This document shows positions 1-64,000 of a stretch of DNA of 64,000 nucleotides, in pieces. The notes under the pieces are model-generated. The model worked only from the letters and a program-made list of their open reading frames with translations. It did not search any database and had not been told where the DNA came from. This stretch comes from Elusimicrobia bacterium RIFCSPLOWO2_02_FULL_39_32 (GTDB lineage: Bacteria; Elusimicrobiota; Elusimicrobia; 2-02-FULL-39-32), in NCBI GenBank assembly GCA_001800135.1, contig MGUU01000016.1, forward strand, positions 62,001 through 126,000, read 5' to 3'. The position numbers and the translations under genes are program-made. How positions within the stretch are numbered: the stretch's first letter is position 1; every line of letters begins with the position of its first letter.

Positions 1-961
1 AAGAATAAGTTGGATCCTCTGGATTATAGCCAGACTGATAAAATGTGTAACCCCCAAACTTAAAAGGATGATTCACTGATGTTTCAGCAGCAACTAAAAG
101 CTGCGATTCTTTTAAAATCTCAATCTTGCTTTTGAACTGTTTAATTTTCCCTGGAACATATTGGTAAAGCAAATCCAAATGTTTTTCCACACTATTGGCT
201 CCATTGGAAAGATGTGAAAGTTCAGGAAACTTTGCAAAAAGCCATACTCGTTTAGTTGGAGAAGCGGTCACTTCCACTTGTAAAGCTGGATTATTAGGGA
301 AAGAGGAAGCAGAGTAAGCTCTCCACTCTCCACTTGCGCTATCTTTTTCAACTCGCAAATCAGGTTCATAGCGCAAAACATTTAGTTTAACGCTTTTCTT
401 CAAAAAATAATCTTTCCCTGGTTCAACTTCTAAACTTTCACTCCAACCTTCTTTTAAATTCTTAACCTGAATAAAATGTTGTCCGGAGCTATAAGTATCA
501 ATATTAAAATCCGCTAACCGAACTTGAAACGGAAGATGAATCGTTGGTCCATTGCTGGCGCTAGATGGGACACAACAGTTAGCTTCCTTAACTCTTAGTT
601 CTAAAACCCCTTTTTCAGCTAATAAAGCGCTGGTAACTCCGCCAGCTAAAATAACTAATATGGCTGTGTGGCTAATGAGAGCGCCCCAAGGCAAACTTTT
701 ATATTTTTTTTCTTGAATGCGCATCAGTATGCAGGCGGAAGTGTTTAACCCCAGCAAAACTAAAAGCCCAATAAACCATGCTGAATGAAAAAGATTAAAA
801 AGACCAAGATTAGACAAAATTTTAACCATACTAGGTGAAAAAATTTGTTGAACTTTTTCTGCAGGTAAATTTTGAGGGATTAGGGTTCCACTTATCATGG
901 AAACAATTAATATTAAGGAAAGGATAAAAAAAAGTTGAAGAGAAGCAAGTTTTTTAATCAT
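1..961 (-). CDS. resB: ResB-like cytochrome c biogenesis protein (3' end cut by window)
   Basis: ResB works with ResC/CcsA to deliver and attach heme to apocytochrome c outside the cytoplasmic membrane. Translating the minus strand from the ATG at 961 gives an open frame to the window edge. It has an N-terminal membrane segment ending in SGTLIPQNLP, a second pair of hydrophobic helices (HSAWFIGLLVLLGLNTSAC and SHTAILVILAGGV), then a periplasmic domain with NHPFKFGGYTFYQSGYNP, all typical of ResB. The C-terminal membrane helix lies outside the window. The gene follows a cytochrome c gene and a tRNA-like gene on the same strand, only 21 nt after the latter, so co-transcription is likely. An AAGG about 10 nt upstream of the ATG may be the ribosome site. 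Confidence 0.85.
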   Translation of the reverse strand, partial: MIKKLASLQLFFILSLILIVSMISGTLIPQNLPAEKVQQIFSPSMVKILSNLGLFNLFHSAWFIGLLVLLGLNTSACILMRIQEKKYKSLPWGALISHTAILVILAGGVTSALLAEKGVLELRVKEANCCVPSSASNGPTIHLPFQVRLADFNIDTYSSGQHFIQVKNLKEGWSESLEVEPGKDYFLKKSVKLNVLRYEPDLRVEKDSASGEWRAYSASSFPNNPALQVEVTASPTKRVWLFAKFPELSHLSNGANSVEKHLDLLYQYVPGKIKQFKSKIEILKESQLLVAAETSVNHPFKFGGYTFYQSGYNPEDPTYS

Positions 962-982
962 ATTTTTATGACCTTTTTATAT

Positions 983-1108
983 TGGCAACGCTATCAGGAT
1001 TTGAACCTGAATTTCCGTTCTTTAGATGAATACGAAATTGTTTTCTCCCCATTTCAATATTTTTTTCGCATTCTTAAAACAGCGTCCTTACCGTTAGACG
1101 ATAGCGTC
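983..1108 (-). tRNA. tRNA-like gene (Gln-like body) with a 51-nt insertion in the anticodon loop
   Basis: The minus strand folds as a full tRNA: acceptor GACGCTA/TAGCGTT (7 pairs, first one G.U), D-arm GTC-TAACGGTAAG-GAC, anticodon stem CTGTT/AACGG (5 pairs), 4-nt variable region, T-arm TCAGG-TTCAAAT-CCTGA, discriminator G and encoded CCA. The anticodon loop is 58 nt instead of 7. Without 51 nt the RNA would be a normal 75-mer. The weak first pair, UAUCGUC and G73 resemble tRNA-Gln, but no single excision restores a Gln anticodon (excision after TT gives UAA). Inside the insert GAATGCGAAA pairs with TTTCGTATTC (10 pairs, one G.T). It could be an intron-bearing tRNA, a pseudogene, or an RNA with another role. 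It sits between a cytochrome c gene and resB. Confidence 0.65.
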
Positions 1109-1118
1109 AAAAAATTTA

Positions 1119-1667
1119 TTATTTTACCCCCACATAAGGCGTTTCTTTTTTTGGCAATCCTAAAGTCTCTTCCTCTTGTAAACTCTCTCGCTCTTTTGAA
1201 ACTTCTTTAAACAGTTTGTTTAGATCTTGAGCCTTAGCATCAAACTCATCTTTCTTATCTATTTTTCTGATTTTAGAATCATAGACCAAAAATTCCACAA
1301 TTCTTTTTTCATCCTTAGACTCTAAAACATACCCCCTTGTGCCCATTTTGATATGCATTCTTTTTACAAAACGTTTCCAATCATAGGCTTTAATATAAGG
1401 AGAATTTAAAGGACGGCTAGAACTGTGGCAAGAAGAACAAACTGCTAAAAATAGCTTATAACTTTCTTGAATATTTAATGGATAACTGGAAACATCCACT
1501 GTGGCAGGTCCCAAATCATAAGGGAAATGCGCGGTGAGTTGTGTTGAACTGAATTTTGATTTTAAAGCAGCGGATTCCTTTTCCTTTTTTTCACAAGAGG
1601 TTAAAGATAATATAATGGATACCCCAAAAATAAGATAAACTAGCCCAAATCTTTCATTTGAATTCAT
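1119..1667 (-). CDS. Cytochrome c-type lipoprotein
   Basis: A 182-residue protein with a lipoprotein-type signal (hydrophobic stretch ending LTSC near residue 25) and one covalent heme site CSSCH around residue 78. A methionine in HIKMGTRGYVL about 30 residues later could be the distal heme ligand. It is therefore predicted to be a monoheme cytochrome anchored outside the cytoplasmic membrane and involved in electron transfer. A good ribosome site, AGGAGA, lies just before the ATG. The tRNA-like gene starts 10 nt after its stop and resB follows, which fits a c-type cytochrome maturation context. The lysine/glutamate-rich C-terminal tail is not informative, and the redox partner cannot be told. 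Confidence 0.82.
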   Translation of the reverse strand: MNSNERFGLVYLIFGVSIILSLTSCEKKEKESAALKSKFSSTQLTAHFPYDLGPATVDVSSYPLNIQESYKLFLAVCSSCHSSSRPLNSPYIKAYDWKRFVKRMHIKMGTRGYVLESKDEKRIVEFLVYDSKIRKIDKKDEFDAKAQDLNKLFKEVSKERESLQEEETLGLPKKETPYVGVK

Positions 1668-1805
1668 AGGGTTCTCCTACCCATTCAAATGCAACAAAAT
1701 TACCAAAAATGAAAAAATGAGGAAGTTAAAAACGAACTTATTGAGGTATTATAAGACTAAAGGTGGGTTTAAAATGTCCCTAGTTTCCAGCTTTTAATAA
1801 CAGTT

Positions 1806-2897
1806 TTAATCTCCGAAGGAAACTCCGGTAGCTTTAGCGGTTTGAACTTCTTCGCTATCAGGTAAGACTAAATGCAATGAACCAATCGCTTCTTTAATAG
1901 GAACACTGCTAATTTTTGTTCCGCGCAAAGAAACCATGGTTCCGGTCTCTCCTTTATTAAGGAGTTCAGTAGCTTTTACTCCATAGCGGGTTGCAAGCCA
2001 ACGGTCAAATGCAGTGGGCGTACCCCCGCGCTGAAGGTGTCCTAAAATTGTGACTCGTGTCTCTATGCCTAAAGCTTCTTCAATCGCTTCCGCAATCTTA
2101 TAACTAACGCCTCCCAAACGAATGGCATCATGAGACCCTTCTACTTTTCTTTGAATCACAAATTCCCCTCCAACTGCTTTTGCCCCTTCAGAAACAACTA
2201 AAATTGTAAACTCCTTTCCCCATCCAATCCTTTTTTCTATAGCTGAAATCACTTTTTCAATTTTATAAGGAATTTCCGGGATTAAAATCACATCTCCTCC
2301 ACCGGCAATTCCAGCTCTTAAAGGGATCCATCCCGCGTATCGCCCCATGGTTTCCAACAAAATAACTCGATGATGAGATTCCGCGGTGGAATGTAAGCGA
2401 TCCACTGCGTCTGTTGCAACTGAAAGCGCGGAATCAAAACCAAAAGTAACATCGGTTCCGTTTAAATCATTGTCTATGGTTTTAGGAACTCCCACTATTG
2501 GCACCCCTTCCTCAAAAAATTTCTGAGATATGCTTAAAGTGCCATCCCCTCCAATCGCGATAAAACCGTCAATCTGATTTTTTTTCAAATTCAATATCGC
2601 CTCTTTGGAACGATCCAGAGGAGCAATTGTTTTACCAGAACTGTCATAAGTATAAGCAAAAGGGTTAGCTCGATTATTGGTTCCTAAAATAGTTCCGCCC
2701 CGGGTTAAAATGCCAGAAACAGTCTGTTCAGTTAAAGGAATATGCCAATCTTCCACTAATCCGCGAAATCCATCCATAAAACCAATCACTTCCCAGTTAT
2801 ACACTCTGACAGCTGATTTTACTACAGCACGGATCACTGCATTCAGCCCCGGGCAGTCCCCCCCGCCAGTTAATATTCCAATCTTTCTTATTTTCAT
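1806..2897 (-). CDS. pfkA: 6-phosphofructokinase
   Basis: Phosphorylates fructose 6-phosphate in glycolysis. The 363-residue protein begins with the nucleotide loop KIGILTGGGDCPGLNAV and has GGDGT (116-120), PKTIDND (138-144, catalytic Asp), MGRYAGW and GHLQRGG. Gly in GGDGT normally goes with ATP use, whereas the Lys of PKTIDND is typical of PPi-dependent enzymes and of the ATP-dependent group III branch, so ATP is the better guess but PPi is possible. I chose the ATG at 2897 because it places MKIRKIGILTGGG at the usual family start; a TTG six codons upstream is less likely. A small hairpin lies just upstream. Confidence 0.9.
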   Translation of the reverse strand: MKIRKIGILTGGGDCPGLNAVIRAVVKSAVRVYNWEVIGFMDGFRGLVEDWHIPLTEQTVSGILTRGGTILGTNNRANPFAYTYDSSGKTIAPLDRSKEAILNLKKNQIDGFIAIGGDGTLSISQKFFEEGVPIVGVPKTIDNDLNGTDVTFGFDSALSVATDAVDRLHSTAESHHRVILLETMGRYAGWIPLRAGIAGGGDVILIPEIPYKIEKVISAIEKRIGWGKEFTILVVSEGAKAVGGEFVIQRKVEGSHDAIRLGGVSYKIAEAIEEALGIETRVTILGHLQRGGTPTAFDRWLATRYGVKATELLNKGETGTMVSLRGTKISSVPIKEAIGSLHLVLPDSEEVQTAKATGVSFGD

Positions 2898-2921
2898 TTC
2901 ATAACCATCGCTCAAACATTA

Positions 2922-2939
2922 AGAACCGATATTGGTTCT
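2922..2939. promoter_or_regulatory. Inverted repeat upstream of pfkA
   Basis: AGAACC and GGTTCT form a perfect 6-bp inverted repeat around a 6-nt spacer, ending 25 bp before the pfkA start codon. It could be an operator or a small leader hairpin. No family can be named, and one short palindrome may be chance. Confidence 0.3.
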
Positions 2940-3010
2940 GGGTCATTGGTAAGCGCTGGATTTTCATCTCCTTTCTGTTTTGGGACATAGATTCAGCTGA
3001 ATGTTTCATT

Positions 3011-4393
3011 TTATTTTTCGATTTCAATTTTATAACGATTCAAAAGACGGTGAATGGTTTTTCTGTCAATCTTAGCTTCTTCTGCTGCCTGAGAAATATT
3101 GCCATTATGTTTTTCCAAAAGACGCTTAAAATAATCTCTGTAAAAAACTCTTAACGCTTCAGTCTTAGCTCCCCTAAAACTGCTTAATAAAATATTTTCC
3201 TTTTCTTTATGGCTCAAACGTATATTGTCCGGTAAATCTTCTGGTTGGATCATTGAAGAATTTGTTAAAGAAACAGCTCTCTCTATAATATTCTCTAATT
3301 CTCTCACATTCCCGGGCCAGTTATAATTTTTTAAAAGGCTAAGCGCTGAGGAAGAAATTCCCTTTATAGAATTATGAGATTTCTGAATAAATCTATGTAA
3401 AAAGTGATTTACTAAAAGCTCAACGTCCCCCTCCCGTTCTCTTAAAGGCGGAATATTTAAAGTTATGACATTTAGGCGATAGTATAAATCTTCTCTGAAC
3501 TTTTTCTCTTGAACTGCTTTGGCCAGATCTTGATTCGTTGCAGCCACAATCCTTATATCCACTACAATCAGCCGATTAGAGCCTAAGCGGCGAAACTCTT
3601 TTTCCTGTAAAACTCTTAAAAGTTTAGCTTGCAAACTAAGAGGAATTTCTCCAATCTCATCTAAAAAAATAGTTCCGCCATCTGCAAACTCAAAAATGCC
3701 GGGCCTTGAGTTTTGAGCGTCTGTAAAAGCTCCTTTTTCATGGCCAAAAAGTTCAGACTCAAGCAAATTTTCTGGAAGGCTTGCGCAATCCACAGGAACA
3801 AACCTCCCCCCTCCTTGTCCGCGAGTAGAGTTGCGATGCACTGCTCTGGCAATCAACTCTTTCCCTGTGCCGGATTCTCCTTGAATTAAAATATTCGCTT
3901 CTGTGGAAGCGATTTTTTTTACAGTTGTTAAAATGGCTTGAAGTTGCGGGCTTGAACCAATAAGCTGATCAAAACCAAAAGCCAAACCTAATTCTTTTTT
4001 AAGCCTTTGATTTTCTTCAATCAACCTCTGTTCTCTTAAAGCTTTTTCAATTAAAGTTAAAAGAAGCTCTGCTGAAATAGGTTTTGCCAAATAATCAAAA
4101 GCCCCTTCCTTAATAGCTTGCACAGCTGTTTCCCAAGCAGCGTGAGCTGTAAAAAGAATGACTGGAATCCTTGAGTCCACAGATTTAATTTCCCGCAGAA
4201 CTTCAATTCCATTTTTATGAGCCATTTTTAAATCTGTAAAAACCAAATCTGGTTTTTCCATTGCCACAAGATCTAATATGGAGTCTGTCTGGCTGGTGGT
4301 AAGGCAACGATAGCCTGCATGCTCTAAAATTCTTTTGCAGTTTTCTAGGATTTCTATTTCATCATCAATGACTAATATGGTTTCTTTAGACAT
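3011..4393 (-). CDS. Sigma54-dependent response regulator, NtrC/AtoC family
   Basis: A 460-residue activator with three standard parts. The N-terminal receiver (1-120) has DDE, the phospho-Asp in FTDLKM, the Thr of LFTAHA and the Lys of YLAKP. The central AAA+ domain (about 140-370) has Walker A GESGTGKE, the sigma54-contact loop GAFTDA (a common GAFTGA variant) and FLDEIGEI. The C-terminal Fis-type helix-turn-helix ends in NGNISQAAEEAKIDRKTIHRLL. It should activate sigma54 promoters after phosphorylation by a histidine kinase, none of which is encoded nearby. A consensus sigma54 promoter lies at 8606 upstream of amtB, but a link between the two is only inference. Confidence 0.9.
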   Translation of the reverse strand: MSKETILVIDDEIEILENCKRILEHAGYRCLTTSQTDSILDLVAMEKPDLVFTDLKMAHKNGIEVLREIKSVDSRIPVILFTAHAAWETAVQAIKEGAFDYLAKPISAELLLTLIEKALREQRLIEENQRLKKELGLAFGFDQLIGSSPQLQAILTTVKKIASTEANILIQGESGTGKELIARAVHRNSTRGQGGGRFVPVDCASLPENLLESELFGHEKGAFTDAQNSRPGIFEFADGGTIFLDEIGEIPLSLQAKLLRVLQEKEFRRLGSNRLIVVDIRIVAATNQDLAKAVQEKKFREDLYYRLNVITLNIPPLREREGDVELLVNHFLHRFIQKSHNSIKGISSSALSLLKNYNWPGNVRELENIIERAVSLTNSSMIQPEDLPDNIRLSHKEKENILLSSFRGAKTEALRVFYRDYFKRLLEKHNGNISQAAEEAKIDRKTIHRLLNRYKIEIEK

Positions 4394-4454
4394 GGCCTTT
4401 TTTAAATTGGGAAGGAAATTTTATTTTACTGATAAAAATCTTTCAAAAATTTTG

Positions 4455-4514
4455 TGCCGGGGGGCGGCCGATTTCTTATTCCTTATTTTTTTAAGGAATC
4501 AGCACTTCCCCGGC
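4455..4514 (-). other. tRNA-Phe-like remnant or hairpin
   Basis: On the minus strand this stretch starts with GCCGGGG and ends with CGCCCCCCGGCA, the same acceptor ends as the neighbouring tRNA-Phe, but the middle is replaced by an 8-bp hairpin ATTCCTTA/TAAGGAAT with a 6-nt loop. There are no D, anticodon or T arms. The 13-bp TGCCGGGGGGCGG is thus present twice, 85 bp apart. It looks like a decayed tRNA copy, possibly left by recombination or integration at the tRNA. It might also act as a terminator for the tRNA transcript, though no clear T-run follows. Confidence 0.5.
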
Positions 4515-4539
4515 ATTCTTATGAACTTCTAATAAAGTT

Positions 4540-4612
4540 TGCCGGGGGGCGGAATCGAACCGTCGACACACGGTTTTTCAGACCGTTGCTCTACCGACTG
4601 AGCTACCCCGGC
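4540..4612 (-). tRNA. tRNA-Phe (GAA)
   Basis: A canonical 73-nt cloverleaf on the minus strand: acceptor GCCGGGG/CCCCGGC, D-arm GCTC...GAGC, anticodon stem ACGGT/ACCGT with loop CTGAAAA (anticodon GAA), T-arm containing GGTTCGATTCC and discriminator A. CCA is not encoded, so it must be added by the CCA-adding enzyme such as the one at 27090. The mobile-looking genes at 4.7-8.2 kb begin beside it. Confidence 0.96.
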
Positions 4613-4696
4613 AATGCTACAAAATAAAAATTATAGTTCTCACAAGCGCGCTACTTTTATAAACAAAACTCTTTTTTGTGCAATGAAGCGAACTCC

Positions 4697-4722
4697 ATTA
4701 TACTTTTTTTCATTTTAGTTTT
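4697..4722. repeat. Direct repeat, left copy flanking the HepT/MntA cassette
   Basis: ATTATACTTTTTTTCATTTT and the following AGTTTT recur, with one T fewer, at 5435-5459 in the same orientation. The two copies bracket the hepT-mntA pair, as expected of a module gained or lost by recombination. AT-rich sequence raises the chance of coincidence. Confidence 0.5.
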
Positions 4723-4775
4723 ACATTAATTTAATAAAAATGAAGAAAGCGGCATATCTGGAGCTTTCTGATTCT

Positions 4776-5103
4776 TTAAAAACTTTTATGATTAGTGGTT
4801 TTAAGGGCGGGAGTCTTTCCCTAAGGACTTTCCAAACAATCTCATAATCTACGCCAAAGTAATCGTGGCTGATTTTGTCCCTCATTTTAGCCATTTCTCG
4901 CCATGGAATGTCCTTATGCTTAAGCCTGATGGGATTAGGAACGTTCTTCGTGCTTCGCCAATAATTTCCAACTTGCGCACCACAGCGCTTCTTGTTTTAT
5001 CATCATTCAAAAAACCATTATAATCAATGGAATCTACAAACTCTTCAATCTTCTCAATCGCATCAATAATATCCTGAAGATAGAGACCGTATTCCCGCTT
5101 CAA
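4776..5103 (-). pseudogene. hepT: HepT-like toxin RNase, frameshifted
   Basis: HepT is the HEPN ribonuclease toxin paired with the MntA nucleotidyltransferase. Frame one (from 5103) gives the family N-terminus, DIIDAIEKIEEFV...KLEIIGEA, then a premature stop at 4882. The remaining family sequence continues in another frame to a stop at 4776: AKNVPNPIRLKHKDIPWREM then MRDKISHDYFGVDYEIVW, including the catalytic R-x4-H-x-Y (RDKISHDY). Inserting one base near 4950 would rejoin them as GEA-AKNVP, which matches the family, so a 1-nt deletion is likely. Without correction the product lacks the active site. A sequencing error or programmed frameshift cannot be excluded. Its start overlaps the mntA stop by 4 nt. 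Confidence 0.8.
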
Positions 5104-5393
5104 ACGGCGACCACCTCGCTTAGAATATGTTCTCTCAGCTCTTTTCGTATCGCCTTTTTTCGTACCAAATCCACTTTCAGTTTGAGATAATCCTCCAAAT
5201 CCTCTTCCAGCTCAAGAAATTTAAACAGATCCGGAGTTATTCTAAATTCAACTAGGACATCAAGATCGCTGAGCTTCGTCTGGTCTCCTCGGACAAAGGA
5301 GCCAAAAAGCCCCATCTCGCTTAAATGATACTTGCGAACAAGATATCCTTTGCGCTTTTTTAGTTTTTCAGCTATTTTGAGATATGTTTTCAT
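5100..5393 (-). CDS. mntA: MntA-like minimal nucleotidyltransferase antitoxin
   Basis: A 97-residue minimal nucleotidyltransferase with the motif GSFVRGDQTKLSDLDVLVEF (GS-x10-DxD) at residues 31-50, as in DNA polymerase beta-like MNT proteins. In HepT/MntA systems the MNT protein modifies a tyrosine of the HepT active site with AMP and so neutralises it. It precedes and overlaps the HepT-like gene (ATGA overlap), the usual order of some of these pairs. Because the partner is frameshifted, the module may be non-functional. Direct repeats flank the pair. Confidence 0.85.
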   Translation of the reverse strand: MKTYLKIAEKLKKRKGYLVRKYHLSEMGLFGSFVRGDQTKLSDLDVLVEFRITPDLFKFLELEEDLEDYLKLKVDLVRKKAIRKELREHILSEVVAV

Positions 5394-5434
5394 CGCACTT
5401 TTCCCTATTGTATGTGTGTTCTATATTTAGCTCA

Positions 5435-5459
5435 ATTATACTTTTTTCATTTTAGTTTT
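5435..5459. repeat. Direct repeat, right copy flanking the HepT/MntA cassette
   Basis: ATTATACTTTTTTCATTTTA followed by GTTTT, matching 4697-4722 apart from one T in the T-run. It abuts the 3' end of the helix-turn-helix gene at 5460. Confidence 0.5.
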
Positions 5460-5663
5460 TCACAAAATCTTTTCTTCAACGGAATTTACGCTGATCCACT
5501 CCCGAATCTTCTCAACATCAAACTTCGTAGAGCGCCCCAGCTTTACATACGGAATTTTCCGTTGGGACACCCACTGATACAACGTCCCCACCGGGGTCCC
5601 AATGTATTCCGAAAGCTCTTCTACGTTAAGAAGTTTTCTGTTAGGACTTATGAAATTCCCCAT
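5460..5663 (-). CDS. Excisionase-type helix-turn-helix DNA-binding protein
   Basis: A 67-residue protein made almost wholly of an HTH_17/MerR-like winged helix: LLNVEELSEYIGTPVGTLYQWVSQRKIPYVKLGRSTKFDVEKIREWI. Such small proteins serve as excisionases or regulators on mobile elements and as subunits controlling tRNA-linked islands. It overlaps the end of the upstream sigma-like gene by 23 bp, so the two are translated from one message. No integrase is present in the window, so its DNA target is unknown. Confidence 0.8.
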   Translation of the reverse strand: MGNFISPNRKLLNVEELSEYIGTPVGTLYQWVSQRKIPYVKLGRSTKFDVEKIREWISVNSVEEKIL

Positions 5664-6267
5664 ATAATATATCCCCCAAAAATCCCTCGGCTATATTCTT
5701 GGATTTATTTTTTAGCTTACGATGCAGTTCATAGACACGTTCTATCGGGATATGCGTTGCTTTTGCAATCTTTGAGGGTTTATAGGTCCCGCCGGACATG
5801 CATTCTAAAACTTCTTTTAGTTTCGTATCCTTCTTAATGGAACCCTTGATTCGTTTTAGGATAGCTTGGGCCGCGGTTTGCCTTTCTTTTTCTATTGGGA
5901 TGGTCTCAGGGGATTGAACCCAGACTAGGTTACTCTCGGGAAAGAATTCATTCTTTTCACCCCAGTCATCACTTGGTAGATCATAGATGCTAATGTGGTT
6001 CTTTTCTTCCCAAGAGTTTAATAGATGGCTTTGTTTGCTATCTATAACCCCTCTTAAGAGACATGCAATGTCCACACGTTTTGGATTCCAGTTTCTCTTG
6101 CCGTCCAAGAGGCTTTCAATGGCGGAATGAACCATATCTTCCAGTGATGTTTTGTTTTCACAATTCCACCGATGTTTTTCAGTTTTAGAATTGGCATACA
6201 TTAAAAGTTTTTCATAGAGGCACGGCCAATCCTGATTTTCCAGCAGTCGTTCAATTTTTTTGTTCAT
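5641..6267 (-). CDS. Sigma-70-like or regulatory protein of a mobile element
   Basis: A 208-residue soluble protein. Residues 38-80 (TSLEDMVHSAIESLLDGKRN...CLLRGVIDSKQSHLLNSW) resemble the sigma region 2-type helices found in phage/island sigma-like proteins, and residues 165-190 (KPSKIAKATHIPIERVYELHRKLKN) read as a C-terminal helix-turn-helix like region 4. Function is inferred only from this layout. It is followed by and overlaps the excisionase-like gene, which supports an island-regulation role. I do not recognise a specific family. Confidence 0.5.
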   Translation of the reverse strand: MNKKIERLLENQDWPCLYEKLLMYANSKTEKHRWNCENKTSLEDMVHSAIESLLDGKRNWNPKRVDIACLLRGVIDSKQSHLLNSWEEKNHISIYDLPSDDWGEKNEFFPESNLVWVQSPETIPIEKERQTAAQAILKRIKGSIKKDTKLKEVLECMSGGTYKPSKIAKATHIPIERVYELHRKLKNKSKNIAEGFLGDILYGEFHKS

Positions 6268-6305
6268 TTTAGCGGCTCCTTTGTGTTAGTTGATACGAAT
6301 TTGAA

Positions 6306-6333
6306 GTCGCTCCCCGTGCGGGAGCGTGGATTG
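6306..6333. repeat. Single CRISPR-repeat-like hairpin (type I-C-like)
   Basis: GTCGCTCCCCGTGCGGGAGC continuing to GTGGATTG resembles type I-C CRISPR repeats (GTCGCTCCC...GGGAGCGTGGATTG). CGCTCCC/GGGAGCG pairs around a 5-nt loop. There is only one copy and no spacers or cas genes nearby, so this is not an array. It is either an orphan repeat or a look-alike from a small mobile element. Confidence 0.35.
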
Positions 6334-6355
6334 CACGGGAGTTCCGGGGACACCA

Positions 6356-6378
6356 TACTTAATTTGGAAAATTAAGTA
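6356..6378. other. 10-bp perfect hairpin in the gap upstream of the sigma-like gene
   Basis: TACTTAATTT and AAATTAAGTA are perfect reverse complements around the 3-nt loop GGA. It directly follows the motif GTTCCGGGGACACCATACTT, which I associate with ends of IS200/REP-type elements (recollection, not tested). It may be a remnant end of such an element. Nothing else is seen between 6268 and 6467. Confidence 0.4.
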
Positions 6379-6467
6379 CTCTGTTCTTAAAATTTCAACC
6401 CTAAATGTTTAATGGCGGGATAAAGAGCGGTGAATCCTTTTCTGCATGTCCAGAAGCATCAACAAAA

Positions 6468-7385
6468 TCATAACCCTAGTTTAAATTTAAGTCTGGCTAA
6501 AGCTTCCGCGTGCTTTTTCTTGCTCATTTTTTGCAGGTTCAAGAGTTTCCACTGGATAGACGGAAGTTTGTCGATTCCATCCAAACCCAAAAGATTCCAT
6601 TGAGGAGCCATCTCCTTAACCGAAACAAGAAATTTTCTTTCTGATTCTGTTAAATCTTTTTTTATGATGGCAATGAGTTTTTCTCTAGCAGCCATTAAAT
6701 CATCATAAATCACCGAGGTGGAAGCCATCCCAGAAAACTCATTCTCAAAAATTCTACGGATATCCTTCCTTGTAGGATCAATCAATTCAGTCATAGGACG
6801 GTCATGGCTCGCAAGATAAACGACGAAAGCTTTTCGAACCTGATCCGTAATACCTTCTGTTTCCATCAAGAGATGAATGTCAAAGAGATCGCGAGGATGC
6901 TGCCGATCCAATGCCGCGCAAATCTTTCCGCCGTAAAGATCAGCAAATGAAAGCGTGGTCGTGGAAACTGAAAGTCCAAAGGCTTCCTCCGCTTTCTTGC
7001 ATAGAGTGCGTTCTGAACATGGAAAAATTGCCCCGCGAATCACAAGGTTTGGTTCTATCTTGATCTGAGATTCGGCGTTACGGACAAAGATTTTAGTTAT
7101 ATTTTTATTGCCAATAGCGTAACCAACTTGGACTTTCACCCCGGAAATTGTTCTTTCAATGGCGTTAGAAATTCTTCTAAGCGCAAATCCAATTTCCTTT
7201 AAAGACTGCTCCCGCGGTTCGATGGGCAAATAGGTTAGATCAATATCTACGGATAAACGCGGCATGTCGCGTACAAACAAATTTATTGCTGTTCCCCCCT
7301 TCAAACCGAAACATTTTTCAGCAGCAATATGCGGAATTGTCCGGAGCATGAGTTCAACTTGTTTAAAGAAAGGACTATTCTTCAT
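6468..7385 (-). CDS. abiEii: AbiEii-type nucleotidyltransferase toxin
   Basis: A 305-residue toxin of the type IV AbiE toxin-antitoxin/phage-exclusion family. The nucleotidyltransferase signature is at residues 26-55: LKGGTAINLFVRDMPRLSVD then DIDLTYL, combining the GGTA strand with the S-x-DxD metal site. TTTLSFADLYGGKICAALDRQHPRDLFD in the middle of the protein carries the further conserved K and D-R-xx-PRD-xxD residues. AbiEii-like enzymes modify the 3' end of tRNAs, so the tRNA genes and CCA enzyme here are possible targets in principle. It overlaps the antitoxin gene by 4 nt and is downstream of it, the normal operon order. Confidence 0.87.
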   Translation of the reverse strand: MKNSPFFKQVELMLRTIPHIAAEKCFGLKGGTAINLFVRDMPRLSVDIDLTYLPIEPREQSLKEIGFALRRISNAIERTISGVKVQVGYAIGNKNITKIFVRNAESQIKIEPNLVIRGAIFPCSERTLCKKAEEAFGLSVSTTTLSFADLYGGKICAALDRQHPRDLFDIHLLMETEGITDQVRKAFVVYLASHDRPMTELIDPTRKDIRRIFENEFSGMASTSVIYDDLMAAREKLIAIIKKDLTESERKFLVSVKEMAPQWNLLGLDGIDKLPSIQWKLLNLQKMSKKKHAEALARLKFKLGL

Positions 7386-8176
7386 ACGATTTCTTTAGGA
7401 ACACTCTGTTCCAGCCGTGGCCCCGGTATCGAGATGTTATATTTTGGATCGAAATGCCCGCCTTTTCTTATCACTCGTTTTCCTTTCCCAAAATTAACTT
7501 TCTTTATGTCCAACTTTTTGGCCCAAGGAAGATTTAGTTCCTCCGCCAAATGCATGAATAGCCTTTTCACTTTTATTGAACCACACTCTTCCAGAAGATC
7601 CTGAACCAAAGTTGGACGCAGAGTCGTTAAACCTTCCATCAACAGTTTTGCTTCATCATAGGATTCCTTTAAAGGAACCAAATGTAAAACCTCCATCATG
7701 GCGCGCTCAGGGGAGGAAACCTTGATAGAAAATGAACCCATTTCTTTTCGTACTAAACCTAAATCCCCCGCGGGAAATATTTTAGTCATTGTATAGTGAA
7801 CCTTAACTTGCCAATCATGTTGCAAAAACCAAGATGGTAGCTTAACTCCTGTGGGACCAAACAAAGTTACAGTTACCCCCTTCCCTATTGGCAAGAAGTG
7901 CGCATATCCATGCAGCTGGAGCGCCGTTTTACCGCCGGCATGGATAGGCAAATGCAATTGTTCTTGGATTGCGTAAAGGCCGCCAGTCCAATTTACCTTA
8001 TCATTTGGTCGAACATTAGCATCGTGCCCGAGAGATTCCATCCATGAACTCTTCTTGTATTTGCTTAGAAGCGGATTTGAGTAACCCTGATCCTTTAGCC
8101 AAGAGGACACGGTTACTGTTCCATTTGGCCAATTGGTAAGAAGATGGTTTAATTTATTCGTGTTTACATAACCCAT
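7382..8176 (-). CDS. abiEi: AbiEi-type antitoxin and autorepressor
   Basis: A 264-residue AbiEi protein: N-terminal winged-helix region (about 1-90, with GTVTVSSWLKDQGYSNPLLSKY) followed by the AbiEi antitoxin domain (GKTALQLHGYAHFLPIGKGV...SWFLQHDWQVKVHYT, then FSIKVSSPERAMMEVLHLVP). Known AbiEi proteins bind inverted repeats in their own promoter. Here a perfect 18-bp inverted repeat lies 51 bp upstream of the start. The start codon is only about 6 nt after a TATAAT box, so the message may be leaderless. The toxin gene follows with a 4-nt overlap. Confidence 0.87.
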   Translation of the reverse strand: MGYVNTNKLNHLLTNWPNGTVTVSSWLKDQGYSNPLLSKYKKSSWMESLGHDANVRPNDKVNWTGGLYAIQEQLHLPIHAGGKTALQLHGYAHFLPIGKGVTVTLFGPTGVKLPSWFLQHDWQVKVHYTMTKIFPAGDLGLVRKEMGSFSIKVSSPERAMMEVLHLVPLKESYDEAKLLMEGLTTLRPTLVQDLLEECGSIKVKRLFMHLAEELNLPWAKKLDIKKVNFGKGKRVIRKGGHFDPKYNISIPGPRLEQSVPKEIV

Positions 8177-8181
8177 AGTAT

Positions 8182-8212
8182 ATTATATAGCACTAGAATA
8201 AACTTTTGTCAA
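8182..8212 (-). promoter_or_regulatory. Sigma70-type promoter of abiE operon
   Basis: On the minus strand a perfect -35 TTGACA (8212-8207) is followed after 17 bp by TATATA (8189-8184), overlapping TATAAT (8187-8182). The abiEi ATG is at 8176, so transcription would start at or within a few bases of it and no ribosome site fits in between. Confidence 0.65.
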
Positions 8213-8226
8213 TATATAGTTTAATA

Positions 8227-8267
8227 TTATTCATTATAATATACTTATAGTATATTATAATGAATAA
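8227..8267. promoter_or_regulatory. 18-bp perfect inverted repeat, probable AbiEi operator
   Basis: TTATTCATTATAATATAC and its exact reverse complement are separated by TTATA. The edge lies 14 bp upstream of the abiE -35 box. A partial half-site (TATAATATACT) recurs over the abiEi start codon. Since AbiEi autoregulates through inverted repeats, this is the likely binding site. Confidence 0.6.
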
Positions 8268-8341
8268 ATATAAACCATTACTACATCCCACTTTCCCCTT
8301 CTCTCTATAGAGAGATGTCTTCTCTTAGATAAATCTATCTT

Positions 8342-8411
8342 CAAGTTTAAATCTATCTCTCTAAACAAGTATAAACCCATTTCTCTCTCAAGTTTAAACC
8401 AATCCCTCTCT
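8342..8411. repeat. Three tandem imperfect 23-24 bp repeats
   Basis: Three units start with CAAGTTTAAATC, CAAGTATAAACC and CAAGTTTAAACC and end in pyrimidine-rich CTCTCT, at 8342, 8366 and 8389. They look iteron-like. A 14-bp palindrome CTCTCTATAGAGAG lies just before at 8301-8314. They sit in the roughly 600-bp gene-free stretch between abiE and amtB, with AGATAAATCT motifs on either side. They may bind a regulator or mark an island end. Confidence 0.5.
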
Positions 8412-8605
8412 TGAGTTCTCACTCTCTCAGATAAATCTTGGTTTGGGGTGGGTTTCTACCATCCTAACCTGCCGTCAAGGGAAATCAAGATAAATAAAAT
8501 TACTCTATAATCCTTCTTACTGAGACATTTTTGACCTTTTCATTCTTTTTTTGCCTCCAGCATACTTTGGATATGATCTCAAACTGATTTTTGATTATGA
8601 TTATT

Positions 8606-8621
8606 TGGCAATCTTGTTGCT
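8606..8621 (+). promoter_or_regulatory. Sigma54 (-24/-12) promoter of amtB-glnK
   Basis: TGGCAATCTTGTTGCT matches the sigma54 consensus TGGCAC-N5-TTGCW at the invariant GG (8607-8608) and GC (8619-8620) with correct spacing. Transcription would start near 8632, giving a leader of about 150 nt before amtB. Nitrogen-controlled sigma54 promoters are usual for amtB/glnK. I saw no clear NtrC palindrome upstream. Confidence 0.75.
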
Positions 8622-8649
8622 ATAAAAATTAAACACAAGAGTTTTAATC

Positions 8650-8730
8650 GTTCATACAATGGCGTATGAACTTTTTCCGAACATAGGCGTTCGCATGGTT
8701 CCATTAAAAAGTGGCGAACGCTTTTTTATT
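8650..8730 (+). promoter_or_regulatory. Two-hairpin leader of amtB, possible attenuator
   Basis: The predicted leader contains GTTCATAC/GTATGAAC (8650-8671, 6-nt loop, then TTTTTCC) and GCGTTCGC/GCGAACGC (8687-8694 with 8714-8721) followed by TTTTTTATTTTT. The second looks like an intrinsic terminator placed 60 bp before amtB. It could terminate an earlier transcript, or attenuate amtB. It does not match a riboswitch class that I can name with confidence. Confidence 0.5.
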
Positions 8731-8784
8731 TTTCCACACTATTGTTCCCACCTTTTTTAATTTTTTCATCTGGAGGCAAATAAT

Positions 8785-10020
8785 ATGAATATTAACACCG
8801 GAGATACAGCGTGGATGCTGATAAGTTCAGCTCTTGTATTTTTAATGACGCCTGGACTTGCATTCTTTTATGGTGGATTGGTTAGGAAAAAGAATGTCCT
8901 GTCCGTTTTGATGCAATGTTTTATTGTAATTTGTTTGGTGAGCTTGCAATGGATTCTTTTTGGTTACTCCCTTGCTTTTGGTCCTGATATTAAAGGATTC
9001 ATAGGAGATCTTTCATGGGCAGGCTTAAAAGGAGTTGGATTTGATCCATTTCCTGATTATTCAGCTACAATCCCGCACCAACTCTACATGATTTATCAGG
9101 CAATGTTTGCAATCATTACGCCCGCATTAATCCTGGGCGCTTTTGCTGAAAGAATGAAATTTTCTGCTTTCTGCCTGTTTTCAATTCTATGGACTACATT
9201 AGTGTACGATCCGGTTGCTCACTGGGTCTGGGGAATTGGAGGATTTCTTAGAACCAGCGGCGCCTTGGACTTTGCTGGAGGAACAGTCGTTCATATTAAT
9301 GCGGGCATTGCTGCATTGGTGACAGCTTTGGTGATAGGCAAACGTACCGGATACCCTGCCCATACTCCTCACCCTCACAACCTTCCTTTTGCTGTGCTGG
9401 GAGCAGGGATATTATGGTTTGGATGGTTTGGTTTTAATGCCGGCAGCGCCTTAACTGCCGGGAATCTGGCGGTAAACGCATTCATAGTCACCCACATTTC
9501 CGCATCCACAGCTGGTCTTACATGGGCAATCCTTGATTGGATTTTTAACTCCCGACCAACAATGCTTGGAACGATTACGGGTGTGGTTGCTGGACTTGTC
9601 GCTATTACCCCTGCATCCGGTTTTGTAACTATTTTTGGGGCAATTTGGATAGGATTGGGAGCCGCTGTTATTTGTTATATTTCAGTGGCAGTAATGAAGT
9701 CAAAATTTGGATACGATGATTCTCTGGATGCTTTTGGCGTGCATGGAATCGGCGGGATTTGGGGCTCAGTGGCAACCGGCATTTGGGCAACAAAAAGCGT
9801 GAATTCACTGGGAGCTGATGGTTGGTGGTATGGTAATCCTCACCAATTCTTTATCCAAATTAAAGCATCGCTCATCACAATTCTTTATGCTTTTATTGTA
9901 ACTTACCTTCTGCTCAAGATCGTGCATGCAACAATGGCAATCCGCGTCCGTGAACAAGAGGAGAGAATTGGATTGGATTTAACTCAACACAGAGAAGACG
10001 CTTATACTGTAATCGAATAG
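8785..10020 (+). CDS. amtB: Ammonium transporter AmtB
   Basis: A 411-residue, roughly 11-helix membrane channel of the Amt/Rh family that brings ammonium into the cell. It shows MTPGLAFFYGGLVRKKN near the N-terminus, YDPVAHWVWGIGGFL, the signature DFAGGTVVHINAGIAALVTA, WFGWFGFNAGSAL and DDSLDAFGVHGIGGIWG with the pore histidines. There is no obvious cleavable signal. The start is set by the strong site GGAGG 9 nt upstream. glnK follows 21 bp later, the classical amtB-glnK pair, and both sit behind a sigma54 promoter. Confidence 0.96.
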   Translation: MNINTGDTAWMLISSALVFLMTPGLAFFYGGLVRKKNVLSVLMQCFIVICLVSLQWILFGYSLAFGPDIKGFIGDLSWAGLKGVGFDPFPDYSATIPHQLYMIYQAMFAIITPALILGAFAERMKFSAFCLFSILWTTLVYDPVAHWVWGIGGFLRTSGALDFAGGTVVHINAGIAALVTALVIGKRTGYPAHTPHPHNLPFAVLGAGILWFGWFGFNAGSALTAGNLAVNAFIVTHISASTAGLTWAILDWIFNSRPTMLGTITGVVAGLVAITPASGFVTIFGAIWIGLGAAVICYISVAVMKSKFGYDDSLDAFGVHGIGGIWGSVATGIWATKSVNSLGADGWWYGNPHQFFIQIKASLITILYAFIVTYLLLKIVHATMAIRVREQEERIGLDLTQHREDAYTVIE

Positions 10021-10041
10021 GTAACTTTAGGAGGAAAAATC

Positions 10042-10383
10042 ATGAAATATATTGTATCCATTATTCAACCTGATCGTTTAGAAGATGTATTAAAAAAACT
10101 AGATGAGAAAGAAATTCATTTAGTTACTGTCTCGAACGTTCTTGGACGCGGCAGGCAGAAAGGCATTTCAGAAGTTTATCGCAGCCATAAAGAGGTTGGC
10201 AGCCTGTTAAAAAAAATAAAACTTGAAATTGCAGTGAACGAAGATTACGTCAACAAAACTATTGAAGCAGTCACCCTTGGAGCAAGAACAGGACAAATTG
10301 GAGATGGAAAAATATTTGTTCTCGACCTTCAAGACTGCATTCGAATAAGAACTGGAGAAAAAGGAAGCATGGCGATCGGATAA
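10042..10383 (+). CDS. glnK: PII nitrogen-regulatory protein lacking the uridylylation Tyr51
   Basis: A 113-residue PII trimer subunit that senses ATP/ADP and 2-oxoglutarate and blocks AmtB when ammonium is ample. The C-terminal signature TGQIGDGKIFVLDLQDCIRI followed by RTGEKGSMAI is intact. In the T-loop, Q39-K40-G41 and Y46 are kept, but position 51 is Glu (EVYRSHKEVG) where uridylylated PII proteins have Tyr. Control by GlnD-type modification at this site is therefore not possible, and direct metabolite binding should suffice. Ribosome site AGGAGG precedes the ATG. Confidence 0.93.
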   Translation: MKYIVSIIQPDRLEDVLKKLDEKEIHLVTVSNVLGRGRQKGISEVYRSHKEVGSLLKKIKLEIAVNEDYVNKTIEAVTLGARTGQIGDGKIFVLDLQDCIRIRTGEKGSMAIG

Positions 10384-10391
10384 AAAAATAC

Positions 10392-10444
10392 AAACCCAAT
10401 TTTTAACTTCATTTTTTATTATATTAATTAAAGTGTGGGTTTTT
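10392..10444 (+). terminator. Weak terminator after glnK
   Basis: AAACCCA (10392-10398) pairs with TGGGTTT (10436-10442) across an AT-rich 37-nt loop and ends in TTTTT. It lies between glnK and the convergent moeB-like gene. The long loop makes it only a fair candidate. Confidence 0.4.
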
Positions 10445-10467
10445 GGGATAAGGGGCTATGTCCAGGT

Positions 10468-11619
10468 TCAATAGCGGGGTAAAGAAGGGTCTATCTCTCT
10501 TGCCCACGCGTCAATTCCGCCTTTAACATTCTTTACTTTTTTAAAACCAAAAGTTTTTAAAATTCTAACTGCCTGAGCGCTGCGCCCCCCTAACTTACAA
10601 TGAACATAAATTTCATCCGCTGTATCCAGTTCATTGACCCGAGTTGCTAAGGTTCCTAAAGGAATTAAACGGGACTCTTTTAAATGCACAATCTGATATT
10701 CTTCAGGTTCCCTTACATCCACTACCACAATTTTATTCCCTTTAGAATCAAGCAGAGATTTTAATTCCTTTACACTCACCTCTTCTAGTCCGACGGCAGG
10801 CTGAGGAGCTTCCTCTGATTTTTTTAAGCCACAAAATTGTTCATAATCTATTAATTGTTTTATGGTTGGGTGATCTCCACAAACAGGGCACTCTGGATCG
10901 CGCATAATTTTTACCTCTCTAAAACGCATCTCCATCGCGTTAAAAAGAAGCAAACGCCCAACTAAAGACTCCCCTTTGCCTAAGATTAATTTAATCGCTT
11001 CAGTTGCCTGCATAACGCCTATAATACCAGGAAGAATTCCTAGCACTCCTCCTTCCGCGCAAGAAGGCACCATTCCCGGAGGAGGCGGTTCTGGATACAA
11101 ACAACGGTAGCAGGGACCTTCAGGAGTTTTAAAAACTGTGGATTGGCCGTCAAACCTAAAAATGCTCCCATAAATTAAAGGCTTTTTAGTAAACACACAA
11201 GCATCATTGACTAAGTAACGGGTTGGAAAATTATCTGTGCCATCAATCACAATGTCATAATTTTCAATGATCTTCATAATGTTTTCACTGGTTAATTTTT
11301 CCGTGTAAATATTAACTTTTGTCTCTGGATTAATGGAAAGAATCCGTTCCTTGGCAGATTCTACTTTTGGCCTGCCCACATCTTCTGTGCGGTGAATAAT
11401 CTGCCTTTGCAAATTAGAAAAATCTACCAAATCAAAATCAACCAGCCCTAAAGTTCCTACTCCTGCGGCGGAAAGGTATAGCCCTAAAGGAGATCCCAAA
11501 CCCCCGGCTCCAATCAAAAGTATGCGGGCTTTCAGGAGTTTTTCCTGGCCATCCACTCCTACCTCAGGCATAATTAAATGCCTAGAATATCTTTGAATTT
11601 GTTCGTTAGTTAAAGACAT
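10468..11619 (-). CDS. moeB: MoeB/ThiF-type adenylyltransferase with C-terminal rhodanese domain
   Basis: Activates the C-terminus of a sulfur-carrier protein (MoaD/ThiS-like) by adenylation and can pass sulfur through its rhodanese domain. Residues 1-240 are the E1-like domain: RYSRHLIMPEVGVDGQEKL, nucleotide loop GAGGLGSP, DFDLVDFSNLQRQ, DNFPTRYLVND and CYRCLYPEPPPPG, with CPVCGD for zinc. Residues 285-383 are rhodanese with active-site loop VHCKLGGRS. This MoeZ-like fusion is common. Which carrier protein it serves (molybdopterin, thiamine or cysteine) cannot be told here. Confidence 0.92.
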   Translation of the reverse strand: MSLTNEQIQRYSRHLIMPEVGVDGQEKLLKARILLIGAGGLGSPLGLYLSAAGVGTLGLVDFDLVDFSNLQRQIIHRTEDVGRPKVESAKERILSINPETKVNIYTEKLTSENIMKIIENYDIVIDGTDNFPTRYLVNDACVFTKKPLIYGSIFRFDGQSTVFKTPEGPCYRCLYPEPPPPGMVPSCAEGGVLGILPGIIGVMQATEAIKLILGKGESLVGRLLLFNAMEMRFREVKIMRDPECPVCGDHPTIKQLIDYEQFCGLKKSEEAPQPAVGLEEVSVKELKSLLDSKGNKIVVVDVREPEEYQIVHLKESRLIPLGTLATRVNELDTADEIYVHCKLGGRSAQAVRILKTFGFKKVKNVKGGIDAWAREIDPSLPRY

Positions 11620-11634
11620 ACATTTTTTACCTTC

Positions 11635-12279
11635 CTAAACAATAATTTTTTCTAGATCCTCAAGTTTATCAATAAAAAAATCTGGTTTAAATTTCTCTAG
11701 CTCTTTTTTAGAACGATACCCATAAGTAACAGCGCAGGTCTTCATTCCCGCAGCATGCCCACCTTCCATGTCTGTGGTGCCGTCTCCAATCACTAAAGTG
11801 TGGCTTGGAGGAACACTCATTTTCTTTATAGCTTCCAAAAAAGGCTGGGGATGAGGTTTTTTTTGTTCAGTAGATTCAGCGCCTAAAACAACGGTAAAAA
11901 CATTTTCTAAAGAAAAATGTTGCAGGGTCTTAATCACCATGGGATAGGGCTTATTGCTCACCACCCCTAATTTTTTTTCTTTATATTTCTTTAATATCTC
12001 CTTAACCCCGGGATAAAGCGCTGTGTTGTCCACGCAATGATGAAGATAATATTCTTTAAAAATTTTAATGGCTTTTTCCAAAAGAAGATCATCTTTTTTG
12101 CCTATGGCTCTTCCCATCAAAATTCTAACCCCATCGCCAACAATGCTTTGAACTTCTAAAAGTGATTTTTCAGGAAGCCCTAACTGCTTTAAAGTGACAT
12201 TTAAAGCAGAGGCGATATCCCCTGAAGAATCTATTAAAGTTCCGTCTAAATCAAAAATTAATCCCTGCATTTTTATCAT
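11635..12279 (-). CDS. gph: HAD phosphatase, phosphoglycolate phosphatase-like
   Basis: A 214-residue HAD-superfamily phosphatase with motif I LIFDLDGTLIDS (nucleophile Asp), motif II VVSNKP, the Lys of KKPHPQPF and motif IV VIGDGTTDMEGG. The alpha-helical cap follows motif I. The best match is the Gph family, which removes phosphate from 2-phosphoglycolate, but substrate choice within this family is hard to read from sequence. It ends 15 bp upstream of the moeB-like gene on the same strand. Confidence 0.85.
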   Translation of the reverse strand: MIKMQGLIFDLDGTLIDSSGDIASALNVTLKQLGLPEKSLLEVQSIVGDGVRILMGRAIGKKDDLLLEKAIKIFKEYYLHHCVDNTALYPGVKEILKKYKEKKLGVVSNKPYPMVIKTLQHFSLENVFTVVLGAESTEQKKPHPQPFLEAIKKMSVPPSHTLVIGDGTTDMEGGHAAGMKTCAVTYGYRSKKELEKFKPDFFIDKLEDLEKIIV

Positions 12280-12313
12280 TATATCACCAATTAATTACTG
12301 ACTGCAAACTGAC

Positions 12314-13171
12314 CTATCTTTTTGGTTCCGTATAAAAACGAATCCAGCTTAAAATTTTTTCTTCTAGGGCAGAGGGGTTCTCTGGTTTTTCTCTACGAAA
12401 CATCCCTACCCCATGTCCAAAAATTTCTGAATCAGAAAAAACATAAAGAGAAACTTTATGATTCCCCAAATGACGGTTATCTATTTGCAACGTCCGAACA
12501 CTTTGAAAAGCATAACTGTCCGCAGGGCTTACCGCAATCAACAATGGGCGTCTTCCATAAATAGAAAGTAGTTCGTCAATTTTTATCCCTTGATAATTGG
12601 TCCCGGGAGAAAGTAAGACTGAAAAAGGGATTTCTGGATGGTGTGCTGCATACTGAAAAGCGATATTCGCTCCAATACTTGCTCCTCCCACGGCAATCTG
12701 AGTAGGCAAAATTCCATATTTCTTTTGCAAAAATTGAATGGCAAAACCTAAATCTTTTATCATTTTCCCCCACTCAGATTCCAACCCTTGGACTTTAAAC
12801 TCTTCAAATCCGATTAACTTTCCAGAAACGGTTTTTGTGCTTTTTCCATGCCCCCTTAGATCATAGATAAGAACGCCAAATCCTTTGGAATGCAGAAATT
12901 GAGAAAAATTTTTCCACTCCTCTTTTACACTCGCAACTCCGTGAAGGAAAATAAAAGTAATATTCTTATTTTTTGGCTTATAAAACTCGCCAACCATTCT
13001 TACCCCATCTTGGCCCGTAAAATAAACTTTTTCTTCTGCCGCATAAAGAGGAGCAACGAAAAAGGAACTAATAAAAAATAGAAAAAAAATCCTCAAAATT
13101 CCATTTATTATAGTTGAAAGTATTCGCGAACTTTTTTGTGAAGAAAAAATGGCTAAATTTTTCATGGTCAT
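12314..13171 (-). CDS. Secreted or anchored alpha/beta hydrolase
   Basis: A 285-residue alpha/beta-fold hydrolase. After an N-terminal hydrophobic segment (residues 20-45, ending in PLYAAEE) that could be a signal peptide, it has the oxyanion-region FIFLHGVASVKEEW, DLRGHGKS, the nucleophile elbow GGASIGAN (Ser), an acid in SPADSYAF and the final His in IFGHGVGMF. It is probably a periplasmic esterase or peptidase-like enzyme. The substrate is unknown. The TM-like N-terminus could instead anchor it. The next gene upstream (minus strand) ends 8 bp away. Confidence 0.75.
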   Translation of the reverse strand: MTMKNLAIFSSQKSSRILSTIINGILRIFFLFFISSFFVAPLYAAEEKVYFTGQDGVRMVGEFYKPKNKNITFIFLHGVASVKEEWKNFSQFLHSKGFGVLIYDLRGHGKSTKTVSGKLIGFEEFKVQGLESEWGKMIKDLGFAIQFLQKKYGILPTQIAVGGASIGANIAFQYAAHHPEIPFSVLLSPGTNYQGIKIDELLSIYGRRPLLIAVSPADSYAFQSVRTLQIDNRHLGNHKVSLYVFSDSEIFGHGVGMFRREKPENPSALEEKILSWIRFYTEPKR

Positions 13172-13179
13172 ACATAATC

Positions 13180-13761
13180 CTACTTAATGTTTCGGGTTAA
13201 ATGAATCGCTTTAAAAAAAGAAAAAATCAGTTTGCAAAAATATTTTAGAAAATGCGGGTGAAACATCTCTTTAGATTCCCTGTCTCCCACAAACCGCCAA
13301 TGCCAAGGCTCATAGCCAATATGCTGCCAATTATTTTTAGGAAAAGAGATTTCAAAGCCAAAAGTTTGAGCATGTTTAAAAAGCCAATCAAAAGTCGGTG
13401 TGGTTTCAAAACTAAGCTCATCATCTGTTTCCGGATTTTTATTATCTGCAAAATCAAAAACAGCTCCAGTATGGTGTTCTGAATAGCCTGCTGGAGCCAC
13501 CCACTTAATCCCCTCTCCCTTTCCATGCTTCTCTTCTGCTTTTTTAAAAAGCTCTTTTTGCTCTTCATAAGCGCGGTAAGAAGAAAGAACCACAATCTCA
13601 ACCCCCTCATTTCTTGCAGCTTCAAGCAAGTTTTGAAGTTGAGGAAAAATGGTTTTTCTAACTTTACAAATCTTGGAAGGATCGCGCAGCCAATCTAAAG
13701 GAATATTGATTAAAAGTTCATCCTGAGGATACGGATAAGGCAGGTGAAAAATCAAGCTCAT
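13180..13761 (-). CDS. D-Ala-D-Ala carboxypeptidase, VanY/M15B family
   Basis: A 193-residue peptidoglycan peptidase. It carries SSYRAYEEQ, the zinc motif SEHHTGAVFDF (SxHxxGxxxD) and the catalytic/zinc part EPWHWRFVGD, which define M15B D-alanyl-D-alanine carboxypeptidases. No cleavable signal peptide is evident at the N-terminus, so export is unclear. The C-terminus (KYFCKLIFSFFKAIHL) is hydrophobic and may associate with the membrane. It overlaps the APC permease gene by 4 nt. Confidence 0.87.
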   Translation of the reverse strand: MSLIFHLPYPYPQDELLINIPLDWLRDPSKICKVRKTIFPQLQNLLEAARNEGVEIVVLSSYRAYEEQKELFKKAEEKHGKGEGIKWVAPAGYSEHHTGAVFDFADNKNPETDDELSFETTPTFDWLFKHAQTFGFEISFPKNNWQHIGYEPWHWRFVGDRESKEMFHPHFLKYFCKLIFSFFKAIHLTRNIK

Positions 13762-15083
13762 TTGGAAATAGATTTAATAGATTTTTGGCTAAATTTTTTC
13801 CAAAGGAAATAGATGGGTATTCCTAAAAGCACCATGGCTAAACCCCAACATGAATCTTTAGGCTGTTTAAGAATAGTGCTTACAATAATCCATGTCATGG
13901 CGATCACAAAAAGAATTGGAATTAAAGGGTAGCCCACAGTAGAATAGACTGGATGAGTATGATCAGCGTGATTTCTTTTACGCAATACAAATAAGCCTAA
14001 AACACTTAAAGTTTGAAAAAAAATAGCAGGCACTGTGGCATAATCTAAAAGCTGATCAAAGGTTCCTGAAACTACCAAAATTGAAGCCAATAATCCCTGA
14101 AAAAAAATCGCTTTAGAAGGAGAGGCAAAAGAGGCATGGACTTCGCTTAAAGCCACTGGAAAAAGCCCATCTTTTGCCATGGCATAAAGTATTCGTGGCC
14201 CAGTTAAAATTGTGGCGGATAAACAGCCCAAAATAGAAACAGCCACTAATCCTCCAATAACTTTTCCAATCGCATCCCCAAAAAATATTTTAGAAGCTAC
14301 AGTCACAATCTTTGTTTTATTTTCTGGAGAATTAACTGGCACAGCATAGATATAAAGCGAAGCAAGAGCAAGATAAATTAAAGTTACAAGTAATGTGCCA
14401 AAAAAAAGCGAAACTGGTATGTTTTTAGATGGATTTTTTACCTCCCCTGCCACATAGACTGTTGCATCCCAGCCAGAGTAGGTGTAGAGAATTGGAACCA
14501 TGGCTAAAGGAAGCGCTGCCCAAAAAGAATGTGAAGATTCTTGAGAGACAAAAAAATTAGAAAATGATCCATTCCCAGATAAAAAACCAGCTAAAATCAA
14601 AATAAAAATTAATAATAGTTTTAATACCATAAAACCATCTTGTAATCCTGCTCCCCATTTTACTCCTAAATAGTTAATAATGGAGATAGCGCTAATCAGT
14701 AAAAGGGCTACTCCTTTTGCTGTCCATGGATCTTGAATGCCGGCATATTTTGTAAATCCAATCGCTAGAAATGCCGCTGCTCCGGGCAAGGTAACAAGGC
14801 TGGATGAAAAACCAGAAAGAAACCCCATCAAAGGGCCAAAAGCTTCTCTTAAATAAACATACCCTCCGCCGGCGCGAGGAAACCGGGTGCCTAATTCCGC
14901 ATAGGATAGAGCCCCTGCTAAAGAAAGGAGACCTCCAAAAAACCAGGCCAATAAAATATAAGTTGGATTAGGCAGTATGAATGAAATGCGACCAGCAGTT
15001 ACAAAAATGCCGATTCCAATCATGTTGCCAGCCACAAGCATGGTGCAGGAAAAAGCGCCAAGTTCTCTTCTTAATTCAGTCAT
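13758..15083 (-). CDS. APC-family amino acid permease
   Basis: A 441-residue polytopic membrane protein of about 12 helices. The N-terminus GAFSCTMLVAGNMIGIGIFVTAGRI holds the family substrate-binding motif GxGIF, followed by LAGALSYAELGTRFPRAGGGYVYLREAFG, a signature of the APC superfamily. It should import or exchange amino acids; which ones is not readable. It overlaps neighbours on both sides by 4 nt (methyltransferase upstream, VanY-like downstream), so the three are translationally coupled. Confidence 0.9.
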   Translation of the reverse strand: MTELRRELGAFSCTMLVAGNMIGIGIFVTAGRISFILPNPTYILLAWFFGGLLSLAGALSYAELGTRFPRAGGGYVYLREAFGPLMGFLSGFSSSLVTLPGAAAFLAIGFTKYAGIQDPWTAKGVALLLISAISIINYLGVKWGAGLQDGFMVLKLLLIFILILAGFLSGNGSFSNFFVSQESSHSFWAALPLAMVPILYTYSGWDATVYVAGEVKNPSKNIPVSLFFGTLLVTLIYLALASLYIYAVPVNSPENKTKIVTVASKIFFGDAIGKVIGGLVAVSILGCLSATILTGPRILYAMAKDGLFPVALSEVHASFASPSKAIFFQGLLASILVVSGTFDQLLDYATVPAIFFQTLSVLGLFVLRKRNHADHTHPVYSTVGYPLIPILFVIAMTWIIVSTILKQPKDSCWGLAMVLLGIPIYFLWKKFSQKSIKSISK

Positions 15084-15805
15084 ATTTTTTCACTAGACTT
15101 TTGCGCAAGAATCAGGATGTGCCTTGATCCATACTTTCCTAAAAGCCTGGCTGGCATTCGTAAAATTTTAGCAATTGTAATTGAAGAAATCAGTTTCTTT
15201 ACCCAAGAAAAATTTCGTATCCCCTTAAACCATGATTCAAATTGATACCAGACACGATCATATAATGGATAAGTAAAAACAATTTCAAAATGGCTGGTTT
15301 CAATGAATTCAAGAAAACGATCAAAATCCTCAAGTTTTAAATAATCGCTAAAAAGACAAATCCCATCTTTTTTTAAGCTCCTATGAATTTCAGCAAGCGC
15401 TTTCTTTCTTTTTTCCTTTAGCACAAATTCATGAATCCCATCTGAAACTACAATTAAATCAAATGTCTCTTGCAAAAAAGGAAGCCCGGGCAGAGCTGCG
15501 ACTAAAAATTGAGCGTGAGAACTTGGGCAATTTAAACGGGCAGACTTTATTGCTAATGGAGATACATCAAATCCAATTAATCGTTTACTTAAAGGTAAAA
15601 GTTTTTGCGTAAGCTGACCAAGACTTGTGCCAATATCTAGAATATTTTCAAACTGTCCTTTAAAGCCAAAAAGAAGGTCTGGAATTTCCTCATGCCTTAA
15701 AATTTCAGCCCCTCTTGCGCGATAATTCCAAGGCTCTTTTTGCTCCGAATATATTTTTTGATAATAAGCGTTAGGATTAGATTTTTTTGTTTGAATATTA
15801 TTCAT
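15080..15805 (-). CDS. SAM-dependent class I methyltransferase
   Basis: A 241-residue methyltransferase with motif I ILDIGTSLGQLTQKL (SAM-binding glycines), acidic IGFDVSPLAIKSAR and motif IV FDLIVVSDGIHEF. Opening residues AYYQKIYSEQKEPWNYRAR resemble NodS-like methyltransferases. The substrate is unknown. It is coupled to the permease gene, which gives no specific hint. Confidence 0.8.
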   Translation of the reverse strand: MNNIQTKKSNPNAYYQKIYSEQKEPWNYRARGAEILRHEEIPDLLFGFKGQFENILDIGTSLGQLTQKLLPLSKRLIGFDVSPLAIKSARLNCPSSHAQFLVAALPGLPFLQETFDLIVVSDGIHEFVLKEKRKKALAEIHRSLKKDGICLFSDYLKLEDFDRFLEFIETSHFEIVFTYPLYDRVWYQFESWFKGIRNFSWVKKLISSITIAKILRMPARLLGKYGSRHILILAQKSSEKI

Positions 15806-15859
15806 GTTATATTAACGCGTCATTCATTTTTTTACCGAATTCAATTTTCTCATTTCCGG

Positions 15860-16936
15860 CTAGATCCAATTCTTAATGGGCAAGGATGGATTGACCTCTA
15901 AAGCTTCCTGATTCTTATCGTCATAAAATCCTTTTTTAAACTTATAATACCCTGTCAACGCTACCATGGCTCCATTGTCTGTGCTATAAGGCAAAGAAGG
16001 AAAATAAACTTTTAATTTATTATCTTTCCCATTTCTAATAAGCTCACTCCTTAAAAATGAATTTGCAGAAACACCGCCGCCCACTGCTATTTTTTTTAAA
16101 CCAAATTTTTTTGCCGCTAAAATAGTCTTTCTGACTAAAACTTCCACAACCGCAGACTGAAATGAAGCGCAAATATCCGCGACAGTCTTCAGCGGGAGAG
16201 GAGGAAATTCTATTTTTAAACCCCCTTTGTTCGCGCCGATATTCTTCTTCCCTATAAAAGAACCGCTTGAAACCCTTAAGTTTTGTAAAAAATAAAGTAC
16301 AGCGGTTTTTAACCCAGAAAAAGAAAAATCCCAAGAGCCGGGAAGATGAGCTCTTGGAAAAGGGATCGCTGCTGGGTTCCCTTTTTTTGCAAGCCGATCA
16401 ATGATGGGCCCGCCGGGATAATCTAATCCCAAACATTTTGCCACTTTGTCATAAGCTTCTCCCGCAGAATCATCTCTTGTTCTCCCTAAAACTTTATATT
16501 TCCCAAAATCTTCCACTAAAACTAAGTGGGTATGCCCTCCAGAAACAATCAATCCCATGAAAGGGGGTTTAAGCTCTTTGTGCTCTAAAAAAGAAGAATA
16601 CAAATGAGCTTCTAAATGATTGATGCCAACCACAGGCACATCCCAAACCCAGCCTAAGGCTTCAGCAGTCATTTTGCCAATCAATAAAGAGCCTACTAAT
16701 CCGGGTCCAATGGTGACTGCTATGCCATCTATTTTTTGATTTCCTTGAATCATTTGCTCCACAAGTTCATTGATCTTTTCTAAATGGGACCTTGAGGCAA
16801 TTTCTGGAACAACCCCTTTAAAAGTTTGATGGAGCTCGGTTTGAGAAAATATTGCATGCCTTACCAAATGGCCACCCTCCTTTATAAGAGCGCAAGAAGT
16901 TTCATCACAAGAAGTTTCAATGCCTAAGATCATCAT
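15860..16936 (-). CDS. tsaD: tRNA threonylcarbamoyl transferase TsaD
   Basis: Transfers threonylcarbamoyl to A37 of ANN-decoding tRNAs. It has GIETSCDETSCALI at the N-terminus, the metal motif NHLEAH, GLIVSGGHTHLVLV, DDSAGEAYDKVAKCLGL and GGVSANSFLR. At 358 residues it is slightly longer than usual because of a lysine-rich insert around 225-245. The start ATG at 16936 gives MMILGIETSC; the second Met may be the real one. TsaB, TsaC and TsaE are not in the window. Confidence 0.95.
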   Translation of the reverse strand: MMILGIETSCDETSCALIKEGGHLVRHAIFSQTELHQTFKGVVPEIASRSHLEKINELVEQMIQGNQKIDGIAVTIGPGLVGSLLIGKMTAEALGWVWDVPVVGINHLEAHLYSSFLEHKELKPPFMGLIVSGGHTHLVLVEDFGKYKVLGRTRDDSAGEAYDKVAKCLGLDYPGGPIIDRLAKKGNPAAIPFPRAHLPGSWDFSFSGLKTAVLYFLQNLRVSSGSFIGKKNIGANKGGLKIEFPPLPLKTVADICASFQSAVVEVLVRKTILAAKKFGLKKIAVGGGVSANSFLRSELIRNGKDNKLKVYFPSLPYSTDNGAMVALTGYYKFKKGFYDDKNQEALEVNPSLPIKNWI

Positions 16937-17010
16937 CTTGATTTTAGAATTTGAGCGAGCCCTTTTCCCTTAACCGAGATTGTGCATTAGGAAATTTTTG
17001 GATTTCTCTA

Positions 17011-18138
17011 CTACTGAATAAGTTGAGATAGGTAAACAAATTCAATCCCCTCTTTTTTAAATTCTGGAATCTTATTCTTTAATGTTTCAACCAGAACTTT
17101 TCTTTGGCAATGCCCGATGGCGCTGGCGCTTCCATTTTTCAAAGCTAAAGATTTAAGAAGTTCCAACTGTTTTTGGATATAGTTTGTTTGATCTTCATTA
17201 TCTAAAAAAATGTCATTCACCAAAAGTTTTAATTCTATTTTACCCGCGATCTTATTGCTCACTATTTTCTGAGTGGTTCTGGAATCGAAAAAAAATAGTT
17301 TCATCTCTTTTATAGATTCTAAAAGGGCGCGCATGGCCCTGGGATCTCCTGTAAAGCGGGAACCCATATGATTAGAAACCCCTTTTGCAAAAGGAACAGA
17401 GCTAAAATTTTTTTTCATCTTTTCTTTAATTTCTCTATCGCTCATCTTATTGAAGAGAGCTGCGGCCCCGGGGTCGTTATGAGCTAAGTCTTCAGGCTCC
17501 ATGGGTTGATGCACAATAATCTCATCCCCGTTTTTGACGATTTTTTCTGAAACTGCTTTAGAAAGTTTTTCTCCGGGCAAAACCGCATAAGTGATGGGTA
17601 TCCCTAAACTAAAAAAATCCTCTAAACTTTTTAAATCCCTATCTCTTCCTCCCACATCATCAATCACAAGCGCTACTTTCGCAGGTGGAATCTCTTTTAA
17701 AAATAATCGAAGCCTTTGAAAGACTTGTTCCTTTCTGCCATATTCCAAAATTAATTGATGAGGCAATCGCTTTTGGCTCAACAATTGCATTTTAAATTGA
17801 GACTGAATTGGCTCAATTTTTTGAATTAGATGTTTTAAGGAGAAGTTAAGAGGGAGAAGGAACTCTCTATCAGTTTCTATCCAACTTGTAGAAAGAGGAC
17901 GAAATTTTTTTTGCTCTTTTCTTACAACTTTACGAACGGTACTATCTTTTATCCCAAATTCACTTAAGCTTTTGTTTAAAGCGCTCTCAAACTCGCCTGA
18001 AAGTTTAGACTGATCGTTTAAAACCCCGGTTTTGTAATAACGCCAACCATAAAAGCTAAAAAGAACTAAAAATAATAAAAATAGTAAACTGGTGAAACCA
18101 TCTAAAACGCCTTTACTAGCTTTGGCGTAAATTTTCAT
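17011..18138 (-). CDS. Divergent polysaccharide deacetylase (YibQ-like)
   Basis: A 375-residue protein with an N-terminal membrane anchor (residues 15-33) and a C-terminal divergent polysaccharide deacetylase domain: VALVIDDVGGRDRDLKSLED, ITYAVLPGEKLS, IIVHQPMEP, GVSNHMGSRFTGD and FFFDSRTT. In this family the domain lies in the periplasm and follows envC and ctpA genes, exactly as here (stop and start of ctpA are adjacent). It probably trims or modifies envelope polysaccharide, with activity unproven in the family. Confidence 0.88.
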   Translation of the reverse strand: MKIYAKASKGVLDGFTSLLFLLFLVLFSFYGWRYYKTGVLNDQSKLSGEFESALNKSLSEFGIKDSTVRKVVRKEQKKFRPLSTSWIETDREFLLPLNFSLKHLIQKIEPIQSQFKMQLLSQKRLPHQLILEYGRKEQVFQRLRLFLKEIPPAKVALVIDDVGGRDRDLKSLEDFFSLGIPITYAVLPGEKLSKAVSEKIVKNGDEIIVHQPMEPEDLAHNDPGAAALFNKMSDREIKEKMKKNFSSVPFAKGVSNHMGSRFTGDPRAMRALLESIKEMKLFFFDSRTTQKIVSNKIAGKIELKLLVNDIFLDNEDQTNYIQKQLELLKSLALKNGSASAIGHCQRKVLVETLKNKIPEFKKEGIEFVYLSQLIQ

Positions 18139-19419
18139 TTAGGGAGATGGGTTCAGCAAAGCTCTGGCCTTTAAAAATTCCATTGCGCGTCTTAAAGCAA
18201 TATCCTCAACCTGTTCTTCTTTTTTAATAACAGATCTTGGCGCTCGATCCTTTCCATAAATCTCTTCCTGCTGGCGCCTAATCTTTATTTCCATTTCTCT
18301 GGGTAGTTCCACCAAAATATCCGGCGCAATTCCTCCCTTTCCATTTTTTTCATCTCTTTGAATGGCTCTTCCCGCAGGGGTATAGTACTTTGCAGTGGTT
18401 AAACGCAACCCAGAACCATCTGATAGTGGAATGACAGATTGAACTGAAGCTTTTCCAAAAGTCGTGGTTCCAAGAATTAAAGCCCGATGGTGATCCTGCA
18501 ATGCTCCAGCCACAATTTCTGAGCCAGAAGCAGAACCGCCATTCACTAGCACAACCAATGGAAGTTTTGCGTAAGGGGATTGGGGATCAGCCTTATATTC
18601 TACTCTATTAGCTTTTCTTCCTTCCGTATATACAATTAACTTTTGGTCTCCAATAAAACTTTTTACTACGTTTACCGCCACATTCAAAAGTCCTCCAGGA
18701 TTATATCTTAGATCTAAAACCAAAGCCTCCATCCCTTCGTTTAGCAGGTTCTGAATCGCTCTATTCATGTCCTTATCTGTTTTAGCGCTAAATTCAATCA
18801 ACTGCAGATAACCTATTTTACCCTCCACCATACGACTCCTTACAGACTCAATCTTAATAATCTCACGAATTAAAGAGATCTCCAGCGGCTCTTTTAGACC
18901 TTCATGCACAATACTGATCTTAACTATGGTGCCGGGCTGACCTCTTAATTTCCTAACAGCATCTTGTAAACTAATCCCCTGCGTGCTCACCCCTTCAATT
19001 TTGACAATTTTGTCTCCGGGAAGAATCCCTGCTCTATAAGCCGGGGTATCTGGAATAGGGGTCATCACTGTAAGCCATTCATCCCGAATTTCTATCCGAA
19101 TCCCAAGCCCGCCAAACTGTCCTTCAGTTTCTGTCTGCATCTCCTTATGCGATTCTGGCTCTAAAAATTGGCTAAAAGGATCTAAAGTTCTCACCATCCC
19201 ATGAGCAGCTCCATTCAAAAGATCCTTAGCATTTTTTTCCTCTACATAGTGTTGTTGAATATAATCAAAAACTTCTATTAAAATTTTAAGCTGTTCTAAA
19301 GTCTTATCAACATTGGAAGTTGCCGCTTTTAGAGTTGAGATTTTATCGCTAGAGAATAGTCCCAATGAAACAAATAGTAAAACAGTTAAGATTATTTTTC
19401 TCCGTCCAAATTTTCTCAT
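18139..19419 (-). CDS. ctpA: C-terminal processing serine protease, S41 family
   Basis: A 426-residue periplasmic protease. It starts with a signal segment (residues 9-24), a PDZ domain GGLGIRIEIRDEWLTVMTPI...AGILPGDKIV at about 95-185, and the S41 core with the Ser in NGGSASGSEIVAGAL and the Lys in TTTFGKASVQSV. Such proteases process murein hydrolases or other exported proteins at their C-termini. It lies between the EnvC-like and YibQ-like genes, with 23 bp and 0 bp gaps, in what looks like one division/envelope operon. Confidence 0.93.
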   Translation of the reverse strand: MRKFGRRKIILTVLLFVSLGLFSSDKISTLKAATSNVDKTLEQLKILIEVFDYIQQHYVEEKNAKDLLNGAAHGMVRTLDPFSQFLEPESHKEMQTETEGQFGGLGIRIEIRDEWLTVMTPIPDTPAYRAGILPGDKIVKIEGVSTQGISLQDAVRKLRGQPGTIVKISIVHEGLKEPLEISLIREIIKIESVRSRMVEGKIGYLQLIEFSAKTDKDMNRAIQNLLNEGMEALVLDLRYNPGGLLNVAVNVVKSFIGDQKLIVYTEGRKANRVEYKADPQSPYAKLPLVVLVNGGSASGSEIVAGALQDHHRALILGTTTFGKASVQSVIPLSDGSGLRLTTAKYYTPAGRAIQRDEKNGKGGIAPDILVELPREMEIKIRRQQEEIYGKDRAPRSVIKKEEQVEDIALRRAMEFLKARALLNPSP

Positions 19420-19442
19420 TTTTTTTTAGCTCCTTAAAAGTA

Positions 19443-20666
19443 TTATCTGGATTTTAGCCAAAGCAATGGATCTTGCGCTTCCCCATGGCTTCTTAATTCA
19501 AAATAAATTTGAGAATTCTCTTGCCCAAAAGCTTTTCCCACGATTTCCCCAACGCTCACCCTATGTCCTTCCTTTACTAAGATTTCTCCTAAGTTCCCAT
19601 AAATAGAATAAAATTCTCCTCCATGATCTACGACCACTGTTTTTCCATAAGAACGAAAGTTAGAAGAAAAAATAACTTGACCTTTTTCAATGGCCCGCAC
19701 TAAATTTGAGCTTGAACTGTTTATTTTAATCCCATTGTTAATAATAAGCACATCTAATTCTTTATCTCTATGCCTACCAAAGGGAGAAACTACGCGACCT
19801 TCAACGGGCCAGCTTAAAAACCCTTTTTTTCCTATAAAAGATTTTTTTAGACTTTCATCCTCTTTCTTTTCTGATAAACTCCTTTCCTTCTTTTTTATAA
19901 GATCAAAAATCAATTTTTCCAAGGCAATGGAATTCTCCTCAAGTTTCTCCCGCTCTTTTTCTAAAGCGATCCTCCTTTCTTTTTTAGAAAGAACTATTTT
20001 ACTTTTCTCTATTTTTAGCTCTTTTTTCTTTTCTATTTGGAGCGCGACTTTTTTTTCAAGCAAAGAAAGATTTTTCTTTTCTACCACTATCTTTTTTTGC
20101 GTTTTAAAAGATAAATCCCTTTCTTTTTCAGCGCTTTGCATGTTCAAATTTTCCCGGCTTATTGAAGCCTTTAGCGCCCAGTTCTCTAATGGACGCATTT
20201 TTAGCCGTTGAGGATAGACCATGGTAATATGCAGATTCCTTAAATCCGCAAGCAAGAGCTCTTCCCATTTTTCTTTTTCTTCTTTAAAAACTAAAGTTTT
20301 CTTTTCAAATTTTTTTATTCGAAAAGCCGCCTGGTTAATTTTATAGTCAATCTCCTTCTTATGTATTGTGGATTTCTTAATTTCAGATTCTATTTTTTTA
20401 ATTTTAGAAGAAAGCTCTTTTTCTTCTTGCTGAGATTTTTCTCCCTCTTTTTTTAGCTCCTCCATTCTGGTTTTTAATTTTTTTAATTCTTCCTGATTCT
20501 TATCAATCTTTTTATCCAAACTTTTCAGGGAAACAGCGCTCAATGAGCTTGAAAAGCATGCAAAGAATATTAATGCCAAAAAAACATTTACTCTAAAGTG
20601 TTTAGTTCTGCCCCACCCTCTCCCCAAATGTCGCATTAGAAAATGAAAACTTCCAGCGCTAATCAT
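19443..20666 (-). CDS. EnvC-like murein hydrolase activator (coiled coil plus degenerate LytM)
   Basis: A 407-residue exported protein: signal-like segment near 25-45, a long coiled coil (about 48-265, very rich in Lys/Glu) and a C-terminal M23/LytM fold from LSWPVEGRVVSPFG. The zinc residues of active LytM enzymes are missing: the H-x-x-x-D site reads DVLIINNGIKI and the HxH site reads YSIYGNL. It thus resembles EnvC, which activates amidases rather than cutting peptidoglycan itself. It overlaps the ftsX stop codon (ATGA), matching the FtsEX-EnvC partnership. Confidence 0.85.
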   Translation of the reverse strand: MISAGSFHFLMRHLGRGWGRTKHFRVNVFLALIFFACFSSSLSAVSLKSLDKKIDKNQEELKKLKTRMEELKKEGEKSQQEEKELSSKIKKIESEIKKSTIHKKEIDYKINQAAFRIKKFEKKTLVFKEEKEKWEELLLADLRNLHITMVYPQRLKMRPLENWALKASISRENLNMQSAEKERDLSFKTQKKIVVEKKNLSLLEKKVALQIEKKKELKIEKSKIVLSKKERRIALEKEREKLEENSIALEKLIFDLIKKKERSLSEKKEDESLKKSFIGKKGFLSWPVEGRVVSPFGRHRDKELDVLIINNGIKINSSSSNLVRAIEKGQVIFSSNFRSYGKTVVVDHGGEFYSIYGNLGEILVKEGHRVSVGEIVGKAFGQENSQIYFELRSHGEAQDPLLWLKSR

Positions 20667-21526
20667 TTCCTTTCCTTAATAGAAAAATTAAAAATAATAA
20701 AATGAATCGCTGTGGCAAAAAGAAGCTGAAAAAGGAAAGTTTTTTGAACTGCCACTTCCCAAGCAGCGCTTTCTGGAAAAAAAGAATAAGATAAAACAAC
20801 GCAATAAAGGAGGGCGCTTATGATTCCAGCTAAAAAGCCAGAGAGCAGCAATGAAAAACCTTGCTTTATAAAATTTAACTTGTTTTGAGAATTGATTCCT
20901 TCAATGTAAAAAAATCTTGAAATTGCATATAATAAAAAACCAAGCATAAGAAAACTACCAATAAAAAACAGTTGCTCCATCCATTTTAAATAATTCTTTA
21001 AAGCATAAACTAAAGACCACCGCTCCTTATCATAATGAATTTCTGACACAATCCTTCTTTTAGGCTCTCCCAATTCAAGCGATTCTATCTTGGCTATTAA
21101 ATCCTGTAAAAAAAGATGATCCCAGCGCATTAAATGAAGATCATAACTCCAAGGCAAAAAATCTTTTTCTTTTAACCATGATGGGTCAAACCTTAAATCC
21201 GACAAAAGACTAAGTTTGCCAGCCGCCTCTTCAGGGGAAGTAGAAATGACTTCTTTAACACCATCTAAAGATTTTAGTTTCATTTCCAATTCCTTGGCCC
21301 CAGTTAAATCTAATTCTGCTTCTGAAAAAACCTCCAAGACCAATGCATTTTTATGAGAAAGGTATATTTCTTTTCCATCTTGTTTTATTTTTAATAGCGC
21401 TGCCGCAAAAAAGGTAAGGAAAATGGAAAATAGCAACAATTTCCATTCCAACTTTAAACAGTTTAAAAAATAACTTTTTTCACTCATTTTAAATTGTTGA
21501 GAAACTTCAAAAAAATTCTTTTTCAT
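20663..21526 (-). CDS. ftsX: Cell division protein FtsX
   Basis: A 287-residue FtsX: cytoplasmic N-tail, first helix (about 28-46), a periplasmic loop with LEVFSEAELDLTGAKELEMKL and LDGVKEVISTSPEEA, then three more helices after residue 175. FtsX with the ATPase FtsE transmits signals to EnvC-like activators at the septum. FtsE is not adjacent; glgA is upstream instead with a 4-nt overlap. So FtsE must be encoded elsewhere or FtsX acts without it. Confidence 0.85.
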   Translation of the reverse strand: MKKNFFEVSQQFKMSEKSYFLNCLKLEWKLLLFSIFLTFFAAALLKIKQDGKEIYLSHKNALVLEVFSEAELDLTGAKELEMKLKSLDGVKEVISTSPEEAAGKLSLLSDLRFDPSWLKEKDFLPWSYDLHLMRWDHLFLQDLIAKIESLELGEPKRRIVSEIHYDKERWSLVYALKNYLKWMEQLFFIGSFLMLGFLLYAISRFFYIEGINSQNKLNFIKQGFSLLLSGFLAGIISALLYCVVLSYSFFPESAAWEVAVQKTFLFQLLFATAIHFIIFNFSIKERK

Positions 21527-23010
21527 TTTACAACATTTTCAAATAATTCTGCATATTTTTTGGCGGAAGCGCCCCAAGAAAAATCCTCTTTCATCGCATT
21601 CTTCACAAGTTGTCCCCATTGCTTTTTATTTCGATAAATGGCGGCGGCTCTTAAAATTTCAGCCTCTATCGCTTCATTTGAAATCTCTTTGGCAAGAAAT
21701 CCGTTCCCCTCTTTACTGGCAGGATCCCATTCTTTAACGGAATCCAAGAGACCACCGGTTGGCGTAGCAATGGGACTGGTTCCATATTTCATGGAGATCA
21801 TCTGGCTTAAACCGCAGGGCTCAAACTCTGAAGGCATGAGAAAAAAATCTGATCCAGCGTAAATTTTATGCGCTAACTCAGGACTAAAATTAAAATGCAC
21901 GGCAAATTCTTTTGGGAACTTTTTTGCAAGCAGGTGAAGGCTTTGCTGAATTTTTTTATCCCCCACCCCTAAAAGCGCCCATTGGAAAGAGCCTTTTTTT
22001 CTTAAATCCATCACTATCTTTTCAAGCCGATGCAATCCTTTTTGAGGGTCCAGCCTGGAAACAATCCCTATTAGAGGAACGCTTTTTTTTTGAGGCAGCT
22101 TAAAATTTTTTTGCAAATCCTCTTTACATCGCATTTTATGATCTAAAAAATTTCTTATTTTAAGAGAATAATTTTTACAAATAAAAGGATCTTTAGCTGG
22201 ATCCCACAAATTATAATCCAATCCATTCAAAATTCCAACCAGGTCAGAAGCTCTAGTGTTCAGAATGCCTTCCATGCCTCGTCCAAAATGATGGTCTTGT
22301 CTGATCTCTTTAGCATAGGTTGGGCTAACAGTAGTTACTTTATCAGCATAGACAATTCCTGCTTTTAAAAAACTTACCTTCCCATAATATTCACATTTTT
22401 CTGAAACGAATTCTTCCCAACCCAATCCTGTAAGATTAAATGTTTCTTTTGGGAATAACCCTTGGTAGGCGATGTTATGAATTGTAAAAACCGTCTTGGT
22501 TTTAGAAAAAAACGGATCGTTTGCGTACAAGGTTTTTAAATACGCGGGAACCATGCCTGTTTGCCAATCATGGCAGTGGAGGATGTCTGGCTTGAAACCA
22601 ATCTGTTTAGCCAACTCAAACAGAGCCTTAGATAAAAATATAAAACGCTCATCATTGTCTTCAAAATCTCCAAACTCATCCTGATAAAGGTTAGAACGAT
22701 GAAAATATTTATTATTTTCAATAAAATAATAAACAATGTTTTTAGAACCTTTTTTTTTCTTTTGCTTTAAACGCCAGACCGCGCCTTCCTCAATCTTCTT
22801 GCCAACTGGAACTTGGAGTCTTCCTGGAAGAAGTTCCATTGGAACTTTTTTTTCAGCAATTTGAGAATATTTAGGTAAAACTTGAACTACGCTATACGCA
22901 TTTAAACTTTTAAAACTTGCTAAAGCGCTTGGCAAACTTCCAAAAACATCTGCCAAGCCGCCTGTTTTTACAAAAGGCTCGCCTTCAGAGGCAACAGTTA
23001 AAATATTCAA
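21523..23010 (-). CDS. glgA: Glycogen synthase, GT5 family
   Basis: Transfers glucose from ADP-glucose (or UDP-glucose) to a growing alpha-1,4-glucan. The 495-residue protein has the GT5 start ILTVASEGEPFVKTGGLADVFGSLP with the ADP-glucose-binding KTGGL, HCHDWQTGMVPAYL, HNIAYQG and the C-terminal FFLMPSEFEPCGLSQMISMKYGT. It overlaps galT by 4 nt and so may be made with it, linking hexose-1-phosphate exchange to storage glucan. Confidence 0.95.
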   Translation of the reverse strand: MNILTVASEGEPFVKTGGLADVFGSLPSALASFKSLNAYSVVQVLPKYSQIAEKKVPMELLPGRLQVPVGKKIEEGAVWRLKQKKKKGSKNIVYYFIENNKYFHRSNLYQDEFGDFEDNDERFIFLSKALFELAKQIGFKPDILHCHDWQTGMVPAYLKTLYANDPFFSKTKTVFTIHNIAYQGLFPKETFNLTGLGWEEFVSEKCEYYGKVSFLKAGIVYADKVTTVSPTYAKEIRQDHHFGRGMEGILNTRASDLVGILNGLDYNLWDPAKDPFICKNYSLKIRNFLDHKMRCKEDLQKNFKLPQKKSVPLIGIVSRLDPQKGLHRLEKIVMDLRKKGSFQWALLGVGDKKIQQSLHLLAKKFPKEFAVHFNFSPELAHKIYAGSDFFLMPSEFEPCGLSQMISMKYGTSPIATPTGGLLDSVKEWDPASKEGNGFLAKEISNEAIEAEILRAAAIYRNKKQWGQLVKNAMKEDFSWGASAKKYAELFENVVK

Positions 23011-24011
23011 TCTGCTTCTTTAAGAAACTGCGCTGCCTCTTCTGGGGGAGTGGGATTAATATAAAAACCTGTTCCCCATTCAAACCCTGCAATTTTAGAA
23101 AGTTTAGGAATCACTTCCATATGCCAATGATAGTGAGGTAAGGGAGGATCTTTTAAAGGTGAGTTGTGGATAATATAGTTATAAGCCGGGTCGTCCAAAA
23201 CAATTTTAATTTTCTTTAAGATCTTCTTTAATATCTTTGATAAATCCAGAGCTTCGCTTTTTTGCAAATCTTCAAAATGAGAATCATGCGCTTTTGGCAA
23301 AATCCAGGTTTCAAATGGAAACCGCGCCGCATAAGGCTCAAAAGCCACAAAACGGTCATTTTCCGCAACCACTCTCACATTAGAATCCATTTCCTGAATA
23401 ATCATGTCGCAAAAAATACATCTTTCTTTATAATCAAAATACTGTTTGCCTCCCAAAATTTCCTGACGCACCCGCACAGGCACCATGGGAGTTGCAATCA
23501 GCTGTGAATGGGGATGAGTTAAGCTCGCCCCAGCAGCAGCTCCTTTATTTTTAAAAATAAGAATATATTCAAAACGCGTATCCCGCCTTAAATCTATGAT
23601 TCTATCTCTATAGGCCCAAAGGACATCTTCTACTCTATGGTCATCCATCTCACAGAGCTCTTCTTTATGGTTTGGGGTTTCAATCAAAACTTCGTGCGCT
23701 CCTATCCCATTCATTTTGTCATACATCCCATCCCCTTTACGGTCAATGCCCCCTTCAATTTGAAGCACTGGAAACTTATTTGGCACCCCTCTTATCCTCC
23801 AGCCTGGCTTGTTTTTTTCCCGTCCATGCTCTCCATAAGCGATAATTTCTGGAGGGGTTTTATCTTCATTGCCAACGCAGAATGGACAAAGTCTGGCAAT
23901 GTCTGGCTCTGGCTCCTTGCTAAAATCAGTAGGTCTTTTTCCTCTTTCTGTGGAAATAATGACCCATCGTCCAATGACAGGATCTTTTCTTAATTCAGGC
24001 ATTTTGTTCAC
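23007..24011 (-). CDS. galT: Galactose-1-phosphate uridylyltransferase
   Basis: A 334-residue HIT-superfamily enzyme of the Leloir pathway. It starts MPELRKDPVIGRWVIISTER, has zinc cysteines CPFCVGNE and CIFCDM, the catalytic HPHSQLIATP (His-x-His) and the C-terminal PLPHYHWHMEVIPKL. It could equally be the closely related UDP-glucose/ADP-glucose-hexose-1-phosphate form. The first Met at 24011 overlaps the scpB end by 17 bp; MPELRKDP (Met 4) is a possible start. Confidence 0.92.
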   Translation of the reverse strand: MNKMPELRKDPVIGRWVIISTERGKRPTDFSKEPEPDIARLCPFCVGNEDKTPPEIIAYGEHGREKNKPGWRIRGVPNKFPVLQIEGGIDRKGDGMYDKMNGIGAHEVLIETPNHKEELCEMDDHRVEDVLWAYRDRIIDLRRDTRFEYILIFKNKGAAAGASLTHPHSQLIATPMVPVRVRQEILGGKQYFDYKERCIFCDMIIQEMDSNVRVVAENDRFVAFEPYAARFPFETWILPKAHDSHFEDLQKSEALDLSKILKKILKKIKIVLDDPAYNYIIHNSPLKDPPLPHYHWHMEVIPKLSKIAGFEWGTGFYINPTPPEEAAQFLKEAD

Positions 24012-24639
24012 TTCCTTTCTCTATCTGGGATTGAGATACAGGCGCTGGTTCACTCTCCGGTGTAATCTCTTCAACAGGTAAATCTCTACTGCCGCTATCA
24101 TTTTGTTCCTCTCTTTCCTGCTCTTTGGCTAAATCTTCCAAAGAAGGAAGTTCAGATATTTTCCATAAGTTAAAATGGCGCAAAAATTCTGCAGTGGTTC
24201 CATAAAGCAAGGGCCTGCCCACGCTCTCTTTTCTGCCTGCAATTTTTACCAATTTTCTTTCTAAAAGGGTCTCTAAAACTCCAATCACTTCTACCCCCCT
24301 TATTTCTTCAATCTCAGCTCGGGTAATAGGTTGTTTATAAGCTACAATCGAAAGGGTTTCAAGAGCGGATTGTGAAAGGCGAAATGTGGTTTGCTCTTTA
24401 AAAAGTTTTTTAACCCAGTAACTAAAACCCGGACAAGTTCCTAATTGATAACCTTCCGCCACCTCTACAATTTGAAGAGCGCTTTTACGATTAGCAAAAT
24501 CATTCTTTATCTCTGCCAACAGTTCCAAAATTTGGTTTTGCGTTTCTCCCACAATGTCGCACAACTCTATCAGGGTTAAAGGCCTGATAGTCACAAATAA
24601 TAGGGCCTCTAGGACGCTCTTAATTTTTTCTTTATCCAA
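23995..24639 (-). CDS. scpB: Segregation and condensation protein B
   Basis: A 214-residue ScpB with two winged helices: VLEALLFVTIRPLTLIELCDIVG, LSQSALETLSIVAYKQPITR and AEIEEIRGV, then GRPLLYGTTAEFLRHFNL. ScpB forms the SMC-ScpAB condensin with ScpA, coded 41 bp upstream. The acidic C-terminal tail (about 175-214) is low complexity. Confidence 0.95.
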   Translation of the reverse strand: MDKEKIKSVLEALLFVTIRPLTLIELCDIVGETQNQILELLAEIKNDFANRKSALQIVEVAEGYQLGTCPGFSYWVKKLFKEQTTFRLSQSALETLSIVAYKQPITRAEIEEIRGVEVIGVLETLLERKLVKIAGRKESVGRPLLYGTTAEFLRHFNLWKISELPSLEDLAKEQEREEQNDSGSRDLPVEEITPESEPAPVSQSQIEKGSEQNA

Positions 24640-24680
24640 TGGTTTCTCCTTCCTCTTTAAACTTTATCCAGAACTTATTT

Positions 24681-25439
24681 TTAGTTAGAGAGCGGTTGGT
24701 TTTCGCCGCTGACTAACGGATTCTGGGTCACTGCTTCTTCCAGTTTATAAATTCGGATCTCTCCAAAAAGTTCAGTCTGTTTAGCCACAATCTGTTTCAA
24801 ACGAATGAGTTCCAACAAGGCCAAAAAAGTAATTATAAATTCTCGTTTAGTTCTGGAGCTCTCAAAAATTTGAATAAAAGCAAGAGACTCTTTCTGTTCT
24901 AAAACATCCAAAATCTCCCTGATTTTTTGTTCTAAAGGAATCTCCTCATAAAGAAGCTCTTTTAGCTCTTGGCTGGCGTCTTTTAGAACTTTTTTAAATG
25001 CGTCTAATAAATCAAACAAGGTCGCGTCCATGCTAAAATCATCTGGCTCAAAAATCGGCAAACTATTTCTGTAGTAAATTTCCTTAACTTCCAATTCTTT
25101 TTCAGACAATATTTTGGCTGCTTCTTTAAATTTCTGATATTCTAAAAGTTTAGCAACCAGCTCTGCTCTTGGGTCTGGCCCATCTGCAAGAGCCTCTAAC
25201 TTGGCTTCTTCTGGCAAAAGAGTATGGGCCTTAATCTGCATTAAAGTTGAAGCCATGACAAGAAATTCCCCTGCTAGTTCCAGATTGAGTTCTTTTAACA
25301 AATGGATGGTTGCCAAATATTCCTGAGTTATTTTAGAAATCTGTATATCCCTAATATCCATATCTTCTTTTTTTATAAGAAATAAAAGAAGATCCAAAGG
25401 CCCTTCAAAAAATTCTAATTTCACTTCATAAGGCTTCAT
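24681..25439 (-). CDS. scpA: Segregation and condensation protein A
   Basis: A 252-residue kleisin: YEVKLEFFEGPLDLLLFLIK at the N-terminus, SKITQEYLATIHLLKELNLELAGEFLVMAS, and the C-terminal winged helix FIITFLALLELIRLKQI with FGEIRIY. It bridges SMC heads together with ScpB. The start overlaps trpS by 14 bp. Confidence 0.95.
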   Translation of the reverse strand: MKPYEVKLEFFEGPLDLLLFLIKKEDMDIRDIQISKITQEYLATIHLLKELNLELAGEFLVMASTLMQIKAHTLLPEEAKLEALADGPDPRAELVAKLLEYQKFKEAAKILSEKELEVKEIYYRNSLPIFEPDDFSMDATLFDLLDAFKKVLKDASQELKELLYEEIPLEQKIREILDVLEQKESLAFIQIFESSRTKREFIITFLALLELIRLKQIVAKQTELFGEIRIYKLEEAVTQNPLVSGENQPLSN

Positions 25440-26463
25440 GATATTGAATCGCTTCCCTCACTGAGGTTAAAGTTTTACCCGCTAAACTGCTAGCGAGCTG
25501 GCTGCCTGATTTTAAAATTTGATTGACCTCTCCTTTTTCTTTGCTAAAAAAATCCCTTTTCTCTCTCAAAGGCTTAAGAGCTTGATTCATTTCTTGAAAA
25601 AGTTCGTTCTTGCATTGCACGCATCCTAAACTCCCCTCTTTGCAACTCTTTTCTCTTAAATGATTTTTCTCTTTAGACTCTTCATAAATTTCATGAAAGG
25701 AAAAAACAGAGCAGCCTTTGGGGTTTTCTGCACACGCTCTTGGATGGCCTGGATCATTCGCCTTGATCTTTAAAGGATCCGTAAACATGGTCTTAATTTT
25801 CTTTTTAAGCAGCTCTTCCTCTTCAGAGATATCTATGGTGTTTCCATAAGATTTAGACATTTTTCTACCGTCAATCCCGCTGACCTTTGGCACATGGGAA
25901 AGAAGAGCCTGCGGCTCCACAAAAATAGATTTTTTATATAGATAGTTAAATCTTCTTGCAATTTCTCTGGTCAGTTCTAAATGAGGAAGCTGATCTTCCC
26001 CTACTGGCACGTGCGTCGCTCCATAAAGGAGGATATCCGCTGCTTGTAATACAGGATAACCTAAAAACCCATGAGTAGAAAGCGCTTTACCTTCTAACTC
26101 CACAATCTGTTCTTTATAAGTTGGGTTTCTTTCCAGCCAAGAGAGTGGCGTGATCATGGAAAGAATAAGAGCAAGTTCTGAATGCTCCTTCACCCAAGAT
26201 TGCCTAAAAAATATTGTTTTTTTTGGGTCTAACCCCACAGCCAGCCAGTCTAAAACCATTTCTTGAATATTGGATTCAATTTTGGATGGTTCTTCATAAT
26301 CTGTGGTTAAGGCATGCCAGTCTGCAACCATAAAAAGGCACTGATTCTCAGTTTGATTTTGTAGTTTTATCCAATTAGACAAAGCTCCAGCAAAATTGCC
26401 CAAGTGCAGTCTGCCGGTTGGCCGCATGCCAGAGAGCACAATTTTTTTAGCCATTAACCCCAA
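25426..26463 (-). CDS. trpS: Tryptophanyl-tRNA synthetase with Fe-S cluster motif
   Basis: Charges tRNA-Trp. Class I signatures are GRLHLGNFAGAL (HIGH-like) and KMSKSYGNTI (KMSKS). Near the C-terminus four cysteines are spaced exactly C-x22-C-x6-C-x2-C (from GCSVFSFHEIY to GCVQC), the arrangement that holds a [4Fe-4S] cluster near the anticodon-binding region in Thermotoga maritima TrpRS. The enzyme is of normal length (345). It overlaps the site-2 protease gene by 17 bp and scpA by 14 bp. Confidence 0.96.
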   Translation of the reverse strand: MGLMAKKIVLSGMRPTGRLHLGNFAGALSNWIKLQNQTENQCLFMVADWHALTTDYEEPSKIESNIQEMVLDWLAVGLDPKKTIFFRQSWVKEHSELALILSMITPLSWLERNPTYKEQIVELEGKALSTHGFLGYPVLQAADILLYGATHVPVGEDQLPHLELTREIARRFNYLYKKSIFVEPQALLSHVPKVSGIDGRKMSKSYGNTIDISEEEELLKKKIKTMFTDPLKIKANDPGHPRACAENPKGCSVFSFHEIYEESKEKNHLREKSCKEGSLGCVQCKNELFQEMNQALKPLREKRDFFSKEKGEVNQILKSGSQLASSLAGKTLTSVREAIQYHEAL

Positions 26464-27082
26464 TCAAGCTAAACAAAAAAGAATAAGAAAAACTAACCAA
26501 TGGATATAAAATCTTGCCCAAAATTCCAAAAGCAACTAACCCCATCATAATAAAAAAACCATAAGGTTCAATGGCATCGTAACGCATGGCCAGTTCTGAA
26601 GGGAGAATCACTGAAAGGATTTTGCTGCCATCTAAGGGAGGTATGGGAATCAAATTAAAAATAGCCAAGACCAAATTTAAAAGTATGCCTTGGGACAAAA
26701 AAATAGGCAGGTATGGAAAACGTTGCACGACCTCTATCTTCATGGCAAAAAAATAAAAAAAAACTAAAAATACCATAGCAAGCAAAAAATTAGAAGCTGG
26801 GCCAGCTAAAGAAACCTTAATCACTCCGCTCCTGTAATGATGAAAACGGTTAGGATTAATTGGCACTGGCTTTGCCCAGCCAAAAGTAGGCAGATGGCTT
26901 AAAAAACAGATAGCTGGAAAAAGTATTGAGCCCACTAAATCAATGTGTGGTACCGGGTTTAGGGTAAGCCTGCCAGCCATATAGGCAGTATCGTCCCCTT
27001 CATAAAGCGCAACCAAACCATGCGAGACCTCATGAAAAATAACAGAAAATAAAAGAAGCGGAATAAATATGAGCCATTCCAT
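26447..27082 (-). CDS. Site-2 protease family (M50) membrane metalloprotease
   Basis: A 211-residue polytopic protein with zinc motif FHEVSHGLVALYEGD (HExxH) in the first helix and NLIPIPPLDGSKIL (NPxPxxDG-type) in a later one. These are the signature of the small rhomboid-like/SpoIVFB-type M50 group found beside trpS and scpAB in many bacteria. The substrate is unknown. Confidence 0.92.
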   Translation of the reverse strand: MEWLIFIPLLLFSVIFHEVSHGLVALYEGDDTAYMAGRLTLNPVPHIDLVGSILFPAICFLSHLPTFGWAKPVPINPNRFHHYRSGVIKVSLAGPASNFLLAMVFLVFFYFFAMKIEVVQRFPYLPIFLSQGILLNLVLAIFNLIPIPPLDGSKILSVILPSELAMRYDAIEPYGFFIMMGLVAFGILGKILYPLVSFSYSFLFSLIGVNG

Positions 27083-27089
27083 ACAAAAG

Positions 27090-28355
27090 TTATCTTATCA
27101 CTCTCGCACGGAAATTGTCAACCACAAAACGAATTTCATCCTCTTTAGATTTTAGTTTCCCCTGATATTTTTTTAAGGCAATGGCTTTAAAAATTTTTCT
27201 GTAAAGCGGCCCGGGAAGAAAACCTAACTTCTTAAGCGCGTCTCCATCCAAAAAAATTTTTGTCTCGCACCAACGCGTATATTTTTCCCAAAGTTTATAA
27301 ATTTTCTGTTCTTCAGGAATTTTGGAAAGAGTTTCAAAAAAAGCGATCATTTCAATTTGAAGTTCATGACGATCCAGAGCGGTAATGGCCTTTTTAGATT
27401 TAAAATCTTGGTAGATGCTTAAAATAGCACATATTTTTTCCTTGCCATTTTTAGAAAATTTAAATTTTTCTAAAAAAATTTCCAAATCAAAAATTGAATT
27501 TTCTTTTAATAGTAGGGCGAGCCGAACAGCCAGTAATGAATTCTTATCCAGTGAAGGCAAAAACAGCTTGCTTACGCTGGAATCCTCCATCAAAATTTTT
27601 CCATTCCAATTTATTTTAGGATCCAACTGTTTTAAGATCTGCCAATCTAAAAGTAATTTTAATGCTTGAGCTGGTTTCTCATCCAACGCTATTTTTTCTA
27701 ACTCAACCCGAATCCGATCCCAAGAAAGTTTAAGCGCATCTTTATCTTTTATTGATTTCTGCAAGACTTTTTCTGTTGTGTCATCCAATTCAAAATTAAA
27801 GCGAGACAAAAATCTAGCTGCTCTAAAAATTCTGGTAGGATCATCTTTAAAACTTTTTGCATGCAGAACCTTTAATATCTTCTCTTTAAGATCATTTAAA
27901 CCATTCAACGGATCCGCCAATTCTCCCCAATTAGATTTGCTTAAAGAAAGTGCCATGGCATTGATACTGAAATCTCTTCTTAAAAGATCCTCTTTTAAAT
28001 TTGAGCTTTGTACAACTGGTAAGGATCCAGAAAAAGGATAAGTCTCTTTTCTGGTTGTAATAAGATCTATGTGGGATCCATCTTTAAATCTTAATGTAAA
28101 AGTTTTAAACTGAGGATATGAACTAAGTTCTACTTCCCATGTTTTGGCAAGTCTCTGCGCAAGACTTTTAAGAGATCCGCCAGCAATGGTAAGATCACAA
28201 TCTTTTTCTATTGCGCGATTTAAAAAAAGATCTCGAACCATCCCCCCCACCAAATAGGGTTTTAGTTTTAATGATTCCGACATTCTTGAAACAATTTTAA
28301 TCCTTTCTAATAAGGGAGGCGGCAATTGGGACTTAAGCTGGCTGGAAAGATTCAT
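27090..28355 (-). CDS. CCA-adding enzyme / poly(A) polymerase family
   Basis: A 421-residue class II tRNA nucleotidyltransferase-type protein. The head domain contains PYLVGGMVRDLFLNRAIEKDCDLTIAGG (GG-x-VRD and DxD) and RRDFSINAMALSL; then NDLKEKILKVLH and DDPTRIFRAARFLSRF. Because tRNA-Phe in this window has no encoded CCA, a CCA-adding role is likely, although poly(A) polymerases share these motifs. No HD domain is seen at the C-terminus. Confidence 0.85.
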   Translation of the reverse strand: MNLSSQLKSQLPPPLLERIKIVSRMSESLKLKPYLVGGMVRDLFLNRAIEKDCDLTIAGGSLKSLAQRLAKTWEVELSSYPQFKTFTLRFKDGSHIDLITTRKETYPFSGSLPVVQSSNLKEDLLRRDFSINAMALSLSKSNWGELADPLNGLNDLKEKILKVLHAKSFKDDPTRIFRAARFLSRFNFELDDTTEKVLQKSIKDKDALKLSWDRIRVELEKIALDEKPAQALKLLLDWQILKQLDPKINWNGKILMEDSSVSKLFLPSLDKNSLLAVRLALLLKENSIFDLEIFLEKFKFSKNGKEKICAILSIYQDFKSKKAITALDRHELQIEMIAFFETLSKIPEEQKIYKLWEKYTRWCETKIFLDGDALKKLGFLPGPLYRKIFKAIALKKYQGKLKSKEDEIRFVVDNFRARVIR

Positions 28356-28382
28356 AAATTTTTTAAAAGCGTAGCAAAACTC

Positions 28383-29669
28383 TCATTTAGTTGCAATGGA
28401 CTGTTCCCTTTTAGAATTCTCCGCCTCCCCTAACTCCTGATAGATCAAACCTAGCATCTGGTGAACTTGAGGATTAAAAGGATTAATACCATTCGCCTCT
28501 TTAGCAAGTCTTAAAGCTTCTTGCCAATTTTTAGCAAGGATCATCTTCTCTGCCAGAGCCAAATAACCAGGGCTATAATTAGGATTTTCTTTAATACATT
28601 TTCTTAAATATTCTAAACCCTCATTTTTCTTTCCCTGCTCTAAATATCGGCGAGCAGCTCGAGTCAATGCAACTGGATTACTTGGTTCTAATTTAAGAGC
28701 TTTTTCATAAAAAATAAGAGCCGCATCCACTGACTTATTTAATAACATTCTGTCTCCTAAGCGAATGTAACCCCTTATATCAGTGCCTGTTATTTCTTCT
28801 AATTCATCTCCAGATGCTTTCATATTTAACTGATCTGGCAAAGCTCCGGGTGAAACAGTTAAATCTTCTTTTTTTAAGAATTCTTTCCATGCCTCTTCAA
28901 ATTCTTTAAGGGAAAGATTAAAAATAGATTTAAAAGCTTCATCCTTAGTTTTAGTCTTAGCAAGTTCTTCCAAAATTTTTGAAATCGCTTTTCTTTTTAA
29001 ATGTTCCATAAAATAAACCGCATGAGAGGTTTGAGAAAAAGCAAGACGTATATCATTTTGATCTTTTAAATAGACCAGTGATGGCTCCATTTTAGAAAAA
29101 GAGATAAGCCTTTCATCTTTTAAAGCCTGAACCAGTTCTGTTCTATTTCCTGGGGTGAGATAAGATGGGTTTTTAAATCGCCAGCGCGTTTCCAAATATT
29201 TTGCAATTCCTTCATGCAGCCATAAAGGGCAAGAACTCTTGCTTTTTAATTCAATCAAAAAATGAAGATATTCATGGGACAAGGTATCCAGCCAACGATA
29301 ACCATAGGGAAGCTGCTCCGGGCTTAAAATCATCAATTTCCCGAATTTACAGACTCCAACCGTGCCGCTTTTTTCAATAATCTCTTTAGCTAAAGTTGTG
29401 CCTAAAGAGAAAGTTTCCGGATTAGGATAGATTTCAACTGGAATTTTTTCTTTAGGAAAAAATTCCAAAGTCTGACCAATCTCCTTGTAAGCGCTTTCTA
29501 AAGCTTCTAAAGCGTATTCAGCCAAAAATAACTCTTCTTTCCTTGCTTTAAAAACAAAATGCTCTGATTCTTTGGTTTGAAAAGTTAGAGAGAAGGGTTC
29601 TTCCGCAAAGCAACTATTGAAAAGAAATAAAGCATAAGTAAAGAAACAAATCTTAAAAAAACTTTTCAT
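28383..29669 (-). CDS. Exported gluzincin-like peptidase (MA clan) with TPR repeats
   Basis: A 428-residue protein with signal peptide (residues 1-22, LFLFNSCFA), a peptidase MA-like domain with the zinc motif LSHEYLHFLIE and WLHEGIAKYLE (about 130-165), and two or three C-terminal TPR units (residues 295-420; for example AALIFYEKALKLEPSNPVAL). Membrane-facing and periplasmic location is likely. Its substrate is unknown. It lies 28 bp after the DUF4175-like gene and 27 bp before the CCA enzyme. Confidence 0.8.
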   Translation of the reverse strand: MKSFFKICFFTYALFLFNSCFAEEPFSLTFQTKESEHFVFKARKEELFLAEYALEALESAYKEIGQTLEFFPKEKIPVEIYPNPETFSLGTTLAKEIIEKSGTVGVCKFGKLMILSPEQLPYGYRWLDTLSHEYLHFLIELKSKSSCPLWLHEGIAKYLETRWRFKNPSYLTPGNRTELVQALKDERLISFSKMEPSLVYLKDQNDIRLAFSQTSHAVYFMEHLKRKAISKILEELAKTKTKDEAFKSIFNLSLKEFEEAWKEFLKKEDLTVSPGALPDQLNMKASGDELEEITGTDIRGYIRLGDRMLLNKSVDAALIFYEKALKLEPSNPVALTRAARRYLEQGKKNEGLEYLRKCIKENPNYSPGYLALAEKMILAKNWQEALRLAKEANGINPFNPQVHQMLGLIYQELGEAENSKREQSIATK

Positions 29670-29697
29670 AACCTTATTTAAGTAATCAAACTCTTTC

Positions 29698-32600
29698 CTA
29701 CTGAACGATTCTTTTATAATAATCTTTAATGATATTCTCCTCAGATTTAGGATACTTTTCCTTAAGAGATTCTAAAATCTCTTCCCTAAACTCTCTAGGT
29801 GGAATATATTCATCAGCTCTTGGAATCCTAACCGCTCCAGACCTAAAGCCTCTCTGCCCCTCTTTTTGCCCTTTTAATCCAATAAAATTTGAAGGATCGC
29901 TTTCTGATTGTTTTTGCATCTGTTTCATCTCTTGCCCGCTATTTTCCAACCCCTCTTGAACTTTTCTTAAATGAGAAAGAGCATTTTGTTGATGACCCAA
30001 AGAAGATCCGCTCTCCTTTTGTTTTAGAGAATTTTCACTCTTTTCCATTTCCTCTCGCGCCTGCTTCATTGCGTTTAAAGAATTTTGAGGCAGGGTTGCT
30101 GTGCCCTGACCCAACTTACGGAAATCCTGATGCAGTTTTTTAGCCTCTTCCTTTAAGCGATCCTGCTCATCCGCTAAACTCTTTAATTTAGAATGTTCTT
30201 CCTGGCTCCACGCGTTATCTTCTTTAGACGGATTTTTAAGCTGGTTTAAAATAAATTGTTCATCTTTATTAATATTTCCTAAATCTTGAAAGGCTTTGAT
30301 ATCTGATTTAAATTTTTCCTGATTTGCTTGAAGACCATCAATAATCTCTTTTAGCCATTTTTGTGAAAAAATAACATTTAGTCCTTCTAATTCCTTTAAA
30401 ACATTTTCCATTTTTGGGATTAAATCCTTTAGCATAGAGTTAAGAATTTCTTTCTCTCTTCTTATCTCCTCACACTTTTTAATAACCTCCTTTTGTTTTT
30501 TTGCTAACTCTAACAATAAATGACGTTGTCTTTCTAAAACTAAAGCTTTTTGTTTTAAATCTAATTGATTAGTAGCTTGTAGAATCTTCTCCTGATCCCT
30601 CACAACTTGATCCAATGCTTTTAATTTCTGCTCCGCCTCTTGATCTAGGAGCCGATCCTGATTGGCAACTGTTTCTTCCGCTGCTTTGGATAATAGTTCT
30701 CGAGCTTGACGCGCCAAATCCAGAAGTTTTTGAGCTAAAGAAAGAGCAGCCTTTAAATCCCCTTGGGCAAGCGCATCGTTTAATTCCTTGAGCTCTTTAG
30801 ATAAATTTCCAAAATTCATGCTTTTTACAGAAGCTTTGTTTACAAACTCTTCTGGAAGTTGTTTTGGAAAATCTTTTATCTTTTGCTGTATCTCTGAAAG
30901 TATATTTTGCGCCTCTTTTAGAGTTTGCTTCAGCAATTGTTTAAGACTGGCATCCAGAACTTTTGACTCTTTCAGTTTAGAATTTAATAAATTCCCTTTT
31001 TCCAATAAATGATCTGCGGAGTGAATTAAATCTTTCATCCTGCTTTCCCTATCTACATTTTCAGCTATTGTATTTAACCGTTCCAACTCTTGTATAGCGT
31101 TATCCTGTTCTTCCACTCCTTCTTTCCAACTTTTTAGATTAAGTTTCTTTTGCGCTTGGGACATTGAACCTTCTCTTAAAGCGCCAAGTTCTTGTTTGAT
31201 GGAACGGTGTTCCAAGTAGCTCTTATAATCACTGTAGGGGTCGTTCCCTAAAAGTTCTAAAATTTCTTCCAAATTATTTTCTAAATTTAAAGTTTTTGCG
31301 GCAGCCTCGGCCTGTTGCTCCTCTGCTTTCTTTAATTTTTGAGATAATTCTGGTTCATTCAACTCCGCCTTTTCCCATTCTTTATTAGGAGCTCTTGCTA
31401 AGGTTTGCTCTGCTAAGAGATCTAAAAGGTCAGCCCTAAATTTTTCTAGTTTTTTCTGAACCTTTTCATGCTCTTTTTGACGGTCTAAAATCTCTATGGT
31501 TACAGTTTGAGAAAATGCGGATTTTGGACCTTGCACCAGATCATTATCTTGAACTTCTAATTGCAATTTAAGAACTTCTTTGGGATTGACTTTAATGGAG
31601 CTTAAACTAAATAAAAAGTTATCTATTTTTTGCGCGCTTGGCGAATCATATTTCTTCATCAGAACTTTTTCCTCTTGTCTGCCCAATCCTTTTTTGATTT
31701 TAAGGTAAATTGAACTTACCCCCACGTCATCTTTAAATTCAAAGGTAAAAGGGATTTTAGATTCCATTCCCACTAAAAGATCATTTACAGGCGCAAGCAG
31801 CCTAATTTCCGGGAAAAGGTCTTTCTTCACTAAGCAGGTATAATGCACGGTTTGAACAGGTGAAAAACCCTCTTTATCTTTTAAATCAAAATGGAATTCA
31901 AAGGGTTGGTGCGCTGTAAAGCTTATTAAAACTCTGTCTTGCAGGATTTGAACTGGAAGTCGCATTCCTTGAGAAGTAACCATTTCTATAGATTCCAAAT
32001 CTTTAGTTGGCCTTGCGGAAATCTGCACTTTAGTGCCAGGATAAACATTTATTTGCGGCTCGCCAGTTAAAATTTCATCTTTAAGCCCTAAATAAGAGGG
32101 ATAAGAAAACTGCAATCTAAAATCAGTTAAACGAGGTTCTTCCACAGGGAGAATAGTATAAATTCCTGTTTCCATGCGAGCGCATTTTACTTTAAAGGAG
32201 ATTTCTTCCTTTACAGAAGCGATCTTAAAATTAAATTGTCCCTCTTTCAATTCAGGTTTAATCTCCTCCCAGCGGTCTGCCATTTTCAGATAAAGCTGCG
32301 GATTTGCTGAGGACTCTTTCAGAAGTTTTACGCTAATATTAAAAGGCTGCCCATAAAGCGCCTTCCCCCCTAAAGGCGCAATATGCAAAAGTTGAAAAAT
32401 CTCTTTTTCTCCTCCTAAAAACAAAAGGTTCCATGCGGAAATTCCAGATTTTGGCAATAAAAAAGTAATTCCTAAAATAAGAATAGAAGAAAAAGCAAAA
32501 AACCTTAGAGCTTTCTTTAAATTTTCCGGAACGATCCATTGTTTAGGATTTTCTTTATCTAGTAAGGTTTTTACTGAAACAATAAAAGCCTCTTTTAAAT

Positions 32601-32943
32601 CTGGAGAGATGCCCGCAGGGGTTGGACTGCTGGAAAGTTCTATGGCGCTAAAAAGGTCTTTAAATAAAGAGGATCTTCTTGCAAGAGTATCACAAAAATT
32701 TTTAATCTGAATTAATTTTTTAAATTTCTGTATGAAAAAATAAATAAAAATCAGAATAGAAATGGATAAAAAACAAAGAATGATCTTTCTAAAAAAAAGT
32801 TCCCAAGGAAAAATTGCGGATAAAAGAAGAATGGAAAGTGAACAGACAATTTGACTAAATAAAATTAGTCCCTGTTCAATCAGGATACAAAAAACAAACC
32901 TGTTATAATATGGTTTAAGGCTCTTTAACACACCTTCAATCAT
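29698..32943 (-). CDS. DUF4175-like large membrane protein with long coiled coil
   Basis: A 1081-residue protein with two N-terminal helices (about 20-70) and a third near 145-165, a beta-rich extracytoplasmic part to about 480 with repeated folds, then a long helical/coiled-coil region (about 480-1010, Gln/Lys/Glu/Leu-rich). The C-terminus VRIPRADEYIPPREFREEIL...YYKRIVQ matches the typical end of DUF4175-like proteins. These are uncharacterised, probably envelope-associated. It begins 28 bp after the first giant gene stops and may be transcribed with it. Confidence 0.75.
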   Translation of the reverse strand: MIEGVLKSLKPYYNRFVFCILIEQGLILFSQIVCSLSILLLSAIFPWELFFRKIILCFLSISILIFIYFFIQKFKKLIQIKNFCDTLARRSSLFKDLFSAIELSSSPTPAGISPDLKEAFIVSVKTLLDKENPKQWIVPENLKKALRFFAFSSILILGITFLLPKSGISAWNLLFLGGEKEIFQLLHIAPLGGKALYGQPFNISVKLLKESSANPQLYLKMADRWEEIKPELKEGQFNFKIASVKEEISFKVKCARMETGIYTILPVEEPRLTDFRLQFSYPSYLGLKDEILTGEPQINVYPGTKVQISARPTKDLESIEMVTSQGMRLPVQILQDRVLISFTAHQPFEFHFDLKDKEGFSPVQTVHYTCLVKKDLFPEIRLLAPVNDLLVGMESKIPFTFEFKDDVGVSSIYLKIKKGLGRQEEKVLMKKYDSPSAQKIDNFLFSLSSIKVNPKEVLKLQLEVQDNDLVQGPKSAFSQTVTIEILDRQKEHEKVQKKLEKFRADLLDLLAEQTLARAPNKEWEKAELNEPELSQKLKKAEEQQAEAAAKTLNLENNLEEILELLGNDPYSDYKSYLEHRSIKQELGALREGSMSQAQKKLNLKSWKEGVEEQDNAIQELERLNTIAENVDRESRMKDLIHSADHLLEKGNLLNSKLKESKVLDASLKQLLKQTLKEAQNILSEIQQKIKDFPKQLPEEFVNKASVKSMNFGNLSKELKELNDALAQGDLKAALSLAQKLLDLARQARELLSKAAEETVANQDRLLDQEAEQKLKALDQVVRDQEKILQATNQLDLKQKALVLERQRHLLLELAKKQKEVIKKCEEIRREKEILNSMLKDLIPKMENVLKELEGLNVIFSQKWLKEIIDGLQANQEKFKSDIKAFQDLGNINKDEQFILNQLKNPSKEDNAWSQEEHSKLKSLADEQDRLKEEAKKLHQDFRKLGQGTATLPQNSLNAMKQAREEMEKSENSLKQKESGSSLGHQQNALSHLRKVQEGLENSGQEMKQMQKQSESDPSNFIGLKGQKEGQRGFRSGAVRIPRADEYIPPREFREEILESLKEKYPKSEENIIKDYYKRIVQ

Positions 32944-32971
32944 ACTTCAATCTAAAAAAAATTTCACCTTG

Positions 32972-35900
32972 TTACTGGTTTGTTTCTACTAACTTTCTGG
33001 AGCGAGAATCTTGGTCAAAAATTGGTGTGAGGGGTTGAACCTTGCTGCTAGAGAGAATCAGCAATACCCTAATCTTTTTTTCTAGATTACTCGTTATCTT
33101 AAACAAACTCTCATTGCTGGTAAAAACCTGCACAAACAGTTCTGAATCTAATCTTTTTAATTCTAAAAGTTTAGCTTTTAATGCTGAATAAAGAGCTTCT
33201 GCCTCAATACCTTTGACTGGATCCATTTCTTGCAATGGCAATAAATCCTTTCTTGTGACTACAATTCCTCCAAAGCAAACATTCCCCAGCATTTCATCTG
33301 TGAGATTGTACTGATTGATCAGTTCTCTTCTTAACTTAAAAATATCAATCTTATCCTTGTTCGTAAAAAGAGGCACAATGATCTTAGTTCCTGTTTTGTA
33401 CGCGAGCTTGATCTGTTTAGCTAATGTTCCAAGTTCAAGATCAGAGTAATCTCCGACATCAAAGGCATTAATGATCAGATTATTATTTTTTACAAACGCC
33501 ATTTTAAGATAAAACCCAATATTCGGAATCATGGCTCTCGCCAAATTCATGATAAAATGAGTCGCAAAAGAAAGGAAAACAATAGTTGAAAAGGAAAAAA
33601 TCAGGAAAGGGAATTGAAAAGGGAGAAAAGGCAATGCGATGTTAACTAAAGCAATGAGTACCGAATCTCTAAAATTTTCTGGCGGGGCGCGCGAATTAAA
33701 AAATTTTGCCACTAGCGGAGTATGTCCTAATACAAGAATAGGCCATGTTCCCAAATAAGAAACCTTAAGCGCAAGATCAATATCCCCAGTAAAGATAAAT
33801 GCCGGCAGACCAAAGAAGATACTGCTCACAAAAAAAGAGATGAGATTTTCCCACCATGGCGCAATGATGAAATCATAATTCTGATAAAGAATTTTTCTAT
33901 ATTTATGGGGAAGGATTGGCAAAAGAAATTTTATTGTCTGTTTCTTTAGCCATTCCATGACCCCCCCATTATTTTCTTTTGCAACATTGCCGTTATTATC
34001 TTCATCTACCAGATCAGGATTGTTTGATTGAGATTCTGTTTGAATCCCGCGCTTACCAGCCTCTTCCTTGAGCCATTCATACATCAGCAAAGCCACTTCT
34101 TTGCGTAAACTGCGATCGTTGGCTTTATCCGCTGTTTCTGAATGAAAAACTTCAAAGCTCAGGTTCTTAATGTGTACTAAAGCGCGAGGTAGTTCACCCC
34201 ATTTCTCAACCATCCATGCCTTAATATATTCATCTTCTAAATTTTTAAAATATTCCTGCATCATTATCTTTAAGGGTTCCATCCCATCTGGAAAAAATAG
34301 TTTTTTCTCTTGATCTAAAGAATTAATCATTAGAATCAATGTCATAATTTTTTCCATGATGCCTTCAATTCCTAAACCATATCTTTCCAACAACTCCTCA
34401 TCTTCATTATGATTCGGAGTCTGTTTCAAATGCTCAAGATACTGCTCTAATGTCATGAGTTCCTCTAAATCTGCTTCCTCACCCGCAAAGGTAAAATCTT
34501 GCCAATGTATGGATTCTTTAAAGAGACCCGAATTTTGCTTAACTGCTTCTGTGCGTCCCAATTCTTTTGCGATCCTATTTATGAGTTCTTCTTCAGACAA
34601 AACAGTTCCTTTAGAAATTAGACCCATACTAAAAAGAGCCCGCGATATCCTTTTTCTTAAACCCAATAAATTAGGGTCTCTATGCAAAAGTTGAGAGAAT
34701 TTAACAAGCCGATGGGGTGTCAAGACCCGGTAAAAAACCATAGTAGGATTCACAGGATTTCCATTTGAATCGTCAAGCTGATCTGCATTGTTAAATTTTC
34801 CTAATCCATCTGGAAGCTGATAAATTTGACGGTGCCCAAGCAGTTGGATAAATCCATTTTTTTCTTTTAAGAGATGATGCCCTTCTACAGCTCTTCTTGC
34901 CTCATCCTGAGAAACAATTCCCTCATAATAGAATGATGCCTCTAAATCTCTATTCAATAAATAAGGCATTTTTCCAAAACCTCGATTCTGTCCTGATCCT
35001 TTTACAGCCAGCCATGTTCCATCCTTTAAAGGGAAATAAACGGTCCGTCCATTCGCCACGTTCCAACTCCTAAACCGATAAGTCTCATCTCTATTCTTTG
35101 GCATATCCTCTGGTTTCATCACATCATCCGTAACTCCAACAATTATTTTAAACCCCTCCATTGCCATGCGCTCTGCCGTATCTGCGGATCCCGCCATTCC
35201 TGACAAAAACGCGCTATGACTATTTAATAACTCTTCCCCGCCAATCTTATCTAGAGTCTTTTGATTCACAACATTCAAAGATCCAACCTGCCCCTTATTT
35301 TCTTCTAGTACCACCATAAATACAGGACGGAGAGAACGGTCATCCAGCAGTGCTTCCAACACCTCAGGAATAAACGATTTTTTGAGTTCCGGGTATTGGG
35401 TAAGATTATTATCCTCAAAATATTTATCAAGTTTAATTTCAAATGCCGATTTATCTTTAACAAATTCTTTTACTTTCTCATAGCCAATGGTAAAACCATC
35501 CTCAAATATAAAGACTCCTTGATTTGTTTCTGATGGAACAGACCTCAATATCCCGCGGTGTGTCATCCTATTTTCCTGTTTTCCCTCTTCATTTAGTTCA
35601 GGATCAAAATAAATAAAGGTAACCTCATCTCTGGGTTCTAAAGTCTCCAAACCTTGCGCAGGTTTTTTTTGCCATTCGCCTAGATAAATCTGTTTTGATT
35701 TTTTAGTTTGTACAGTTCCTAATATATTTTCTGCTGTGATTGGCGATAACTTTCCTCTATAATTTTGTTTTAAAAATGGAACAAATCCATGAATAGAAAA
35801 ACCTGTGCTATTTTTATATTCCTGGGGCAAGTTGTAATTTTTTTGACGCGCAGGAAGATCAGAACTTAATCGCCAAAAATTTCCTAAAACCCTTTTATCT

Positions 35901-38900
35901 GCAACATGAGTTCTTCCATCATTCAATGATACCGCTCTGGCAAACAGACTAGCGTCCGCGAGGTAAGTCATTCCTAAACCGCGGCCGCTTTTATGCATCA
36001 TCCTAAGCGCCGTGGCTCCTTTCCTATAAGAACCTATACCAAATATTCCTCTAATATTTTCAACGGGATTTAAATTCTGATCAAAAACGCCCGGTCCCCA
36101 ATCAAATGACATATATTCATATCCATCCGGCGATTCTCTCCAAAAATAGACGCCGGAGCCATAAGCATGCTGGAATATATTTTCCTTAATGCCTAATTTA
36201 TAAATGGCATGAATATCGTCATTGGTTTTAGATAAAGCAGAAGAGATGCTAGGCGAGGAGTTTCCATTTAGCGCATACTCCTCATAATTTTCAAGAACCA
36301 AACCATCGAATCCCAGTTTCCGCGCTTCATAAATTAGTTCATCTCTGGAATCTTTTCCTTTCAACCAAATTTCATAAAGTTTTTGAAGCGAATCATCTGA
36401 CTTTATCTGCTTGTCATTGTCCCTATCCAATGCTGAAGCGCTAGAGCTATGAGTAAAATCTTTTGTTCTTCTCATTCCAGTAGATAAAACTCCTGCTTCC
36501 TCCAAAGTTTTAGGGCTCCCTTCATTGAACTTTATCCCATATGCCTTAGAAAGGAAATGTCGAACAGCAGGTTGTCGAATCAGTTCTAATGCATCTTCTA
36601 CCCGATTAGAAGACAATGTTAAATAATTTTCTAATCCCCGGAGTAAATGTTCCAACTGAATAGGAGGATTTTCTTCCAGCTGTTCAAAAGAATCTGACAA
36701 AATTTTATCTAATCCTTCTTCCTTTGCTCTTTTTGCGCGTATAATAACCCACCTTTTGATCGCGTAATTAATATAAAGCTGTCGTAAATCAGTTTCTTTA
36801 AATAGTTCCTGATTTAGTGTAATCAGTTCTTTTAATTCATCCGGAGGCATGGGAGACAGCCACTCAGCAAGATAGGTAGGAGATATGCCATAACTAAATT
36901 TCACCTTGGGTAAAAGCAGAATGGATGCTAATCCTTTGATTAAGATATGAACTATTTTTTGATTTTTCTTGGTTTTTAAAATTGCCCTTTGTATCCATGT
37001 TGCAGAGCCGCTAATGGTTCTTTTGAATTTTTGTCTTGCGGCTAAATCATTATCTACAATCTTAAGCCAACGCAGCAACTGTTCTTTTTTTAAATCAAAC
37101 AAATCTATTGATTCAGGAGGAAGGGGCAAACTTTTGATCCATAGTTCTAATTTTGGAAGGTGATATAAAATCAAAGATCTCAAAAATTTTATATTCGTTG
37201 TGCTTTTTGATTGCAACTCTTTAGCTCCAAAATAATTCAGCATCAAATGCTGGAGCGCAAACTCAATGACTCCAAACCGAAAAGCTTGTCCATGTTCTGA
37301 TCTTGCATGGACGCCTACTGATAGATAAGGCAATAAATCTACTATATCTTGAAAAAATTGAAGGGAATTAATTTCACTCTCCTCAGTCTCTGCAATACTT
37401 CCTACATCTACACTCCCAGGATACATCTTAACTGTCCAGCCTCCTTGTTCAGTGATCGTCTGTTCCACGGCTCTCCTTAAACCTTTTGCTGGATCATAGA
37501 TCCTTACCTTTACATTCGAATCCAAGGAAGAAAGTTCTGTACCTTCAGGCACTAAAAGATAGGAATCAGGTGATAATTGGAAATCGCCTAAAATAAAAGT
37601 ATCGTTTGCAGAAATATTGATCAGCTGTCTCTCTAAATCTTTCAGTGGAGAGACTACAGCATAGGGTTGCAGCTCATGCGCTGCGCGAACTAGTCCTCCT
37701 AACGCAAAATGGAGTGTGGGTCTAAAAAATGGCTGATCATCAGATTCCCAATCAGCCAATCCCCTGCTTTCTTTCGCTTCCGCCTTTAGAATGCCTTCTT
37801 TTGGAAAAACAGAAGTTGCATGCACAGCAAACAATTTTGATTTAATTTCTTCTGCTGTTTTTGGTTTTACACCCTTGGATGAAAAAATCTGCTGTTTTTT
37901 TACTTCCATTTCAAGCTCTCTAAACATGGTTTCAACTGAACTAGAAAAAAATAACCGCTTTTGATCCCTGTCAAATTGAAATCTGCTGGACTGCCAGTCA
38001 TGCCTCACAAAGAGATATTCAAGCGCTTTTTTACCGCCTGCATCGCGTGTATAACTAGCTGCATCGGATTGATAATACACGGTTAAGAGATCGAAAAACT
38101 GACTGATAGGCAAAATCGTATTGTCTGCCATAGTTCTAATTTTTTCTGCTGCTTCTTCTAAACTAATAAGTTTTTGAAGGTACATCCCAATTGGATCGCC
38201 CTCAAATAAAACAAGCATTAAAGCGATTTGCTGCTCACTTAAAGGAAGATGACCTGAAATTTTTTCAATGATCTCTCTGGTATAGAGATGCTGGTCTCGC
38301 ACCCGATTTTCTTTAAAAGCTATGGGCTTTCCAATATCGTGAAGAGCAAGCATTAGTTTAAAAGTTCGTTTATCAATTCCTGCCGGTAACTCAATACTGC
38401 CAAAATATTTTTCAAACTGTTTTAAAACCATACCCGTATGTTGTTCTAAAGTATAACCTTCACTGACCCCTGTTTTTGCCTTATATAATTTTGCAAGCAT
38501 TGGATCTCTTTTTAAAACCCTGATAAGATCTCGAGGTTTAAAGTCTGCCCTTTGCAGCACTTTAGATACCGCTTCTTTAATTGGCAGCTCATCAAATAAA
38601 TGAAATTTATTTTTTATAACAGAGGCAACTAAATTTATGGATAAATGGATAAGAGACGATTCAATACTGAAAGGCGAGAAACCAAAATAAAGGTTAATAC
38701 TGGCAATCATAACTGAAAGGATTAGATTAGTGGCGGCTTCTTTAGGAGGGCCGCGCTCACCATCCTTCCCAACAAAATTAAAGAGGTGCAGAATTACAAA
38801 TGTTCCCCAGCCCCATTGAGAAGAGATCGTTGATGCAAGATGAATATTCCCGCCTGTAAATAAATAGACTGAACCATAGGTTAATCCATAAGAAATTAAA

Positions 38901-41900
38901 TTCTCCAACCATGGTGCAATTCTAAAATCATAACCCTTGGACGAAACTTGTGGAAATAAGGTTAATACAAAATCTTTAATTACAAAAACGATTCCTCCTT
39001 CATCTCTTTGCTTTCTCCTTTTTTTGGTCCTATCTATTTTTGTTTTTACTTTTGAATGATATGGGAGCTTTAAAACCTGTTTAGAAAAATTTCTATTTTT
39101 TTGAATCTCTAGATAATAGTCGTATGGGGTCATTTGTTGAAGCTGAGTTAAATTCCTTTGCGCAATGGCAATATTCATGCTAACGTCATCTTTAAATTCA
39201 GCGGGTGAAGAATCAAAAACAATTCTCAGAAATTCAATTTCTTTTTTTAATTTAGCTGCATTTGCTAATAATTCATAAGTATAATCCCGCCAAACATTCC
39301 AAACATCAATATAATCAGATGCCCATAAAAGTGTTTCTTCCAATGCATTGATAATTTTTAAAAACTCTCTCTTTAAACCTTCTGAATTCATTAAAGCCAC
39401 CATTCCTTCAGAAGTAAAACCAGATTTTTCAAGGAGACGATTATTTCTTTCTAATTTAAAAATTCTACCTTCCCAGTCTCCTATTTTCCCTTGCAATATT
39501 TGCAAAATCGCTTCTTTATTATCCGAATACTGCCTATGAGCACTCTGAACAATTTGTTTTAATGACGGATAATCTTTTTTATAAGTTTTAGAAGCTAAAC
39601 TTAAACCATGTTTTCTGATCGCTAAATAGTAATCAAATGCAATAAACTTTGCCCATAGAAACAAGGCTACTTCCACATGATCCGTTAATATTAATAGATG
39701 ATTTTTTTCTTGCTCTGAAATTTTTCCAGATTTCACCAAGCTGTTTCCCAACCCCTCAATCGCATGTTGAAATCCGTTATTTTCTCTAAAACCTTCTATC
39801 TCGTAGAATTTATGTAAAGAAGTCCGTACAGCTCGGTATAAATCTAAAGTCGTGTGATTATATTCAAAAGGAAAATGATGAAGAGGCCGAACATCGTAAT
39901 AATCTGTAAAAGCACAGTCAAACTCTCTATTTAAAACAATCAAATTCTCTACATGGGACAATGGGACAAAACCTTCAGCTAGATGCTCTCCAATCTCTCT
40001 GCCCATTTCATAAGCAATTTTTCTAACCTTTTCATTCTTATCCATAAAATCATAAGCATTGTTATTATTAAAGCTAGCTCTTACATTCCCTGGAGATAGT
40101 CTCATTAAATAACCTTGAACCTCATTATTTTGATTGATAAAGTGCGCATTCGCTAAAGCGCGAGGCATAAAACCATTTTGAAATCGAGCCCTAGAACGCA
40201 TGGCCTCTAAATTTTCGTATTCTAAATCAGACTCTTCTACTACAGCTCCTCCTCTTAAATAACTATCTTTATAGCCAAAACCACCTTCAGGAGCGCCAAC
40301 CCCTTTGATCTCAACTATGAATTCCTTTCCCCAAATTTCAAGCACAACTGGTAATCCATCTTTTAATAAAACACCACTCCTTCCAGTAGCTCTGCCCGAC
40401 ATATGATCTTGCCCAACTGCCATCAAAACAGAGTATGGGCCTTCAGTTCTTGAAGAAGTGTGGAAAATTTTCCCTGCGCTAAAAAGATCCCTTAACCAGC
40501 TGGGCAGACTTGCCCACTCAAAGCTTGTGTTCATCTGTTTAATCTCTACCTCTGCCAGCGTTAATGGCACTCTCTGCATTTCACGATCTCCATCCCACCC
40601 TTCAAATAGAGATACAGTTTCTGGATCTATATCCCGCACACTTTCAAACTGGAAAGATTTTGAAAAGACTGGTTGAATTCTCCCATGCTCGTCTCGCACA
40701 AATCCCATCAAAGATCTTTTATTTAATTTTGCTTTAGAAAATCTCTTTCTTAATTCATCTTTGAGAATTACAGTTACCTGTCTCTCCCTTAAATTCTCAT
40801 CTGAAGGATGCTCGCTAGTGAATTCAACTGGCTCATCGTTTAGTTGTTTGAGCAGTTCTGTGCCATAAAACTCCATAGCGTACTTTACAATAGGATGAGC
40901 ATCTCTTTTAAGCAATTTTTTACCAGTTTTAGCTCTTAATATTTCTAAATTCATATAATCAGCTATTTTCATGGGTCTTGAAACCACAACTTTTCTATCT
41001 GATTCTTCTAATTCTTCCCATGCGCGCCTAATTTCCACGCTGATGATATCTTCCAGGATTAGAGCCTGTTCTAACTGCGCAGGGACTTCTATGATATTTA
41101 AATGTTTTGCCAGTTCGCTTCTTAACTCTCTTCTTTCTCCTTCTTCCATTGAATGAAACTCTTTATATCGTTCCAATATCTGCGCTAATTCTTCACCCGC
41201 ACTAATGCCAGGTTCTATATCTCTCTTGCTTGCACGGCTGCGATCGCTTCCTCTGGCTTGCTTACCTTTTCCTCTCCTAGGTCCCTCTTTACCTTGATTG
41301 CGTTTTCCTCGTTTAGATTTTCCTTTGCTTTGTTGAAGAGCAATTCCAAACCTCTTCATTTCATGAATACTAAACTTAAGTCTTGAATCAGAAAAAACTG
41401 CGGCTAAAGCTTTTCTAAAATCACCCTGAAAGTGTGGAACTACTACAGAATTCAAAACATCCCCTAGTCCCCAGACGATAAAGTCTGCGGAATTAATTCC
41501 ATAAATATCTTCTCGAAGCTTTTGGACACTATTTTCATCATTTTCAATTTCATAAAGGCGGTCATATCTATCTATGAGTTCCGGACGATTTTGAGCAATA
41601 GCATTCCTTATATGATCAATTGCCCTGATTTTTGAAGTCCAATCTATCTCCTCTCTGGATACAACTGCTTTTATAGCTTTTAAGAGGTATATATTTGAAC
41701 TCACATCTTCTAAAGCATGACTTACCAATTCTCCACTGAGTGATTCCTGCCGAATAAATCTTTCTGCACGATCTCGAAACAGCTCCACAAAATTTAATTC
41801 TAAATATAAACTTGTTACATCATCCAAAATATCCTGATCGCTTTCTTCCACTAAACCGCTATCTCTATAAGGCAAAAGCCGCCAAAGCGCCATAGAATCT

Positions 41901-43696
41901 GAATAGTTAAGCCTTTCTTTTAATTCATAAAAGATAGGAAGGAATTGCTCTGTTGCAATATTAAAAGAGTGACTCATGGTTTTATTATCTTCCCTCATGC
42001 GCTGTCCAATATTTTCTTGAGAACTTATGCCTGGCGTGTTCCATAAATTAAGATCATGATTAGGCAGGGATGCAAAACCATTGCCAATAATAACTTTGGC
42101 AGCTCCTTCTGGTATGGGAGGTATCTGCCCTGTTTCTTCTGCATACTTTAAGTTCCACCTTGCAACCAGCGCATGTACAGCAGAAATATCTGTGCCTGAT
42201 ACAGCTTTTGCGCCAAACCTAAGAGCATAAAGCAGCCCAACGCCTGAACCAACTCCAATTTCTAAAACAGTTTTATTTGGGAATAAGTGACGTTGTTGGA
42301 AAAGTACCTGTTGATAATCTATGCTTTCACCCATCCTAGGTGAAAATACTCTATCATGACTAAGAGTTATCATTTGAAAAGGCTCTCCAAAACTAGGGTA
42401 AAGATATGGATTCCTACCTATATCTGGAGCAACACTCTCTATTTTAAGTTCTACTTGAGTTTGCCTCTCTATGGAAACAAAATTTTCTGCAAATAAAATT
42501 TTAGCTGCAAGGTTAGCCTGATCCAACCTATTGAAATCTTCATTCATCTCTCTATATAAAGGTAATCCGGATAAATTTAAAAAATAGGGTTGTTCCTCCA
42601 AAATTATAATTCCATAAGGACGCTGCTCATTTTTATCCCCATTTGAATGAGTTAGAAGGTATGCTTGTCTAGGAGAATTCTCTAAATTAAATAATTCTTT
42701 AAAAAAAAGATTTCCTTCTTCGCTCATCTCAATCGGGATCGCTCTGGATTTTTCTCCTATCTCTTGAGTCTGATCTTTTCTTAAATTCCCCAAAGAGTTT
42801 AAAATTGTGTCAAAAGTTTTAGGAGCCATTAAACCATCTCTATCCACAGGAAAAATTTCATCAGAAGTTCTACCCATCCCTCCAAAAAATGAGAGCAAGG
42901 GAAGATGCCACCATCCAACTTCAACCCCTAAATTCCAAATAAAGTGAATGGCCCAGCTAACTGCAAAACCAATATGAAATGGAAGGAACAGAATAGGAGC
43001 AATTAAGAAAATTTCACCAATAGCTCTTTGCCAAAAGGGCTGAAAAAGTTGCTTGAGCGCTCCTGTAAAAGAAGGGGTCTCATTCAAAATCTGTTTATTT
43101 GAAAACAAATCGCCGTGCAATAGAGCCAAAATTCCACTTAAAGCAAATAAGAGCGCTACTTGAGTTAAAACTCTTCCGACTGGGTCTGACAATAATGCAA
43201 ATATGAGAAAGTGATTTGCAGCCAGAACCAATCCTAAAACAAGCGGGGTTTCACTATTTGGAGCGCCTGATATAGGGCTGGTCGTATAATAAAGAAAATT
43301 CCAGAGCCACCATTTTCTCCAATCCTTTTTCCATTCTTGTTTTCTGCCTTTTACCCATTCATGCACTCCTTGAAGCAAGTTTAGAGGCTTTAAATTTTCT
43401 TTTTTTTCGTTCCGAAAAAAAGCAACATTTAGTTCTTGATCTGGCTCATTCAATTGTTCAGATACAGTACGGATGTTACTTTCAATATCCGCCTGATCAA
43501 TGCCCTTATATTCATTCTGATTTCCTGTATTTAAAAACTTACTAGCAGAACGCAGCTTATGTTCGGTTGAAATATTCCTAGAGTAGGCAAATGGGGTTAA
43601 AAGCGTGGAAATTAAAAGAGAAAATACCACTATTAAAGCGGTGCTTTTTTTAAACCAATAGAATAAATTTGAGTAGTAACGCGTTCTCAAAAACAT
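32972..43696 (-). CDS. Giant multi-domain protein (about 3574 aa): methyltransferase, SelO-like, HD, GHKL and CPBP-like membrane modules
   Basis: I start it at the ATG at 43696; a TTG two codons earlier is less likely. A signal/anchor helix lies at about 17-40. Domains in order: CPBP-like membrane module (about 125-275, IHFIWN); methyltransferase (458-510, VLEIGVGSGVG); Lys/Arg-rich linker (789-828); SelO-like pseudokinase fold (1095-1270: IVEIKGVG, YLMRLSPGNVR, HVENLIVL, FTDYYD); second membrane module (1586-1714, APWLENLIS); HD domain (1783-1805, LALHDIGKP); uncharacterised part with HATS near 1958; GHKL ATPase (2508-2575: NIFQHAY, DWGPG, GRGLGM); a second KGxG segment (about 2898-3007); third membrane module (3270-3400); C-terminal alpha/beta domain. 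It is probably membrane-bound or exported. Domain names other than methyltransferase, HD and GHKL are tentative. Confidence 0.85.
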   Translation of the reverse strand: MFLRTRYYSNLFYWFKKSTALIVVFSLLISTLLTPFAYSRNISTEHKLRSASKFLNTGNQNEYKGIDQADIESNIRTVSEQLNEPDQELNVAFFRNEKKENLKPLNLLQGVHEWVKGRKQEWKKDWRKWWLWNFLYYTTSPISGAPNSETPLVLGLVLAANHFLIFALLSDPVGRVLTQVALLFALSGILALLHGDLFSNKQILNETPSFTGALKQLFQPFWQRAIGEIFLIAPILFLPFHIGFAVSWAIHFIWNLGVEVGWWHLPLLSFFGGMGRTSDEIFPVDRDGLMAPKTFDTILNSLGNLRKDQTQEIGEKSRAIPIEMSEEGNLFFKELFNLENSPRQAYLLTHSNGDKNEQRPYGIIILEEQPYFLNLSGLPLYREMNEDFNRLDQANLAAKILFAENFVSIERQTQVELKIESVAPDIGRNPYLYPSFGEPFQMITLSHDRVFSPRMGESIDYQQVLFQQRHLFPNKTVLEIGVGSGVGLLYALRFGAKAVSGTDISAVHALVARWNLKYAEETGQIPPIPEGAAKVIIGNGFASLPNHDLNLWNTPGISSQENIGQRMREDNKTMSHSFNIATEQFLPIFYELKERLNYSDSMALWRLLPYRDSGLVEESDQDILDDVTSLYLELNFVELFRDRAERFIRQESLSGELVSHALEDVSSNIYLLKAIKAVVSREEIDWTSKIRAIDHIRNAIAQNRPELIDRYDRLYEIENDENSVQKLREDIYGINSADFIVWGLGDVLNSVVVPHFQGDFRKALAAVFSDSRLKFSIHEMKRFGIALQQSKGKSKRGKRNQGKEGPRRGKGKQARGSDRSRASKRDIEPGISAGEELAQILERYKEFHSMEEGERRELRSELAKHLNIIEVPAQLEQALILEDIISVEIRRAWEELEESDRKVVVSRPMKIADYMNLEILRAKTGKKLLKRDAHPIVKYAMEFYGTELLKQLNDEPVEFTSEHPSDENLRERQVTVILKDELRKRFSKAKLNKRSLMGFVRDEHGRIQPVFSKSFQFESVRDIDPETVSLFEGWDGDREMQRVPLTLAEVEIKQMNTSFEWASLPSWLRDLFSAGKIFHTSSRTEGPYSVLMAVGQDHMSGRATGRSGVLLKDGLPVVLEIWGKEFIVEIKGVGAPEGGFGYKDSYLRGGAVVEESDLEYENLEAMRSRARFQNGFMPRALANAHFINQNNEVQGYLMRLSPGNVRASFNNNNAYDFMDKNEKVRKIAYEMGREIGEHLAEGFVPLSHVENLIVLNREFDCAFTDYYDVRPLHHFPFEYNHTTLDLYRAVRTSLHKFYEIEGFRENNGFQHAIEGLGNSLVKSGKISEQEKNHLLILTDHVEVALFLWAKFIAFDYYLAIRKHGLSLASKTYKKDYPSLKQIVQSAHRQYSDNKEAILQILQGKIGDWEGRIFKLERNNRLLEKSGFTSEGMVALMNSEGLKREFLKIINALEETLLWASDYIDVWNVWRDYTYELLANAAKLKKEIEFLRIVFDSSPAEFKDDVSMNIAIAQRNLTQLQQMTPYDYYLEIQKNRNFSKQVLKLPYHSKVKTKIDRTKKRRKQRDEGGIVFVIKDFVLTLFPQVSSKGYDFRIAPWLENLISYGLTYGSVYLFTGGNIHLASTISSQWGWGTFVILHLFNFVGKDGERGPPKEAATNLILSVMIASINLYFGFSPFSIESSLIHLSINLVASVIKNKFHLFDELPIKEAVSKVLQRADFKPRDLIRVLKRDPMLAKLYKAKTGVSEGYTLEQHTGMVLKQFEKYFGSIELPAGIDKRTFKLMLALHDIGKPIAFKENRVRDQHLYTREIIEKISGHLPLSEQQIALMLVLFEGDPIGMYLQKLISLEEAAEKIRTMADNTILPISQFFDLLTVYYQSDAASYTRDAGGKKALEYLFVRHDWQSSRFQFDRDQKRLFFSSSVETMFRELEMEVKKQQIFSSKGVKPKTAEEIKSKLFAVHATSVFPKEGILKAEAKESRGLADWESDDQPFFRPTLHFALGGLVRAAHELQPYAVVSPLKDLERQLINISANDTFILGDFQLSPDSYLLVPEGTELSSLDSNVKVRIYDPAKGLRRAVEQTITEQGGWTVKMYPGSVDVGSIAETEESEINSLQFFQDIVDLLPYLSVGVHARSEHGQAFRFGVIEFALQHLMLNYFGAKELQSKSTTNIKFLRSLILYHLPKLELWIKSLPLPPESIDLFDLKKEQLLRWLKIVDNDLAARQKFKRTISGSATWIQRAILKTKKNQKIVHILIKGLASILLLPKVKFSYGISPTYLAEWLSPMPPDELKELITLNQELFKETDLRQLYINYAIKRWVIIRAKRAKEEGLDKILSDSFEQLEENPPIQLEHLLRGLENYLTLSSNRVEDALELIRQPAVRHFLSKAYGIKFNEGSPKTLEEAGVLSTGMRRTKDFTHSSSASALDRDNDKQIKSDDSLQKLYEIWLKGKDSRDELIYEARKLGFDGLVLENYEEYALNGNSSPSISSALSKTNDDIHAIYKLGIKENIFQHAYGSGVYFWRESPDGYEYMSFDWGPGVFDQNLNPVENIRGIFGIGSYRKGATALRMMHKSGRGLGMTYLADASLFARAVSLNDGRTHVADKRVLGNFWRLSSDLPARQKNYNLPQEYKNSTGFSIHGFVPFLKQNYRGKLSPITAENILGTVQTKKSKQIYLGEWQKKPAQGLETLEPRDEVTFIYFDPELNEEGKQENRMTHRGILRSVPSETNQGVFIFEDGFTIGYEKVKEFVKDKSAFEIKLDKYFEDNNLTQYPELKKSFIPEVLEALLDDRSLRPVFMVVLEENKGQVGSLNVVNQKTLDKIGGEELLNSHSAFLSGMAGSADTAERMAMEGFKIIVGVTDDVMKPEDMPKNRDETYRFRSWNVANGRTVYFPLKDGTWLAVKGSGQNRGFGKMPYLLNRDLEASFYYEGIVSQDEARRAVEGHHLLKEKNGFIQLLGHRQIYQLPDGLGKFNNADQLDDSNGNPVNPTMVFYRVLTPHRLVKFSQLLHRDPNLLGLRKRISRALFSMGLISKGTVLSEEELINRIAKELGRTEAVKQNSGLFKESIHWQDFTFAGEEADLEELMTLEQYLEHLKQTPNHNEDEELLERYGLGIEGIMEKIMTLILMINSLDQEKKLFFPDGMEPLKIMMQEYFKNLEDEYIKAWMVEKWGELPRALVHIKNLSFEVFHSETADKANDRSLRKEVALLMYEWLKEEAGKRGIQTESQSNNPDLVDEDNNGNVAKENNGGVMEWLKKQTIKFLLPILPHKYRKILYQNYDFIIAPWWENLISFFVSSIFFGLPAFIFTGDIDLALKVSYLGTWPILVLGHTPLVAKFFNSRAPPENFRDSVLIALVNIALPFLPFQFPFLIFSFSTIVFLSFATHFIMNLARAMIPNIGFYLKMAFVKNNNLIINAFDVGDYSDLELGTLAKQIKLAYKTGTKIIVPLFTNKDKIDIFKLRRELINQYNLTDEMLGNVCFGGIVVTRKDLLPLQEMDPVKGIEAEALYSALKAKLLELKRLDSELFVQVFTSNESLFKITSNLEKKIRVLLILSSSKVQPLTPIFDQDSRSRKLVETNQ

Positions 43697-43704
43697 ATAC
43701 AAAA

Positions 43705-43759
43705 AGTATACAAGAATGCGTTAAAACTTTCTTAAACTTTTTGTAACACTTTTGTAACA
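43705..43759 (-). promoter_or_regulatory. Promoter with 11-bp-spaced TGTTACA repeats, first giant gene
   Basis: On the coding strand TGTTACA occurs at 43759-43753 and 43748-43742, exactly 11 bp apart, followed 31 bp later by TATACT (43710-43705). The ATG is only 8 nt further, so the message may be nearly leaderless. The same repeat arrangement precedes two other secreted-protein genes. Confidence 0.6.
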
Positions 43760-43843
43760 ATTTTTTTAAAGACGAGGGGGGCTGGCTTTAAGGAAATAAG
43801 CAATGAAAAGTTACTCATATTAGGGTAGCACTAAACAAAAAAA

Positions 43844-43865
43844 TTTGGTCTTGAATTAGACCAAA
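43844..43865. terminator. Bidirectional intrinsic terminator
   Basis: TTTGGTC and GACCAAA form a 7-bp stem with an 8-nt loop. T-runs lie on the plus side (TCCTTTTTTT) and, read from the minus strand, on the other side too. It should end transcription of the coiled-coil gene at 43900. Confidence 0.75.
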
Positions 43866-43899
43866 TCCTTTTTTTATTCTATTTTAAAAAATTTTTATA

Positions 43900-44289
43900 T
43901 TAAGACGCTGGATTTAATCCTCTATCTTCTAAACGGACGATCCTGATTTCATGATCTTGAATTTTAGCTGCAGCTTCCTTACGAAGGTACTCTGCAATCA
44001 CTGCTGAACGGTCATAAGTCTCTAATTTATAAGTAAACGCGTCTATCAGATTAATAATTCTATTAATATCTTCTTTCGTAGCCATGGTTTCTTCTACCCT
44101 CATTAATCGGCTATCCATATTAAATACTTGCAAAGCCAAATTATTTATCTTCTTATCTAAACCATCCATTTTTATTTCCAGACCATCCATTCTCTTTTCC
44201 AAAGCATCCATTCTTTTATCATGCTTATCGCTTACTTTTAAGAATTCTACCCTTGTAACCCAATCCTCACTTTTCCTATGCTGAATCAT
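43900..44289 (-). CDS. Small coiled-coil protein of unknown function (intact copy)
   Basis: A 129-residue soluble protein with heptad-like repeats (MDALEKRMDGLEIKMDGLDK) across residues 25-75, followed by a helical C-terminus. A strong ribosome site, GGAGGGG, lies 6 nt before the ATG. A truncated, MITE-interrupted paralog lies at 46084-46557. The family is common as uncharacterised coiled-coil proteins and may be carried by mobile DNA. No function can be assigned. Confidence 0.7.
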   Translation of the reverse strand: MIQHRKSEDWVTRVEFLKVSDKHDKRMDALEKRMDGLEIKMDGLDKKINNLALQVFNMDSRLMRVEETMATKEDINRIINLIDAFTYKLETYDRSAVIAEYLRKEAAAKIQDHEIRIVRLEDRGLNPAS

Positions 44290-44514
44290 AACTCCCCTCC
44301 TTCAAATTTTATTTTATCATAGCAAACAGCGCTCCTTGCTGTTCCTAAAGAGAGGATAGTTATTTTCATAATAAATTTATAGATCATAATTTGGTCAATC
44401 TAGGCAGAACTTAAATCTTGAGTTAAATTTTAATTTTAGGATGCTGGACGGAAATGATTCACATCCTTTATTTGAATTCTAACTCTAACATTCACAATTG
44501 TCAAATTAATCTTC

Positions 44515-45714
44515 TCACACTTTAGGTACTAGATTTAAATGAATAAATAAATCTTTCCAAGGAATGACTTGAACGCTGTCTATTTTATATGAACGTGGTG
44601 TGGTGCAAACCAAATAAAGTTTAGCCTTAGGAAACTCTTTTCCAAAATTAATTAAATTTTTAGCTTCCGCGCCATGAGGAGCTGACCCGCTTTTAATTTC
44701 TATAGCAATTAGATGTTCTTCTTCCTCTAAAATAAGATCTATTTCCAACCCGGAATGTAAGCGCAGATACGAAATTCTTATTTCTCGATGAGAATAAGCG
44801 ATTAATCTGAATAATTCTAAAACAATGAAATGTTCAAATAGCTTGCCGTAAAGCTGTGAACCTATAACAAGTTCTGCAGATAAACGTCTAGTAAAGGCGT
44901 TCGTGATTCCACAATCAAAAAAATAAATCTTAGGGTGTTTAGTCATACGCTTTCGTATCGTCTTAACAAATGGAGGAACGGTATGAGATAAAAGTGTGTC
45001 CTCCAATATTTGATAATATCCTTTGATAGCATTTGAACTTAGCCCAATCTCTCTTGAAAGTGTGGTGTAGTTAATGATATTTCCACTTTCAAATGACGCT
45101 AATTCCAAGAACCGATTAAACTGACCCAAATTTCTTACCAACGCTTCTTGGGCAATTTCTTCTTTCAAATATGTATTCGTATATGCTTCTAAGGTAAGCC
45201 GCGCTTCCTCCGGAGATTCTTGGAGTACTTGAGGAAGAGACCCATAGCGCAATATCTTATCCAGATCCAATAAATCTCCTATCTCTAAGTGAGTCAATGG
45301 GAATAGGTGAAACATCCAAGCTCGGCCTGCTAATAAATTGACTCCTTGCCGCTTTAACTTTCTAGCGCTGGAACCTGTTAATACAAATTTTATACGTCCT
45401 TGATATTGTTCCAATAAACTGTGTATTTCATCTAAAAGAGCAGGCAATTTTTGAATTTCATCCACTACAACTGTGTTAAATTTAGAGCTCTCTATGCCAG
45501 AACTTACTTCTTTGCGAAATTGACCTAAATTCTGCGCATAGCGAATAAATTCTTGGTATTGTAATAGATCAATCCTTAGATGGGGTGTATCCTTGAGGCA
45601 GCCATTTACTAAAGTCGTTTTCCCAGTTTGTCTAGGACCTAGAATAAAGCAGCTTTTCGAAAGGTTTCTAATGTTTAAAATACGATTAAACAATATCATA
45701 CATAAATATAACAT
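44515..45714 (-). CDS. AAA ATPase with DUF4143 nuclease-like C-terminus
   Basis: A 399-residue ATPase with Walker A GPRQTGKTT, Walker B VVVDEIQKLP, sensor LTGSSARKLKRQG and GRAWMFHLFPLTHLEI, then a C-terminal DUF4143 domain with a winged helix (LSREIGLSSNAIKGY) and an endonuclease-like fold (LEIDLILEEEEHLIAIEIKSG). It belongs to a large, mostly uncharacterised AAA family frequent in mobile or accessory DNA. The first Met could be residue 6 (MILFNRIL at 45699). No ribosome site is clear. Confidence 0.85.
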   Translation of the reverse strand: MLYLCMILFNRILNIRNLSKSCFILGPRQTGKTTLVNGCLKDTPHLRIDLLQYQEFIRYAQNLGQFRKEVSSGIESSKFNTVVVDEIQKLPALLDEIHSLLEQYQGRIKFVLTGSSARKLKRQGVNLLAGRAWMFHLFPLTHLEIGDLLDLDKILRYGSLPQVLQESPEEARLTLEAYTNTYLKEEIAQEALVRNLGQFNRFLELASFESGNIINYTTLSREIGLSSNAIKGYYQILEDTLLSHTVPPFVKTIRKRMTKHPKIYFFDCGITNAFTRRLSAELVIGSQLYGKLFEHFIVLELFRLIAYSHREIRISYLRLHSGLEIDLILEEEEHLIAIEIKSGSAPHGAEAKNLINFGKEFPKAKLYLVCTTPRSYKIDSVQVIPWKDLFIHLNLVPKV

Positions 45715-45750
45715 GTATAATCTGAATTGTCAATTCAATTTTTCTCGATT

Positions 45751-45808
45751 GCAATCCCTTTATAAATCCCCTGATCCGCCCTTGCTCTTCCTAAGACAAA
45801 TGAATCTC
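45751..45808 (-). pseudogene. Decayed fragment of the second giant gene
   Basis: On the minus strand 50 of 58 bases match 56929-56987 inside the second giant gene without a gap. The fragment reads EIHLS*EEQGRIRGFIKGLQ against VHLPLEEQKRIREFIKGLH, with an in-frame stop. It is a relic of a former copy or recombination of the giant gene family. Confidence 0.75.
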
Positions 45809-45892
45809 AAAATAATGCGCTGGCGTGCGCCAAAGCCAAGTGAGAAATAGTCTCTTTTAAACCCGACTTTTGCATTAGAAAATGAGAACCGA

Positions 45893-45992
45893 GACGAAAA
45901 AGATGGGTCAGATTTTGGCACAAAAAAGTGAGAGCGTACTCTAGATTACGGTCGAACTTTTTTGTGACGAAAGATGACCCATATTTTTCGTC
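45893..45992. other. Large nested inverted repeat (structured element)
   Basis: GACGAAAAAGATGGGTCA (45893-45910) pairs with TGACCCATATTTTTCGTC (45975-45992), 17 of 18 positions. Inside it CACAAAAAAGT (45919-45929) pairs perfectly with ACTTTTTTGTG (45956-45966). It could be a MITE, a structured RNA or a repeat family. An 83-codon reading frame crosses it (46058-45807, TTG start inside a terminator, no ribosome site), which I consider unlikely to be a gene. Confidence 0.6.
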
Positions 45993-46037
45993 GAATTCTG
46001 ACCGAGCTTTGTGCGAGGAGTTGAATTTTTGTGAAAA

Positions 46038-46078
46038 CAAAACAGGATTCAGTCTCAATTAGACGGAATTCTGTTTTG
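46038..46078 (-). terminator. Imperfect terminator hairpin downstream of the truncated coiled-coil copy
   Basis: CAAAACAG-G-ATTC-A-GTC pairs with GAC-G-GAAT-T-CTGTTTTG around a 7-nt loop, and a T-rich run follows on the minus strand. It occupies the same relative position as the terminator after the intact copy. Confidence 0.6.
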
Positions 46079-46083
46079 TTACT

Positions 46084-46557
46084 TCTATTTTAAAAAATTT
46101 CTATATTAACGCGAAGGGTTCAATCCTCTATCTTCTAAACGCGCGATCCTGATTTCATGATCCGTAACCGTTTAGCGCAAGATCGTCCTAAAGGACGAGA
46201 GTGCTTCGCCTCCAGTCATTCCCGCTTGCATCGGGAATCTAGTTCAGTGGTATTGTCTTTCTGGATTCCCGCTTTCGCGGGAATAACGATCTTACGCTAA
46301 ACACTTACCATGATCCTGAATTTTAGCTGCAGCTTCCTTACGAAGGTACTCTGCAATCACTGCTGAACGATCATAAGTCTCTAATTTATAAGTAAACGCG
46401 TCTATCAGATTAATAATTCTATTAATATCTTCTTTCGTAGCCATGGTTTCTTCTACCCTCATTAATCGGCTATCTATATTAAATACTTGCAAAGCCAAAT
46501 TATTTATCTTCTTATCTAAACCATCCATTTTTATTTCCAGACCATCCATTCTCTTTT
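46084..46557 (-). pseudogene. Truncated coiled-coil gene copy interrupted by a MITE
   Basis: Nearly identical to the gene at 43900-44289 from MDGLEIKMDGLDKK onward, but it lacks the first ~35 codons and is interrupted near its 3' end by the MITE at 46164-46308, so the reading frame ends ...KIQDHGKCLA. The downstream remainder (RIARLEDRGLNPSR-like) is still readable beyond the insertion. It marks a local duplication in the same orientation, followed by decay. Confidence 0.85.
46164..46308. mobile_element. 145-bp MITE with terminal inverted repeats and 8-bp target duplication
   Basis: The ends GTAACCGTTTAGCG... and ...CGCTAAACACTTAC are inverted repeats (20 of 23 positions match). CATGATCC is duplicated on both sides (46156-46163 and 46309-46316), a target-site duplication. 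No coding frame is inside; there are two internal ATTCCCGC...GCGGGAAT palindromes. It was probably moved by a transposase not encoded in this window. Confidence 0.85.
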
Positions 46558-46639
46558 CTCCAAGCTAAACTCATTTTTCTTATCCGATTTTCAAGGAACG
46601 CATGCGTCCTATTGAAATTAACAGAAACTACTGCTATAT

Positions 46640-46664
46640 TAGTATGGCAGCAATTGCCATACTA
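46640..46664 (+). promoter_or_regulatory. 10-bp inverted repeat, probable VapBC operator
   Basis: TAGTATGGCA and TGCCATACTA are perfect inverted repeats around GCAAT, ending 13 bp before the vapB start. VapB-type antitoxins repress their own operons by binding such sites. Confidence 0.65.
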
Positions 46665-46677
46665 TGGGGGGTTGCAA

Positions 46678-46875
46678 ATGAAGATAACGACTCATATCAA
46701 TGGAGCCTTATTGAAAAAAGCTTTAAAAATGACGCAGGCCCATTCTCAAAGAGAAGTATTGGAAGAAGGATTGCGTAACCTTTTGGCAGAGCTACAAAGG
46801 AAAAGGTTTATTAAAGAGTTTGATTCCTTTAGACTGGATCTCTCCTTAAAAGATTTAAAAAAATTACGAACTTGA
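46678..46875 (+). CDS. vapB: VapB-type antitoxin
   Basis: A 65-residue antitoxin: MKITTHINGALLKKALKMTQ forms the ribbon-helix-helix DNA-binding part and SFRLDLSLKDLKKLRT is the toxin-binding tail. The start chosen follows GGGGGG and lies just after the operator; a longer frame from 46612 would cover the operator and lacks a ribosome site. The vapC start overlaps its stop. Confidence 0.82.
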   Translation: MKITTHINGALLKKALKMTQAHSQREVLEEGLRNLLAELQRKRFIKEFDSFRLDLSLKDLKKLRT

Positions 46876-47300
46876 GCTCCTTAGTTTTAATTGATAGTTC
46901 AGCCTGGTTATTCGCATTAGGAGATAATTCTGTTTCTTCAATCCGTAATAAAATCACTTATTTATTAGAACAAAATCTCGCCGCAACAACTTCTCCAATA
47001 TTATTTGAATTACTTTCTGGAATAAAGAATAAATTTGATGAGCAACGCCTTAAAGAATATCTATTAACTCTTCATATTTTCCCTCTACAACCTGAAGAAT
47101 GGATAGAAGCTGCGGATTGGACACGTTCCCTTAGAATGGATGGATTAAAAATAAAAACGATTGATTCCCTTATAGCCTATAAAGCAATTAAGCATAATTT
47201 AGTATTGCTTCATGCTGATATGGATTTAGATCGAATTGCTCAAAAGACCCCTCTTAGAGTGGAAAGTTATGTTTCCCGTGTTCGTAAAGAGTATCTCTAA
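46872..47300 (+). CDS. vapC: VapC-type PIN-domain ribonuclease toxin
   Basis: A 142-residue PIN RNase with LIDSSAWLFAL (first Asp), the central conserved Glu in ILFELLSG, and the third acidic position in IKTIDSLIAYKAIKHNL with HADMDLDRIA. It cleaves RNA (in studied members tRNA or rRNA) when VapB is degraded. The start is TTG at 46872, overlapping the vapB stop (TTGA), consistent with translational coupling. Confidence 0.85.
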   Translation: MSSLVLIDSSAWLFALGDNSVSSIRNKITYLLEQNLAATTSPILFELLSGIKNKFDEQRLKEYLLTLHIFPLQPEEWIEAADWTRSLRMDGLKIKTIDSLIAYKAIKHNLVLLHADMDLDRIAQKTPLRVESYVSRVRKEYL

Positions 47301-47353
47301 TAATTGTTAGGTAAAAAAATCTCTAATTTTTAGGTTCTGGTTGAATATCAAAT

Positions 47354-47833
47354 CTATTGTTGGGTCTCATACGCGCTTTTACTGTTTAAATATTTTTCTA
47401 TCATAAAAACTCCGGGGTGAAGCATGACGATCTTTGCCAAGATTCCACTCATGTTCCAAAATCCTCTTTTGTCCAAGACCACTAAAGAATAATCTTCTTT
47501 GCCGTTATTGCTTTCCAAAATCTTCAAGCTTTCTAAAACTTTTTGCAAATTGAATTTATCTCCGTCTCTTATCTCTTCCACTATTCTGTAAGGAAGCCCC
47601 AGATTCTTTAAAAGAAATTCCATCTTATTTGTATCTGCTGTATTAGGATCAGATACTAAGACCAAATCGTACTTGCGCTCAAGTTTACCATCAGCCAATG
47701 ATTTTTTCATATCGTTTGCGAACTTAACTGCGGAAGATTTATTGCGGTTTAGATAAGAGGCTTCTGCAAAAGGAGGAATGGTTGCGGAGAATAAGAGAGA
47801 CAATGCAACGCTAAAAGCTATAATCTTTTTCAT
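47354..47833 (-). CDS. Small exported protein of unknown function
   Basis: A 159-residue protein with a clear signal peptide (KKIIAFSVALSLLFSATIPPFAEAS). The mature part has an alpha/beta pattern, YDLVLVSDPNTADTNKMEFL, that resembles the C-terminal YEIVVITDKNN region of the 722-aa protein. No family is recognised. Its promoter has three 11-bp-spaced repeats shared with the giant genes, so it may belong to the same secreted system. Confidence 0.75.
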   Translation of the reverse strand: MKKIIAFSVALSLLFSATIPPFAEASYLNRNKSSAVKFANDMKKSLADGKLERKYDLVLVSDPNTADTNKMEFLLKNLGLPYRIVEEIRDGDKFNLQKVLESLKILESNNGKEDYSLVVLDKRGFWNMSGILAKIVMLHPGVFMIEKYLNSKSAYETQQ

Positions 47834-47880
47834 GTAATTTTTTAGTCATACGCATTCTTAAAGATGACCAATAACGTAAT

Positions 47881-47937
47881 ATTATACCCCTATACTCCTC
47901 CATCTGGGTGTAACAAAAATGTGACAATTTTGTAATG
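47881..47937 (-). promoter_or_regulatory. Promoter with three 11-bp-spaced TGTYACA repeats, 159-aa gene
   Basis: On the coding strand CATTACA (47937), TGTCACA (47926) and TGTTACA (47915) are exactly 11 bp apart; TATAAT lies 22 bp downstream (47886-47881). Position and spacing fit an OmpR/PhoB-type activator next to the -35 region. Confidence 0.65.
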
Positions 47938-47998
47938 TTTCACAAAAAAAAACAAAAAAAACACAAAAAAATCGCCCGCGCTGAAATTTAACTGTTTG

Positions 47999-48034
47999 TA
48001 TGGTAACCTCTAAGCAGTCCGGGCCGTTGCCATA
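47999..48034. other. Stem in the gap 47834-48147
   Basis: TATGGTAAC (47999-48007) pairs with GTTGCCATA (48026-48034), 9 pairs with one G.T, around an 18-nt loop. The rest of the 314-bp gap holds the promoter at 47881-47937 and A-rich tracts. No riboswitch class is recognised. It may be a terminator-like structure for the brnA transcript. Confidence 0.3.
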
Positions 48035-48147
48035 TGCGTAATTTTAAATTGTGGCTTGGACAGATTGTAATTTTATTATTAAGCGCGGCTTGGAAAGAGG
48101 ATAGAGATGAAAATAACTTATGGCAGAATTTATGGGAAAATTAACTT

Positions 48148-48348
48148 CTAAACCAATTCTTCTATTATTTCCATCTCCTTTTGGATAAGATGTTGAACCA
48201 TTTCTCCTACTTCTCTATGCTTTTTATGCGCAATTTTTTCAATATGATCTTGCAATTTATCATCAAGATAAATAGGAAGACGCAATTTTGCGCCCTCTCG
48301 ATAAAACTTGCCTCTTTCTCCTTTTGAAAAATCGTACTCTCGTCTCAT
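48148..48348 (-). CDS. brnA: BrnA-like antitoxin
   Basis: A 66-residue protein, MRREYDFSKGERGKFYREGAK... then LPIYLDDKLQDHIEKIAHKKHREVGEMVQHL, the usual sequence of BrnA-type antitoxins with a C-terminal ribbon-helix-helix. AGGAGG precedes the ATG. Only the last part of the partner toxin remains upstream, so it may be an orphan. Confidence 0.75.
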   Translation of the reverse strand: MRREYDFSKGERGKFYREGAKLRLPIYLDDKLQDHIEKIAHKKHREVGEMVQHLIQKEMEIIEELV

Positions 48349-48464
48349 AAATTAACGCCTCCTATATTGTTTAATTTCATTCTTAGTTGCTTTCCTAGAA
48401 GAAAAAATCCGAATGCGGAATCTCGTTGGCCCTTGCTCTAGAAAAGTAAGGTGTACTGGTTTGT
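48348..48464 (-). pseudogene. brnT: brnT toxin remnant
   Basis: The frame just upstream of brnA reads SLDKPVHLTFLEQGPTRFRI then RIFSSRKATKNEIKQYRRR and stops at TAATG, overlapping the brnA start. RIFSSRKATKNE matches the C-terminus of BrnT toxins (IISARKATKKE). No start or N-terminal half is present, since the upstream HigA-like gene ends here. This is a truncated toxin gene. Confidence 0.75.
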
Positions 48465-48779
48465 CTAGACTGCTCTTTGCAGAGGTAAATGAGATTTTTT
48501 AATGAAAGCGAGTCTCCATCCGAAGGCGTCAGCAACGTTCTTTAAACTACCTAAGCGGGGATTGCCTTTTTTGGATAACATTCGAAAGAGATGCTCTCTG
48601 CTCAATTTTGCTTTTTTAGCAAGTCGGGTAAATCCGCCTTGAGCCTCAGTCACATAACGTAAAGCCAGAAGAAACGTGCCCTCATCGCGTCCTTCGAGAC
48701 AGGCATTCAGATATTCCAAGGCAAATTTCGGGTCTTTAAGATCGTCAATTAAGTCATCATGATAGGTAGGGATTTTCAT
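48465..48779 (-). CDS. higA: HigA-like antitoxin (addiction-module antidote)
   Basis: A 104-residue DNA-binding antitoxin of the putative addiction module antidote family: ALEYLNACLEGRDEGTFLLALRYVTEAQGG then a helix-turn-helix, FTRLAKKAKLSREHLFRMLSKKGNPRLGSLKNVADAFG. It should neutralise the preceding RelE/ParE-type toxin and repress the operon. Its start overlaps the toxin stop (TAATG). Confidence 0.88.
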   Translation of the reverse strand: MKIPTYHDDLIDDLKDPKFALEYLNACLEGRDEGTFLLALRYVTEAQGGFTRLAKKAKLSREHLFRMLSKKGNPRLGSLKNVADAFGWRLAFIKKSHLPLQRAV

Positions 48780-49114
48780 TACTTTATCCTCCTCAAATGG
48801 TCGGCCCAGTAATCCTGAGCAGTCTTGATGTCTTTGTTCTGAGTGCTTTTATCTCCTCCACAAAGCAACCAGACAAGAGTTCTTCCAATTTGTCCAAAAT
48901 AAACACGGTATCCAGGCCCCAAGTCTAACCGTAATTCGTAAACTCCTTTTCCAACGCTTCGTACATCTCCGAACAAACCTCGCTCCATTCGAGTCAGCCG
49001 CTCACGAATTGCAACTTTGACTTTTATATCACGAAGAGAATAGTACCATTCACGATAGGGAATTTTTCCATCAGAGGTATGGTAGTATTCGATTTTTTGT
49101 GGTATCACTTCCAT
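48779..49114 (-). CDS. higB: HigB-like toxin (RelE/ParE superfamily)
   Basis: A 111-residue toxin of the RelE/HigB addiction-module killer family: YYHTSDGKIPYREWYYSLRD, RLTRMERGLFGDVRSVGKGVYELRLDLGPGYRVYF and LLCGGDKSTQNKDIKTAQDYW. Members cut mRNA on the ribosome. I start it at the ATG at 49114 because a good promoter lies just upstream, and a longer frame would run through its -10 box. It is the first gene of the higBA pair. Confidence 0.88.
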   Translation of the reverse strand: MEVIPQKIEYYHTSDGKIPYREWYYSLRDIKVKVAIRERLTRMERGLFGDVRSVGKGVYELRLDLGPGYRVYFGQIGRTLVWLLCGGDKSTQNKDIKTAQDYWADHLRRIK

Positions 49115-49128
49115 AGGGATACATATTA

Positions 49129-49157
49129 AGTGTAATTTATATATCACTTTTTGTCAA
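49129..49157 (-). promoter_or_regulatory. Sigma70-type promoter of higBA
   Basis: On the minus strand TTGACA (49157-49152), a 17-bp spacer and TACACT (49134-49129) precede the higB ATG at 49114 by 14 nt. Confidence 0.6.
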
Positions 49158-49239
49158 TGACTCGATCTTTGTCTATAAAAAAGAAATTTCAACTAGATTT
49201 GGGATTGACTCACAAATTTTTGTGTAAATTTTTATGAAA

Positions 49240-49306
49240 AGTTTCATTTTTGTCACAAAAAATTTACAAATAGTTGAAGACAGACTTGCCCTGATTGAGA
49301 TATACT
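49240..49306 (+). promoter_or_regulatory. Promoter with 11-bp-spaced TGTYACA-type repeats, 722-aa gene
   Basis: AGTTTCA (49240), TGTCACA (49251) and ATTTACA (49262) are 11 bp apart on the coding strand, and TATACT lies 32 bp further (49301-49306). Only the middle unit is perfect; the flanking units match in part. The arrangement mirrors the promoters of the first giant and the 159-aa gene. Confidence 0.5.
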
Positions 49307-49407
49307 TTTAATGGAAGATTCTGTAAGAACTTTTAGGACCTGTCCCGAGCGGAGTCAATGGGCTAAAATCTCTAAAAGCCTTAAAGAATCTATTTATTGG
49401 ACTTAAC

Positions 49408-51576
49408 ATGAAAACGATTACAGATCGTCCTAATCAATTAACCAAGAGCTGGCAGAAGATCACTTCTCTTGCAGTGGTGGGATCATTACTATTTGGAGCG
49501 ATAGTTCCCCCAATCACATTTGCGTCTAGTTCTTCTTCAAAGAAGGATCATGTAAAAGAGTCCCTAACTTTTCAATTAGAAAAGAGAAAAACAAATATTT
49601 ATAGAATGACTGAAAACCATCGGTTGAGAAAAGAAAGCGGGTTTAGAGAGGATGGCAGACTAGCATCTGAATCACGGGTATTGGCTATGGCTGCGAACTA
49701 TATACCTGCGGGTCGTATTGGAGATGTTTCAAAAGAGTTTGCTGCGCGAATCGAACAGCAAAAGATCAAAGATTCAATTTTAAAAGACAAATCCTCAAGG
49801 AAGCGAGAATTAATCTCTAAGGTTTCTAGGAGAACAGTTCAAGTGGTAGGGAATTGGAAAAAATTTACGGTTTGGCTTGGGACTGAAGCTATTCCTTTTT
49901 GGGCAGCGTTGCATAAAGGGAAATTATTAGAATTATTTAAAATGGTGTGGGAAAAGAAAGAAGAGTTATCTGAACTAGGCATATCTGTGGAAGAGATATT
50001 TTGGAAAGCACTTGCTAGCCACATTGGATCATCTAATTACGCTAAACTAAAAAATGAGTGGTCTGGAAATTTTTGGGAATTGATTGAGAAATTTGAATGG
50101 AGTACCTATCAGCTTCTAATCCTAGAAAGATTTTTCAGTAGGTTACTAAAAATCTATTGTGAAAAAACCGAAGTCAAGGTACTTAATAGTGATCAACAAG
50201 GTGTGATTGACGATATCAATGCTCTTTTTGAAAAGAATCTGGATGAAAATAAAGGGACTTATGGCAAACTACATGGGGCCTTAGATAAGGTAGAGTCCCG
50301 AGTTTATAGAGGAAATCATCTGATTAAAGATATGAATACTTATTTTATTGCTCCTATGAGGATGTGGTATCACCAAAAAGCAACAAGGTATGGACCAATT
50401 TATGAGAACATTGTTCATGGGAATTTATGGATGAATGAGGAACTCGTTGATGGATTAGTGGAATTAAAAGAAGCTACTAAGGGAGAAGGTGCTTATATAG
50501 AAATGATACGGGCGATTGTGGAGAGAGAATTGATGATTGAAGCTATTGACAATTTAAAAGGAGAGGCAACAGGAGTTAAAACTGATTTTGAATCACGCCA
50601 TAGCATTGTAGATAATTCACACACACCCGAATCCCAGAATGCGATGATCAAAGCGATTATAAATCTTCATTATAGTTCTGATTGGGCGTTCTCTTATGTC
50701 AAGCGTTTTCCAGATCAAAGAAAACTTTTTGAATTTGTTGAGACACTGCTCAGCATTGCCAGATTTAAAGAGCCTCCAAAAGGAGATAACCCTTCTTCTG
50801 GTTTTGGTGGTATACTTGGCGGAGGCTTAGCAGGATTAGCATTGTTTCTTAATACCTCTTTCAATACAAATATATCCCCAGCAGATGCATTTAATGGAGC
50901 TGTTTCAGTCAATGAGTTCAGTATCATCCCTTGGATTGTTACAGTTACTATAGGAATTGTTTGGTATTATCTGTCTCATAGGAATCGTGTATCAGAAAAA
51001 GTTCTATTAGAAACTGCAGGTCAAGGGTTTGCCACATTAAAGAGAGAAGCTCTTTTGGTTTCCAATCCTCTGAATGAAACAGGATTGGTAAATCGTCTAT
51101 TCTCTTTTTACCATACTGTAATGGATCAAATAATAGAAGAGCCTGGCATTCGATTCATCTCTAATATCAAGGACTTAAAAGAAAATCCAGCTAAACTTGC
51201 TAATCTCCAAAGTTTTGAAAAAGATGTTAAGGAAGAAGGTGATCAAGCCCTCCCGTATGAGATCGTGGTTATCACAGATAAAAATAATGTAATGAGTATA
51301 GAAGATACTCAAGACTTCTTAAGAGCCCATCACCTGCAATTATCCCATGTCCGAATCCTGCACCACCCCTTTATCAATGAAGCATTTGATCTTAAGAGTT
51401 TAGTAGAGAATCCAAAGAATAAGCTAACAGGGGATGGATACGCTTTGAGGGTTATTGCCAATAGGTATTGGCTAATCTTAGAAGAGTTGAAAAAAATCAT
51501 CTCCGTCATTGACGGATTTACAGGAAGGCTTGAACTTGATCTTAAAGGCAAGAAATCTGTAGATCAGGCAGCTTAA
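49408..51576 (+). CDS. 722-aa exported or membrane protein, unknown function
   Basis: Begins with a signal-like segment, KITSLAVVGSLLFGAIVPPI...FASSS, like those of the 159-aa and giant proteins. The central part is helical and Lys/Glu-rich, then a Gly-rich patch (GFGGILGGGLAGLALFLNTS) and a membrane helix PWIVTVTIGIVWYYLSHR around residues 510-530. The C-terminal part YEIVVITDKNNVMSIEDTQD resembles the 159-aa protein. No enzyme motif was seen. It is convergent with the second giant gene, 52 bp apart, and shares the repeat-bearing promoter. Confidence 0.75.
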   Translation: MKTITDRPNQLTKSWQKITSLAVVGSLLFGAIVPPITFASSSSSKKDHVKESLTFQLEKRKTNIYRMTENHRLRKESGFREDGRLASESRVLAMAANYIPAGRIGDVSKEFAARIEQQKIKDSILKDKSSRKRELISKVSRRTVQVVGNWKKFTVWLGTEAIPFWAALHKGKLLELFKMVWEKKEELSELGISVEEIFWKALASHIGSSNYAKLKNEWSGNFWELIEKFEWSTYQLLILERFFSRLLKIYCEKTEVKVLNSDQQGVIDDINALFEKNLDENKGTYGKLHGALDKVESRVYRGNHLIKDMNTYFIAPMRMWYHQKATRYGPIYENIVHGNLWMNEELVDGLVELKEATKGEGAYIEMIRAIVERELMIEAIDNLKGEATGVKTDFESRHSIVDNSHTPESQNAMIKAIINLHYSSDWAFSYVKRFPDQRKLFEFVETLLSIARFKEPPKGDNPSSGFGGILGGGLAGLALFLNTSFNTNISPADAFNGAVSVNEFSIIPWIVTVTIGIVWYYLSHRNRVSEKVLLETAGQGFATLKREALLVSNPLNETGLVNRLFSFYHTVMDQIIEEPGIRFISNIKDLKENPAKLANLQSFEKDVKEEGDQALPYEIVVITDKNNVMSIEDTQDFLRAHHLQLSHVRILHHPFINEAFDLKSLVENPKNKLTGDGYALRVIANRYWLILEELKKIISVIDGFTGRLELDLKGKKSVDQAA

Positions 51577-51628
51577 AAATATACTTTCTCTAAATATCAA
51601 TTGTCCTGAGTGAGAATATATTCGGCGC

Positions 51629-54600
51629 TCACTGCTGAAGAGCGAGCACTTCCCTTGCCTTTTGAATCAATTCTAAATCTTTAGAAATTTCAATCAGATG
51701 AGTTTGAGAGAGTATCACATAAATCTGGATTCTTAATCCTTGTATAGTTCCTTTAAAGACATTCCTTTCTGTAAAAATATCTACTAGTGGATTAGGGATT
51801 TTGCTTAAAGCCCTGATCCTATTAACGATCTCAGTTAAATCAGTAGTTCCATAAACTTGCTTCTCTCCAAATTTGATCTGTTTTAATCTGTTAGAGTCAA
51901 CTCCATCTACATTTAAATCTAATATATCTTGGATGAGATGATCTCTTTGTGCAAGAGTTAATGGCTGACCTTTAGATGAATAAAGGTAAAGTCTTTTACC
52001 AGAAGGCAGTCTTCTTATTCGATCCGCTAAAAGATTGATTCCATTGGATGAGAGATCATCCACATTAAAGAGTTCAATTCCAGATGTTCCTGTTTCTAAT
52101 GTAGCCATAGAGTCTAAATCTGCTGTTCTAATTAACCTAGAACTATAACTCCATTCTTCAACTCCTTTCTTCCTTTCTGCTTCTTTTCTTCTCTTTACAT
52201 TCTCCCATATCTGTTTTGCTGAGTCCTTCATAGCATCTGAGAAAGTAGTTTCTGGATAAAACATCCTTGATAGACCCTGATATGCTTTCCATCTTGATTC
52301 AAAGCTAATACCTAAATCATTTGCTCCACCAGATTCAAAGAGAACTGTAGCTAAATACCCAAAATGTTCCTTTATCACTTCTCTATCTTTACTATTCTCT
52401 TTACTATCTCTATACCTCTGATACAAACCCTCATAAGCAGTTATAAGTTCAGAGAGTTCTATTTGAGCTAATTCTTTAGAATTGAGGAATCTAGAAATTC
52501 GAGCTGTTTGTTGGGGTTCTAGTTTATCTTCCTTTTTAGATATGCCTTTGATCCCAGAAATGATTCTAGCCATCTGTATTAAATGGATGGTATGAAGTAT
52601 CTGTTCCAGTTGGTCTTGTTCTAACAACGATTGAGATTTTATTTGATTCAGTAATTTTTCTGGTTTGGGCAATAGTCCTTTGGATAAATCTTTTTGAAGC
52701 GGTTCTCGGCTATTTTCCGGTAATTGTTCCAATAAATTATTTAAAAGAGTAGATTCCGGAAGAGTTTTGCTCCCTGTAAGAATTTTGACTAAATTAACAA
52801 TCCCCCATACTACCAATGATACACCACCAACAAATAGACCAATGGGATTAATAGCAGCCAAAATCAATCCGTATTCTACCGTACTCGTTCCTTCCTCGCC
52901 TGCTAGTATTTTTCTAACTTTTTCCCATTCAGATTGAGTAGGCGCTTTCTCCTCCTTTACGCTCTCCTCATCTCTTAGGATTGTGGGTTGTGGCATCTTT
53001 CCTCTGGCTTTTGCCATCTCTTCTTGGGCTCTCTTAGACAACCGATCTTGCGCATCCCGATAACTCTGCATTAACTGATCGAAATTTGTGTGATTAAAAC
53101 GAACAATAAATAAGGGGCCATCCTGTTCTACCACTAAACCTGTGTTCCTTAATTCATCTACACCTACAGTTGCCATAGACTCTACAATCTGCTCCATCAT
53201 TGCCATCAGCTTATATTGGTTCTGGTATGCCTTAAAATCTTCTCTTCCTTTCAAAGCTTCCATCTCTTCAAAAGATACTTCATAAAAGATCAGTTCAAGC
53301 TCTACATCTGGATTTATTTCTTTTAGTCCAGATGTTAGTTCTTCCAGCACTTTTTTGAAAGAAGGAGGACCTCTCACTTTGGTATCATACGCGGTCACAA
53401 AATCTTCCGCCTTTTGCCTGGTAATGAGAACTCTTTCTTCTTTCCCAAAAATATCCGCTTTATTTCCTTCTAGCGCTTTACCGATCTTCTTAATCGTTTG
53501 ATCTCCGCCCTTATGCTGTACTTTCTCTTGCCATTTGTGAAATGCTCTCTCCCTCCCTAAAGTCCTAAAATAACTCAATACTTTAAAAAATCCAAAGAAC
53601 TTTTGATTTCCTTCCACAGCAAGCTCTTTAAATCTGCCAACACTATAGAGATCAGTTAAACTATCCTTACCCTCATCTTTTGCTTTAGCTTTCATTCCTT
53701 CTAAAGCTGCTGCGGGATTTTCTATCATCTCTCGGGTAACTTCTGGACCTTCAAATTTATCCGCATCTTTTTTCTCTTCTTTTGTACCTTCACTTTTTTC
53801 TAACTCATTGGGGTTTTTATTAGGTTCGAGCAAGTCTTTTAGATTTTCTGGAACAAATCTTCTATTTCTCCCTTTATATTTTGCTTTCCCAACTGCAATA
53901 TCAGATAACTGCAAGCCAATCAGATAAAATAACTTTAGAAAATCTTCATCTTTGCTCTCAAATTTGTTTAATAACTCTTCTCTGATACTTTTTATAGTTG
54001 AAGGTTGATTTATTTCTGCGTTTTTAATCGCTTCAGCCATATACTCAATCACAGTTTCAAATGATACCGCCCCGCCACTCAATGTTAAGAATCCAACCTC
54101 TTTATTTATTTTTGTATGCGTTATATCCATCACTTTTTGATTGGTTACAACTTTCTGGATTTCTTTCATCAAATCGTTGGTGTTTTGTAATCCTTCACGA
54201 TTCACCAAGATATTGAACCCATTCCCATGTTCTTCCACTACCAGAACCCCATCCAATGCCCTTATCCTGCTTTCCTGCTCAGCAGTCAACTTGCGAGACT
54301 CAATTCTAAGAACCGCATATCGGTCCCTAAATGCAATCGTATATTTTGCAATCACATTGTTAAGTTTTTTATTAATCGTTCCAAATTTCCCATTAAACTC
54401 AAGGATGATCTCATCCGCGCCTTCTCCTATGTATAGATTTCCACCTTCTTCTTCCACAACCCTCTTTAATATCTCTCTGCCTTCCCTAAAGAGTGAGTGT
54501 TCTGACTCCAATGTCCCAATAATCCCTTTGCCGTATAACAAATTTAAAGTGCCCAGCATATCCCCATCTAACCGAATGAACCAACGATCTCCAAATTGTT

Positions 54601-57600
54601 CAACCTTTATTTCTTTTAAAGCATCAAGATGACGCTCCTCTCCAACATAATTTGAGTCAATCACTTCATTATCTTCTCGCATGGTTCTTAAGGGATTAAA
54701 CATAGAGGCAGGGGAGAGATGCGCGATTGCAAACAGGATTGGATTTATTTTTCTGTGTTGCAGAATAGCTTTGGAAACAGAAAGTTTTGCCTGCTCGATA
54801 AAGAAATTATAAAGCGTATGTAAAGCTAGGGTGAGGACAGTGGCTGTGATAGGATCTAAATATAAATATATGTGGGTTACGGATAGAGAAAGAAGATTGT
54901 TAATAAAAAACTTAATCGCATCTTGGATCAGCGCTTTTGGCTTAAATAGCTCTTCTAAACCATGCTCTTTGGCTCTTACCCACCACTCTACAATCGTATG
55001 AGAAAATGCAAACATAGAGATTGACCATAGATTCCCTAAATCTGAAGCTGTATTTACATCTATCCCAAAAAACAATACCAGCCCTGCTGGAATCACAAAT
55101 GTCCCCACTAACATAAATACCGCAGTCTCCCAAGAAGGAGATGCTTTGATTGGATCACCTAACTCATATAGAAAATTGTGTAAATGATCTTTGAAACTTT
55201 TAGGCTCTATAATCTTCCCTTTACGATAGATAGGATAAAAAATAGAGGCGAATGGCGGAGATGAGGGTTCATCTTTATCTTTTAGAGTAGAATCAGCCAA
55301 TGGCTCTTCCGTATCTGATGGCTCTGATCTTTCTCTCGCACCTGGCAATAAATCAGCTCTTTCGCTAAAATCAAAGGGTTTAGTTTCTTCAACCCACACT
55401 TCATACACTTCACTGAATGGATAGGGTGAAGGTGACTCGTTCCAATTCACAGTCAATGGCAAATCTGTCTTTCTGGATTCGTATTTCTCTTGAACAATTT
55501 TCACTATCCCTGGCCTATTAGAAAGTAAATGCGATTCCTGTGGATAATATAGAGCTTGATAACCGCCTCTTCTGGCGATCTTGATCAGTGCGCTCTCTAT
55601 CAAAGAATAGACCTCCTCCTCCTTCACCTGCGACAACAATTCAATGTTTGGGTCTATCCCTGGAACTGTTAATACCTCTCTGCCATTGATCTTCTGCTTA
55701 AAAATTTCCACAAAGCCATACACTTTCCCTGACTCCCTATCAATTAAAGCTAAAAGCATAAACTCTTGTTTTTGCCAAAGTGTGACATCATCAGCAGTGC
55801 AGACGCCCGCGTTCAACCCCCATAAACCATAAGGAATCCCTTTCACTAAACGAAATTCTAAAGTAATCTTCCTATCTACTTTCCTATATTCAAACTTATC
55901 TTTTTCTCTAGTAATCATCTCCAAAGGCTTTTTGAATAACCCCTCTATAATCTTTGTAACAGCCATTGGTTCTGTCTTGCGCGGACCATGAGACAATAAT
56001 GAAACCAAATCCCTTAATTCCAAATCCTCAATCTGATTTAGAACTATTCTCTCAATCCCTTCTGGATCAGTCTGCTGCACAATCCTCCCTATAATCTCTC
56101 TCTTGCGGCTCTTGTCCACCCTAACCTGATTCCAAATCCGTTCAATCTCTCGAGCTGTATTTTGTAAGTGAGCATCGCTTTTTTCCTTTACTAAGGAACT
56201 CACTGGAACTAGATCAGGCTCCTCTTGAAACAACTCTTCAATCACCTCCCTTAACATAATGGAAAAAAGCCCTTCAACAACAAAAAGTTCTTGCAACATC
56301 CCTAACCCTTGATAATCCTCAGGTAAAATTTGCGAAACCAATTCTTTTACTTGATCGTCATTCCTTGCAAATTCATAAAAAGAATTTAATACTCCCCCTT
56401 GATCCGTTGAATTCATCTCATTAGAAAAATAAACCTTTAACCTTTCTTTAAGATTCTCTCGAGCTTTCTGACTTTGCTCCTCCCTATCTTCTGAATCTCC
56501 TTCCCTCTCTAAATTAAGAGACTGAAATAAATTCTCAATCTCTTTTTTTGGATCCAATATCTCTCCCTGTTTTAAAACTCGTTCAATTAGCCCTATCGCG
56601 TCCTCTTCCCCTTCACCAAAATCTATGCCTCTTAAACCTTCTGGAATTTGTCCCCTTAAATCCCCTGCCTCTAATATCTTCTCAAAATGTCCTCGTATAT
56701 CTTCCCTCTTCACAGTGGAATCGCCTGAAGTAGGTAAATTAATCTGTATCGCTGCAATCAAAACTTCCATCCCATCCGCTCCTTTCTCCTTATACCTCTG
56801 TATAAACTCTCTTATATCTTTTAGTTCCACCTCATCCCGCACACAACGATCAGAAAACTCTTGCAAATCCTTAAAAATACCTTCTCCTTCTTGCTTATAG
56901 AGCCTATACAAACTAGGACTAAAACTATGCAATCCCTTTATAAATTCCCTGATACGCTTTTGCTCTTCCAAAGGCAAATGAACATCCACAACCTCTTCTC
57001 TCATCCCTTCAAATAGTCCGTCCAATATCTGATAACCTAACCTTTTCTCTTCAGCAAGAATAGAATCATAAAACTCATAATGATCAAGGATATTCGCTCC
57101 CTTCTCTTTTAAAAAATGCAGATGGCTTTTTTTACTCACAACAAAGTGTTCCATGCCTAAAAGAAGATCAATCACTTTACCTCTATTATGTTTAGAGGTA
57201 TGAGAAAGAATGCTGAGCCATCTCTCTTTTAATTCATCGAAATCCTCATCTGCCCATTCAACTCCAAGCTGAGCAAATCCCCGGAAAAGTTTCCAGGAGG
57301 ACTCCTCAGCAGCTAATCCTAATTCAAGCAATTCTTTCCAATGTTGAATCATCCATGGCAAGCCGAACTTTCTTTTCAAGGTCGGAAATCCAAACCTAAA
57401 AAGCAGATGCGCTTGCTCACCAGAAGCCTGATTAAAAATTAATAAATCTCGTCCTTGCTTTTTTAAAAATTTGTGTCCAAATATTTTCCATAACTTATAC
57501 TCCATATCAAGCTCAATGACTTTTTGACTAATCATTAATTGTTCTATATCTCCAATTCTGGCTCCATTAATGATGTAAGAAGAAGCGCCAGCTAATGACA

Positions 57601-60600
57601 CAAAAATCATCCCAAATATCAAAGAAAGCCAAACCAAAGGTCCAAAAATAAATGAACTGAGAAGAACTCCAATGATAAATGGCGCAATTTGTGTGAGAAA
57701 ATATGCCTCAAGTTCATTAGATCCTTTTAAATGAGAGGTTTCATGACCCACAATGCCTAAGCCATAGAGAATTATGTTTTGTATCCAAACTGGAAATAGA
57801 GAAAAAAATCTTTTAACAAATGGATTGACTTTAAGAGTTTTGTTTCTAACTTCAAAGAATGAAACTGATTCATCCTCTTCAGCAAATTGGAGAAAAAGGC
57901 TTAAGTTCTTGGGTTTGCGCGCGCTCTTTGATTGAAGAGAAATATCTTGTTTAGAACCCTTACCCATACTAACTGATTGAAAGAGGTTGCTTAATTTAGA
58001 AGGTTCACTCTTACTGCCTGAGATCAGAATCCCTAAAGGTTTTGCAGCCAAACTCAAACAAGCAAGTGCCCCCATAAATATCGCCGGCAAATAAAGAATC
58101 ATCTGCCATTCTGGACTTAAAACCAGACTACCTCCTTGCACGCGATCTAGATAAAACATGTATGCAAGAAACCATCCAAATATTCCGCTTCCTAAAGCAG
58201 CTATCAGAGCTTCATGGAATTTGATCGCTCCGCCTTTAAGTTCTGCTTCATTTTTGGTTAACCCTTCCTCACTCTTAAGCCCTGAAGCAGGAAGAACTAA
58301 AATCGTTCCGGATTTAATTCTTCTATGCTCTTTATCCTTAATACGGCTGTGGTTGGCGAGGAAAAGATTTTCTACAATTTCTGAAATCTCGTCAACATCT
58401 ATCTTTTCAATATCTCCAATTATCTCTCCTGTACGAATCTTGCCTGCTTTTGCGCCACCTCCGATCATCACTTCAGTACGCATCTTGCTGGCCTTTGAAC
58501 GATCTCTATAATACCGTATCGCAATATCTTGAAGTGTCTCGCCAGCGCGCGCTTTATAATAAAAAGGTGTCTGCCCATCAGGAACCACAAGTTCATCGCC
58601 AACGCTTGGGAAAGGAAGTTCTTCTTTATAATTTTCCGGAAGTTTGGGCCAAGGGTATTTCATTCGAGAGCGATTCGCTTCATAAATTTTCTGATAATAC
58701 CAAGGGTGTCCATAATACCTTGCAGAAATCTCAGAGAGCGATTCTCCCCGTTTTACTTTATGAGTAATATTTTGCAAAGGAATAAAAGAGCCTTGCTCTA
58801 AAATTAGAATAGGCGCAGGAGATGGCGACAGTACAGGAGATGGAAAAGGAATTGAGCTGATTATTTTTTGTATGAAAGGCGGGGCGCTAGACCATAAAAA
58901 CCATCCGAAACTAAGAATGGTCACTAACCAAACTGCTGCCTTAAGAATCTTTTTATTTAATCCTGTCTCTATTCTAGGAATGACTGGCAATTCTACAGCG
59001 TCTTTTTCTTCTATTTCTGGCCGAGCCGCCTCCACAGGAGGCGTAAGATTTGCCAACCCATTTTCTCCAAACAGATTTGCATGAACTCTTCTTGCAGTCT
59101 CCTTTAGCTGTAAGGGCGAGAGCTTTAACGCCTCTTTTAATATTGTGTCTGCCTGATCTTTGTTGTGCGCTTTTTCATCCCAAGACAGTCCCAAGCTAGC
59201 AGAAAATTCTTGCAATATTTTTTTGCTTGCCTTGTAATGGTTGGGTGAGAAAATTGAGGCCATGGGGCTCGTGTAAATCAAAATAACTTTAACTAAAGAG
59301 GTAAAAGGCGCATTGGAAAGCGCAATGCTGGCAAGATAGGCAGAAGTTTCTGTTTCTGACATGCTCATCTTTTTTCCCCTTTCTACCTCCAGAAGTTCGT
59401 CCACAGTGTGCTGCATTTCATGGATCGCTGTTAGCTCTTGAACATCTTCCTCTATTAATTCCTGATCAATGGTTTGATAATCTTTTCTAAACGCTTTAGC
59501 AACAGATTCTGTAAGAGAATGAGGGTCGTCATCATCGGTAGATCTATTGCGCAAGATCGGCAAAACATTGTACAACACAAATCCTCTTATAACTCCTTTT
59601 ACCACTACTCCAAAAATATCTCCCATATATGTAAATCCGTATGCTTTAAAATCCTTATCCAGTGAATCCAACCGCTCGCCCAAGTAATGAATGGGAAGTT
59701 CTCTACCCTCAATCCCTTGGTTATAAACCTTAAAATCTTTTGACCGGTCAATTCTGTGCGCCATTCCATAGAGGATTTCAAATTTTTCATTGTCCTGCTT
59801 AAACTGAATTAAATCCAAGCCTAAAAATAGTCCCAGACGATAAAGATAGGAACTGTTGCGCGCTGCTTTAGCAATTTCTTTAAACTCATTTTCTTCTATT
59901 TTTTTCAATATCAAACGTTTCACTAATTGAGCAAACCCTAGGGCTTCCTCTCCTTTTCCCTGCATAAGCTGGTCCAGAACATTCTCAATTAAAGCAGTCA
60001 CTCTTTTTACAATATCTTCGCTAGAACGATTAGTATAAACCAAGAAATATTTTGGCAGCGCCTTCCCTATAAAAAACGCAATCTGATCTGCTTCACTTTG
60101 GCTAAGAACTTCCTGAAGAGCGCTATTAATCTCTCTTTCCCATTCTTCTACTGGATAGACTGGCGCTTCATAAATTGTTTTCCATCGTTTTATGATTCTT
60201 TTCTTAACATCTCCTTCTTCTTTCTCATCCGCGCTTGGTTTTGCAAAGCTCGGGGCATACTCTGCCTCCTTTTCTCTCTCCAATCCTCTTTCAATTTCCA
60301 TTAATTCCGAACGCACCTTTATCCAATATTTATCTTTTCCCATTTCCTTTTCTATCTCTTCCATTCTTTTTGGGTTATATTTAGCCTTTGCAATTTTCTG
60401 GATGCGCGCTAAATTTGGCAGTTTTCCCTTTAATGGTTTATGCTGCTTAACTAAATAGGAATAAACAAAGTTAATTTTTTCTTCAAGAAGAGCATTCTCG
60501 CCTAAATGAGCTAGTTGTCTAAAAAGAAGAGATAAGTCTCCTGCTCCCATATCTTCTAAATAACGTAAAAGGCTGTCTCTTATATAGGTTTCTGTTTCCG

Positions 60601-63600
60601 GGCGATGTTTAGCGCTCTTTTTTCGCAGCGCATCTTCATTTACATCCGCGCTTTCATAAAGAATGGCAAAAATTTGAGATAACAAACTCTCTTCTTCATC
60701 TTCTAACGACCAAGCAACATTTATCATACTCTCATCCATTGTCCTAGCGCTAACATACCGGGACATCTCTAAACGCACCAGCGCCCGGAAATACGCAGTT
60801 TTAGATAATAGTTTATGCTTTTCATCTCTAAGAGAAGGACTCATCTTAGGTAGAGCTAATAAATCTATTTTAAACGCTCCTTGAGAAGGGTCGTATGCGA
60901 CAGGTGTGGGAGCATTCAACACAATTTCAAAATGGAAATTGGGGTTTTCAATCATTAGAGCGGCTAATCGCGTATCCAGCAAACTTATATACTTGAGCTC
61001 AAATTCTAAATTTTTTCTAGCCTTATCTAAGGCAGTTTCTAATCTTTTGCGCAAATCTACCTGCCTTAAGAAGAGCATTTGCAGAGCTTTACGCAAAACT
61101 TCTCTCTGTAGATACGAAGATTTTTTATTCTGAATCACTGTTTCAATCTCAGAAAGAAGCGTTTCAAATTCTTTTTTATGACTATAAGAAATATCAAACG
61201 AAGCAATGATAATTTGCAGCAATCCTCGCGCAGTTTGGAGCGCCATAGGTACTTGTTTCAAATTGTTTGACGCTCTTCTTAAATCTTCAATGATTGCATC
61301 AAAGTTATCAGTAAGATTAGGATCAGGTATCGCGCGTCCTTTTAATTCTTCTTTCCCCAGCCGAATAATTGTTTCTGGAGGATAATATAACCTCATCAAT
61401 CTTTGTGGTTTTCCAAGGTGATATTTACTGACAATCGCTCTGCTGATCCCATCCCCCAATGTCATTGCAAAAGAGGGAGCATAAGAAGGCAGCTGTTTCT
61501 CTACAAAATTCCACACTGCATGAGCAGTAACGCTCCACAAAATCCCGACACCCACACCAATAAGAACATTGAGCCCAGCCAGAAGTCCGGCGCTGCCAGG
61601 CATGGCAAGGGAGAGATAGGCAATAGTTCCGAAAATTGCGGCGAGATTAAAAAGGGATGTAAGTGCGATGCGGATAGGAAGCTGGAGGGGAGATTGGGTG
61701 TTATCGTGACCCGTTGCAAACTGAACCTGATGGTAGCCAACCCATCCAACCCACCCCGCCATCACCACCGCTAAAGGAACGATCTGGCTTAAATCTAAAC
61801 CTGCAAAGTTCTGAAACATATAAAACACCATCGCAGAGATCACCGCAGGCAACCGCCCCTGCCAGCGCGATTGCCAATCGCTTCTACCCGGAGTTTTGAT
61901 CCCCAACTCCTCGATCACAGAAATTCCAAAAAGGCGATTCTTGGCCAGAAATCTTTTCACTTGCGCGAAAGTCCCGGTTGCGTTCCGCCATGATTCCAAC
62001 AGAGCCTCTGTCTCACCAAGAGTCATTTGAACATCAAAATCTCCTCTCTCTCTTTCCTCCTCAGCTGCCTCTTTATCCGCTATCGAGGCAGGGCGGATTT
62101 CATCTTTTTCCGACCATCCCTCTGTCTTGACACCCATAAGTTGTTGTGTTATAGTTGAATTAATGGAAGATAACAGCTCAGAGACTTTCTTTACATCTAG
62201 GAGAAGGGAATTTATCGCTTCCGGTGTGCTTAATCTTGGATTAATACTGCTTACATCAGGACTTGTAAGTGAGGTTTTTACCTCGCTTAATGTTTCCTTG
62301 AGAGCAGCTATTATTTTATGGGGAGCAATATTTTTCGTTTCCTCTGCAATTATTTTTCCTTCAGAAGGAGGTAAATAAGATGATAACTCTAACAGTAACA
62401 ATGATAATGGTTCTAACCATTCTGGCTCTAATAAAGTGGGAAGAGCATCGGAAGAAAAAAGCTGGACCGCATTAAGTTGTTCGATCACTACATCCGCCTG
62501 CCCAATCGCGCGATCCAATTCAATTTCTAAATTTCTAACCTCAATCTCGGATTTTCTTCTCTCACCACCTAATTCCCCTTTTTTCCAACTCCTGATTGCA
62601 AATTTAAGTTTATCTCCCAAACTCATCCGCTCTTTAAACTTTTCTTTCACTTGATCTAGGAATTGTTCAGGAGTTAAAGAACGATCTACCAAATGTCTAA
62701 AGATAATTCGGAGCCGATCTAAAGCAGTCAAGTGATTCACAAGATACCCAACCTTGGTAAAAAAGACCGAAGTGTAGAGGTACTCCTTGGGAATCTTTTT
62801 CCCCGGATTGACGCTTAACCACATCATCGCCTCCAGCAAATTCTTTTGATTCTTAGATGTTTTTTTAACTTGTTCAGCGGAGCCGCAATCAATTAAGATC
62901 ACCCGAATCTTATTATCTTCTCTCATAAGATGAAAGTTCCCGCCATGGGGATCTGCCAAATAGTCCCCGTACTCAAACATCTGCCGCATGAGAAAATCAA
63001 AAATCATTTCCTTTACCTGTTTTAGCTCCTGCTCACTTACAATCCCGCTGGATATCAGCTTCTCTTCTTTGTCCAGAGACACGCCTTCTGCAAAATCAGT
63101 TTCCATGCTGATTCCTCGATGAATGCTCCCTTCATAAATGTTGGCTACTCCAAATTCAACGATCGTTTTGCCGTCAGTTAAACGGTAATCCTCTTTTGCA
63201 TTGATTTCCTGAATCTGATCCTTAAACCTTTTGGTAATGCGAACTTCGTTTTCAAAATCAGCGTCATCCGCAATCGCTCCTGAGACCCGGTCCTCTAAGC
63301 CCTCTGGAATCTCAAACTTAATCTTTCTTAAATCACCTAAAACTTTCCGCAAGAACTCAAGGTCGCTCTTCATCTGTTGGTCAACATCCGGTCTTTTAAT
63401 TTTAAGCACATGCTCCTTAGTTTTCCCTTTTCTTTTAACCTTATAAACAATTTTCACTGAAGCGCTGCCAAGCTGTTCCCCAATAGTATCAAAATGCTCT
63501 TTGAACCCGCCAGGATAAACATTTTCTATTGTTTCAAACACCACCATCTTGCTTAAAGGGTCGGCTCGGCTGGACAAATTTTTGAGCGCTTCCCTCAAAC

Positions 63601-64000
63601 GGTTGGAAAGAGGAACATCATAGGAATGCGCCAGCATCTGCGCCATTTTAACCCCTACTAAACCTAAAGACTCAAAAAACTTTGCGATCATCTCTTCTTC
63701 ATTCTTCTTTTCACCCTTTAGGACGCTTGCCATGTTTACGGTCATAGCCTGAACCATCTCTAATTTTCTTACAGAATCACTGTTTTTAAGAATAACTTTC
63801 ATAATTTTTTTAAGAGTTTTTTTCGGAATATCTCCCTCAGGCACCATTCTTTCAAATAGATCATCCATAAACCCATTGAAAATATCTTCTGCCTCCAAAA
63901 TTCCCTGCCTGCCAATAAAGAGCTGTCTGATCAGTTCCTTTTTAGTACTTTCTCCTATGCGTTCAAAATCTCCCAGAATTAAACCAGCTTGACTTACCAT
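51629..64000 (-). CDS. Giant multi-domain protein (at least 4123 aa): UbiB-like kinase, LysM, HExxH, GGDEF-like, CPBP-like modules, Flp-like segment
   Basis: The first visible ATG is the last base triplet of the window, so the N-terminus may lie outside. Domains, residue numbers approximate: UbiB/ABC1-type atypical kinase (60-480: GVKMAQML, GSASVKIVYK, DYLADPHGGNFHL, LIDCGS); CPBP-like membrane module (700-855, SVTAHAVWN); HEMQH zincin-like site (1524); LysM-type repeats (1746-1835: HKVKRGESLSEISARYYG; a weaker second) ; HETSH site in a membrane segment (2085); coiled-coil-rich region; GNAT-like segment (2670-2855); second membrane module (2950-3085); two degenerate GGDEF-like domains (3138-3205, 3441-3536); Flp-pilin-like helix (3699-3734); C-terminal domain (about 3990-4123) resembling that of the first giant. 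It is a probable exported or surface multi-enzyme. Confidence 0.85.
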   Translation of the reverse strand: MVSQAGLILGDFERIGESTKKELIRQLFIGRQGILEAEDIFNGFMDDLFERMVPEGDIPKKTLKKIMKVILKNSDSVRKLEMVQAMTVNMASVLKGEKKNEEEMIAKFFESLGLVGVKMAQMLAHSYDVPLSNRLREALKNLSSRADPLSKMVVFETIENVYPGGFKEHFDTIGEQLGSASVKIVYKVKRKGKTKEHVLKIKRPDVDQQMKSDLEFLRKVLGDLRKIKFEIPEGLEDRVSGAIADDADFENEVRITKRFKDQIQEINAKEDYRLTDGKTIVEFGVANIYEGSIHRGISMETDFAEGVSLDKEEKLISSGIVSEQELKQVKEMIFDFLMRQMFEYGDYLADPHGGNFHLMREDNKIRVILIDCGSAEQVKKTSKNQKNLLEAMMWLSVNPGKKIPKEYLYTSVFFTKVGYLVNHLTALDRLRIIFRHLVDRSLTPEQFLDQVKEKFKERMSLGDKLKFAIRSWKKGELGGERRKSEIEVRNLEIELDRAIGQADVVIEQLNAVQLFSSDALPTLLEPEWLEPLSLLLLELSSYLPPSEGKIIAEETKNIAPHKIIAALKETLSEVKTSLTSPDVSSINPRLSTPEAINSLLLDVKKVSELLSSINSTITQQLMGVKTEGWSEKDEIRPASIADKEAAEEERERGDFDVQMTLGETEALLESWRNATGTFAQVKRFLAKNRLFGISVIEELGIKTPGRSDWQSRWQGRLPAVISAMVFYMFQNFAGLDLSQIVPLAVVMAGWVGWVGYHQVQFATGHDNTQSPLQLPIRIALTSLFNLAAIFGTIAYLSLAMPGSAGLLAGLNVLIGVGVGILWSVTAHAVWNFVEKQLPSYAPSFAMTLGDGISRAIVSKYHLGKPQRLMRLYYPPETIIRLGKEELKGRAIPDPNLTDNFDAIIEDLRRASNNLKQVPMALQTARGLLQIIIASFDISYSHKKEFETLLSEIETVIQNKKSSYLQREVLRKALQMLFLRQVDLRKRLETALDKARKNLEFELKYISLLDTRLAALMIENPNFHFEIVLNAPTPVAYDPSQGAFKIDLLALPKMSPSLRDEKHKLLSKTAYFRALVRLEMSRYVSARTMDESMINVAWSLEDEEESLLSQIFAILYESADVNEDALRKKSAKHRPETETYIRDSLLRYLEDMGAGDLSLLFRQLAHLGENALLEEKINFVYSYLVKQHKPLKGKLPNLARIQKIAKAKYNPKRMEEIEKEMGKDKYWIKVRSELMEIERGLEREKEAEYAPSFAKPSADEKEEGDVKKRIIKRWKTIYEAPVYPVEEWEREINSALQEVLSQSEADQIAFFIGKALPKYFLVYTNRSSEDIVKRVTALIENVLDQLMQGKGEEALGFAQLVKRLILKKIEENEFKEIAKAARNSSYLYRLGLFLGLDLIQFKQDNEKFEILYGMAHRIDRSKDFKVYNQGIEGRELPIHYLGERLDSLDKDFKAYGFTYMGDIFGVVVKGVIRGFVLYNVLPILRNRSTDDDDPHSLTESVAKAFRKDYQTIDQELIEEDVQELTAIHEMQHTVDELLEVERGKKMSMSETETSAYLASIALSNAPFTSLVKVILIYTSPMASIFSPNHYKASKKILQEFSASLGLSWDEKAHNKDQADTILKEALKLSPLQLKETARRVHANLFGENGLANLTPPVEAARPEIEEKDAVELPVIPRIETGLNKKILKAAVWLVTILSFGWFLWSSAPPFIQKIISSIPFPSPVLSPSPAPILILEQGSFIPLQNITHKVKRGESLSEISARYYGHPWYYQKIYEANRSRMKYPWPKLPENYKEELPFPSVGDELVVPDGQTPFYYKARAGETLQDIAIRYYRDRSKASKMRTEVMIGGGAKAGKIRTGEIIGDIEKIDVDEISEIVENLFLANHSRIKDKEHRRIKSGTILVLPASGLKSEEGLTKNEAELKGGAIKFHEALIAALGSGIFGWFLAYMFYLDRVQGGSLVLSPEWQMILYLPAIFMGALACLSLAAKPLGILISGSKSEPSKLSNLFQSVSMGKGSKQDISLQSKSARKPKNLSLFLQFAEEDESVSFFEVRNKTLKVNPFVKRFFSLFPVWIQNIILYGLGIVGHETSHLKGSNELEAYFLTQIAPFIIGVLLSSFIFGPLVWLSLIFGMIFVSLAGASSYIINGARIGDIEQLMISQKVIELDMEYKLWKIFGHKFLKKQGRDLLIFNQASGEQAHLLFRFGFPTLKRKFGLPWMIQHWKELLELGLAAEESSWKLFRGFAQLGVEWADEDFDELKERWLSILSHTSKHNRGKVIDLLLGMEHFVVSKKSHLHFLKEKGANILDHYEFYDSILAEEKRLGYQILDGLFEGMREEVVDVHLPLEEQKRIREFIKGLHSFSPSLYRLYKQEGEGIFKDLQEFSDRCVRDEVELKDIREFIQRYKEKGADGMEVLIAAIQINLPTSGDSTVKREDIRGHFEKILEAGDLRGQIPEGLRGIDFGEGEEDAIGLIERVLKQGEILDPKKEIENLFQSLNLEREGDSEDREEQSQKARENLKERLKVYFSNEMNSTDQGGVLNSFYEFARNDDQVKELVSQILPEDYQGLGMLQELFVVEGLFSIMLREVIEELFQEEPDLVPVSSLVKEKSDAHLQNTAREIERIWNQVRVDKSRKREIIGRIVQQTDPEGIERIVLNQIEDLELRDLVSLLSHGPRKTEPMAVTKIIEGLFKKPLEMITREKDKFEYRKVDRKITLEFRLVKGIPYGLWGLNAGVCTADDVTLWQKQEFMLLALIDRESGKVYGFVEIFKQKINGREVLTVPGIDPNIELLSQVKEEEVYSLIESALIKIARRGGYQALYYPQESHLLSNRPGIVKIVQEKYESRKTDLPLTVNWNESPSPYPFSEVYEVWVEETKPFDFSERADLLPGARERSEPSDTEEPLADSTLKDKDEPSSPPFASIFYPIYRKGKIIEPKSFKDHLHNFLYELGDPIKASPSWETAVFMLVGTFVIPAGLVLFFGIDVNTASDLGNLWSISMFAFSHTIVEWWVRAKEHGLEELFKPKALIQDAIKFFINNLLSLSVTHIYLYLDPITATVLTLALHTLYNFFIEQAKLSVSKAILQHRKINPILFAIAHLSPASMFNPLRTMREDNEVIDSNYVGEERHLDALKEIKVEQFGDRWFIRLDGDMLGTLNLLYGKGIIGTLESEHSLFREGREILKRVVEEEGGNLYIGEGADEIILEFNGKFGTINKKLNNVIAKYTIAFRDRYAVLRIESRKLTAEQESRIRALDGVLVVEEHGNGFNILVNREGLQNTNDLMKEIQKVVTNQKVMDITHTKINKEVGFLTLSGGAVSFETVIEYMAEAIKNAEINQPSTIKSIREELLNKFESKDEDFLKLFYLIGLQLSDIAVGKAKYKGRNRRFVPENLKDLLEPNKNPNELEKSEGTKEEKKDADKFEGPEVTREMIENPAAALEGMKAKAKDEGKDSLTDLYSVGRFKELAVEGNQKFFGFFKVLSYFRTLGRERAFHKWQEKVQHKGGDQTIKKIGKALEGNKADIFGKEERVLITRQKAEDFVTAYDTKVRGPPSFKKVLEELTSGLKEINPDVELELIFYEVSFEEMEALKGREDFKAYQNQYKLMAMMEQIVESMATVGVDELRNTGLVVEQDGPLFIVRFNHTNFDQLMQSYRDAQDRLSKRAQEEMAKARGKMPQPTILRDEESVKEEKAPTQSEWEKVRKILAGEEGTSTVEYGLILAAINPIGLFVGGVSLVVWGIVNLVKILTGSKTLPESTLLNNLLEQLPENSREPLQKDLSKGLLPKPEKLLNQIKSQSLLEQDQLEQILHTIHLIQMARIISGIKGISKKEDKLEPQQTARISRFLNSKELAQIELSELITAYEGLYQRYRDSKENSKDREVIKEHFGYLATVLFESGGANDLGISFESRWKAYQGLSRMFYPETTFSDAMKDSAKQIWENVKRRKEAERKKGVEEWSYSSRLIRTADLDSMATLETGTSGIELFNVDDLSSNGINLLADRIRRLPSGKRLYLYSSKGQPLTLAQRDHLIQDILDLNVDGVDSNRLKQIKFGEKQVYGTTDLTEIVNRIRALSKIPNPLVDIFTERNVFKGTIQGLRIQIYVILSQTHLIEISKDLELIQKAREVLALQQ

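What the first reader, a model, noticed from the sequence alone, without database searches (positions are those of the whole stretch)
32972..43696. 3574-aa giant with methyltransferase, SelO-like, HD and GHKL domains on a membrane scaffold
Normally separate signalling or modifying enzymes (methyltransferase, kinase-fold AMP transferase-like, HD phosphohydrolase, GHKL ATPase) are joined with three membrane modules in one protein behind a signal helix. I know of no described protein with this set.
Basis: partly seen in the sequence, partly recalled or inferred. Interest (0 to 1): 0.8.

Follow-up and report, generated by a model that had tools for sequence, protein, structure and literature searches.

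The report
Secreted giant multi-enzyme protein, Elusimicrobia
A little-known groundwater bacterium makes a 3,574-residue protein that begins like a secreted protein and strings together several enzymes, separated by membrane pieces that look like a known family of membrane proteases; it is one of at least eleven such giants in the genome, which nearly all start alike, end alike and almost lack cysteine.

Summary
Window 32972-43696 (-) is one intact 3574-aa ORF. A same-genus Elusimicrobia genome has a colinear 4336-codon ortholog (76% identity, dN/dS 0.28) beside the same DUF4175 gene, so it is no frameshift artefact. The domain calls largely hold. The methyltransferase passes Pfam's cut-off. 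HD has the H-HD-D set. Foldseek on an AlphaFold model of the GHKL plus second SelO-like region returns nine SelO/YdiU structures first, then GyrB/TopoII ATPases. It is not alone: its genome has at least 11 such giants. They share (i) Sec-type leaders (10 of 11), (ii) cysteine at 0.135% against 1.05% background (2 Cys in this protein), (iii) in most, a 4-TM module whose four most conserved residues are E/H/H/N, in the order of Rce1/CPBP proteases, (iv) in about half, a C-terminal domain ending in Q-Q or similar. Giant proteins are known in Elusimicrobiota and Omnitrophota; this shared layout is what I would call new. Most likely: exported, membrane-threaded strings of enzyme cassettes aimed at other cells, perhaps cut by their own CPBP-like modules. 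Processing, topology and target are inferred.

The parts
43583..43696 (-). Residues 1-38: N-terminal Sec-type signal helix (R/K-rich n-region, hydrophobic core, ...TPFAYS)
   Evidence: hydropathy; 10 of 11 giants of the genome start with such a leader, several ending APFA[EQ]A/PPFAQA
42842..43324 (-). Residues 125-285: membrane module 1, E149/H194/H251xxxN255
   Evidence: hydropathy and residue positions; all four residues kept in ortholog; too divergent for the module HMM
42017..42409 (-). Residues 430-560: class I SAM methyltransferase (VLEIGVGSG..GTD)
   Evidence: PrmA 24.3 bits over cut-off 22 for this segment; ortholog 1.7e-5
41357..41659 (-). Residues 680-780: single copy of a ~95-aa domain that forms long tandem arrays elsewhere in the genome
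   Evidence: contigs C12, C15, C17, C27
39497..40789 (-). Residues 970-1400: SelO-like domain 1 (IKGVG, ..PRALA, RLSPGNVR, SHVEN, FTDYYD)
   Evidence: 38% identical copy in a 10906-aa giant of G001; hhalign against true SelO in motif register but E 0.16
38597..39004 (-). Residues 1565-1700: membrane module 2, E1598/H1637/H1684xxxN1688
   Evidence: module HMM 1.1e-37; tetrad
37907..38593 (-). Residues 1702-1930: HD phosphohydrolase-like domain (H1753, H1786-D1787, D1878)
   Evidence: 41% identity to L055 with all four residues kept; Pfam HD 0.018-0.033 in relatives, below cut-off
36977..37849 (-). Residues 1950-2240: DUF3626-like region
   Evidence: the stretch after HD in relative L055 hits DUF3626 at 2e-5, below cut-off; no hit in P0001 itself
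35645..36445 (-). Residues 2418-2684: GHKL ATPase-like domain (KENIFQHA, DWGPG, GRGLG)
   Evidence: Foldseek to GyrB/TopoII ATPase domains, prob 1.00, E from 8e-4; motifs in 3 copies
34049..35455 (-). Residues 2748-3216: SelO-like domain 2 (K2899, Q3066-D3067, D3076 invariant)
   Evidence: AF2 pLDDT mostly 80-95; top nine PDB matches all SelO/YdiU, E 2e-5 to 5e-4; 17-sequence family in ORFs, mostly very large, of Elusimicrobia and Omnitrophota MAGs
33512..33964 (-). Residues 3245-3395: membrane module 3, E3283/H3325/H3380xxxN3384
32975..33511 (-). Residues 3396-3574: C-terminal domain ending ..KLVETNQ
   Evidence: 27 places in 10 of 196 class genomes; 24 with a complete end, each at the extreme C-terminus of its ORF, ending Q/N/S + Q/A/S
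29698..32943 (-). DUF4175 membrane protein gene, directly downstream, same neighbour in the ortholog
51629..64000 (-). 3' part of a 13472-aa sister giant with ABC1 kinase hits, M48 peptidase hits, LysM, the same membrane module and C-terminal domain

Best explanation
P0001 is one member of a family of Sec-led, membrane-threaded, cysteine-poor giant proteins of class Elusimicrobia, built from interchangeable enzyme cassettes: here a SAM methyltransferase, two SelO-like nucleotidyltransferase-type domains, an HD phosphohydrolase with a DUF3626-like partner and a GHKL ATPase. Three TM modules that look like reduced Rce1/CPBP intramembrane proteases separate blocks of cassettes, and the chain ends in a domain with a conserved free C-terminus. 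Proposed working: the leader takes the chain to the Sec translocon; the TM modules thread it through the membrane; the C-terminal domain is read by a sorting or export step; the enzymes are exposed outside the cytosol and act on, or inside, another cell (predation or epibiosis), possibly after release by the CPBP-like modules. Shown: intact ORF, orthology, domain order, shared termini, Cys depletion, E/H/H/N conservation, SelO (domain 2) and GHKL folds. Inferred: export of the enzymes, proteolysis, target.
For: Intact ORF and colinear ortholog under purifying selection. Sec-like leaders in 10 of 11 giants. Cys 2/3574 here (binomial P 3e-14 at the background rate) and 94/69,694 in the 11 giants, against 1.05% in 81 other proteins; embedded PGK 1/400 against 4/405 in the genome's free PGK, embedded SecA 0/580 against 7/903 in the free SecA. 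Module: E45, H87, H142, N146 are the four most conserved columns of 26 modules with 24% mean column identity; the same residues in the same order, and in module 3 the same E-to-H spacing of 42, as MrtX E146/H188/H223/N227 (PMC11980579); a Pfam-positive Rce1-like domain inside a sister 6542-aa giant lacks the usual Arg. C-terminal domain at the chain end, with the terminal Q-[QA] among its most conserved columns. SelO and GHKL folds. Cassette turnover: the ortholog has an additional methyltransferase+TM+GHKL block. Published giants of the phylum Omnitrophota are linked to attachment and predation (PMC10066038, PMC12419801).
Against: Positive-inside charges of the TM modules (N-flank, loop 2 and C-flank positive) would put the enzymes on the cytosolic side. 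The enzyme classes need ATP, SAM or similar, not expected outside the cell unless delivered into another cytosol. No statistical homology of the modules to CPBP: hhalign score reached by 4 of 60 block-permuted nulls, HMM does not separate CPBP from shuffles, AF2 model failed at pLDDT 46. No direct evidence of predation or of processing in this genus.
Confidence: 0.4

Rival explanations
1. A membrane-anchored, cytosol-facing multi-enzyme scaffold: the leader is a signal anchor, the TM modules are plain anchors, and the enzymes modify the cell's own proteins or small molecules near the inner membrane.
For: Positive-inside rule on the TM modules; enzyme classes that use cytosolic cofactors; sister giants hold PGK, proline dehydrogenase and SecA-like domains; chromosomal housekeeping neighbourhood with DUF4175, poly(A) polymerase/CCA head, TrpS/TyrS-type synthetase, ScpA/B.
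Against: Roughly eight-fold Cys depletion over the whole giant set including enzymes whose cytosolic paralogues have Cys; leaders ending in AxA-like sites; plain anchors need not conserve E/H/H/N above all other columns.
Confidence: 0.33
2. A surface coat or adhesin made of decayed enzyme folds: the domains are pseudo-enzymes kept as structural bulk.
For: GHKL lacks an acidic residue four before the N-box Asn and has changed boxes in the ortholog's first copy; SelO-2 has Gln where SelO has its catalytic Asp in the alignment; giant Omnitrophota proteins have been proposed as coats or adhesins (PMC10066038).
Against: K2899, Q3066, D3067, D3076 invariant over 17 divergent SelO-2 domains; intact H-HD-D and SAM motif; dN/dS 0.15-0.28 in the enzyme domains.
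Confidence: 0.17
3. Assembly or frameshift artefact that joins separate genes.
For: Draft genome in 27 contigs; related repeat arrays sit on short broken contigs.
Against: Independent genome with the same gene, order and neighbour; no stops; selection over the whole length.
Confidence: 0.01

Closest known systems
Huge/giant proteins of Elusimicrobiota and Omnitrophota (PMC11573180; PMC10066038; giant multi-domain Omnitrophota proteins in PMC12419801; West-Roberts et al. 2023 preprint as cited in PMC12057145)
   Same: Phylum-level setting, great length, many TM helices, mixture of signalling or modifying enzymes, LysM in a sister giant, poor annotation
   Different: Those I could read describe few or other domains; none describes the E/H/H/N module, the C-terminal domain ending Q-[QA], the SelO-like families or the cysteine depletion
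SelO/YdiU protein adenylyltransferase (PF02696)
   Same: Fold by Foldseek for domain 2; KGxG-type lysine, an RxxxPxR-like stretch and a late Asp in register
   Different: No Pfam match; no true SelO in 98 class genomes; catalytic Asp aligned to Glu (domain 1) or Gln (domain 2)
Rce1/CPBP glutamic intramembrane proteases incl. myxosortase MrtX
   Same: TM helices with E, H (often FxxxH) and HxxxN in matching order and similar spacing
   Different: No second Glu in most modules, no Arg of EExxxR; added RAPP loop; embedded in giant chains; homology not statistically shown
C-terminal sorting signals (MYXO-CTERM and similar)
   Same: A domain confined to the C-terminus of otherwise different exported-looking proteins
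   Different: A ~180-aa soluble-looking domain ending in Q-Q or Q-A, with no terminal TM helix or basic tail

Membership tests
Class I SAM methyltransferase | Pfam match over cut-off and motif I | tested here: met
   PrmA 24.3 bits (cut-off 22) on the segment; VLEIGVGSG. Below cut-off when the whole protein is scanned
SelO (PF02696) | SelO fold | tested here: met
   Domain 2 only: nine best PDB matches are SelO/YdiU, E 2e-5 to 5e-4, prob 1.00; TM-scores are low (0.24-0.35 by target), the query being a two-domain model. Domain 1 not modelled
SelO (PF02696) | Match to the family model | tested here: not met
   No PF02696 hit in P0001 or in the genome
SelO (PF02696) | Catalytic Asp and metal ligands | tested here: inconclusive
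   Aligned residues E1250/N1251 and Q3066/D3067/D3076; alignments not significant
GHKL ATPase | Bergerat-type fold | tested here: met
   Foldseek GyrB/TopoII ATPase domains, prob 1.00; model confidence in this part moderate
GHKL ATPase | N, G1 (DxGxG) and G2 (GxGxG) boxes | tested here: met
   N2506, D2532-G2534-G2536, GxGxG in three copies
GHKL ATPase | Pfam HATPase match | tested here: not met
   No hit at E 1
HD phosphohydrolase | H...HD...D metal ligands | tested here: met
   H1753, H1786, D1787, D1878 kept in ortholog and L055
HD phosphohydrolase | Pfam HD over cut-off | tested here: not met
   14.9-15.8 bits in relatives, cut-off 22
Rce1/CPBP protease | E, H, HxxxN in TM helices | tested here: met
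   Four most conserved columns of 26 modules
Rce1/CPBP protease | EExxxR motif | tested here: not met
   Mostly E-N; E-E only in a few divergent modules; no Arg
Rce1/CPBP protease | Significant profile match or fold | tested here: inconclusive
   Pfam Rce1-like best among families, 2 of 26 members, E 0.0012; hhalign not above permuted null; AF2 failed
Elusimicrobiota/Omnitrophota giant proteins | Very long multi-domain TM protein in these phyla | tested here: met
   Same-genus genome titled Elusimicrobia bacterium; homologous domains in Omnitrophota MAGs
Predation-associated function | Expression or effect on another cell | not testable with these tools
   No proteomics or culture

The most novel reading that the evidence does not exclude
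Class Elusimicrobia exports self-processing enzyme polyproteins: a Sec leader, enzyme cassettes, built-in Rce1-type intramembrane protease modules that cut the chain, and a dedicated C-terminal sorting domain recognised by its terminal Q-Q/Q-A, giving a previously unknown secretion and processing system.
Probability: 0.18. Interest if true: 0.88.

Novelty: new variant of a known kind. Interest (0 to 1): 0.62.

Why it matters
Giant bacterial proteins of these phyla are mostly unannotated and their route and purpose are open. A common layout (leader, cysteine avoidance, E/H/H/N membrane module, C-terminal domain ending Q-[QA]) turns a set of unrelated-looking giants into one testable class, gives search models to find more, and predicts export and possible self-cleavage. 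It also adds two divergent SelO-like families outside the known SelO range.

Tried and rejected
Frameshift or fusion artefact: rejected by the ortholog. True SelO membership: PF02696 absent from 98 class genomes. Module as Skillet/VanZ lipocone: considered after PMC12419801; its described motifs (ExxQ in H3, Asp in H2 and H4) are not what is conserved here. Proving CPBP homology: hhalign, HMM against shuffles and AF2 all failed to reach significance. Viral contigs: no relatives of SelO-1 or SelO-2. PDB sequence search with SelO-1, SelO-2, module and GHKL profiles: nothing significant. C-terminal domain in 11 Omnitrophota genomes: none; module: one weak hit. SelO-1 outside this genus: none in 196 class genomes. 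First guess that the window was Omnitrophota: wrong; the same-genus genome is titled Elusimicrobia.

Full report
The object. The ORF at 32972-43696 (-) is intact: 3574 codons from ATG, no stop, codon composition even along the length. The window is contig C16:62001-126000 of a 2.52-Mb, 97% complete genome. The only other same-genus genome found is titled 'Elusimicrobia bacterium NC_groundwater_250_Ag_S-0.2um_38_13'. It has a colinear ortholog of 4336 codons, 76% identical over aligned columns, next to the same DUF4175 gene. dN/dS is 0.28 overall and below 0.33 in every segment tested. The ortholog carries an extra block after residue 2746: a second methyltransferase (Methyltransf_11, 3e-7), TM helices and a second GHKL copy, so cassettes are gained or lost within a genus.

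Domains. Methyltransferase: PrmA over cut-off when the segment is scanned alone. HD: Pfam 0.02-0.03 in relatives, below cut-off, but H1753, H1786-D1787 and D1878 are kept in a 41%-identical relative in another family of the class; there the following stretch resembles DUF3626. GHKL: no Pfam hit, but boxes N, G1 and G2 are present and Foldseek finds GyrB and topoisomerase II ATPase domains. SelO-like: two regions. I modelled residues 2418-3216 (GHKL plus SelO-2) with 18 aligned sequences; SelO-2 reached pLDDT mostly 80-95. The nine best PDB matches of 350,542 chains are all SelO/YdiU (E 2e-5 to 5e-4, prob 1.00), followed mainly by GHKL ATPases. SelO-1 aligns to real SelO in motif register but without significance (E 0.16). 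Neither is a PF02696 member, and real SelO is absent from 98 class genomes.

Relatives. SelO-2 occurs in ORFs of Omnitrophota and Elusimicrobia MAGs, most of them very large, and was not found in viral contigs. From regions fetched around domain hits I found eleven ORFs of 2033-13472 codons of this kind in this genome; there may be more. The sister giants carry ABC1 kinases, M48 peptidases and LysM (13472 aa, the window neighbour), ARMT1-like and APH domains (9927 aa), M48 and ABC1 (7356 aa), proline dehydrogenase + PGK + HAD (2452 aa), a PLP enzyme + HATPase + Rce1-like (4880 aa), and SecA-like domains (4433 aa). The genome also has ordinary free PGK and SecA genes.

Shared layout. (1) Leaders: 10 of 11 begin with a basic n-region and a hydrophobic stretch, several ending in APFAxA-like sites; I judged these by eye and hydropathy and had no signal-peptide predictor. 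(2) Cysteine: 2 in 3574 residues here and 94 in 69,694 in the eleven giants, against 1.05% in 81 other proteins of the same regions; embedded PGK and SecA copies have fewer Cys than the free enzymes. Giants elsewhere in the class are also poor (0.0-0.5%); Omnitrophota ones are mixed (0.0-1.4%). (3) Membrane module: 43 places in 13 of 196 class genomes, nearly all in large ORFs. Over 26 modules with 24% mean column identity, the four most conserved columns are E, H, H, N. They lie in predicted helix 1, helix 2 and helix 4 (HxxxN), the arrangement of Rce1/CPBP proteases (MrtX E146, H188, H223, N227; PMC11980579). All three modules of P0001 have the set, though module 1 is too divergent for the HMM. 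Pfam Rce1-like domains also sit inside other giants of the class, one of them without the usual Arg. Homology is not proven: hhalign E 0.0014 was matched by 4 of 60 block-permuted nulls, the HMM does not separate CPBP from shuffles, and AlphaFold failed for the module. (4) C-terminal domain: 27 places in 10 of 196 genomes; the 24 with a complete end all finish the ORF, with Q/N/S then Q/A/S as the last two residues and a gapless tail. All 11 giants of this genome end in one of QQ, NQ, SQ, QA, SA, SS; none of 81 background proteins does. That set was chosen after seeing the ends, so the contrast is descriptive, and only about half of the eleven have the A7 domain by HMM.

How it may work. Leader and cysteine avoidance favour an extracytoplasmic chain; the module charges point the other way; I could not resolve topology. 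I put 0.4 on an exported, membrane-threaded enzyme string for acting on other cells, possibly self-cut, 0.33 on a cytosol-facing scaffold and 0.17 on a coat of decayed folds. Giant ORFs of Omnitrophota have been tied to attachment and predation (PMC10066038, PMC12419801), but nothing here tests that for this genus.

Novelty. Elusimicrobiota and Omnitrophota giants are known (PMC11573180, PMC10066038, PMC12419801). The specific protein, its SelO-like families and the shared four-part layout were not described in the papers I could read; the library excludes most subscription papers and preprints, including the preprint most likely to overlap (West-Roberts et al. 2023).

Noticed in passing
window 51629-64000 (-), continuing to about G000:C16:154000: Part of a 13472-aa giant with ABC1-kinase hits, M48 peptidase hits, LysM, the E/H/H/N module and the same C-terminal domain ending ALQQ.
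   Followed up: partly
G000 contigs C12, C15, C27 and the ends of C17, C11, C22 (L060-L065): Long tandem arrays of a ~95-aa domain, one copy of which is in P0001 683-773; open frames run through whole short contigs, probably pieces of giant repeat genes broken by assembly.
   Followed up: partly
L198:6238-13593 (G000:C2): A 2452-aa leader-bearing protein that joins proline dehydrogenase, a divergent phosphoglycerate kinase and a HAD hydrolase; the genome has a separate normal PGK.
   Followed up: partly
L197:5998-19296 (G000:C25): A 4433-aa leader-bearing giant with a SecA-like motor region (580 aa) without any cysteine; the genome has a separate normal SecA.
   Followed up: partly
L046:4867-17862 (ortholog): Extra block of methyltransferase + TM + second GHKL copy, while the first GHKL copy has changed G1/G2 boxes, as if the new copy took over.
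   Followed up: no
window 49408-51576 (+): 722-aa ORF without any Pfam match, opposite strand, between the two giants.
   Followed up: no
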